NCBI GenBank assembly: GCA_026929865.2
Contig: CM049396.1
Span: forward strand, 19,399,001 to 19,463,000
Length of the DNA stretch: 64,000 nt
Reading direction: 5' to 3'
Source: Hyperoplus lanceolatus
Lineage: Eukaryota > Chordata > Actinopteri > Uranoscopiformes > Ammodytidae
Below are positions 1 through 64,000 of the stretch, piece after piece. The notes beneath the pieces are model-generated. The model was not told the origin of the DNA. It worked only from the letters and a program-made list of their open reading frames with translations, and did not search any database. A program made the position numbers and the translations under genes. Within the stretch, counting starts at the first letter, position 1. The number at the start of each line of letters is the position of its first letter.

Positions 1-1672
1 AAAAGCACCCACCATGATAAGCCCAATAAATTGTTTACAGTCTGGAAAAATAATATCAACTTTTTATACACTGACATATCAATAGGCATAGTCGTCAAAA
101 AGGCACAGTAATAACAAAACAATATCCACTCTATATGATGCCTAACTAAAACATTGGTGGAGGTGGGACTTTTACAACTTTATTTTGAATCGCACAAAGA
201 CAATCTGTTAGACGGTAGAAAAAAGTATACGTCTCAGAAATTGTGATCGTATTTAGCTTTAGGCTAAATGTTGGAGGCTAACGGAAAAATAAAAGGCTTC
301 ATACTGCCCGACCAAGCGGAAAAAAAGACATGGGGACATATTCAGGCAGTTTCCGGTGATACAATACAGAGGGGAAGCAGAGGGTGGGCGTTGTCAAAAG
401 AAACTTAAGAGATGGTAAAGTATCTTTCAGAAGAGAAACAAGATAGAACTATTGTTTGATTTACAGCAATAACATTAAAAAACTTGGTTAGAGATGCCAC
501 TAAGTAGGTGGCAATGCCTTAACCATATGTGTGTTGAAGACCACTAGGGTCTCTTCCATCCTTGTCAAGGGGAGTGCTAACCTTCTCTCCTTTCATACAA
601 CACGTGTATCAGACAGGAGGACGGCCGTTCATATACTGTGCGACATGCAACTTGGTTTCACTCATGGTTTAATTTCCGGATATACAAATATTACTTATTT
701 ATAATTGTTATAAGTCTTTAATATTTCCCTTGAAACCGACTTGTATGTAGTCAGGCTTCATTATTACGACTCCTTTTTCGAGATTTAGACGTTTTGTTTT
801 TATCATAACACTACCCATAATTCCCTGCGCTGCTGCAGCGGGATATCATTGGTACGAGCAATCACGTGATAGGAAGGCTCACAATTAACTGGTTTTATAC
901 GGTTTTAGCTTCAGGTCATACTCTACTGACACACCGCATTGTTTCAGGCCGTCCACAAGGCTGGTCTCTCTTATTCATTTATTTATTTTGTCTGAATCTG
1001 AGCATAAGGGTTTCGGGAAGCTGTGACAACTACCCGACAGAACACAGACTATATTTGGTGATGTAGTTCCCTGTTGACCACCAGAGGGCAGTTAGGTTTA
1101 CCAAAGAGCTTGGCCTAGTCTACAGTACAGGTTGGACGCAAGTGGCAGCATGTTTCTGACTCAGCTTTGGGAGTAGGCTTAATTGGGCAAAAATGCATAA
1201 TAATTCATTGCCCAAAATGTTCAGGACTCAGTATCCTGCAAATAAATATACCAACTCAAGGAGTGCTGTCTGAACTGCAATACAAAATGTAAAAAGAAGA
1301 ACGTCCCTGCAAGTGTTCATATTTAGTATTTAAAACGTCTTATTTTTTCACAATTTCCCTATTTAATTTCGGTTATTTAAACTGCTTCATGCCACATTTG
1401 AAGATTGTAGCAAGAACAGCTTGATCAGCCTGTTTTTGATTTCACTGTGATCATCCCTAGATTGTATTCAATCCCTTTAACCCACTTGAATTGGTATGCC
1501 TAACATAGCTCTGAATTTTCCCCATAGTTGTCAATTTAGATCACAAGCAAAAACAGTAAACAGTGTACAAAATTAGTATTCAACCCTTGAAAAGATATAT
1601 TGTGCTGTGTTTTGGTACAAGTATCATCCATACGAGCAGTACCGCTGAAGCCCCCGGTGGGAAGAGTAACCC
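1..1672. other. Non-coding flank downstream of card19
   Basis: No convincing coding exon was found on either strand; the short open frames here have no family resemblance and no flanking splice sites. Since card19 is read leftwards with its stop codon at 1675-1673, part of this stretch should be its 3' untranslated region. A minus-strand AATAAA near 977-990 is one possible polyadenylation signal, so the transcript end is uncertain. A CTCF-like motif lies at 1078-1091. Confidence 0.5.
1078..1091 (+). promoter_or_regulatory. CTCF-consensus-like motif
   Basis: The 14-mer CCACCAGAGGGCAG fits the vertebrate CTCF core CCASYAGRKGGC at every position. It lies about 580 bp past the card19 stop codon, in otherwise featureless DNA. 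One short motif match cannot show binding, because such matches also arise by chance or ride in repeats. Confidence 0.35.
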
Positions 1673-3807
1673 TTACTTCATGAGGCTTTCCTCGGTGTAC
1701 CATATGAGCACCTCATGAGCCTTTTTTTTCAAACCCAGAGCAGCCATCCCTAGGGCCCTGCTGCCTCCCGTCACTTTATCCTCTGCAGAACAAAGACATG
1801 TATTAGTGCCACTGAACATATATTACAATATTACACATAGTCAATCAAAATGAGTATGATACACTTACCACTATAGTAATAGAGTAAAGCCATTCCCATT
1901 GCAACACTGAAACATCCCAGAAAGAAGAGGGGAGCTGTAAAGAGGTAAACACATAACAACATCAGTGAAATTCATTTAGCTTGCGTGCTGGTCAGTGATG
2001 AATAACATTTAAGAACAGCAGTTTAAAAAATGTTTGAATGATGACATTGCACAAAAATTGACATACATTCTTATACATTTACAACTTACTTCTGTCGTTC
2101 ATAACATATTTCTGATGGTAGACACGAGGATATGTGAGTGGATCAAAGGAATCTGGAAGAATGACGAATGATAAGTTTTAGTGTGCAGAATATACTAGAA
2201 TACGCAACTAAATACTGTATAGGCCTACGATCCATTCTGTAATATCCAAATCATCAATAGCCGGCTCACTGGGCTCAAAAGTTATGTTTGAGGACTAACC
2301 TCTGAGGCGGAGCCGTGTGGGCAGGCTGTAGTATACCTCCTCTACATGCAAATGAAGAGCTCTGTAAAACTCCCTGCAGGCCTCGTCTCCCTTCCGCTGC
2401 AGGTGCGTCAGAAGCTCACCCAGCCGAACACTTGTAGCAACGTCCAAGTTTCGGAACTGGATACAAATAACAGTTACAATGGGATATTTTCAAACCCCAA
2501 AATGGAAATGTTCTTTTCTTACGTGCTTGCTTAACTATAATCCTGAATTAAAACATCTCTGCTGGAATTTATTTAGACATGCAATTGATGCATTCATGTT
2601 CAAGTGTTTATGTGTTTTTATGAAGTCAAGCTATTTTTACATAAGACATCATTTCCTTGATCCATTTTTATTCCCGCACAAGGCTCTTCACGGCCAGAAG
2701 ACCTGAATGTACCAAGCCAATGAGTGATGCTTGAGAAGAAATCACTTCAAATGCAGTGATAGTTAATTTAATCAAGTCATTTGAGTGAGTGAATAAGGGT
2801 AAATTCTAAATGAGCTGGTTGAAGCACAATTTTTAGGTATTTTCATAATGTGTTACTTATTTAACTCTAGTGTAAGGTAGGCTACAGTTACTAATGCATT
2901 GTAATATTAAGATTGTTCACAAGTTTATACAATGTGATGAATTAATGCACTACAACACATGCACAACTATAGTCGCCCTACAGCATTAGCCTAAATTCCG
3001 CTCACAAAGTTAAAACACCATGTGAAATATCCTAGTATAATAGTAAAGGTCACAAAAATTTTGCAGTCGATTTTGTAGGCTAAGCTACTGCATTACGAAT
3101 ATTTTTACACTGTAATGTTACTTTGACAAAAGCAGCCTACCTATACAGCGAAATAGCCTACGATGACTCACTTTGGTGGCCTCCTTGTCTGTGAGGATCT
3201 GCGGGTAGATCCTGTTGAGCTGCAGGATGAGTTTGTCCACCAGCTCCGTGTCCAGTCTACGGTCAGTCTTAAGGAAGGCGCTGTCCTCTATCAGCTGCTC
3301 GCGAAAACTGTCTCCTGTCCATGTCAACAAAGGTTCACAAAAGTGACTTAGTAGGCTACATCGTCAAGAATACCCTTCCATGCATTTGTATTTTATTTTC
3401 ATTTGAATAGGAAGCTAGTGGGCGGAATAGGCTATGCCACTAACCCCAGTCTTTCCCCGTAACAAGGAGAGGAGTTTGAAGACATGGGGGACCGGGATTG
3501 TCGCGAGACGACAAACACTCGGTATATCACAAACTTCTATGTTGACAGCGAATTAAAATGTAATGCTTTTTCATTTGACAAACGTGTAGTCGATCAAACT
3601 TTTTCAGACACCTCAACTTAACAGGACTTGCATTGAGACGTGGTTACTCTCATTGACAGAGAGAGCCAACCTCTCGGGTCGTTAATGCAGAGGCAATGTA
3701 TGTGATTTGGTCTTCACGGTTAGACATTATAGCGAAACATAAGGCCAATAACATGGCTACATAAGCGTTATTTATTTTATAATCAAAGAAAGACACGAAC
3801 CTCCCAT
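1673..3807 (-). CDS. card19: CARD19 (BinCARD), caspase-recruitment-domain membrane protein
   Basis: Six coding exons on the minus strand: 3801-3807, 3172-3314, 2300-2456, 2090-2152, 1869-1934 and 1673-1782. All junctions are GT/AG and all phases close, giving 181 residues (human CARD19: 183). The first exon holds only ATGGGAG in a good initiation context (CACAATGG); joined to exon 2 it reads MGGDSFREQL. Exons 2-3 encode the N-terminal CARD, including QLNRIYPQIL and the SVRLGELLTHLQRKG stretch, which align well with human CARD19. Exon 5 encodes a hydrophobic membrane segment (APLFF/LGCFSVAMGMALLYYY), and the tail is basic. Known for the family: it reaches mitochondrial membranes and can dampen BCL10-dependent NF-kB signalling. 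The gene lies head to tail behind bicd2, about 0.6 kb away, a neighbourhood also found in mammals. Confidence 0.93.
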
Positions 3808-4380
3808 TGTGGAGTCCCCTCTGTCCTTTGTTTAGAAACGCCCTCTGGCGTCACCCCACCGGTAGGGAGTGGCTTACGTTGACGTCTTAAAAAAAGAAAA
3901 GCTTTCCTTTTAACCGGAAATGGATATCAATGTAGCAAATACCATTAAGCTATACAAACTAGGAAATGTATGAATGGGCTGTCAGTTTTATACAATTTAA
4001 AAACTGTAAAGCTACGAGCATTATGCTAACAAAATGGGTGAATTTCTGTAAAATTAATAGCAGTTTGCAGTCACATTTTTAATTGTTGTGAACATGCTGT
4101 AGGCCATGATTAGATGAGGTCCGTATGGATTTGTCTAATTATACATTCTGTATAATTAGATTTTTTTTACAAAATGTTGCATCGTATATTCAGCTGCTGA
4201 ATTATTTGTTTTAGAAAAGTGAAATATACACAGCAATACAATAGACTACCCACCCAGTAGAACCATCATTGTACTCGCTAATGACAACTAATAACAAATA
4301 TTTCATATATTTATATGTACCTTTTCAATTTATCAGAAACTGAACAATAAAAAGAGAACACCGACCACATAATTGTGAAA
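3808..4380 (-). promoter_or_regulatory. card19 upstream region between bicd2 3' end and card19 start
   Basis: About 570 bp separate the bicd2 polyadenylation signal from the card19 start codon, so the card19 promoter must lie here or overlap the bicd2 3' end. The first 100 bp upstream of the ATG are the most GC-rich part and include a CRE-like half site (TTGACGTC near 3879-3886). The rest is AT-rich with no recognisable motif. The promoter role is inferred from position only. Confidence 0.4.
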
Positions 4381-4387
4381 GTTAGGA

Positions 4388-4397
4388 TTTATTTATT
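4388..4397 (-). other. bicd2: bicd2 polyadenylation signals
   Basis: On the minus strand two overlapping AATAAA hexamers (AATAAATAAA) lie about 1.3 kb past the bicd2 stop codon and are followed by a GT-containing stretch. They are the most plausible end of the bicd2 3' untranslated region, which would cover roughly 4370-5681. No other gene is visible in that interval. Confidence 0.5.
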
Positions 4398-5681
4398 CAC
4401 CAGCCATAACTGTTCAGTCGTGAATCTTGCTAGTGTTTTAGCACAAAGTCTTATCAATATTCTGACAAGCCACCTCCACCCAAGCTCCCTTATGAAACAA
4501 AAAGGATGATGGCATCCTGTATAGTCTGAACAGTGTCAAATAAATACAACAGAAGTTATAGTAAAAACATATAAAATCAATTTGGATAAGTACGTGAGCA
4601 ACAATGTGAAACATATCATTTATATAGCATAAACATTTAGTTATTTTCTTTTCTGTGCCATGTTTGCAAATCGCACTTGAGAATGGCACTTGAGGCTTCA
4701 TGTTTACAGGCGATGAATATTAGGACTCAAAAGGTTTACAAAAAGTTGTATTAAAACAATTACATTAAAAACTCTCTCCTTCATGAATACTATCAACATC
4801 CGACCATAACTTAAAAATCTTTAAATAAGCTTTGCAATAATACTCTTCCTTAGTCCTAACAAGCACGACTGAATTTGTAATAGCTCTACCATGTCTACAA
4901 AGGTGGAGTCCAATTACACCAATCTAGTTAAGACCCTGAATTTGAAGCTCCATATTTGCAGGATCATAGTTAAAATAAACAGCAGAAATGGTTGTCAAAA
5001 TCCTTGATAACTTTGAAAGCTTGTTTCTATGGTCAGAAAGACACCCTGTAATAAAAGGCCAAAAGGAAAACAAATAAGGCAGAAATGATAATGTCTCTAT
5101 ACTTCTTGATTTCAACCAGAGTGGAAAGTTGCGGCCGTCAAATTACCCCATAATCTCTTGTTTTCTTGCAATTAAATAAATAGGGACACACATATTTTCA
5201 ATAACTTGAAAATGTGATCTGACAGATAAACATGCACATCCAGTAAAAACATTGTACAGTATAATACTTTAGAACAATTAGTATGACATGAGAAAGAAAA
5301 ATGAATGACCTAAGAGCAAATAAGTAAAACAAAAAGTGCTCAGTAAGTGTAACACAGGAAATGGGTAATCAGCAAAGCACGCATCATGATTCACCCATTA
5401 GTAACAATAGTGGTGCAAAATATTGTTGGAAGACTAAAGGACTGCAGTGGGCAGCAGATGCAATGAATCATTCTTTCTGCAGTCAAAATGTTTGACAGAA
5501 GTTTGCATACTTATTATGGCACTCTAAAACAAGGCCCTTGACAAATATTGAATATGTCCGTGTGTTGGCGATAACATGATTTGGATCATGATTAGAAAGT
5601 GAAGGAACCAGGAGCACAGGTGACTGGCAACTGTCACAGATCCTCTGACATACCTCCTTAAGGTCACTTGGCAGGATATAT

Positions 5682-19373
<13,692 letters not shown>

Positions 19374-20978
19374 GGATGTCTCGGTGGGCAGCCGACACAC
19401 TCACAACTGTAACGGGACCCAGCCCTGGCTAGCAGGAGCAGCGCAGAAAACCACCGACACCACAAATCACTGCCGTCTTTGTTTGACTCAAATTGACTCG
19501 CATTGTCGGGACTCAAATGGTGTTTAGGTCCCCTTGTATTTTCCCGTCGCTGACTTCGACAAAACTTAACCTAAACAAAACATTTGTCATTCTCGAGGAG
19601 TTTTCTTCAGCCTCCCCATTAAGCTGACAGAGGAAACTTGAGTTGAGATCATGGATTGGGGGAAAAAACGCTACCCCTGAACGACATTCAAATCTGTGCG
19701 AGAGGGAGGGGAAATGTAGTTTTGTGCTACGCCGGTATCTCAACAACTGTGTAAATCGGCTCGCCTTGTTGACGCCAAGTACCAGGAAGCATTGCGTGGT
19801 TTGGACCGCACGCGTTAAGTTATATTATACTATCTATGGTTAAGTTACTAACTATGTTAATACAACACTGCCATCTAGATACCATATAATGAAACTACAA
19901 CTGATTCCACGAGACACAACTATAGTTATAGTTACAGGCACAATTCATGATAAAGTCTGATAAGAAAATATTATTGTTATTATTAAGTTTCTGACATTTT
20001 ATTTTTATTTTTTATTTTTTTTTTACAATCTGTTTGTCAAAAAAAACGAAAACTCCCAGAGCTTAAATGTTTTTTTTTGTCAGGCCAGTAGTTTAGAAAA
20101 GTTCAATTTAAATGGATATAAAAAGGCAGAACATCTGTCTGAAACCATCGAATATTTAGCATGTGTGTTAAATCAAACAATTGATACAATAAATCAATTA
20201 TCACAATATGTAGCCTATAGGCCTACTGTCACATATAGGCTTTTAATTAAGTCTCTTATTGTATCAGCTCTATTTGTGATTGACATGTAGGCTAGGCTAG
20301 GCCTGACGTAGCTCCACAAACAGAGTCAGAGTCAATTTATAAACTGACACTATAACCCTAAAAGTGTTTTGTAATGTTTTACTTTTCTCCTTTGACATTA
20401 GTGTTGTCCATGTAATAACCCTTTAAAGACATAAGAAATGAAAAACAAAAATGTTGATATTTTTTTCTAAGTCTTGATGTCAAACTCTTTAAATTCAAAA
20501 TTCAACCTGTAAAGAATAGGAAAAGGTCACATAGGTTTTCAGTTGTCTCTGAGCCTTGACACACCCGAATATGAAAGCAAAACAATCTTATCCGGGACTT
20601 TCCTTCAGTGTTGGCAAACTACTTCTGGTTGTTTATCCTGTTTAAGGAAGTTGTCTTTGAGATGTTTGATTATACCTGTTGCTGCACCTGCTACAGGGCA
20701 TTAGCCTGCACCTGAACATTGTTGGTGAGTGAGTGGCTTACACTTGTTTTTCTGGGTCTGTCTTCCATTTGTGGGAATTTTAATTAATTATGTTACTGTA
20801 GGCCTTACTATATCTCACCGTATATTCTCTCTGCTTCTCACTGTATTTTTTTCTCTCTCTCTCTCTCTCTCTCTTGCTGTGTTTCTGGCAACAGCCGACT
20901 TCTTATTTTTCCCTCAAGCTATTTATTTTGATCTGTCTCTTTACCATGAGATCATGATGATGTTTTGTTTTCAGGAGC
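19374..20978. promoter_or_regulatory. Divergent interval between bicd2 and the membrane-protein gene
   Basis: The start codons of bicd2 (minus, 19373) and the unrecognised gene (plus, 20979) face away from each other here, so both promoters should lie in this 1.6 kb. The first 430 bp next to bicd2 are richer in CpG. A donor-like TTG/GTGAGTG at 20725 could end a non-coding first exon of the plus-strand gene, whose coding starts after the acceptor at 20973-20974. A short (TC)n run lies at 20853-20874. The promoter role is inferred from position. Confidence 0.4.
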
Positions 20979-22173
20979 ATGACAGGAGGAGAGCTCTTGG
21001 CTTTTTACAAACACTGTATGTACATTATAGCCTATATTAAAAGGGCAAGGGGAGGGGCACACAACACCCAAAATTAAATGTACCTTTTTTTTAAAGGTAT
21101 TTCTTCATTTTAATATATTATTTTTCAATGTTTCTCAGACAAGTATTACCACTTTTATTCATTTTGCTTTGGTCTGGGATGTGGAACAGCCCTCTATAGA
21201 TCCTTTCGTTGTAAGTAGACATTGCATTCAAGTTTTCATGTCAAATAATTCAGACTTATTTGGAGCAATGTATGTTTCCGGTTTGTTCAACAAACCAACA
21301 TAGTTTTGCTTCATATTTTTATTTTTAGCTTATAAAGTGGCTTCTGTAACTTAATTGTTGTGTTGCTCTTTCAGCACTCGTGTTCCCATCAATTGCTGCT
21401 GTGATTTGCACCATATTGTTTGAGATTGTGGGAATACTATCTGGTAAGCTGAACTGCTGCTATTTAATTTCTTTTCTTCCCATTCTTTTTTTTGCAAGAA
21501 GGCAATTTTTGAAATATTAGACATATTGTTTTAAACATGACTTAATCTTTATGTCTTGGAGAACAACGAAGATATCAATGTTGATAGTATGTTTCCTGTC
21601 AGACGTGCCAGCCCATACAAGAGCATGTAAAGGACCTCCCTATGTCAGAAGAGGTAAGCACACACTAACAAAAGGGTTTGGATATGATTTGTACCAAAAC
21701 TGTATTTTTAACTTAAAACAGATTGATAATAATAGCAAAATATGTGATCAACTCTAACACATTTAAATAATTAATACAATTGGAACATTTTGAAACAGTT
21801 TTTTTAAACTAACTCTACCTTCCAACTCTCTTTAGATTCTTACTGGGGATTTTGTTTTGCACTTTTTGTGGCCATCCTGAACCTCAACTCATATCACGGT
21901 AAATCCACACATCTGTACAGAATGTTTGATATGCAAATGCCTTGGGAAAATGCCTGTGTCTATGGTTACATGATCTGCTTCATTCCAGTATACACACTGT
22001 CATACGGATGTGGAATCATGGTGTTTGCTATTAGAGGAGCAAAACGGAAATGCAGTTCTCTAGGTAACGCTTTTAAAACTGTGCAGATTGCTCTAATAGA
22101 TTGAAAGCTGAAGTAATTGATGGTATTTGCATGATTTAAGAATTGTATTTGTCTCTTTTGGACAGGAAGCTGA
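20979..22173 (+). CDS. Unrecognised four-helix membrane protein, 154 residues
   Basis: Six coding parts joined by good GT/AG sites in constant phase 1: 20979-21015, 21139-21210, 21375-21443, 21603-21653, 21836-22063 and 22166-22173. The start is the ATG just inside the exon that begins at 20975. The product starts MTGGELLAFYKHYKYYHFY and has four hydrophobic stretches at about 15-32, 38-58, 80-96 and 118-142. There is a basic tail (RGAKRK) and a loop with CKGPPYVRRD between helices 2 and 3. Short N- and C-termini and four helices suggest a small multi-pass membrane protein. I do not recognise the family. The regular phase, clean splice sites and an AATAAA at 22702-22707 argue for a real gene. 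It converges on tkt. Confidence 0.75.
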
Positions 22174-22701
22174 GAATGACAAAGCAGCCCCAGTGGGAGA
22201 AGGAGTTAACAACCACAGAATGTGAATTAAAGGTGGCGTCAGTGATTCTAATCCAAATCATGTCAAAATTGGAAAATATCTCCTTACTGTACGCTACCTG
22301 TCTGTACTGTGTGTTTGCTGGAGAGAAAAAAATGTCCAGTGTTTATACACAGCCCAGGCTGTGCAGGCAGAGCCTCTGAAGGTGTGTATTTGTTTTGGTG
22401 ATCAGGCTTGTTGATCAAATATCAACAAGCCTTCTCTGGAGTCGTCCCTGACTGCACCTTTAACAGGCTGCAATATCTCTGCTACCTACAAGCTTATGCA
22501 TGTCTCCATAGAAACAATCACTTATACTAGGTATCTGTCAGACATTGTTATCAAATCTTTTGCTGGCTATAGCTATCTCAGGAATTTACACTAAATAAAT
22601 AATTCATTTATGTAACAAGCTATGAAGATATGTGCTGTAAGAACTGTGACACTAATATGTGCAGTCATTATTCATGGTTTGTGTTACACTTGCACTGTGT
22701 G

Positions 22702-22707
22702 AATAAA
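22702..22707 (+). other. Polyadenylation signal of the membrane-protein gene
   Basis: AATAAA about 530 bp past the stop codon of the 154-residue membrane protein. It lies only about 115 bp from the opposing minus-strand AATAAA (22821-22826) expected to end tkt, so the two transcripts end almost back to back. Confidence 0.55.
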
Positions 22708-22820
22708 AAGTAGATATTCCTGTGTATGCATCCTTCTTTAACTACACATATCAACACAAACATACTTCTAGGGGGAAAAGAACAAACTTAAGTAAACACT
22801 CCAACTCAAATGCAGAGGGC

Positions 22821-23747
22821 TTTATTTCATGAAAGTAAGGTACATACAAAATTCCAAGTAACAAAGAAAGTCTTTGTTATTGGGTTCTCAAGTCAGATGT
22901 AACCTTCATAGTCACATACAGTAATATTTTCCATTCCCCAGCACTCAAAGAGCCTCCATCGCTCCACCCTGTTTAATAAAAAAAAGATGATGCCACTGAC
23001 CACATAATAATTATTGTCACACTGCTGGTACGGAACAGTTGTACAGCACAAATTAACATTGAGGTGCTTAGGTTGATGGTAACTTTAAAATTAATAACAA
23101 AAAAAAACCTGTGCTGAAGAAAAATTATGCAAATTTTGAAACCACAAATGTTCCATTTGTTTGAAGATGTGGTCAGTTGTTTTTGAGTGACTGTTCTTTA
23201 TGACCTACCTACATTTGTTTAATTTTTTCTAAACTAGCTTCTACAAACAACTTTCTTTTTGACGCTGTTGTCATTAAAAACTACGCCCCACCCAGTTTAC
23301 TAAAAGCTACATTGGAACAATATAAAAAACATTTCCAGTTTAATGAAGTTAATCAAAGCGCATTTAAAAAACACAATGAGAGCATCACATTGTACTCATG
23401 TTGAAAATGTTATAGAACATATTGTTTTGTTGGGTGAGCATCCACCAGAAACAAAGTCAGCTACGGCCACAATTTGATTACTGAAGTTTAGATATGAGGA
23501 TATGTGTGCTTGGATTTGTGTATCTCTGTCGTTGTCTGTGTTGTGATGGATGCATGAAAGAAAGGTAAACGTGGAACTCTACATCAAAGTGTACAGCACA
23601 AAAATCACATTACTCCAGTACACACTTAGGGGCATTCACAGTGAAGGACTTCAATAAGCTGGGCGTTGTGTGAATCCAAAACATACTGGACTATTTTTCT
23701 TCATCTGCAGGGGTGTGAGCAGATATGTGGGTGGGGCAGGGGGAAAA
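22821..23747 (-). other. tkt: tkt 3' untranslated region
   Basis: The interval from the tkt stop codon (23750-23748) to a minus-strand AATAAA at 22821-22826 is the likely 3' untranslated region, about 0.9 kb. No exon or transposon was recognised in it. Confidence 0.5.
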
Positions 23748-26700
23748 TTACTTGGCATTAGTAGAGGTGCTGAGCATCTTGCGGACGGCTTGGGCGATGG
23801 AGTCACGGTCAATGCCATAGATCTTGAGCAGCTCATGAGGCTTGCCACTGCGGGGAACATGGGACACAGCCAGACGATGCAGACTGAAGCCAGACTCATT
23901 GACCATAGCTGAAGACACTGCCTCCCCAAGGCCACCTGTGGAACAGCAAGTCATGGCATGAGAGAGGTGGAGGCATGAGAGGACTCCTTGATTTATTGGG
24001 GCAGTGGTGGTAGTGGTGGAGGAAGTATTCAGATCCTTTACTTTGGAAAACAACCAATACCATACTGTAAAATACTCTGTTACAAATAAGTTAGTATGTA
24101 AAAGTATCAGATGCAGAAAAGACTATCATACTATTATACTCTGTATTATAGCATTAGATTATTATTAATCATCATTATTGTAAAAGCATGATTTTATTTT
24201 TTGCAGTTGAGGATTTGTTTCAATATTGATTAATCTGCTGATAATGTTCTTGATTAATTTACTTATTATTATTATTTGTTTGTTTTATTATCATTTTTTA
24301 TTCTGAAATATTGAGAGATGCATTGTCGGCACAATTCCCCCGAACCTAAAGTGACGCCTTTAATGGTTATTTTGACCTATCTGTCCATAATGTGAATAAG
24401 CAAATGCAGTATAACATGTACAGTAAATAGAGAGGACAAGAAACATCTAAACATGCACTCTTGACCAGTTGGTCAATATGTAAAATGAATGAGATACTCA
24501 GGCACCAGACTGATGCCAAATATCCTTTGTCTAGTCAGGGCCATGCGATTACCCATCCCTTTTCTCTTAACATGGCAGTCAGTGCTATCTAGGTCACGCA
24601 GAGCCCCATGGGCACATGCTCAGTTGAGGAAATTTGACAGCACTCTGCCTCTATGGCTCACACACTTACAAAAATGCACCACAATACCAATACCTTGTCT
24701 GCAATGAGGGCACACAGCAGTCAGCCTCTGCTCATCCAATGAGCAAATGCCACCACATTGCGTCTCTGTTGCTGAACCAATGGAAACATGCCACCACAAC
24801 ACACCAGAGGATATGGACCAATGACAGAGCTGCAGCTGCTTTGTGCTAAAATGCTTTTTGCTGGTTTGGTAATGCTCATATTATATGCAGAGGCTGAACA
24901 ATATGAGCAATTCTTGTGTAAGCCTACCTTCATAGTAGTGGTCTTCCACTGTGAGGATGCGTCCTCGGGTGGCACGTGTGTGGTCCATGATGGTTTTGGC
25001 ATCCAGTGGTTTGATTGTGAAGGGGTCAATGACCCTGACTGAAATCCTCTCTGTGAATTCAGTTACTCCAGTTAATACGGCATACTATACATCTTATCTT
25101 CTTATGATCAAAGCATGCATTTGATGTACGGTACCTTTCTTTAAATGTTCGGCTGCAGCCATGGCCTCATGCAAAGTCACTCCAGCTGCCACAATAGTCA
25201 CCTGGTCATCTTTGCTTTGGTACACCACCTGGCAAAGGGAAAGGTATTGTCTTCTGTTTCAGATAAAAGTGTTGACAGTGCATGTTGTGTTCATTTTGTA
25301 GACAGACAGTTTTTCTGCTTTCTGCTTTTCCTCACACTGTCTTAATGGTATGCTTGCACAAAAAATGTCGCACCTTAGCTTGTCCAACATGGAAGTCCTC
25401 GCTGCTGTTATAGACAATGGCACAGTCTTGGCGGCTGGTTCGGATGTAGCAAACACCCTTTATAAAGGGAAACAGGACAATCACCACAGGGGAATTTTGA
25501 CAGATTCTTTTCTTTTTTTAATATAGATAAATACTCCACAAAAAAAATGCATTTTCGTTTTTGGTACCTTTGTCATAGCTGCCAATTCCACAGCCTTCTC
25601 TGTAGACACACCGTCACAGGGATAGAAGATGGTCGCATTGGGAAGGGCCCTGAACATAGCCACGTCCTCTAGACCCATCAGAGAGGGACCCTCCTCTCCT
25701 GTAAGATGTACATTTATAGCTGATGTCATACGTCCAGCATTCAGAACAGTACTCAAAAAGGTATTGACAGGTCAGATCAGCTGATGCATGCAGATCCAAA
25801 GACAAAGCCAGACTTTGCATGCGGTTGTACCTGCACTAACAGAGGGACACCTGGTTCCCTGTTGACAGCTTCCAGGGTACACAGGAAGAGAGTAAAGGGG
25901 GAAGGATTGAGTATGGCTGTAGGGCCGAGGAAGGTCACGGTAAGGAGAACACAGGGAAAGAGGGAAAGAGTGAAGGATTGAAAAACGTGCAGATTCACAA
26001 AAACAAACACACGCAGATCGCTCTTGTATACATTAGGGATACTGAGAGAAGAAAACAGGTGTTGTGATATGTCTGGCTTCAGTGTGAGGGAATAAAGGTG
26101 TGTGGGTGGGTAACAAGTGTGGGGGGGTGCAGTGTGGTAGGTACTTTCCAGCAGTTAACTAACCGGTGGACAGGCCGCAGTGGGAGCCACACAAGTTGAT
26201 GTTGCTTTCTGAGATGGCAGCTATGCGGAGCTGGTCGTAGGCGCGGGTGAAAAGGGAAGCAAGAGTGCTAGCGTACACAACGTTCCTCTCACGGGCAGCA
26301 CATCCCATGGCAACACTAACCTGGAAATTAAATATATTTTGTATTTTTTTTTTTACAAGAGATATATCTTCCATGTTCTAAATTAGGGTAGATACAGGTC
26401 AGGCCCTCTAAATCCCTAGAAAGATCACCCAAAAGGGTCAATTATCTGTGGCACAAACCAAATTTAAAAAGCTCTTTGAACCAAGACTACCTTTAAGCAG
26501 AGACTCAGTGAGAAGGGTTTTCTCCAAAGCTCAGGGGCTTGGTTTCTCATATGGGTGGAATCAGTCTCATACCTTCGCCTTCAAAATAATTTCCGTTGTC
26601 CTGCTTTCAAAACTCTCCCCAATCCCACAACGTCTGCCTTTGTTTTGCCAGAATCAAGAGCACAGCAGCACCCACCAAAGTGCAACTGCACATTAACAAG

Positions 26701-29700
26701 CAGTTGTTTCATTCAAAATTAGGGGTAAGAAAAATTAATTAATAAGAAATAAAATTAATCTGTTTTCATGACAAATCCGACGTCAAATTTTATAACGTCC
26801 AAATGTGTTTTTGTTTCATTTCCAAAAGTCAAAGAAATGTCGCTAATCAACTTTTGACTTTCTCATGTATTCAGCCAGATGGTCCCACCCTCCGCACTTA
26901 TTAATATTTTACTTCTGAACACACTTGTCATGTCTACTTATCATCAAACACATGCCTGACCTACATTAGGAGTTGGCTGCTGCTGGAGCCATAACAGCTC
27001 ACAGAGTTAATGTCTGATGGCCTCTCTCCAAATTATTAATCCCAGATCAGATAAAATAATGACAGAGGCAAAATAAGGGTACTGCCTAACCACTGGGGTC
27101 AGCGGCAGCCGCATAGGGAGGCAAGTGGGTTGTTTCTTCCCCCAACCTTTACATTATGGATAGACAAGTCATGTATAATTAAAGGACAGGCTCAGACTCA
27201 CAGCTGTGATGTGTAAGGTTAAACTCATGAGTAAAACCGTCAGAGAGATTGAATTATCAAAACCACCACATTAAAGAGATAAAGGGAAGTTTTGCTAGAA
27301 GATTTTACCACACTTGAAAAAAGAGTGACCAAAAATACTATATATGTAATAAAGATACCTTTGTTAGTAAATATAGGTCTTACAAAATATATTTTCCAAT
27401 GACTTAATTCCATAGATTCACGAGGATTCCTACCATGTTCTGCTGAGCGATGTAGCACTCCACAAAGCGGTCGGGATGCTCATTCTTGAAGATCTCTGAA
27501 TAGGTGAGGTTGTTGGTGTCTCCGTCAAGGGCCACAACACGTTCATTGTAGCGGCCTAACTTGGCAATTGCCATCCCATAAGCCTTCCTGGTGGAAATCT
27601 ATGAAGAAAGAGTTTACTGGTCAATCTTTACCCAGTGTATAACTATTAGCCTCTGTTGGTTTCTTTAGATGCACTTGAGAAACAGGGGGAATATGGGGAT
27701 ATGAAGCCCGGCCCCTGTACAGGTGACAGACCTTTTCTCCAGCCTTGTAGCTGGGTGCACTGGGCATCCTGATGTTCCTCAGGCTGACCGGTGGAGAATC
27801 CTCCATGGGCGTTGGAGGGTACAGGTGCTTGCTGCTGTTCATGATGCGGCTCTGCAGCTCCTTCAGAACCATCTCAGCCATGTCTTTGGGCACAGGTTTG
27901 GCATGCCACCCCAGCTTATCCTCAGCAGCTTCAACCACATATAGACATCATGGCATCACATTGGTAGATTGAAACACTTTTTGGTGGACAGTTAGATTGG
28001 AAAGCTGATGCTGTGTACATGTAATATGCACTAGAGTGAGAACAATGCATGCGGATGAGTAGTTGACAGTGACAATTACCTGGAATGCCTTTGCCCTTGA
28101 TGGTTTTAGCGATGATTACGGTGGGTTGATGGCGTGGCTGGCTCAGAGCTTTGCAAAGCTCCTCCACACTGTGTCCATCCACAATGATGGCATACCAGCT
28201 ACACACACCCAAGCACACACATCCAAGCCATACATAAAAACATGTGCGATACAGTATGCTTCATACAGGTCTATGGCATGGATATGCACCAGAACAGATG
28301 TAAAAGTTATGGGTAGACCTCAGGTAATGCATGTTGAATCTAACTTTATATTATCTCCACCTCCCAGCATAGCATTTACTTTACATTGACACCATCAGCC
28401 ACTATTCCAATATAGTCAGTTGAATGCACTATTACCCGAAAGCTTCACAACGTTTCTGATATTTCTCCACGTGATGCTGCAGGGGTGCAGAGTCACTTTG
28501 GCCCAGGCGGTTGATGTCCAAGATGGCCACCAGGTTGTCAAGCTGGTAGTAGGAAGCGAAGGACATGGCCTCCCAGACAGCACCCTCCGACATCTCTCCA
28601 TCCCCGAGCAGGCAGTACACACGGTAACTGAGGCGGAGAACACACAAGACAATTAGTGTGTGTTTCCAAGTGTGTATGTCTGTGTGCATGGTGTGTATTC
28701 AGATGTGGGTGGGGTGTTGTGCTCTGAAGAGAAGCTGCAAATCCCACGCAAACGTTCTCAGACACTTTTCCAGTCCGATTGATTCTCTTTCCATTAACTG
28801 GCAGTTGAGCTGTTAACCAGCTGTGACATGATAAAAGCTTCCCGAGGCCCCTGGGGCGTGGCTGCGTGAGTTTCACACCTTTCTCTGAAATATTTCTTCC
28901 ATAAGAAGCTTACAGCCATTTCAATGGGACGAATTGTAAACTTATGATATAAAGAAATAGTAATTTGTAAATACAAATTAAGTGTGCGTTGATGTCCTCT
29001 ATATACAGAAAGCGTTTTATAAAAATAAAAAAGTGGAAAAAAGAAATACATTTCTTTTGGCTGTCATTACATGGGGGAAAATAAAGGAAAAGGTTCAGTT
29101 TGAGATGATAAATTCCAACAATAGACTAGGAATTAGCACATGGTGGAAAACACAACGCCTACATTCGATTTTGAGATTAAATCAGCTTGGATGGTAAAAC
29201 ATTACTGAGATAGGACTGCTGGGCCTGTGATTATTAGAGCAGAAGAATTGTGAGAGCAGAGCATGTAGCCACAGCACAAACCCACAGAATCCGGAACATC
29301 TTAACCACTAAGCAATATAAAGAGGTATGTTACAAACCTATAATTTAAATCAAGATAAAAGAAATCACCTTAAATCAATCAAATTATGTTATGATTATAT
29401 ATTATGTATTGTACATCAAATAATAGTTGGGTCAGTGTCTGGATTTTTCTTAAGGTAAGTGAGAAATCTAGCGGCCTTATTTCCCACAGGGAAAGAAGGG
29501 GCATAGGTAAAGTAAAAAAGTGAGAAATCTAAAATACATTTAGATGTTCAAGAAAGGTCAGAATTGTGTGCGCGTGTGTGTGTCCGCCTCTATGAGTCGA
29601 GAGCATACCTGGCCTTGTCGAAGTATTTACCAGTGTAAGCCATACCACATGCCACACCAAGACCCTGCCCCAAAGAGCCAGTGGCAGTATCCACAAACTG

Positions 29701-31240
29701 GTGCTTCTGAAACGAAACGCATACAGCACACACAATCAAGTAAAACCAGACGCTATGCTGCAAGTGCTCAATGAGAATGTAATGCATGCAACGTATGTGA
29801 AGCTTACATGGGTTTGGTGGCCCTCCAGGGTAGAGTCTACATTGCACAAACTGAGCAACTCGCTCTCCTTCATGAAGCCCGCTTCAACCCACATAGAGTA
29901 CAGGGCCGGAGCAGCGTGGCCCTGTGGTTGTAAGTAAGTAATTCACAAGAAAAAAGTTAAATTCTTCATACCATTTAGACACAAATCAAAATATAACAAT
30001 GAGGCTTTCTGTACAACCCACTTACCTTGGACAGGATGAAGCGATCATTGTTGAAATTCTTTGGGTCATCGTAGCGGTACTTCATGGTGTGGAAGTAAAG
30101 CACTGACATGATTTCTGCCACGCTGCAGCATGATGTAGGGTGACTGCACGACAGAGGAGACATTGCTGTTAAATGTAAATGTAAATCTACCAATCTTTTT
30201 TTCAACATTTTGTGTTACCACAGATTGAACAATACCACACTATTCTTTAACATAACTATAAGAGGACATGATACTAAAATTTGCAGTTTATCATTAACAT
30301 TTTGAAATTCTTTTCCTGAAGCAGCTGCGAAATACCAAGTCAAAACGCAACAAACAGTCCATTCACTCAGCACTGCACATGGTAGTCTATTGTGCCTACT
30401 ATGTGGAAGTGCATTCACTTTACAAAATCAGAACTCAAACAATATTTATCTTCCAGTCAAAGTAAATATTTAAACATTTTGAAATATTCTTATATTATTC
30501 GCTTTTAAATGTTTTATAATGTGTTTTATGTATTCTTATCTTGCCCCTGTAAAGCACTTTGAGTGGCCTTGTGTCTGAATTGTGCTATATAAATAAACTC
30601 ATTTTACAGAATATGGAAATCTGATTATCAGAGAAATAAAGATTAAAGTAATCTATCTTAATGTGCATTATGATTACAGTGTCTTAGAGTTGGGTTTGTT
30701 CACTGCATTTCTCTCAAAATGACAAATGGTTTAATTGAAATTTCTGCAATGCATGATTTATATATTTTCTGTAAAGCAGAATAAAGCACAGTGTGTAATG
30801 TAGATTTTTAGATTTCATTAATTCAACCAAATGAAATGTTGGAGCACAACTAATTAAATAGCATTGGTTGATGCTCAAGATAGACCAGATGGAGGAGAAC
30901 AAAGGCAGGACATGCTGTTCCTTTGGCTCCATCACCTTCATCCACAGTATATCTGTTTGTGTGAGTCTGTTCATGCAGGTCTGTAGTGCATTATGTGTGA
31001 CTGTTGGTGTTCAGCTATAGATGCTGCAAAAAAGTATTACGTTTGCAATATGTTTTGCTCACTCTTGTGCACTGTGCATTGAATTCACAATCTGAAAAGC
31101 TCAAGTGTGAGAAAAAAGTGGAGGGCAACTCACCCACTGCCAGCTGCAGTAGTGGCCTTGATAGAGTGGATTCGAAGGCGGTTGGCAATGTTCCTCAGTG
31201 CCTGCACTGTCTGCTGGTCAGGTTTGTGGTAATCCTCCAT
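23748..31240 (-). CDS. tkt: Transketolase, with altered cofactor-site residues
   Basis: Fourteen coding exons, minus strand: 31134-31240, 30026-30143, 29808-29921, 29609-29706, 28436-28627, 28080-28198, 27732-27928, 27434-27598, 26164-26320, 25568-25698, 25374-25457, 25135-25228, 24928-25050, 23748-23935; 628 residues (human TKT: 623). Transketolase moves two-carbon units between sugar phosphates in the cytosolic pentose phosphate pathway, using thiamine diphosphate (TPP) and Mg2+ or Ca2+. Seen: SGHPTSCCS and [10 protein letters not shown] near the N-terminus, the GDGEMSEG to [11 protein letters not shown] cofactor motif, [24 protein letters not shown], and the C-terminal DPFTIKPLD domain. 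Odd: residue 367 is Gln where human has the catalytic Glu366, and residues 390 and 393 are Leu where human has Phe389 and Phe392. The paralog (tkta or tktb) is unresolved. Exon 7 is taken to start after GTTGAAG, which keeps family length. Confidence 0.93.
24019..24120. repeat. Interspersed teleost repeat (AAGTATTCAGATCC type)
   Basis: The stretch starting GGAGGAAGTATTCAGATCC, followed by a diverged ACTGTAAAATACTC segment, resembles a dispersed sequence I associate with many fish genomes. It lies in the last tkt intron. The identification is from memory and the edges are vague. Confidence 0.4.
30535..30604 (+). repeat. L2-like LINE/SINE 3' tail relic
   Basis: CTGTAAAGCACTTTGAGTGG followed by TGCTATATAAATAAAC matches the conserved 3' tail shared by fish L2-type LINEs and dependent SINEs. 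Only the tail is recognisable. It lies in tkt intron 1. Confidence 0.5.
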
Positions 31241-31318
31241 TAAGGCAAAATGTCAAGTTCCTCAGCACAAGAAATATGGACTCACTACGTTCCTTTAAAG
31301 TGTGAGTGTGTGTGTGTA

Positions 31319-31350
<32 letters not shown>

Positions 31351-31498
31351 TGAGGGGTTGCAAAATAGTAGGAGCTGAATGTGTGTATGAGTGTGTGTGT
31401 GAGTGACGGAGCCAGAGAGAAAGAGAGAGAGAAAGGAGGAGAAGCTGGATTTATCCTGCCAGGCTTGCAGGCACATAGATGCACAAGGACACACTATA

Positions 31499-31576
<78 letters not shown>

Positions 31577-32748
31577 ACACGCACAGACATACACATACAC
31601 ACACGCCTAGACATACACACAGGCATGCACGCACAGACATACACACACAGATGAGGAGAGATGGGTGAACCTTGTGACGTGAGCTGGGCGTTACTGCTAA
31701 AATCCAGCAGCACTCATTTCATTGGCTACTGTTTGAGTGGGTAGGCGGAGAGTGCATGCATTTGTGTCTGTAAGGAGGGGCCGGATAATTAGGATAAGGA
31801 GGAGGAGGAGGGGTAACATTTGAAGCATCTCACCCTGATTAATTTTGGCTTTAACTGTCTAAACTAATCATTCAGATCCTGGTGGTTGATAGGATAGTTC
31901 TTTGTTATTAACTTATACCAAACGTTTTGTTCCAAAGCCCTTTGAAATATTTCTGAAACAGTCTAATTTTTCCTCTGATGATCACACATTACATGTTACA
32001 GCAAACAAGACCATCAGTGCAAAGAATACTATTTTTATATAGTTTCTTAATGCCTTTGTCATGAGTCCCTCACCCTGGAACTATAGCTGGCATAGTAAAA
32101 ACACTACCGCTTTTGTCCAAAGGGAGTGCAATAATCAACAAAACCTGAAAGTTCCTCGGGGCACCTTTAAGCAGGACTTAAAGACAATGGATGTGACCAA
32201 CAAATGCAAGATTAAGGAGAAAGAGAAAAATAGGAAGTGAAATTTCAAAAGAGAGAATGAGAGATAGATAGCAAGCAAAACTAGAAAATAAATTATTCAA
32301 CTTCAATTCATGTTCCACGATAACAGATAACATTCAAATATAATAGTGTATCTTTTTCTTCAAATTCTGAATGAATAAACCTACACAGTTAACTTTATGC
32401 TAGCTGCTTTGGCAATACTGTGCTTATTTATGGTCATGACGAAAATTTAAAAATTAGAAAGGGAGAATGAGACAGACGGACAGACAAAGGAAAAGCAAGA
32501 GAACAAAGGAAAGAGTTTAGGTCCTTTAAGATATAGATTCACTCTTACTTCTGTGTACAATATCTTTCCTCAGTCCTGACCTCCTCATCCCACTCTGTTT
32601 CTTTCTGACTTTCTTTTAAAACCATAATGCTCAGTGCCCACTGAGATTGATGACTTTACAGACTGGGGACATTGTGTTCTTTCCCCAGAAGTCGTCTGCA
32701 GCAGACCTCAATGGGCAGATATACAGACATGCCTCGGCCTCTCTGGGC
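31241..32748. other. tkt upstream region
   Basis: Upstream of the tkt start codon there is a (GA)n run at 31327-31350, a long CA tract at 31498-31574 and then AT-rich DNA. No TATA-like promoter or noncoding first exon can be assigned with confidence. No other gene is visible here. Confidence 0.4.
31498..31574. repeat. (CA)n microsatellite upstream of tkt
   Basis: About 38 CA units, 260 bp upstream of the tkt start codon, followed by an impure ACACAC/GCACAG zone to about 31650. Confidence 0.95.
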
Positions 32749-33355
32749 CAGGGCCAGCTCAAACCATTTTGGTGCCCTAGGGGAGATTAGAACACCCCTC
32801 TTCCATAAAAAAATAAATAAAATATGTCAGTAGCCTAAGTATTTAGTTATATTTTCTGGAACAATTTGGAGACACTGACATAGAAGGTATTAAAGAAAAA
32901 ATCATTATTTTTTATTAAAATGTTTGTTTAAAATGAATGAATCACACATTATCAAACAAATTGAGTGTGCTACAGGAGATTTATTTAGTATAATATTTGG
33001 TTTTAATTTTCAATTATATGGTCAGCATAAAGATATTGAAAAAACATTTGTTTTGTGTAAACTGCAGTATTTTATTTTCAGTCCCTCAAGACATCGCTAA
33101 TGTTACTACTACTTACTAGTTAGTTAACTAATTATTTCATTATAAGATGCTAGATGGCTCTCTGAGTCTACTGTTCAAAAGAAGCAGCCTGATAAACATG
33201 TGTAGGCTTACCTGCCCACCTAAGCCTAAACTATATTTGTACATGCATTACGAAAATTAACTGCAATTACGCTTTGTCGCGTTTATGGTGCGTTTAAGTA
33301 AACTCTTGGTTCAGAGGGTAACTGCCTATGTAGCCGATGCTTAGAGCCACCCCTG
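32749..33355. mobile_element. Degraded hAT-like element
   Basis: The left edge CAGGGCCAGCTCAAACC with TTTTGGTGCCCTAGGGGAGA, and the right edge GAGCCACCCCTG, resemble the ends of fish hAT elements of the same general type as 35023-36999. The inverted ends match only partly and no 8-bp target duplication survives, so this is probably an old, eroded copy. A (TTTA)n run lies further on at 33649-33674. Confidence 0.4.
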
Positions 33356-34296
33356 CTGCAGAGAGCGTATTCCAAAATACCTGAAGGGTTAATCAGGCAT
33401 TGTACAAGGCTGAAGCACTAAAACTATATTATCATTATTATTAGTATTATTTTAGTCAATTCATTGAACATGTTAAAACAATACAAACACAAAATAAAAT
33501 ATATAAAATAATATGTTATAAGGAATACAACTTTTTTTTAAACAGGATCCTCAGCAACATAAGCAACAAATAAACAACTCAAATAATAGTTTTCATGTTC
33601 AAAAGGGTTAAGAAGAAGTTCAATACTTTTTTGGCCCTACTCCCTCTTATTTATTTATTTATTTATTTATTTAACACATTTTCATAGAAAATAAAAATTA
33701 AATTTACAGCCATCAGTGTCCATGATGTTAAACCCAGTTGGCTGAGACAAATCAATTATATCTATGAGAGCTACAATATATATGAAATAATTTATTCTTC
33801 CACGATTTGAAATTGATCTTGCAATTGTACACATAGCACATTAGCCTAATGTTAAACCCAATATACAGTACATTTAATGTTTAACCCTTTTTAAATTTTT
33901 ATTGAACAGTGTGATATTAAATATGAATGCCAAATCTGAGGTTCTATTTCGTTACTACTTTCAGCACTGGATGTTACATCGCGCGCATGCGCAGGTCCAG
34001 TAATTATACCAAAATAGTCACCAGTGACACCTGGTGACCTGGGAATATCTATATATTCTGGAAGTCACTCGAGGATCTGTTCCTTCTATCTTCTCGTGGA
34101 CTAGCAGGTCACACACATTGTTGTGTGATAGTATACCATTAGCTTGTCGCAAGTAGCTTTGTAACCTAAGGGTTGGTGCCTCGATTTGACTTCGTCCACC
34201 AAAGGCTGAGACTTGCAATGCAGTGAGTAAAGTGTGAAGGCTACGCGTAGCCGCCGGCTACCGCGGAAGCTAATATCACCTTTCCACCTTGCTTAA

Positions 34297-35022
34297 TTGA
34301 GCTCGTCAGGCGGCGGCTGGTTTCACAGTCGCCGTGTTATTCTTTTGTTCGCACCGTTGCTTGTGTGTTTTTCGCCAAGCCCGGTGGCTAATTGTATGCT
34401 CAAATGTATTGTTTTTTGGGTTGAGCACCTGAGGGAAGCACTGTCAGATAACCCATGCATGAACTGTAGTTTCATGCCTCAGGCACTGAGGTTTGCTAGG
34501 TAGAAGCTCTTCTACTGGCCTCCAATCAACTCATGGTACCAGCGGCATTGAGTAACCTTGCGGCTGTGCATCCTTCCTACTCAAGGGATGACATCCACAG
34601 CTGCGTCCTGTAATCGCTTACAGGTGGCAGCTCGGCTAGAGGGTCAGTGTCCGTCCGTGACTTGCCAGGTATTGGGTTAGATGAAGCTCTGGTTTCATCT
34701 GCACCTGCGAATGCCTTTTTTCGGCAGGCCCTCAATCCTCCCTTTTCTCTGGGCCTCCCTCTGAGCCTTACTTCGTAGAGCTCTGTGGATGTTGGCCAGA
34801 TTTAGGGGCTCTCTCCCATGACACTAGTGACAGCAGAGCTCCGGCAGCCATGCACAATGCTGATAGTTAGGGCTTGGACTGGTTAGCTACGATTGAGCCT
34901 GCTATAGCATCCCTGGTTGTCTCCCCAGACGAGGCTCTGAGAACCGATGTGCGCTGCCCTCGGCCCCAGTGCCGGATTACAGACGACCTCCTCCTTACTA
35001 GGAGTTACGACATTGCTGCCCG
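34297..35022 (+). pseudogene. DIRS copy 1 gag-like fragment
   Basis: Frames at 34404-34500 (EALSDNPCMNCSFMPQAL) and 34874-35022 (ATIEPAIASLVVSPDEAL, PRPQCRITDDLL) match the gag-like frame of copy 2. Stops and frameshifts lie between them. The frame is cut at the codons for AAR by the hAT insertion and resumes after 37000. Confidence 0.75.
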
Positions 35023-35757
35023 CAGGCCCGGCCCTGGGCATAGGCAGTATAGGCAAATGCTAGGAGCGCATCCATCCGCAGGGGGCGCCGCTAAAAAAGA
35101 AAAGGGGCTACCAAAATTATTTTACTTTATTTTTTACTAATACTGCTAATACTAGAATTTCAAAATATGAGTTAAGCTTAAAATATGACAACTACTAAGG
35201 ATAGACAAACTATAAAAAAAATTAAGCGCGCGCCCCCCCCTCCTCCTCCGATAGACTCTTCCAGATTTCTGGCGATCAGCCAGGTATCTGAACGGTAACT
35301 TCACCGGTCGGAACCGGAAGAAAAGAGTGCACACCATGTCAAAATAACTAAAGCTCTCTCGTGCCAAGGGAAGACTGAAAAGGAAAAGAAGAGGAGGAAA
35401 TACGTGACAAAGACAGAGGTAGGCCTACAGTGACGTTAATGTGATGAATGAATAGTGTGCTGCATTGTTTTAGCCGTTGTAGGAGCAGTGTGTTAACTTG
35501 CTAGCTTGCTTTTGGAAGATGGGTAACGTTACTCCCAGCTTAAATTCATCAGAGACATTTAGAAAGATGTTTCAGGTAGCCTACATCCCCTGTCATAACT
35601 TGCCAAAGTTTGCACTGCTTACTGGTTATTAGAAATCTATAATTTTCCTTCCTTCCTTTTCCACTATAATTAATGGTTGTCAACCTTTGGTTTGTTGTGT
35701 TAGTTTACATCAGTGTTAAAAGTGCACAGTATAATAACTGTTAATATTGCATACTTG

Positions 35758-35830
35758 TGGCAAGTCAAGTTTATTTGTGAGACACTGTTCAACACAAGGT
35801 AAATCAAAGTGCTATACATAAAGCCATGAG
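35758..35830 (-). repeat. L2-like LINE/SINE tail, reverse orientation
   Basis: CAAGTCAAGTTTATTTGTGA followed by AATCAAAGTGCTATACATAA is the reverse complement of the L2-like 3' tail type also found at 30535. It lies inside the 35023-36999 hAT element. Confidence 0.4.
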
Positions 35831-36293
35831 ATATCATCAGAAGGCTTGATTCTGATTTTATAAAAAGCAGGAGCAAACTTTTCCGTTTGATTGTACCTTA
35901 CCTATAGCTTTCCATTTGTTACTGCTTCTCTTCACTCTGCTTGCATGCTAAACTGCATTTAATTTTAATGACAATAGTTTAATCTTATCTAATTTCCATT
36001 TTAAGGCTTTTCAACATGAATTAATATAAATAATGTAACAACATATATACTTCTCTTTTCTCTTCAGGTTTTCCTTTGAAATACTTTGAGCCACCTGTCC
36101 TGCAGACATCTTCTCCACATTAGCACAGCCCAGTGATGCAGCATGAGGAATAAAGGCTTCACCAATAGACCCAAAGGCAAGAGTAGTCAGGCTGTAGCAA
36201 GGTGAGGTGAGCTTGTTGAGATATGAAGATGAGGTCTAAACATCTAAATTTTGACAGCTCTCTGTTGGAATCAAGTTAAATAGCAGTACAAAC

Positions 36294-36656
36294 TAGGGCT
36301 GCAACTAACAATTATTTTGATAAATCGATTAATCTGTCAATTATTTTCTCGATTAATCGATTAGTGTTTTGGTCCATAAAATGTCAGTAAATGGTGAATA
36401 ATGTTGATCAATTTTCCAAAGCCCATGTTGACGTCCTCAAATGTATTGTCATGTCCAAAACACATACATTTCAGTTTACTGTCATAATAGGATTAAAGAG
36501 ACCAGAAAATATTCACATTTTCGAAGCTGAAATCAGAGAATTTGGAAATTTTTTATTAAAAAATTACTCAAAACGATTAATCGATTATCAAAATAGTTGG
36601 CGATTATTTTAATAATCGATTAATAATCGATTTGTCGATTAATCGTTGCAGCTCTA
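36294..36656. mobile_element. hAT MITE nested in hAT in DIRS
   Basis: The 363-bp element has ends TAGGGCTGCAAC / GTTGCAGCTCTA and a perfect 8-bp target duplication GTACAAAC (36286-36293 and 36657-36664). The interior is rich in ATCGATTAATCG palindromes, as in a MITE type widespread in fish. It is the third level of nesting here. Confidence 0.88.
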
Positions 36657-37072
36657 GTACAAACCAGAGGTCTCTGTCATTTAATTTTGTAATATAGCTT
36701 TTGTGTGGAATTATATTCAATGCAAAGTTATGATGTATTTAAACTATACTTGTAATAGATTATGACTTTAAATTTTAATGTCTGCATTTTTCTGTGCATT
36801 TTTTAATGTTATGTCACTTGTTTTGTAATATGGTTTTTATTTTGTGGGTTATTTTCTATCTAAAATAGAATGAAATGTCAAAGACAAAGCTATCCATTTC
36901 TGTGTGAGTGTATGAACAGTGGTGGACCTGACTGCAATACAATGGGGGGCGCCAGCTAAAATCTTGCCTAGGGTGCCAAATTGATCAGGGCCGGCCCTGG
37001 CTGCCCGTGTGGGCCATCTTAGGAATTTGCTTTCTCGTATAGTCCTGGCTCCTGGACCTTTGCATTATTGAC

Positions 37073-39058
37073 TTAGGGAACTAGGCAGGTTGATGGCAAC
37101 TGTGACGTGGCGCGCTGCCAGGGTTGGCTGGCGCAGTCGTCCCAGTCGGAGGTGTGTCGAAAGACCCTCCGTTCTCTTCCAGTGATCCCAGGCCAGACGT
37201 TGGGCCAGCTGCTCTTTGGGCCCCGGTGCGAAGTGTTCAGGTTGACCAGGCTAGACAGTAGTTGCACGCTGCAACGTGCACCTCTGCCTGATTCCAGGCT
37301 GGGAACCTCTGTGGTACCCTGTGCCAGTAGCTTCAACCACGTTCAGGTGGACAATCGAGGGGCCAGTGCTTCTCAGCACATTCTGGACAGCGCCGTAACA
37401 CCGGCGCTACGGTCTGCATTTCAGGCGCCAGGAGGTCGGCGTCCAGCCTCCGCTCTCCCCCAGAGTCCTTGGGAGTGCTACTCGATGCTCGGTAGGTTCT
37501 ACTCCACCTAATTTCAGGTACCAAGAAGTGGGGCAGATTCCCCGTTCTGGACTAAGAGGGCGGAATCAGTGCCTCACGATTCTTCCTTTCCACATGCTGC
37601 GTGTTGCAGGTGTCCTCCAGTCTATCGCTCAGGCAGACTGGGTTGTGTCAATAGCCCTGAAAGACGCTACTTTCAAGTCCCTACTGCCCATTGTCACAGG
37701 TGGTCCTCCCCTTTGCATTTCTGGGCAAGGTGTACCAGTTCAGGGTTCTTCTGTTTGGGCCGTCCCTTGCTCTGCGCAAATTAAACAGTGTGTGGCAGCT
37801 TCCCTGTCACCATTACAGCTCAGCGGTATGGTATACTGCCATACCTAGACAACTGGTTGATCATTTCTCCCAACTCAGGAACAGGCGGTCAGGGACACTG
37901 CCACACTCCTCAGCCATGGGAACAGGCTTGGCCTCACAATCAATCTTACAAAGGGCAACCTTACACCAGGTGTTGGGTTGTGAGTTACTTGGGGCTGGTG
38001 CTCGACTCGGCGGCCATGCGAGCCTGCCTTTCTCCAGAGCGCGTAGCTACCGTTCGGCAGCTACTACAGCACTTCATACAATGGAGGCTGCTGGAAGACA
38101 GCCTCTTCCTTCGACCGATAGGTATGCTGACCTCGGCATCCATGAGGGTCCGACTAGGCCTTCTCAAGTTGAGTTCTCTTCAGATCTGGGCGAATGGTCT
38201 CCACTTGGACCCCAAGTGGCAGAGACGCAAGATGGTCAGGGTTTCTGGGCAGTGCCTTCGGGCACTCAGACCCTGGAGAGAGAGGGCATGCTTGATTGCA
38301 GGGTCGCCCTTAGGGAGGAAACCCCTGGCGTGAGGTTGTAGAGACAGATGCCTCCTTGTCAGGCTGGGACGCAGTCTGTTAGAGCACGACTGTCATAGGC
38401 CAGTGGGATGCCCAGCAGAGACTGGAGCATGTTATAGGCTGGAACTCCTTGCAGGGCCCTTAGCACTCAGGTTTCAACCACCAGGTGGGCGCCAGATCGA
38501 AGCAGGGCCTGCGGGTTACGCAAGGGCTCCTTATGTCGGTGCTTCCCCATTATCTAAACTGTCCATGTTCCAGGTGTCTGGAACACAGCGATAGACCTTC
38601 TCTCTCACCAAGGGCCACCCCCCGGGGAGTGGAGACTCCATCCGGAGGTGGTAGGCATGATTGGGACAATTACGGCAGGGTAGTGGCATATCTATTTGCT
38701 TCCGAATAGATGACCCACTGTTCCCCTTGGTTCTCCTAGATGGAGAGGACCAGTCCCCTAAGACAGGATGCTCTGGCTAATGATTGACCAGCTTGCTTTA
38801 TGCATTTCCTCCAATTCTCTTTTCACTGGCAACACTGGACAGGGTCCAGCATTGCAGTTACAGCCTACGTTTGGTGGCTCCACATTGGCCAGGAAGGCCA
38901 TGGTTCCCAGCGTTACTAAAACTCCTCAAAGGAGACCGTTGGTGCCTTCCAGAGAGACAGGACCTTCTGTCTCAGGTAGGCGGACACATGTAGGGCACCC
39001 GAACTCGGGGCGCCTGCAGCTTGGCGTGTGGCTCTTGATAGCCAGGATCCACTGTTGA
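37073..39058 (+). pseudogene. DIRS copy 1 reverse transcriptase/RNase H remnant
   Basis: The gag-like frame resumes at 37107 (LAQSSQSEVCRKTLRSLPV). Reverse transcriptase fragments follow in shifting frames, best at 37788-38333 with LPYLDNWLI, FLRPIGMLTSA and LQIWANGLHLD, all parallel to copy 2. Several frameshifts and stops, plus the lost second Asp of YLDD, make it inactive. The region to about 39058 parallels the downstream YAFPP-type segment of copy 2 in broken frames. Confidence 0.8.
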
Positions 39059-39059
39059 C

Positions 39060-40075
39060 GTATTGCGACCAGTCAGAGGTCAATACCTTTTTAAGTTCAA
39101 GGGCACTCTCCACTATACGGCACTATGCAAACAGGTGGAAGTTGTTTTCACAGTAGTGCATGGCACCTGGCGAAGTCCCAGGGACTTGCTCATTGATAGT
39201 GATTCTACACTTTCTGCAGTCTGTGTTGGGCAACAGAAGAGCTGCTTCCACCCTGCGCGTTTATGTGGCCGCACATGCAGGGATGGATAACCAGACGGTA
39301 GGTTCCCACTACCTAGTCAGGCAGTATCTGAAGGGAGGCCAGAGGCTTCATTCAGCTACCATGGCCCCTGAGGGCACCATCAGGGGACTTGCAAGTAGTC
39401 CTGAGGGCCTTAGGTCTGCCCCCATTTGAGCCGCTGAGTCAGACAGACCTGACACATTCCTCTTTGCTGTTGCGACTGCAAACGGTTGGTGAACTCCATG
39501 CCTTGTCAGTGAGCCAGGCGTGCTTGCGCTGCCATGTAGAAGGGTCAGGAGTGGTGCTCTCGCCACATCCATCCTTCCTATCCAAACGATTGTCTCCCCA
39601 CCATGTAAACCAATCGATCAAGTTGGCTGCTTTCAATCCCCTAGGCTAACCAGGGGGTGCAGAAATAATGTCAGACCCACTGTGCCCACGGTGCATAGGG
39701 TATATGTTGTGGAAACAACCAGCTTGTGTAAGACAAATAACCTCTTTGTCTGCTATAGAAGCTGAAGGAAGGGGGCTGCCCCGTCCAAACAGAGACACTC
39801 CCACTGGCTTGTGGATGTGGTCTTAAATACATTATGGGCCAGTTTCACAGATATGGATTAAGCCTAGTCCTGGACTAAATGGAATTTTGAATGGAGATTG
39901 TCCATTGAAAGTACAATTTAGTCCAGAACTAGGCTTAATCCATGTCTGCGAAACCGGCCCATAGAGTCATGGGCCGCCTTAAAGCGGGCTCCACGTCAGG
40001 ACATTTGCGCCTAGGCTACATGGTCTTCATCATGTACGTTGCGCGACTCTACAGAGTATGTTGCTGCACCTCATC
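39060..40075 (+). pseudogene. DIRS copy 1 tyrosine recombinase remnant
   Basis: Fragments ASTLRVYVAAHAG, DNQTVGSHYLVRQYLKGG, LPPFEPLSQTDL, VGELHALSVSQACL and NNLFVCYRS follow the recombinase of copy 2 in order, and VARLYRV near 40040 corresponds to its active-site Tyr segment. A 127-bp MITE interrupts it, and stops and frameshifts are frequent. Confidence 0.78.
39835..39961. mobile_element. 127-bp palindromic MITE
   Basis: It is almost a perfect hairpin: GATTAAGCCTAGTCCTGGAC on the left pairs with GTCCAGAACTAGGCTTAATC on the right. The outer ends TGGGCCAG / CCGGCCCA are flanked by TA on both sides (39833-39834 and 39962-39963). It sits inside the recombinase remnant of DIRS copy 1, so it inserted later. 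Confidence 0.8.
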
Positions 40076-40624
40076 CTGTGGGATGACAGCTGTCTTTTTG
40101 ATGGCTGCAAGCCCTTAATTGATGAGCTCCCCCCCCCCACATACGTAACTATCGTTTTGTTTTTCTTATTGGTTTGTTTGAGCCTTTGTACATGGTTTAT
40201 ACTGTAGGTCCCCCAGAGATAATCTCTGATGGTACATTTGACCTGTTTCCATCGGTTACCTGCTGTATCTAACATGCCCACTGTACAGACACATTCAAAT
40301 AAGAGCCAAGTGAAAACATGTCACAGTGTTCTGTTTAGGACCTGTAGGTGAATCTGATCCTTTTCAAATTCATTAGGTACAGAGTGTTCATGTATGACAG
40401 CATTACTCAGAAATAGATAGGATTTGCTTCACTTTACAACTGCAGATATGGCATCCATAATCTTACCATCTTACAATACTACCCCATTGCAGAGGGGTAG
40501 TATTGAAATTATTGTACAATGGCATTGATGTCAAGTAGTCAGCAAATTTTAATGAGCACAATACAGACTGTCCAATGTCGTTTATTTTTTTAAGGATTTT
40601 AGGCATACAGTATCTGTGTTATTG

Positions 40625-40706
<82 letters not shown>
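40625..40706. repeat. (AAT)n microsatellite
   Basis: About 26 units of AAT/ATA between DIRS copy 1 and the IS630-like transposon. Confidence 0.95.
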
Positions 40707-40708
<2 letters not shown>

Positions 40709-41769
40709 TAGATCAATCACACATTACTGTATGGTGCCTGATATTATAGGTCAACCAAAACACTGACAAAGTAATTCAGTGAAGCTGAAGGTTATCCTGC
40801 ATGTGTCACAGTAACATAATATGTTTCATTACTCCATTTTGGACAGCCTTTCATTACAGACCAGTTGTATTCCTAACAGTAAACACCAGAGGACACTGTC
40901 CTCCCATAAATGTAGGATGATTGCCTTTGTAAATGATTGTTAGATAGTTAATTTCATCAGCAAAAAACAAGGTAAAACTTAAATATAATACCTTAACAAA
41001 GAGTTTTTTTTTAAAATAAACTATTTGTCTTTGAATTATATTAATAGACTAGATCCATGTTTAAGGTCAACCGGAGATAAGAGACGTATTTACAGTTTTT
41101 TCCGATTGCTAAAGCACAGTGGGCACAACTAAAACCTCATGTGCAAAACACTTAACACAGTGTGCACTACAGAAGTCCATGGGTTCCAAACTGTGTTTCA
41201 TTTTTCATTAATTTCACGCAAAATGCATTCAGAAACCTCATTGACCAAAACTCAAGAACTCTTCTCCCATTCATAAACAACAACCTGCAAAACACTGTGT
41301 ATTTCTGGCAAAATGTTCAATTGCTAAGACACTGTGCTCAAAACTCTTAGGAACTCATACAAAACAAAATATGGGATTATGCATTTACCTTATCGAAATG
41401 TGTTGAAATCGTAGGAGAATATTACCAAGAATATTACCGATATGTAAAATAAAAAAGCTTATTGAATTTCAGCTAAAAGCACAAAACTTGAAAATAAAGT
41501 AGGCCTATTACATTCTTTTTTTTTTTTTTTACAGTTTTTGCCAAATGCTTATACACATGTTGCAGAATTTGTCTCACTGTATTCAAAACTCATAGGAGCA
41601 CATTCAAAACAGAGTGATGGCTTCTGGCATTAGCCATATTGAAATGTATTGCAAATCTTAGTAGAATATTACCAATATATAAAATAAAATACACAGCTGA
41701 TGACAATTTCTAGTTACTGTTGGACCTATAAAGAGGGACAGGTTCACAATTTAGATCTCTTGGGAAAAA

Positions 41770-44584
41770 ATGGATACAGAAAGACAGGTCGGTGTTCAGA
41801 GAAGGGTGCCCGGGAGAGTCATGATGCGAGGAGGACCAGGAAGAGGGAGAGGTAGAGGAAGAGGGAGAGGTAGAGGAAGAGGACAAGGAAGAGCAAGAGC
41901 TGCTGTCTCTAATAAGATCAGGGCCACCATTATTGACCATGTGGTCAACCATGGTCTCTCAATGACTGAGGCAGGTTTACGGGTCCAACCAAATATCACA
42001 CGATCAACAGTGGCATCAATTGTTCGAATTTTCCGGGAAACCAACAGGTAAGATCTGCAGATCTATCCTATAAGATCTATCCTATAGTACAGTAAATGAT
42101 GAACTGAATTCCTGTAACTAGGCCTAGGCCTATGTAAAGAGTCATTTTTAGTTATTCTTGCTAAATGTGTTTTATAATATTGATATTTTTCTATTTTATA
42201 CAATAGGATCCAAAGATTGCCTCCCACTGGAGGAAGAGGCAGAATATATACAGGAAATAGCAATTGTTGACATGGTTGTTGCCAACAATGCTATAAAACT
42301 GCGGGAAATTAAAGAGAGAGTGCTGGCAGACGATGAGATCTTTGTAGATATCAATTCAGTCAGCACTAATACAATTGCCAGAATCCTAAAGAAACATCAG
42401 GTACGAATGAAGCAGCTGTACAAAGTGCCCTTTGAGCGAAACAGTGACCGGGTGAAATTGCTCAGGTACCAATATGTCCAGGTAAGATGTCTAAATGGTA
42501 CATATGCAGCTATGAACTGTACTGTAATGTGAATACAGGTACATCTAACTGTACAATACTGTAACTGTAAAATGGTGTATTTACTGTATTTCAGAGTGCA
42601 ATGGAGATTGACGCCAGGCAGACAGCCCATTCCTTCATTTTTGTGGATGAGGCTGGTTTCAACCTCGCAAAAACGCGCCGCAGGGGAAGAAACGTCATTG
42701 GGCGAAGAGCAACGGTGAATGTCCCTGGCCAGCGAGGGGCCAACATCACAATGGCCCTCATTTATCAATCTTGCGTAGACCAGAAAAATGGGTGTACGTA
42801 CATTTCCACGCAAATCTCGGCATTTATCAATATGGACGTGAGCGTACTGTACGCTCAAATCCCACGCCAGCTCTCAGTTCGTGTACGCAAATTTGAAAAC
42901 AGCTTGGACTCGCAGTGCAGGCTGTGCCGGGTAGCCGATGACTTTGTTGGACAATTATTAGAAGATAATACAAATGCAGTGCAAATAAGACCGAAATAAA
43001 GATATGAATCACTTAAAAATGTGCAGCTTATGGTGTGAAACTGAGTAGGAGAGCTGATTCAATAGTGCGCACACCAGCCACTTAGGAGCGCTGCATGGGA
43101 CTGCGTAGGGGCAGTTGTCTTGGAGCAGGGACACTGAGGCACGGGGGCTGCATTCATTCAAAATGTTAGCCTAAGTATTAAATATGTAGTAGGCCTACAC
43201 TGCTCTTTATGATACAAAAAAATACACGGCACAACATTCAGCTTAACATTTTATTTATTTGACGCACTTTGTAGATGTTAGTTCCTCTTTTAATATGTCA
43301 TTGATGCTAAAGCGAGCGACTTATTTCCACCGTTTACCGGCACGTTGTTCCGATCTGCTGGTGGAGCAGGACGGTGGGCGCTCTCACAGCCGATCGCTGC
43401 CGGGTCGGCTTGTGCAGCTGACGGCCGGGCTGACCACTCGTGCCAAGCGCATGCTGTCATACAGTAAAACGCAAAATGTGTTATTTTTAGTTTTTAAAAC
43501 CATTTTGAGTAGCCTAGTGCTATCTAAAAGGGCCAATACATTCTAATCATTAAAATCTCTGCAGACGTGTATTTATTTTATGGGGACCATTATCCGACAG
43601 TTGGTGCGTCTTTTTCTCCACTTATATTATGCCCGCAGTCCCGCACCCCCAGTTGGTTGCATTTCAGAACAGCAACACACTTTTTTTAGTGGCGACACCA
43701 ACGCTGTCAACACCAACGCTGTTGACCGCAGCAGTTATTTCCTTCCTAACTGCTGCCTTCTGTCGTTCTTTGATGCTGCTTGTAGGCTAATGCTCTGAAA
43801 TGAAACTCTTTTTTTTCTACTTTCGCTGTTATTCTGTCAATTTCTACTTCAGGGAAGTGCCGTATTGCGCATATCCATGTCGTAAAAACCTCTGGGCGAG
43901 GCCTCTAAACTGAGAAAATATAGGGGCGTGGTACGCTCGTTTTCATCCGCCGCATTTATCAATAATGCCCTGGCATACGCTGAGATTGGCGAGATACGAC
44001 TGTTTGATAAATCCCACGCGATACCTGGTGTAGGGAGGTATTTGCGCCAGAATCTGCACCAGTTTCCACGCAAGTTTGATAAATGAGGGCCAATGTGCGC
44101 AGCTATTTCTACCGAGGGTGTGCTGCTCCACAAACCCCTGATTGGCCCCTATAATACAGCCAGGCTCATTGCCTTCCTAGATGAGCTACACGATCAGCTT
44201 GTGCCAGCAGGCAGAAGAAGGAATGCTCCTGTTTTTGTTGTGGTATGGGACAATGTAGCTTTCCACCACGCTATCGCAGTGAGAGAGTGGTTTGCTGCAC
44301 ATCCAAGGATGACAAACCTCTACCTTCCCCCATACTCCCCTTTCCTCAACCCCATAGAGGAATTCTTCTCTGCTTGGAGGTGGAAGGTCTATGACCACCT
44401 GCCACACGACCAAATGACCTTGCTAGAGGCCATGAATGCCGCCTGTGGGCAAACGTCTCCCGAGGACTGCCAGGGGTGGATAAGGCATGCCCGTCGATAT
44501 TTCCCTCGGTGTCTTGCAAGGGAGAATATACGCTGCGACGTCGATGAAAACATGTGGCCCAATGAGGAAGATAGGCAGGATTAG
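41770..44584 (+). pseudogene. IS630-like DDE transposase, frameshifted and interrupted
   Basis: Exons 41770-42047, 42207-42481 and 42595-42752 plus 44095-44584, with GT/AG introns. The N-terminus has an RG-rich GRGRGRG run and a helix-turn-helix-like segment (IIDHVVNHGLSMTEAGLRV). The DDE core is visible as VDEAGFNLAKTRRRGRN, VVWDNVAFHH and PPYSPFLNPIEEFF, and the C-terminal tail CDVDENMWP is typical. In exon 2 the frame slips near 42240-42255, between GRGRIYT and EIAIVDMVVANN. The third exon is split by a transposon, although its frame would be restored if that were removed. The enzyme cannot be made from this copy. Confidence 0.85.
42753..44091. mobile_element. GGCCCTCATTTAT-end element inserted in the transposase
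   Basis: The inverted ends GGCCCTCATTTATCAA / TTTGATAAATGAGGGCC are flanked by AAT on both sides (42750-42752 and 44092-44094). Reading across the site with one AAT restores the transposase frame (ITM to CAAIS), so the edges are well supported. If the outer C/G bases belong to the duplication, it would be CAATG instead. Interior motifs such as TTTGATAAATCCCACGC recur. It is the same family as 14795-16084; the superfamily is not identified. Confidence 0.82.
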
Positions 44585-45399
44585 ATACTTTGAAAGTGAC
44601 ACAATTTAGGTTTTTTGTTTGATTTTTACAGCCCTGAAACTACAGGAGTTTTTTTTGCAAAGTTTTATTTTTTAGTAAAAAATAAAAGATACTGTATAGC
44701 ACCAAACTGCTTTGTTTGTCATTCATTCTTGTCATATGGTACACTACAGTCATCAAATTTCATCTTATTTTCTCATGAAATATTGTTTTACATGTGTATG
44801 TGAAATCACTCGGATCATTTAAACTTCAAAGATTTGACTTTAAATATCAAAAGTTCATCTTTTATATTTTGCTGCTTGTTGTTAGTGTTTTTTAGGTCTG
44901 TGTGTTGTGTGTGTCAATGTGTGTTTTTCATTGTAACATGTTGCCAGTGTTTGCACCAGTGAGCTTGTTATGAGACATGTATGAAGAGTTTTGTTGCTGT
45001 GAGTGATTTTTGGAGGTGAAATTAACTGAATTGCACAGATGGGTTTTAGTGATGAACACTGTGTTAAGAGTTTTGCACATGTGGTTTCAGTTGTGCCCAC
45101 TGTGCTTTAGCGATCGGAAAAAACTGTAAATCTCCACCATATGGACTGGAACCAAATGTGGTCAGATGTTTTGGTAACAGTGAAATGGTATGACAACAAA
45201 TTGAAGGGCTGACTGAACTTATGTGATCATGACACGTGCTCTGAGTGACATTGCTGCAAATCACCAACCTCCCATTTCCCATGTTGTTTTTCCCCTGCAC
45301 CTCTTCAATCATGTGATCATCTCCTGCCCTTTGATGTAGCAGGGAGGTCACGTCCAAGCACCTTCAGTGCTCACAGCCATGGTGATGCCATCTCAAGCA

Positions 45400-45506
<107 letters not shown>

Positions 45507-46679
45507 CACGCACACACCGCTCTCCTGGTTCCAACAACATTGTCCTTCTCCCAGTTTCCAGCAACTCCTCTGGGCTCCTGAGCCTTGTCAAAAAGGCTTT
45601 TCCTCACAGAGCCCCACAGGTGCCGGCCAATAGAAGCCTGGGAAAGAGATGCCACGTGATGGTGGGCAACCAATGTCAGACACCCACAACTGCACACTTC
45701 CTGGAGGGAAAGTACATTCAGAGAGCATGAATGTTTCTATTTTTAATCTCCCTGGCAGAAAAAGAGGAGCAAAGCATCTACTTTTGAAACAATGCCGTAA
45801 TATAACACCGCGTGTTTGTGGCTCTTCCAACACGATGCAGCTCTCAAGTAAAAAAAAGGACTTTTAAATGTTGGGTTAAATGATTAATGGGATTTTAGAA
45901 GTAGCACAAATGCAGATATGCACACACACACAGGCCTCCATATGTGCATTTTCATTCAGGCATGCTGACATTTGCGCTTGTGCACACATACAAAACACAA
46001 AGGAACTGAGTAATATTCTCTCACCCACATGCATAGGATCTTACACACAAACATCCATGAACCTTGGTACATTTCTTTAATGCCAGTCGCTCCTTCAGGC
46101 TTGAGCCTCTTCCGCTCTGCTCTTACCACTCCATTTCCTTAAATCGCTCTGCAGTAACCATGATGACATAGTGCTTGCCCTTCTCTCTGTGAGCTGTCTG
46201 TCAGTCAAAGGCCCCACCCCCCTAAGAAAAGCGCAAAGGATTTATGATTGAATTATCTACAGAGCGTTCAGTCATACATCTGTTCACAGCTGGACTGAGT
46301 GATCATCCTGAAATTATGGGTGTGGGTTGGGTTGAGGGCACACATGGGGGAAATATTAGTGAAAAGTACAGGCAAGGCATACATATCAGTGAAAATGGGA
46401 GGTAATTGAAGCAAAGTGGACAAGGAAACTATTTGAAGATGAGAGATAAAGAGATTCAAATGCAGAGCTAAGCAGAGAGAGGGTGGATGGAGAGAAACAG
46501 GAGAGACAACAAAGAGAGAGGGAGAAAGATTGAAAGAGAAGAGGAGAGTGTGCTAGCAGGGGTTAAGGCCGAGCGTGTGTTGTGGCCTCAGCAGCGAAGT
46601 TGACGATGCACTGGGAGAACAGCTGCGCTGCAGGGCTTTCAGGCTCCATCACTACTGCTCTCCTTCAAGCAGCTCCACC

Positions 46680-46701
46680 AACACACACACACACACACAC
46701 A

Positions 46702-46747
<46 letters not shown>

Positions 46748-46753
46748 TACACA

Positions 46754-46802
<49 letters not shown>
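46680..46802. repeat. Compound (CA)n-(CT)n-(CA)n microsatellite
   Basis: A CA run to 46703, a CT run to about 46744 and a second CA run to 46802. Confidence 0.95.
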
Positions 46803-46806
<4 letters not shown>

Positions 46807-48592
46807 GTATACACATTGCTCTCATAAACATGCATAAGCACTGACTGTTGCATCCGTGCTTTTGCATCAGTGGCTTTCTAACCAGGTTTTATATGCCTGG
46901 TCAGGCCAGGAAATCAGACATCGAGTCGCATGTGTGCTATTATCCAAACTCGCTACAAGTATTATATGTATTATAATTATTATATGACTGCATAAAAATA
47001 AAACTCTTCAAATATACAACCTCTGAGGATACAGAAAAGCTGAACGAGATTTAGATAAAGACATCAACACTCGTAAGAAAATAGCAGTTTTTCAGCGCAT
47101 GAGCACGTGAGTGAATCTCGCATAGATATAGTGCAATCTGATTTAAAATAGAGAAGCAGAGAGAGGACAACCCAGAGAGGAAGTGAGAGGTAGGGTGAGG
47201 CTAAAGGATGAAGGACAGAGTAAAAGCTAAGTGCATTTACAAAGAGATAGATAAAAATGTAACAGATGTCCGCTGTAAAATGTGTAAACTAATCACATTT
47301 ATATTTAGTCAACATATCATAATCCCTTCAGAGGATGGCCAAATACAAGATTCAAACAGGACCCTCATCACAGCAGAGTCAAGAGCCGGAGACTTGCTTT
47401 TTGAAGGGTTATGTTTGTCTGATTTTCTTATGCAGGAATTAATCACTGGTCAAAACAAAGCATCCACATTGGAACTTTAGGAAATATTCCACAGAAAGTA
47501 TAAAAATGTACTAGGAGATTTGGGATTACAATGTTCCCTTTTCTGGTACTGCGAAAACAGAAAAATATGAAACTTCTGTTGCAAATACTCTAGATTCTAA
47601 TTTAGTGGATTACCATGTTTGAATTATATTAATTTGAGTTGTGAGAGAGAAATCCTGTGTTTTTACTCCATTTTCCGTGAAAATGAACTACAGACTTGTG
47701 TGCTTTTGAAGGGAAAGAGAGATGCAGATCTGAAACACAATCTCACATTAAAACACAAATACGCACGGACACAGCAACATGCACATCAACTATTCTGGGT
47801 GAAGGATCATGTCTACCATCCTCACCACCATATGGCCATTTTATAGATGAATCATCAGTGCTGATAAATCCAGGTCGAGAACAACACAAGAAAGAAGAGA
47901 AAAAAATAAAATATCTTCTGGATGATGTAGGAAAAAGAAACAACAGAGATATGTTTACCAAGGAAGTGTAAAGTGTTTTGCTTCTACCATACTGCTATGC
48001 TACTATGCATTCTGTGTTGCTTATTCTATGTTTCATTTGTTCAATCTGTACAACAACCAACATGTAAAAATAGCTAATTACGTTCAGTTTGTTTTTTTAC
48101 AGGGTTAGAAGCTGGAACTGACCAACTATTCTTTTATATATATTTTTTCTTTTTAAGATATTCAAATTAAATCACAATGAATAGTTGCAAGGTTTCTACA
48201 TGTATTATGTAGTGACAAAAATACATTATAATAATAATATATAGCCATACAATTAAGAAGCCCTGAGGTAAATGCACATTTCAAGAGACTTCTTTAGATA
48301 TTTGGTTTGGTATGAGAAGGTGTTGATTTGACTCCAATGACCAACTTGGCTGTTAATCAAATGTTGTATTTCAGTTGTGTGTGGTGAAAGGGCCAAATGT
48401 GATCACTGTAATATTTTAAGCATTTACTTCCTATGGTGTATCGAAGGTTTGCTCACCTTTAAATTACATTACCAGCAAGTGTCAATCCTATTTAATAATG
48501 ATTATCTCCTAAATACAATGTGATGTGTGACCATTTTCTGACATCTGACTCCAAACAATAAGCAGCAACACGCAGGCCGGCAGGCAGGCAGG

Positions 48593-48596
<4 letters not shown>

Positions 48597-48640
<44 letters not shown>
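48597..48640. repeat. (CA)n microsatellite after a GGCA run
   Basis: About 22 CA units preceded by a short GGCAGGCAGGCAGGCAG run. Confidence 0.9.
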
Positions 48641-48644
<4 letters not shown>

Positions 48645-50910
48645 TCATCCATAGGTGAATAATTCAAGATGATTCAAGAAGAAACCATTATCCTGAGCAG
48701 ACAGGTAAGTTGATACGGTGAGCCTCCTCTCTGCCTCTTCGCCCAGTCGCTCTCCACTTCGCAACAAACACTGCTGAAGTTCTCTCACTGAGTAGCCCGC
48801 CAGGTAGGAAGATGACTGTTTTCTGCTGACTATAATAGCTCTTTGCTGCTGTTTGCGGAAACTGCAACTAAAACATATAATTGTTATCAGGTTCTGTTGT
48901 TACGTTGTACTATTCTGTTGTTAGGTTGTGGATATTGATGAAAGCATTATGTAGAAAAAATTATTACCTCTTGGTTAAAACCATTATTTTGAAATAGTTT
49001 AACTTTTGTATTGCAATGAAACTAAAAATTCCAGCTTAGTGTTACTAAAGAAGTTTGATCCCAGACATGACAATCGAATGCAAATTAAATCCATAGAAGA
49101 GTTTTTAAAGGGTCTACTGTGGGTCAAAGCTATCATTTGGTCATCTGTCTATCATAAGGGTGGGATTAATGTAGCTCTGTGTGACAGATGTACAAGTGCC
49201 TTGTAATTCACTTCTGAATCCCCTTCTTTCTAATGGTAGGACAATGTTACCCATTTCACTAAAGGATCATCACCAAATAAGTGACTTCATTTGAGATAAG
49301 GAGTTCATGAGTTGTTCGACTGACAATTCACTTACAGAGTAACGTATCTGGACAGTTACAATGCATTGTTTGCAGGATCTTACAGGAATCAATCTCTAAA
49401 ATGAATCATTTCTGAATGTAATAGAGATTAAATTGACCCTGCACAAATCTTTTTTTAAGATGAAATATGTTTTCTAGGGTTCTGTGTTTTATCTGTAACT
49501 TTTCAGGATTTTATGAACAGCTGCAATGGGAGAGAGGTGTGTGACAACAAGAGCAGGCAGGGCGGTATTGACTTACTTTCTCACCACGAAACACATGCAC
49601 TGGAGGCAAACGGGAAATGTAGTTCAAAGGGGAGAATAAAGGATCAAATATTGTCTGTGGGTAGATTGCAGATGACATTTTAGCAAAAGAAAATAAATAA
49701 GAGTCTGTTAATGTAGTATATTTCATCAAGATTTTTTTTTTTTAAATGTATCAATTTACCAACAACAGTATCACCTTTGCTGTTTTGATCACTCTAAATG
49801 CTCTTGTAGTTTTTGGCTTCAGCAGGCAACTGTTTTCAGATTGAAAGCATTAAAAAAACAACTTTTATTATACCTGCTCAACACCAATGGGCAGACCAAC
49901 ATAGTTAGCAACATGGCTGCGAGGATAGCTGAAATTCACATCAGATGGAGATCAAAAACACAGATAAAAAAACTAGAATATTGGGCTTAAAATCACCATC
50001 TGGATACCAACACCAATACTTACAGTAGAGTCGCAACGGCTGGATGTGTAAATAAACAACTATTTGCTAAGAAGGTCGATTTATCAACTGAAAAACAGTT
50101 AATGCAACTTAAATGACACAGTGGAAATCACTTGAACCACAGTTCAAATAATTCCTGAACATAGTACCTGGTAACAGTGACAGAACATGTTGCTTATGCC
50201 ATTACATTTTTTCCATACTATCAGTTTTTATGTACTAAAAGTAATCGTATCTTTACTTAACTACATAAGTAAGTATGAACTTCCTGCCACTCCTTTTTGG
50301 ACCTGTGAGACAAATCATCAAGTGTTTGTAATTGTGTCTCGTTAAAAAAAAGAGTGAATACCCGCACAATGTCTTGCAAAAAAAGTTAATAAATAGCAGC
50401 CTTTCGATACTAGACCTTCATCAGGCAAACAATCAAATCAAATCAAAACCAGCCCAGTATTGTGCAGCACAAAACTGTTTGAAGTATGACACTTTGTCCT
50501 TGTAAACATATATTTTTTTTTATCTGACTATAGTGTCTGTACTGGATAGTACAGACACTTCAGATTGAAGACACTTCTTCAATGTTGTCCTAAAACTTGT
50601 GCTCTGTGGTTCTGTGTAATTGCAAGTTGTTTTTTTCTGACTACTCGGCCCTCCATAGATTAGGCTACACCAAGGTGTACAAAGAATTGAAAGCTATTAC
50701 ATATTGTGGTTTCCGGTACATTGATTGTACCAATTTACCATGCATAAAGGAGAGCAAAAGGAGCCATAGCTACAGATCAGAAAACCTGGGATTTTTCACA
50801 ATTCACAATTTCTCAATCTAAACTTTGTTGTCATTTATGACCCACAAATCTACAGCTTTAGAGAACTTCCTGATTTAGTAACAATTACAAAACCAAACTT
50901 ATAAAGAGTG

Positions 50911-51792
50911 CAGAGCCGGCCCGAGGCATAAGCGAACTAAGCGGCCGCTTAGGGCCCCCGACTGCCTGGGGGGCCCCCTATAAAAAAATATATATATATT
51001 TTTTTTTTTTTTAGTTTGTGTGTTTGATATTAACATCATACTATGCAAATGTGAGTTATCATACAAAAAAAGGAATACAATGTTTTGGTCTAGATAATTA
51101 ATAGCCTAAAAATGTAATCAGTTCATCTCGGAGGAAATCCGAAATTATCTGATCATGTCACGTTCACATCCATGCACAGTGTGTATTGAGTTTATTTAAA
51201 AACAATTGGAAATGGGGCTGCCCTCAGTTGCCCATGCACTGTGTATAGTCTATAGCCTATGTCAGCCTTGTCTGTGGAAAAAAAGATACAGTAGCTGGAT
51301 AACAGAGTTCTTCTGCTTCGTTCCTCACAATGCATTTAAATGCATTCACTATATTACAGAGAAATATGTCCCGTAAAAGAAAAAGAGCTCCATGCCCAAC
51401 CCATAATATTTTATTTTATATTAATATTTTTATGGAAAATCTTCAATAGCTTCTAATTCATCTGACCCAGTGTCTCCAAATTATTTGTTCACACAAGATT
51501 TCTCAGATTTAGCCTCTTAATTTTCCTCTCAAAGTGCACCAGATTCATGCATTTCACTTTAAAAAAGTAAAAAAAATCTCCCGGGGGGGCATACCCCCGG
51601 ACCCCCCTAGGAGGGTCTGAATCTCGGCTGTCTAATATTTTCACACAGCCGCACAGTGGAGGCACTAGCGGAAAACACTGGGTGTGTGAATGATATTTAA
51701 CAAAGATCTAGAGTTTCAGCAGCGCTAACATTGGAGAGGGGCCCCCTAATCATATTTCGCTTAGGGCCCCCTGAAGGCTTGGGCCGGCTCTG
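50911..51792. mobile_element. Non-autonomous hAT transposon
   Basis: The left end CAGAGCCGGCCC and right end GGGCCGGCTCTG are inverted repeats, flanked by a perfect 8-bp duplication AAAGAGTG (50903-50910 and 51793-51800). It is 882 bp with no transposase. A segment at about 51528-51560 (CTCAAAGTGCACCAGATTCA) is shared with the nested element at 11088-11120 in bicd2 intron 2. Confidence 0.9.
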
Positions 51793-52041
51793 AAAGAGTG
51801 CCTGCCTTATTTACCAAATAAGATATCCTATGCTGTTAAGCCTGTGTTTGACTATTTTCTATCTGTAAAACCAAAATGAAACATCCTAGAGGCTCACACT
51901 GATCACTCAGATGTTCTCTTCTTGTGACCTTCACGTGATTAACGGATGCTGCATGTGACACCCTGTTTGAAAGGTGTCCCCGACCACTGAAGAACGTCGA
52001 GCAGGTTGGGGGACAATGACATGCCATAGAAACTCTGTGGT

Positions 52042-52399
52042 GTGAGAGGGGTCTTGTGCAGCGACAGAAGAGTCAGTTGGGGCCAGAAGGAGGAGGAGAG
52101 CTTGCTCTCTGATGTGCACTCGTTCGTTTCACTGTTCACTGGCGCCGTGACGATAAGCAGGCAGCGGACGAGGATGCTCTGTTGTCTGGTGCGCACATTC
52201 TCCTGTCTCAAGCTCCTCACCGTCACCATGGAAGAGCTGAATTAATGCAAAAGCTTCACGTGTCCCTCCTGCTCCCGGAGCCGATGAAATTGATACCACC
52301 GTTCCAGACCGGACCTGAGCGTTTTTCGCCCTCCGAAACACTGGACCCCTGTTACCGAGCGGAGAGGACCGCGGCTGAATTATAAAGTCTTCAGAGAAG
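52042..52399 (+). other. cacna1d: Possible cacna1d 5' untranslated exon
   Basis: This stretch is more GC- and CpG-rich than its surroundings and ends in a fair donor (GAGAAG/GTACTG at 52399). Its position 2.1 kb before the acceptor of the first coding exon suits an untranslated first exon. There is no open frame compatible with the main coding phase. No transcript evidence is available, so this is a guess from context. Confidence 0.3.
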
Positions 52400-54540
52400 G
52401 TACTGCTGCACGTTGCGGTTTCTGCTCCACAAAACTGAAGTTAGCCCCCTTAGCATAGCTGCTTTCTCGCTTCTGTATGCAGACAATGATTATACCTTTT
52501 CTTTATTGTCAGAGGAGAGCAGTTATTAATGCACATCTCGACGCTGTCATGATTTCTGGACTCAGCGCAGGAAATTCGTCGCCTTGTCATTAACAAAACA
52601 TCAAATTACATTTGAACAGAGCATGGTCAGGGCTGATTCCAGGCTGATACCTTTTCTCCTAGCTGAGGTGGGCTCTGCTCATGTGGACTGCCCACTATAT
52701 TAGCCCCGAGTTTGACAGCATCGCTTATTGAGGTCTGTTGCAAAAACGATGCCAGCTGTTTCTGCTGAGCAGCGAGGATCATCTGACGGCGGTGCGTTGC
52801 TCAATTTTCACTATGAGAGCCCAGAGTCAGGCTGTCATTTCACATCGCTTTTTGGAGAATGGGTTACCATATCCTACCTTGGTGGTGTCCAAGGAGAAAT
52901 GCGAGGACGCTTGGTGATGGTTATTTTATCAGAAATTTTATTGGAAATGTCAGTGTTAAATTTCATCCCAGATGAACAGACGACGTTTTCGATGCAACAG
53001 TGAAATTAATATTCTAAAATAAGCGCATTTAATGCGCATTGTTCACACATTGAACTTGCACTAGCTACATAGAGGCAGCCTCATATCACAAAGGGGATGG
53101 AAAGCTTGCTGCATGAACCTACTGCAAGATGTGCAGTCTTACATCACAGCAACACTCACCACATTGTTTCTATGCAATATGAAGATGAATTCTTCTTGGA
53201 GCATCACTGCAATGTGACCTTTGCTGTTTCTTCCTCTGCGGGCCTGTTTTGCAGTTCAAGGACTTACACAGCTGTAGAGACCAAGTGATGCCTGAGATTG
53301 GCAGCTCTGAATTAACAGCTGAATGTGTGTGCATGTGTTTTGGCTTTAGCTCTATGTCATCTGCCAGCATATGTTTCCCTGTTGACTGGTTATGTTCAGA
53401 AAGTGTTGGTTAGTTGACATAATTCAGACTCATGATAGCAACATCAAAAACAGGCTATATATTGTTCAGAGTATCTCAGCTTCAGTTGCACATTTCTTTA
53501 TTTTCACTGTTTGAGGCACACACCAGCATGCATTAGACATTTGCTAAACATTATTTATCATATTTGCTTCGTTATCCTTAAAAAGAAGGCTGTTGAATAA
53601 GCTGTATATGACAAACTGACATTATTCTGCTACTGTATTTCTATTGTGATGATTGTGATTATCCTCCCTCTAATAATGTTAATAATGACTTGGCTCAAGT
53701 ACCGTAAAACGTTCTCATATGTTCTAAAAACTAATTGTAAGCCGGTATGGCTATATAGAAAAATCGATTATGTCTACCTTTTTATTTCACTCATTACCAT
53801 TGTTTTTTGAGCCCATTTGGGACAGCTGCTGTACTGTGCACCTGTGCCCAACAGGTCGCAAGGAAAGGATTTAGCTCCATCTTCAAGAAGAAGTATTAGT
53901 GTTTGAACTGGATTGTCATCTGTAAACTTGGACAAAAAAAACTGAACCGATCAAATCAATGCAAGCTTTCCTTAATGCATTGCATACCCAGCTTAGCAGG
54001 ATGTTTAAGAAAATAAAATAAAAGAACAGAGAACTAAAAATTATATTAATAATAGTAATGAGTGCAATTATTCTTTGGTGGTACTGGTAGTAACAATGAA
54101 AGTAACGATTCACAACAAGCAGAGACACACATGGGTTATGCAGTTACTAACAATGTATTGCAGTGATTGAAGGCAAAATTAAAATATGTTTAAGACTATT
54201 TTTAAATGAATGAGAGACTGTTCAAGCATCTAGGGGCATAAACACTATGTCATTTTTGCCGTTTGTCAAAGTGAATAGAGAATGATTGAGAACATCAGAA
54301 CCAGATGATCTGAGTGTCTGAGTAGCTTTTAAGCAGCGGGTCTAACATATATATGATTGTTATGTATGTTAGACCCGCTGAACAGCCAGCACTCAGTGCC
54401 TCATGCAAGTCAATGTACGCATTGGGGTACTGTTGGAATGTGCTCTGCTCTCCTTTTAAAATGCAATTTCAAATATTATTTCACTGTGCCAAACATCCCT
54501 GATGCCATCTTCTACTCTCACCTTTTTTTTCTATTCTCAG
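52400..54540. other. Putative first intron of cacna1d
   Basis: AT-rich DNA without recognisable exons or transposon ends. The only structural feature noted is the perfect 15-bp inverted repeat at 54335-54379. It ends in a strong pyrimidine tract and CAG acceptor at 54538-54540. Confidence 0.4.
54335..54379. repeat. 15-bp perfect inverted repeat (hairpin)
   Basis: AGCGGGTCTAACATA at 54335-54349 is the exact reverse complement of 54365-54379, with a 15-base AT-rich loop. It lies about 160 bp before the cacna1d exon acceptor. It may be a chance palindrome or the remnant of a small MITE; no target duplication is visible. Confidence 0.6.
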
Positions 54541-54549
54541 AGGCAAATT

Positions 54550-54690
54550 ATGCCAGCAGCACCAGCGTCGCTCCCCCTGGTGACGTGCCAGTTCATTGGT
54601 CAGACGACTCTGCCCTCCTCTAGCCTCTCTTGCTGCCCTGGCAGGTCCATGCTGCTGGATGCTCGTCACAGAGCCACTCCCGCACCATGA
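54550..54690 (+). CDS. Upstream ORF overlapping the cacna1d start codon
   Basis: The ATG at 54550 lies nine bases into the exon that begins at 54541 and opens a 46-codon frame ending in TGA at 54688-54690. The stop overlaps the main ATG (54687-54689) as ATGA. Any transcript using the acceptor at 54540 would carry this frame ahead of the channel start, so it could limit or pass on translation of the channel. It has no family resemblance. It is a sequence observation; function is inferred. Confidence 0.45.
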
Positions 54691-54982
54691 GCGCCAACGG
54701 GCCCGCCCCGGACCCAGCCCCCGTGGCCCCAGAGGCCCCCACTGTCGCTCCGGCCCCCGCTGTGGCCCTCCCAGCCCCACCAGCAGCACCAGCGGCTCCT
54801 CCCGCCCCGCCCGCCCAGTCCTCCACTATACCGGTAGGTGCGTTGGCCCAGAAGAAGCGGGCGCAGTATGCCAAGAGCAAGAAACAGGGCAGCAACGCCA
54901 ACACCAGGCCAGTAAGGGCTCTGTTTTGTCTAAGGCTCAACAACCCCATACGCAGGGCCTGCATCAGCCTGGTGGAGTGGAA
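54687..54982 (+). CDS. cacna1d: L-type calcium channel CaV1.3 alpha-1D, N-terminal exon (partial gene)
   Basis: The exon runs from the acceptor at 54540 to the donor TGGAA/GTATCC (54982/54983); the proposed coding part starts at ATG 54687 (A at -3). It encodes 98 residues: a Pro/Ala-rich N-terminus, then [19 protein letters not shown] and [15 protein letters not shown], the conserved stretch just before the first transmembrane helix of CaV1 channels. The exon start (GCA AAT TAT GCC) and end match human CACNA1D, not CACNA1C, and the neighbour tkt agrees with human 3p21. CaV1.3 is a plasma-membrane channel for low-threshold L-type calcium current in neurons, hair cells and pacemaker cells. Odd: an in-frame TAG at 54621-54623 cuts the usual N-terminal extension. 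All later exons lie beyond the window; the intron contains the DIRS copy 2. Confidence 0.85.
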
Positions 54983-55503
54983 GTATCCTTTTTCTGTGGC
55001 TTTATGTTATGCTATATGAGTGTTGATTATTGTTGGTAAATATGAAACGGTTAGGTGATTAATTGATTAGTTGATCGACAGTGGCACTATTATCGATTTG
55101 AGCATTTAAAGGTGGGTTAACTTTTGCTAATGTTTATAAAACCGCGGCACTATTTGAAGCTCAGAGCGAGTGGCCGATCGCCGTTAGCGGAGCCGCGTGC
55201 ACACATGACGGACAGGTATTGGATAGTGAGTAGATATTAGCTGATTTTTGAAAAAAAGCCTTTAAGTAATCTAAATACTTCACGTCCTTTTAAAACTTTT
55301 TTTTATATCAGTGTAAATTGGGTCCTGGGACATTGGTCACTGTTCTGAGCTTAATACACTACTGCTTAAAGGAATACTTCACCCATACGGAACCAGCGTT
55401 CTATCATTATAAAATCACTATTATAATATAATGAATGAGGTTTTTCTTTCCTCAGTCTTCCCTCAGTCTTCCCTTGGCCCAGCTGTCCTGTTAATCCTGA
55501 CCC
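54983..55503. other. cacna1d intron, left part
   Basis: No exon encoding the first transmembrane helix (expected to begin PF) was found here or anywhere to the right edge, so the intron is at least 9 kb. Nothing else was recognised in this stretch. Confidence 0.6.
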
Positions 55504-55505
55504 TA

Positions 55506-56488
55506 ATGGCGCTTTTCCACCGCACATGTAGCTCGACTCGACTCAACTCGACTCGACTCAACTTGGTTTGGTAGCAGCACGGGTCGTTTTCCACCGCAAA
55601 TAGTACCTGCTGAACGTGGGCGGGGTCGTCGTAAGGGGCTGAAAGCCTACTCCGGAGCAAAGTAGCAAAGCAGAAATTACGAGCAGTTGTTGCACTATTA
55701 ACTGAACCAACCGCCAAAAACACGGATGAAAAATGTTTAAGAAATACCCCCTTGTATCTGTTTGCTAAAAGAAGTAGAAGAATATTGCTACGGGCCATTA
55801 AAAGGGATGGTTGTTGTCCCGATGTGTGACTCTGCCACACAGTCAGCTGTAGGGATGCGTCACGTACATCCCTATGCACGTAAACACGGGCATGATAAAG
55901 TTGACTGTTTAGTGCTTGTTTCAGGATACGTGTTTTCAAATGCAAGCAGTGTCTCAGCCTGAATATTTTATTGAGGTAATCAGTTCAGTCCGAGGCTTGT
56001 AATGTAATCGCTCGCTATCATGTCTGTCCCAGCTGGCTACTATTTAGCCTAGCTGCTAGCTGCCCTACATGTCTCCTCTCGTATGTAAGTAACTTCCCCA
56101 ACAACCAGCACTGGGTGAGCTTAGCGAATATATGGAAAATAAATTCTGATCTGTGATGCAAATCAAATGAAAGAGAGCCAGAGAAGGCTGCACGCGGCCT
56201 AAATACACTCAAAAGTCCCGGAGAGTTGGGGAGAATAAACAACAGAATGAAGCCGGTAGTCTCTGGCCACTGATTGGCCAGACAATAGTCTCTGGCCAAT
56301 CAGTGGCCGGCCGTCTGCCGACGTCACCTTTTAGCATCGGCTCAGCTCGCTTGGAACCTCGAGCGAGGCGATACCAAAAAAGCAGCCGCTACGTGGTACC
56401 AGGTACCATGAAATTGCGGTGGAAAAACCAAAAATGCGAGTCGAGTCGAGTCGAGTCGAGCTGATACCATGCGGTGGAAAAGCGCCAT
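55506..56488. mobile_element. Non-autonomous transposon with ATGGCGCTTTTCCACCGCA ends
   Basis: The ends ATGGCGCTTTTCCACCGCA / TGCGGTGGAAAAGCGCCAT are perfect inverted repeats flanked by TA (55504-55505 and 56489-56490). Sub-terminal arms carry CGACT tandem units on the left (CTCGACTCGACTCAACTCGA) and the complementary GAGTC units on the right, so the arms can pair further. Length is 983 bp with no transposase. The superfamily is uncertain (hAT-like ends, but no 8-bp duplication seen). It lies in the cacna1d intron immediately left of DIRS copy 2. Confidence 0.78.
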
Positions 56489-56564
56489 TACTGTGATGTC
56501 ACAGTAAGGAAAATGTAGGGTTAGACAGTGAGACCATAAAACAAGAGTTACGTATGTAACTACG

Positions 56565-56743
56565 GTTCTATGAATTCTGGATGACCGCCAGAGGCAGTGC
56601 TTAACACTGGATGTTATCCTTCGCGCATGCGCAGGTCGAGTATATAATATAAACAAAGTCACGTGTGACCGGGGATGACGTCGGGACGCCCGTCTATATA
56701 AGTCCACGTCACTTCCCAAAATATCCCTTCAGAATCTTCTCGC
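56565..56743. repeat. DIRS copy 2 left terminal inverted repeat
   Basis: From about its 22nd base inward (GACCGCCAGAGGCAGTGC onward) it matches the reverse complement of 63528-63705 closely, including CGCATGCGCAGGTCGAG and CACGTGTGACCGGGGATGAC. The outermost 20 or so bases differ from the other end, as expected for DIRS. Confidence 0.9.
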
Positions 56744-56764
56744 AAGATTCCGAGTGACAGAGAA

Positions 56765-56852
56765 CTCTGGCGGTCATCCAGAATTCATAGAACGTAACTC
56801 TCGTTCTATTTCATTCTTACTGACCGCCAGAGGCAGTGCTTAACACTGGATG
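56765..56852. other. DIRS internal complementary region
   Basis: The first half (56765-56793, ending ATTCATAGAAC) is the reverse complement of the left terminus; the second half (56803-56852, starting GTTCTATTTCATTC) is the reverse complement of the right terminus. Nine bases, GTAACTCTC, lie between. In DIRS elements this region is thought to template joining of the two ends into a circular intermediate. Confidence 0.88.
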
Positions 56853-56893
56853 ACTATTACCAACGTAGTCACGAGGAATCCTGTACCCACCTA

Positions 56894-57936
56894 TTAGGAA
56901 GGGCCTGAGGGTTCCTGGAAAACAGCTGCAGCCACTGCGTGGCGAGCAGCTACATTGACCCTGTAAAATCGGGCAAAGGTGCACGCTGAAGCCCAGGAGG
57001 TCGCTGCACAAATTTCACTTAGAAGCACTCGTCTTAGTGCTGCCCTGGAAGTGGAGACACTCCTGGTGGAATGGCCTCTGACGTTAGGAGGCAAAGGCAG
57101 TCCTCTTGACTTGTATGCCTCCTCATTTACCACCCACTTGGAAAGCCTCTGTCTGGACAGTGCTTGCCCCTTTCTCGGTCCCCCGTAGCAGACAAACAGG
57201 CCATCAGACTGGCGAAAACCAGCAGTTTCCTGTATGTAACATCTCAAGGCTCTCACCGGGCAGAGTAGTTCTGCTGAACTAGCTTCCCCATCCGGTGGGT
57301 GTGAGGGGCCATAAGCTGCTAGCTGTATGACCTGATTATAGAAGGCCGAAGGCAGCCTCTTTGGGAAGAATGAAGGGTTAGGCCACAGTGCCACCCCTGT
57401 GCCATCTGAGTTCCAGCGTATACACTGTTCACTCACTGACAACGCATGAAGCTCACCAACACGCTTGGCTGATGCAATCGCTAGAAGAAAGGCAGCCTTT
57501 GCTGACAGCCATTTCAGCGGCGCCTGATCCAGGGGCTCAAATGGGGGGAGACAGAGGGCTCCCAGCACCAGAGGCAGGTCCCATGAGGGAACCTTGACAA
57601 CTAGTGGGGGGGTTCCTCCGCTGGGCTCCTTTAAGAAATCGGGTCACCAAAGAATGAGATCCCACCGTCTGGTTATCAACCTTAATGTGCCTGGATGAAA
57701 TAGCAGCCACATAGACTCTTAACGTGGAAGCAGATAGCTTCCTCTCCAGTAAGGACTGCAAAAAACGCAGTATCATTGGCACTGAGGAACTCTCCGGTAC
57801 CTCTCTCTGAGCCTTACACCACTCCGCAAATATCTTCCACCTGTTAGCATAAAGTGCCCTGGTGGAGGGAGCTCTTGAGTTTATGATGGTCTGAACTACC
57901 TCCTGGTCGCATGCCATCAGAAGTGGATCGGGCCCC
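56894..57936 (-). pseudogene. DIRS copy 2 tyrosine recombinase (frameshifted)
   Basis: The N-terminal part (SRAPSTRALYANRWKIFAEW, SASTLRVYVAAISSRH) lies at the end of the frame 57537-58559; the catalytic part lies in frame 57568-56894. The active-site set is visible in the latter: Arg36 (SAKRVGEL), His166 and Arg169 (GHSTRS), Trp192 and Tyr202 (FARFYRV). A frameshift near 57570-57600 separates the two halves, so the intact enzyme is not encoded, but all catalytic residues remain. Confidence 0.85.
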
Positions 57937-59581
57937 TCAAGGGCCAGACCCATAGCTGCAGGCATTCTGGTTTGGGGTGCCAGCTGGCCCCCCAGCTGTG
58001 AGAGCAGGTCCTGTCTCCTTGGCAGGCACCATGGATCTCCATCCAGCAGCCTGTACATTACTGGAAACCAGGGTCTCCCTGGCCAGTTTGGGGCAACCAG
58101 CAGGAGTCTGTAGTTCCCCTTCTGAACTCTGTGTAGGGTTAACCCTATCAGTGGAAATGGTGGGAAGGCATAAAGGAGCTGACGTGGCCATGGATGTGCC
58201 AAGGCATCCTGTCCCATCGGACTCTTCTCTGCCAGAGAGAACCAGAGAGGGCAGTGTGTTGTGGACTCTGACGCAAACAGGTCCACCTCTGCTGTGCCAT
58301 ATTTGCTCCATATTGCCTCTACTACCTCTGGGTGGAGTCTCCATTCCCCGACGGAGGTTTCTGGCGTGAAAGAAAGTCTGCCACCGTGTTCTGTGGCCCT
58401 GGAAGGTACATAGCCCTGAGGCTGGAGAAGTAAGGGAGAGCCCATACCAGGAGTTGCTGTGCAACCTGTAATGACTGAGCCGACCTTGTGCCCCCTTGAT
58501 GGTTCACATTGTAGACAGCTGACTTGTTGTCGCTTCGTACCAGAACATGTCTGCCTCACAAAAAAGTCAGGAATCTGCGGAGCGCTAAATACATAGCACG
58601 GAGCTCAAGCACATTGATGTGCTGTGTCATGTGCTGCGCACTCCAGAGCCCTCTCACCGCCCTGTGCTGCCATACTGCCCCCCAGCCAGAGGGCGAAGCA
58701 TCGGTCACCACCACCTCGCGGCACGAGGGGATCGAACCCAGTGTGACACCTTTGGCAAGATATGCCCTGCGTCTCCAGGGTCGTAATGCCAGGAGGCATT
58801 GACTGGACAGCCTGACTTTCCTGGATCCGCGCACCCTCGTGTCTAAGTGGAGGCCATTGGTCCATATTTGGAACGGCCGCAAGTGCAGGAGGCCCAGTGG
58901 TACTATTGCCGTTACTGACGTCAACATCCCCAACAGCCTGAGACAAAGGCTGTACCTTACCCTCCTGTCCTCCCGAAAACGCAGGAGGAGCTGTAGTATT
59001 GCTTCTACCCGCCGCGGAGACGGGCAAGCAAGCATCTGGACGGAGTCCAGGGTAATGCCAAGGAACAGTACCTCTTGGCTGGGTATCAGACAGCTTTTGC
59101 CATAATTAACCGTAAGACCCAACCTTTCCACATGGCCTAGGAGGGCCGTGGTGTCCTGCTCCGCCCGTTCCCGGGTCGGAGCGCAAATAAGCCAATCGTC
59201 CAGATAAGGGAATATTTGCAATCCGGTGGCTTGCATTGGTGCGAGTGCCGCACGCATGCACCTTGTGAAGATCCTTGGGGCTAGCGATAACCCAAATGGG
59301 AGGACCCTGAACTGGTAGGCCCGCCCTTCGAATGCGAAGCGCAGGTATGGCCTGTGATGTGGTGCAATTGGGACGTGAAAATACGCGTCCTTTAAATCTA
59401 TTGACGTGAACCAGCTTTGCCGTGTCACAGCCTGGAGCACTTCTGCTGTCTTTAACATGTGAAAGGGCAATACTTTCAGAAAACTGTTCAGCCCTCGTAA
59501 GTCCAGTATAGGGCGAAACCCGCCCTCTTTTTTTGGAATTAAAAAATACACTGAGTAAAACCCACCTTGCTGTGTCCGAGG
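57937..59581 (-). pseudogene. DIRS copy 2 reverse transcriptase-RNase H (frameshifted)
   Basis: The frame 59551-58556 holds the polymerase: IPKKEGGFRPILDLRGLN, SIDLKDAYFHVPI, FGLSLAPRIFT and the catalytic YLDD (59206-59195). RNase H begins with VVVTDASPSGWGAVWQ and LELRAMYLAL, then continues in another frame (VRSDNKSAVYN, FLSRQKPPSGN, 58507-58322). Downstream DLFASESTTHCPLW and YAFPPFPLIGL resemble the methyltransferase-like zone of DIRS elements. At least one frameshift near 58556 interrupts it. All proximal polymerase motifs are kept, so decay looks recent. Confidence 0.88.
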
Positions 59582-59727
59582 ATCTACGATCTCGATGGCC
59601 TTCTTCTTCAGGAGGGTGGATACTTCTTGGCTGAGGGCCTGTCGCCTTGTGGGATCGCTGACTGAAGTCAGTCTGATCCCCCTGAAAACTGGGGGCCGGC
59701 GTCAGAATTGGAGATTGTACCCTTGGG

Positions 59728-62677
59728 TTAGCGTGGCCACCACCCAAGGGTCTGTAGTGCAACTTTCCCAGCAGATGAGGTGCTGCTGGGAGAAGCGTCC
59801 GACGGCCGGCCCTGAGCCCTCAGGGTCTGCCCCCACGTCCTCTTGGGACCCTGGGGGGGGCGAAACCCTGACCCCCGCCCCCTCTGTGCCTGGGGTGCTG
59901 GCCATGTGGGAGTACGGCGGGGTTGATAGGATCGCTCAGGAGCAGGTGAGGTCCTGGGATAACCACCAGGACGCGCTGGCGGCAGAGGACGATTGGTGCC
60001 ATTACCTTGTGGAGACTGCTGTCTCGGTTGGGGTGTAGGTCCCCGAAGGCTAGCGAACTGCTGCCGTGTCTGGTTAGCCTGAATGCCACGATTCAAGGCC
60101 TGTTGTGCTGCCGGGCCAAACAGCTCCCCCGGAACTACGGGGAGAGTGCGGAGGATTCTTCGGCATGGCTCTGATAATGGGGACTGGGCCAGCCATACCT
60201 GGCGGCGCGCCAAAGTAAGCGTCGACATCAGCCTACCAAGTTCTCTGGTCATGAAGCCTGCAACGACGTATCACTTAGACTCTGCACTGAAGCCTCGGCA
60301 CTGGACGCTTGCAAGGACTACGACAGGGCCAGTATCAAATGTGAAAACGAGTTCCCAATGCGGCCCATACGTGCCGCTGTGTCATAGCACTTTGTTAGCA
60401 GGTCATCCGTAATGCGACACTGTGGCCTGGGACAGCGAGTGTTCGGCCTCAACACCTCCTCCGGTGCTACAATGAGGGAGGCAATGGTCGGCTCTACGGC
60501 TGGCATTCGGTCAAGTCCATGCTTGCCGGCATTCTGCATCGAAGCCAAAGCCCTGCTGTCACTGGTGTGATGAGATAGAGATCTGGGGTCTGGCCAGCAT
60601 ATGTGAAGCTCCTCGATATATTTTTGGGAGGGAGGCACAGAAAAATTCTCTTGTGGCGGGACACGCCTAAAGAATGCACTAGCTGGAGCGCTTGCTGCTG
60701 GAGCCTCATCCAACCCTAACCGTGCCAGTGCCATTCGGACCACTGGCTTAACCGTGGCCGAGGAAGCCTCCGAGCCTGCCCTAGACCCACTTCCTGCAAT
60801 CTGGGAGTCGTCTTCAGAAGCCTGGGTAGAAGCCTCTACTTCATCCTGTCCCGGCCTGTCTTCGTAGAACTGGCTACAGGAGGCCCTCGTAGACAGGGCA
60901 TCTTCATCCCCTTCTGGTGTGGTCGGAGCCTCTGCCTGAGGGATAGACCCCTGGGATGACTCCAACCTGACTGGCTGAAGGTTAAAGAGCAAACTCTTAC
61001 AGTTTTTCACAATTGTTTAAACACATTTTTTGGAACATAAGACACAATGTGCACAATCTGTAACTAATTTACCAACTGCTTAACCAATTCTGCTGAACTC
61101 CAAACACATTTCCTGCCTTAGACTCATATTCCCTTTCCAGAACACACATTTTTCACAACATTACACACAATTTTCTATATATTGCACACTCTTCCTGAAT
61201 TCTCTCTCTTGGTATTCACACAGAACACACTGCCAATCACATTTCTAAACTCAAAAGGCTTTTATGCAGTTAGCTATAGAAGGGTCAGAGATGAGCTCCT
61301 GTTTGCTGTGATTTACAGTAGACTGCACATTTTGGTACAAATACAGTTTTTGCCGAATACTGTAAACGCTAAAAGTGACTGCTATGACCACAGCATCACA
61401 ACCTCTAACTTTTGTAACCATGCTCTAAACCAAAGCTCCAACCCTACAAACACAATAAATGCTTTGCGCTGTGTTTGAAATTCTCCAACATACTTCTTGA
61501 AAAAAAATTAAACTAATTGAAAACCAATCAGTCTAAGCCTTAGCACTACAAATAGACCCCAGGTGAGCTCAGCTCCTTTCTGAGACAGTGAGAGTCAGGG
61601 GAAGAGGAGGAGAGAGAGCGACAGGAGGACGAGGACAAATAAGGCAACAGACGGAGACACATACACCAGGGACACTATAGTGGACTATGTTATAGATCAT
61701 GGCCTATCAATGAGGGAGCCTGGACAGAGAGTGTCTCAAAGGGAGACATTGAGTGTGATGTTGATGAGGCGATGTGGCCAGATGCAAACAGGAGGCGGTA
61801 TCCATAAAAGGATTCATAATCCAACCACCCAAGTCCTTACAACACTGTTTTTTTTATTCTACTGTAATTGTTTCTTAGTTTATGATGACACACTGAATTG
61901 CTTGAACTGCAGTCCTACCTATTCATTGTGTTTGTTTGAAATGGCAAAATAAACTATTCTGCATAATGTGTGTTAGCATTTGGCAAAAACCGTAAAGTCT
62001 TTGTTGTTACTATAGGTGAAAGTGTATGAACATGCAAAGGCATAATTCTACTGATAAATCATTCATATAGTGTTTTGCATTTATACTACAGTGTTTTCCA
62101 TTCTGCACACCAGTGTTCAATGAGTGCTAGAAATGTCTAGTCATATGATGTGTGTGTTTGTCATTTGAAAAGAAAACACCATTTAGTGAAGAGTTAACAC
62201 TGTTTTGAGCGTAAAGTGTGCTTTTGCAAGAGAAGTGAAGGATTTTGCATTTTGTGTTTGAGTTTTGGAATTTGGGTTTAGGGTTTTGAAAAAGTGAGGT
62301 AGTCTATCAGGAAATGTGTTTAAGCAATTGTGAAAAACTGTAATCTCAGCAAACTCTGACACTAGCTTATCCACTTTGGCAGCATAATGGTCAGTCTTCT
62401 TAGTCCTCTTCCTAGGCGGGGCCGCCCTGGGTGGGGAGCGTACTCGTACCTCTGGTTCTTCCCCAGGCAGGGGAAGCTCACCTTCAACCTGAGGTCCTTC
62501 CACCTCTGCTAGTCTCGCCTCCTTTAGCCCATGCGGCATGAAACTGCAGTTCATGCACTGATTGTCAGACAGCCCCTCCTTCAGGTGGACCACACCGAGG
62601 CATGCGGGGCATTCATCATGTCCATCTGTAGTTTGCAGTGGAGCCATGCAAGTGCGGCAACCATGTGAGCCTAACAT
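59728..62677 (-). pseudogene. DIRS copy 2 gag-like gene, split by a transposon
   Basis: It starts at 62677 with a Cys-rich segment (CRTCMAPLQ, HDECPACLG, QCMNCSFM), is interrupted at 62341 and resumes at 60997 (KSLLFNLQPVRLESSQ). Restoring a single TA keeps the frame. It runs through CRITDDLLTKCYDTAAR, meets a TAG near 60325 and a frameshift near 60250, and continues as a Pro/Arg-rich stretch to 59728. No enzyme domain is visible. Copy 1 has the matching fragments. Confidence 0.75.
61000..62340 (-). mobile_element. Internally deleted IS630/Tc1-mariner-like transposon
   Basis: Perfect inverted ends CAGTTTTTCACAATTG / CAATTGTGAAAAACTG with TA duplications (60998-60999 and 62341-62342). The interior (61640-61800, plus-strand reading) has only two pieces of a transposase like that at 41770-44584: the N-terminal DYVIDHGLSMREPG and the C-terminal CDVDEAMWPDANRR, joined with the whole DDE core missing. 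The rest is AT-rich. It is non-autonomous and belongs to a related but distinct family, since its ends differ from those at 41093. Confidence 0.88.
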
Positions 62678-63527
62678 GGTGGTGGTGGTGGGAGGTGTGG
62701 AGGGTAGAATACTACCACACCGCTCAACCCGTGGATAGGCTGTGTGATATTGAGGATTAATGCAATTATTCTCACTGCTATCCCAAAATAGTCTCTTTCC
62801 AGAGTGAATCAGTTACTACTGAGCGAAACCACCCATTAGTAATAATAAAGCAACAAAAGAGCAGCAAACTGCTCCATAGTAAGCAAACTGAAACTAGAAA
62901 ATCACTCTAAAGGTAGTTTCCTTTTTTTTCCTCAAGTTTACTTCAAAATTAAATTATCATTTATTTAATTTATCTTTTTATCTTTTTTTTAAAAATCTTT
63001 TACCCAATAGCCTTAACCATACTGGGGAGCTTCTGCTCTTAATTCCAACCAAGGGGGTACATGCTTTAACGAGCGAACACACCCTTCAGGGAGCCTTTAA
63101 TTAACTGAAACAAAAAGTTGCCACACAAGGCAGCAAACGCCGGTACTGGCAATCTCCGATGCAGCCTTGCAGATCACTGCGAGGGCAAACAAAACAAGAC
63201 GTAAGCTTAAGCGGAAAGTCGAAAACCGGATCCCCTTAACTTACTTAACTTTACAGCTAACACATAGGCCTAGAGATACTTACCTTTTCCGCAGCTACAG
63301 CTGGGGAAGGCGCTGTGTTAGCCGAGCGTTCTCTGTGAGTCGAACTCACCAGCGGAAAAACACCGGTACGCCGGCAATCAGAACATAGCCGTGTGTGACT
63401 AATTGCAGCCCTTGGAGGACAAATCCGTGGCTCCAACCATGAGGTTGCAGGGCTACTAGCAAGGAGTCACCGGCTAATATTGCTCTTATTCAAGCTTATT
63501 TCTTACTCTAAACCTGTATTCGCTACA

Positions 63528-63705
63528 GCGAGAAGATACAAGGGACATTTTGGGAAGTGACGTGGACTTATATAGACGGGCATCCCGACGTCATCCCCGG
63601 TCACACGTGACTTTGTTTATATTATATACTCGACCTGCGCATGTGCGAAGGATAACATCCAGTGTTAAGCACTGCCTCTGGTGGTCAGTAAGAATGAAAT
63701 AGAAC
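63528..63705. repeat. DIRS copy 2 right terminal inverted repeat
   Basis: The reverse complement matches 56565-56743 with few differences (for example GCACATGCGC for GCGCATGCGC). On the minus strand it is the 5' end of the element and probably holds its promoter. The last bases are AATGAAATAGAAC. Confidence 0.9.
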
Positions 63706-64000
63706 ACTCTTTCTGCCTTTTCTCAGGCTAGGATGATCCGATTTCAATTTTTTTTACACATTTATACTACATAGGTTCTCCGAGTTCAATACACCTTCAT
63801 ATTCCAACCGGTGAAGTAGGCCTTTAACGGATTACTTGGGAAAATAATTGCCAAATTAATAGATAATTAAAATTATTACTTTGTCTTGCATCTAAACCTA
63901 TGTTGGATATTTTAAAAATAATCAGACTAAGGTTACTGAAAACAAAACATTCATTAATTGTATCATTACATGTCTGTTGTTTGAGCATTTCTTGTTTCAT
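63706..64000. other. cacna1d intron, right edge
   Basis: AT-rich intron sequence after the DIRS element. No exon or repeat with clear ends was recognised before the window stops. Confidence 0.5.

Follow-up and report, generated by a model that had tools for sequence, protein, structure and literature searches.

The window, a stretch of 64,000 nucleotides from contig CM049396.1 of Hyperoplus lanceolatus, carries a transketolase gene on its minus strand, here called tkt copy C. Its 14 exons splice into an open, stop-free frame of 628 residues (Table 1). All 13 introns have GT/AG ends. Exon count and product length agree with those that an earlier note had read from this DNA. The product aligned with human TKT (PDB 4kxu) over query residues 1-622 with a score of 1047.9 bits, and a single chain contained the Pfam domains Transketolase N (PF00456, 150.5 bits), pyrimidine-binding (PF02779, 126.1 bits) and C-terminal (PF02780, 106.3 bits), each above the cut-off. 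Identity was 71.3% to human TKT and 80.3% to copy A, one of two further tkt loci, A and B, in the same genome; copies C and A have 14 exons each, with identical exon lengths. When the window was searched by tblastn with copies A and B, no canonical alternative turned up for either exon 8 or exon 9 of copy C. Three ATTAAA motifs lie closer to the stop codon than the candidate AATAAA.

Table 1. Exons, altered codons and candidate polyadenylation signal of copy C in the window, and the locus of copy A.
Feature	Position	Strand	Remarks
Exon 1	31134..31240	-	ATG at 31240, donor GTGAGT; 94% identity to copy A over 36 residues
Exon 2	30026..30143	-	His37, Ser40, Lys75 kept
Exon 3	29808..29921	-	His77, His110 kept; R101C, P111Q, P113H
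Exon 4	29609..29706	-	Gly123, Leu125 kept
Exon 5	28436..28627	-	GDG motif, Glu160, Glu165, Asn185, Gln189 kept
Exon 6	28080..28198	-	Lys244 kept
Exon 7	27732..27928	-	His258 kept; G259A
Exon 8	27434..27598	-	Arg318 kept; S345L, E366Q
Codon CAG, Gln367 (human Glu366, N1' glutamate)	27443..27445	-	GAG in copies A and B
Exon 9	26164..26320	-	His416 kept; F389L, F392L
Codon CTT, Leu390 (human Phe389)	26261..26263	-	spliced frame and alignment
Codon CTT, Leu393 (human Phe392)	26252..26254	-	spliced frame and alignment
Exon 10	25568..25698	-	D424E, Q428L
Codon GAG, Glu425 (human Asp424)	25691..25693	-	spliced frame and codon comparison
Codon CTG, Leu429 (human Gln428)	25679..25681	-	spliced frame and codon comparison
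Exon 11	25374..25457	-	Arg474 kept; P475Q
Exon 12	25135..25228	-	spliced frame
Exon 13	24928..25050	-	spliced frame
Exon 14	23748..23935	-	ends in stop TAA
Candidate polyadenylation signal AATAAA	22821..22826	-	921 nt past stop; pattern match only
Copy A	C10:11543023-11558961		canonical tkt

The alignment with human TKT placed Gln opposite Glu366 and Leu opposite both Phe389 and Phe392, exactly as the earlier note had proposed. Its count of three clustered pocket changes was too low, however. Among 27 active-site residues compiled from papers, 16 in the diphosphate half and 11 in the pyrimidine half, seven are altered in copy C (R101C, S345L, E366Q, F389L, F392L, D424E and Q428L). PMC8016368 assigns His37, Arg100, His110, Lys244 and His258 to subunit A of a site, and Arg318, Ser345, Glu366, His416, Asp424, Gln428 and Arg474 to subunit B. 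According to the sequence of PDB 4kxu we took Arg100 of that paper as R101, and N189 and G125 of PMC6334435 as Q189 and G123; Ser345 and His416 carry TKTL1 numbering in PMC6334435 and TKT numbering in PMC8016368. S345 is tied to binding of the substrate phosphate via its TKTL1 equivalent (PMC6334435). The changes were unevenly distributed (Fisher p 0.0087): 6/11 fell on the pyrimidine side against 1/16 on the diphosphate side, where R101 was the exception to 15 retained residues. R101 is presumably also a residue of substrate phosphate binding, as in the yeast enzyme.

Enrichment of changes in the pocket was moderate, with 7/27 compared to 46/392 conserved positions (p 0.028). The paper-based list replaced a preliminary one of 19 diphosphate-side and 13 pyrimidine-side residues; R101 was added and P111, G154, D155, L187, D341 and R395 were removed. 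With the earlier list, 6/13 pyrimidine-side residues were altered (p 0.012 relative to the remaining conserved positions in that half), while the diphosphate side showed no enrichment with only P111Q (1/19 vs 14/158, p 1.0). Because the enrichment is moderate and this diphosphate-side result is null, the pattern may in part reflect a rate of evolution that is raised throughout the protein.

The earlier note had described the rest of the enzyme as intact. This holds for the reading frame, for the cofactor diphosphate ligands of the 27-residue list and for His37, His77, His110, His258 and His416; it does not hold for R101C, S345L, D424E and Q428L, nor for P111Q and P113H, which lie outside the published list at near-invariant positions. 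The GDG motif was correctly reported as retained: Gly154, Asp155 and Gly156 are present together with Glu157 and Asn185 of the diphosphate and Mg motif. Copy C also has the proton-wire residues E160 and E165 and the pyrimidine-half ligands R318, H416 and R474, and in the C-terminal domain 0/29 strictly conserved positions are altered. On the other hand, Gln367 stands in place of the N1' glutamate, which is required for activation of the vitamin B1 cofactor and expected of a catalytic transketolase (EC 2.2.1.1), and the remaining six of the seven changes fall on published substrate and pyrimidine contacts. The change from Glu to Gln takes a single base (GAG to CAG). Several other codons differ from both A and B by two to three bases, e.g. 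S345L (CTC vs TCT/TCC), F392L (CTT vs TTC) and, at a position not among the 27, P111Q (CAA vs CCC). Thus the changes of copy C cannot stem from one error.

Copies A and B are both canonical with 27/27 active-site residues each, which shows, in line with the earlier note, that copy C is a paralogue. As a further control we used bacterial relatives from one genome-contig scan, namely 80 of 137 relatives listed, all listed titles being bacterial. The seven positions changed in copy C were invariant in 80/80 of these, and those of human Glu366, Phe389 and Phe392 were E, F and F in copies A, B, human TKT and all 80. R101C, P111Q, P113H and G259A lie at positions where A, B and human TKT agree with at least 78/80 listed bacteria. 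By the same measure (A, B, human and at least 78/80), copy C breaks 17/167 invariant positions, compared to 0/150 for A, 1/151 for B and 1/151 for human TKT. The substitutions to Gln and Leu at the positions of Glu366, Phe389 and Phe392 exceed chance.

In a phylogenetic tree, which did not include TKTL1, copy C was sister to A with a support of 100/100 on a branch 3.3 times longer (0.19 vs 0.058); C and A grouped with human TKT, and B was outside. A relative-rate test with B as outgroup yielded 57 unique changes for C and 16 for A (p 1.6e-6). Neutral evolution of copy C was rejected by a codon model (2 delta lnL 48), and its synonymous sites were saturated. Taken together these two results imply that copy C is an old duplicate that was constrained through most of its history. 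There was no consistent sign of relaxation: one model yielded an omega of 0.055 for C compared to 0.106 for A and B (p 0.037), whereas the values of another were 0.080 for C, 0.038 for A and 0.15 for B. Domain-wise omega of C compared to A and B was 0.039 vs 0.099 for the diphosphate half, 0.073 vs 0.269 for the linker, 0.060 vs 0.059 for the pyrimidine half and 0.070 vs 0.144 for the C-terminal domain. These values do not indicate relaxation on C, and we gave them no weight as the branch lengths behind them were fixed and saturated. Copy C may be classed, as a working category, with the pseudoenzymes: an essential catalytic residue is gone, while the frame is intact and constraint was long-lasting. 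A second C-like copy was not found in the same genome, and a search of viral contigs returned one pattern match and no relative. Open reading frames of the window did not match the 9.5 kb flanks on either side of copy A at E 1e-4, and BicD fragments had no match in six loci around A and B.

Human TKT and copy A share their Pfam domains with copy C, from which they differ in 7/27 active-site residues. Human TKTL1 is likewise a vertebrate TKT paralogue without some invariant residues (PMC6555833). It is missing 38 residues of the diphosphate half, Gly76-Pro113, and with them His77 and His110; the deletion model TKT-delta38 had undetectable activity (PMC3485151). Copy C has no such deletion and both histidines are present; its lesion is the opposite one, consisting of substitutions chiefly in the pyrimidine half. 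The TKTL1 model retains equivalents of E366, Q428, F389 and F392 (PMC6334435), which copy C lost. TKTL2, another human TKT paralogue, has Q38 in place of TKT H37, yet keeps E370, F393, F396 and Q432, which correspond to residues altered in copy C (PMC6334435). The literature search found no transketolase paper mentioning E366Q or Glu418, with few subscription papers covered. No fish transketolase without the catalytic glutamate appeared among the titles and abstract openings listed, which, with most subscription papers outside the search, is weak evidence of novelty.

The residue pattern strongly suggests lost or changed chemistry, and copy C has probably lost ordinary transketolase activity. 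The structural or regulatory role mentioned in the earlier note can be stated most specifically, by the precedent of TKTL1, as that of a regulatory dimer partner. We favor the view, with a probability of roughly 0.55, that copy C is a pseudo-transketolase that would pair with canonical A (or B) and so regulate flux. For the components of this proposal, the chances that copy C dimerizes with A or B are about even, and a regulatory role is slightly more doubtful than that. By analogy, TKTL1 alone is reported to be virtually without activity, to bind TKT with a KD of 0.146 compared to 0.118 μmol/L for TKT-TKT, and to form a heterodimer whose activities are asymmetric and favour ribose-5-phosphate (PMC6555833). 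Each transketolase active site takes its diphosphate-binding half from one subunit and its pyrimidine-binding half from the other. A C:C dimer would have near-dead sites because these are built from both halves and 6/11 pyrimidine-half residues are lost. In a C:A (or C:B) dimer one site, combining the diphosphate half of C with the pyrimidine half of A, would be nearly complete, lacking R101 alone of the published list, while the other would be broken. Incorporation of copy C would thereby most likely lower or redirect transketolase flux, an effect also reported for human TKTL1 paired with TKT. Yet, with R101C, P111Q, P113H and G259A in the diphosphate half, the hybrid site may be impaired, too. 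Furthermore, R318, H416 and R474 would be unneeded under a pure loss of function, so that their retention counts against a dead partner.

Alternatively, copy C might be an active ThDP enzyme whose chemistry has changed, with Gln in place of the N1' glutamate, a pyrimidine pocket reshaped by the smaller side chains of Leu and a shifted substrate. This would agree with alterations that cluster at pyrimidine and substrate contacts and spare cofactor anchoring, including the diphosphate ligands, the five histidines and both proton-wire residues; D424E, Q428L and the absence of both S345 and R101 may then favour an unphosphorylated or smaller donor. Glyoxylate carboligase, which has Val and not Gln at the position of the N1' glutamate, is active. 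Like copy C it is a natural ThDP protein without the canonical residue (title of a reference in PMC6270654), but it belongs to another ThDP family. According to PMC6350894 the Glu rule has 'only one known exception'. Nevertheless, changed chemistry is unlikely in view of the Glu in A, B, human and all 80 listed bacterial relatives and the joint loss of S345 and R101, both linked to substrate phosphate binding. In the yeast enzyme, mutation of the equivalent glutamate leaves no more than a few per cent of the activity. That copy C provides the second natural exception to the Glu rule, running a new reaction in a pocket with Gln and Leu on a substrate without the usual phosphate contacts, is quite improbable.

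Transketolase is a corneal crystallin of mammals, and copy C could have been retained for fold and stability only, for an unrelated, non-catalytic structural job of this crystallin-like kind. The unaltered C-terminal-domain positions demonstrate a constrained fold; if cofactor binding were irrelevant, though, 15/16 conserved diphosphate-half residues would be unexpected, and we regard such a job as rather improbable. Even less probable is that the gene began to decay recently or owes its altered look to an assembly error. The long branch and the one-base change from Glu to Gln would fit, but 14/14 exons are intact, all introns have GT/AG ends and the frame is free of stops, neutrality across the whole history of the gene is rejected, and seven separate pocket changes occur with no further C-like copy found in the genome. 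For the whole pattern, a sequencing or assembly error was rejected on the seven separate changes and the intact gene, and an old pseudogene on the intact frame and the codon-model result.

The status of TKTL1 itself, the non-canonical transketolase of vertebrates that is known best, is disputed: PMC3485151 makes it inactive on the grounds of the deletion model, PMC6334435 a bona fide enzyme on the grounds of homology modelling, and PMC6555833 a heterodimer regulator. The damage in copy C concerns the opposite half of the active site from that in TKTL1. Because each site takes one half per subunit, the site broken by C in a mixed dimer would not be the one broken by TKTL1. Thus copy C would be a natural, testable case of a dead subunit regulating the pentose phosphate pathway, and, if it turns over, it would offer a rare opportunity to gauge to what extent the N1' glutamate is needed for ThDP catalysis.

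Copy C, the transketolase gene under study, consists of 14 exons. GT and AG bound each of its 13 introns, and the 628-residue frame is open. All three transketolase domains of Pfam were found. Residues 1-622 align with human TKT (PDB 4kxu) at 1047.9 bits with 443 identities in 621 aligned residues. The alignment places Gln367, Leu390 and Leu393 of copy C, encoded by CAG, CTT and CTT, opposite human Glu366, Phe389 and Phe392, showing that the three cofactor-pocket substitutions described in the earlier note are real. Yet, the count of three was too low. Using 27 active-site residues in human numbering, compiled from excerpts of three papers (PMC6334435, PMC8016368, PMC10688766) and including the proton wire residues Glu160 and Glu165 (excerpt of PMC10688766), we found seven positions that differ from human: R101C, S345L, E366Q, F389L, F392L, D424E and Q428L. 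They fall unevenly on the two halves of the site (Fisher p 0.0087), with 1 of 16 positions changed on the diphosphate-binding side and 6 of 11 on the pyrimidine-binding side. Copy C retained the diphosphate ligands (Ser40, Lys75, His77, Gly156, Glu157, Asn185 and Lys244) as well as His37, His110, His258, His416, Arg318 and Arg474.

Transketolase loci and neighbouring features. Bare coordinates refer to the window, C2:19399001-19463000 of the 806.7 Mb assembly (527 contigs).
Feature	Position	Strand	Remarks
Copy C	31240-23748	minus	14 exons
Copy A	C10:11543023-11558961	plus	628 residues, 14 exons with lengths as in copy C, 80.3% identity to C; as assembled, GC donor (gcaaat) after exon 7 (C10:11552646), GT in copies C and B
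Copy B	C10:18777811-18767895	minus	626 residues, 62.4% identity to C
Bicaudal-D gene exons	7336-9170; perhaps 6085-6372, 9583-9732, 14441-14644, 19140-19391	minus	Downstream of copy C, same strand; Pfam BicD at 7336-8214 (457.9 bits) and 8778-9170 (171.4 bits); 6085-6372, 9583-9732 and 14441-14644 judged by eye; no Pfam family matched 19140-19391
Multi-pass membrane protein, short exons	20700-22100	plus	DRAM/TMEM150 family-like by eye
Retroelement sequence	56897-61016	minus	RVT_1 at 58559-59701 (96.3 bits); no Pfam family matched open frames 56897-57643 and 60321-61016; by eye a DIRS-type element related to the next
Retroelement sequence	37077-39423	plus	No Pfam family matched open frame 37661-38338
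DDE transposase fragments	42571-42996; 44087-44581	plus	PF13358, 20.1 bits (under cut-off) and 52.1 bits

The search of the genome with the window protein gave exons at three loci, with 40 matches at E <= 0.01 among the best candidates scored. The second canonical tkt for which the earlier note suggested looking was found twice, as copies A and B. Because each of them keeps 27 of 27 pocket residues, canonical transketolase is encoded without copy C.

The seven changes are not common variation. Bacterial genomes were scanned with an alignment of the three proteins and the best 80 of 137 relatives were kept; none of these 80 had an internal stop in the aligned sequence, and all 80 carried the human residue at each of the seven positions. 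We then considered positions identical in copies A and B, human TKT and at least 78 of the 80 bacteria. Copy C broke 17 of 167 such positions, while the same leave-one-out control gave 0/150 for copy A, 1/151 for copy B and 1/151 for human. By region the 17 comprised 6/87 in the diphosphate half, 11/50 in the pyrimidine half, 0/1 in the linker and 0/29 in the C-terminal domain. Over the 167 positions the median relative among the best 80 of 137 had no break and the worst had seven. Compared with conserved positions elsewhere, the pocket was moderately enriched in changes (7/26 vs 17/167 overall, p 0.0066; 7/27 vs 46/392 with a looser definition, p 0.028).

A maximum-likelihood tree was built from 44 rows, namely the three copies, human TKT and 40 bacteria out of the 80. 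It joined copy C to copy A (support 100/100), then to human TKT. The branch of copy C was longer (0.19) than that of copy A (0.058), and the program flagged the amino-acid composition of copy C as unlike the rest of the alignment. With copy B as outgroup, a relative-rate test counted 57 changes unique to C vs 16 to A (p 1.6e-6); when human TKT was the outgroup the counts were 64 vs 22 (p 5.9e-6). Four-fold third positions of C agreed with A (81/172, 47%) nearly as rarely as with B (67/151, 44%), which indicates saturation at synonymous sites and an old duplication. By tree order, which gives no date, the duplication would have followed the split from the human lineage and fits the teleost genome duplication. 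Forcing neutral evolution on copy C in a codon model cost 24 log-likelihood units. Depending on the model its omega was 0.055 or 0.080, i.e. below the joint value of A and B or above that of A, values confounded with saturated lengths, and we relied only on the rejection of neutrality. Neutrality is rejected as an average over the whole history of copy C, which is compatible with a recent loss of constraint.

According to an excerpt of PMC8016368, one subunit of the human enzyme contributes His37, Arg100, His110, Lys244 and His258 to each site and the other Arg318, Ser345, Glu366, His416, Asp424, Gln428 and Arg474. In a C:C dimer the pyrimidine half of both sites would be the damaged one. The cofactor-activating N1' proton relay should fail when the glutamate is missing, and Ser345, Arg101, Asp424 and Gln428, all altered in copy C, are contacts to substrate or cofactor. 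In a mixed C:A dimer one site would combine the diphosphate half of C with the pyrimidine half of A, lacking only R101 from the published list, and the other would have the reverse pairing. The sequence features of copy C are observed, whereas its activity, dimerisation, expression and effects on flux are inferred; we favour such a mixed dimer with one good site as its probable mode of action.

Yeast and human mutants of the N1' glutamate are probably nearly dead. Our search found no account of them, the variant appearing only in the reference lists of two papers among the matches listed. Nor did the matches listed, from a search with most subscription journals outside it, describe a fish transketolase without the catalytic glutamate. 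On the pyrimidine side copy C retains several ligands of the substrate, as would suit a retuned enzyme no less than a dead one. The glutamate rule has one documented natural exception (PMC6350894, excerpt), so that a missing glutamate is no proof of missing chemistry. Furthermore, the diphosphate half of copy C is not pristine, which counts against a role as dimer partner: in addition to R101C it carries P111Q, P113H and G259A, outside the list but likewise at strictly conserved positions, and three of the four lie near His110 or His258 in sequence.

Human TKTL1 offers the nearest parallel to the mixed dimer: according to excerpts of PMC6555833, its affinity for TKT is similar to that of TKT for itself, it is virtually without activity alone and it shifts activity as a heterodimer with TKT. 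However, TKTL1 lacks Gly76-Pro113 of the diphosphate half (PMC3485151, excerpt) and keeps the equivalents of Glu366, Phe389, Phe392 and Gln428 (PMC6334435, excerpt), whereas copy C is damaged mainly in the other half and changed at all four. Thus copy C is not a TKTL1, but it could work like one. Expression lists in fish papers include genes called tktA and tktB, or else a tktl (excerpts of PMC7222756 and PMC6687772), any one of which may or may not be copy C. Copy B, judged by eye, resembles TKTL1/TKTL2 in places, yet has the complete pocket. In the tree it branches off outside the clade that unites human TKT with copies A and C. If copy B is TKTL-like, the split between TKT and TKTL would be old and the active state ancestral.
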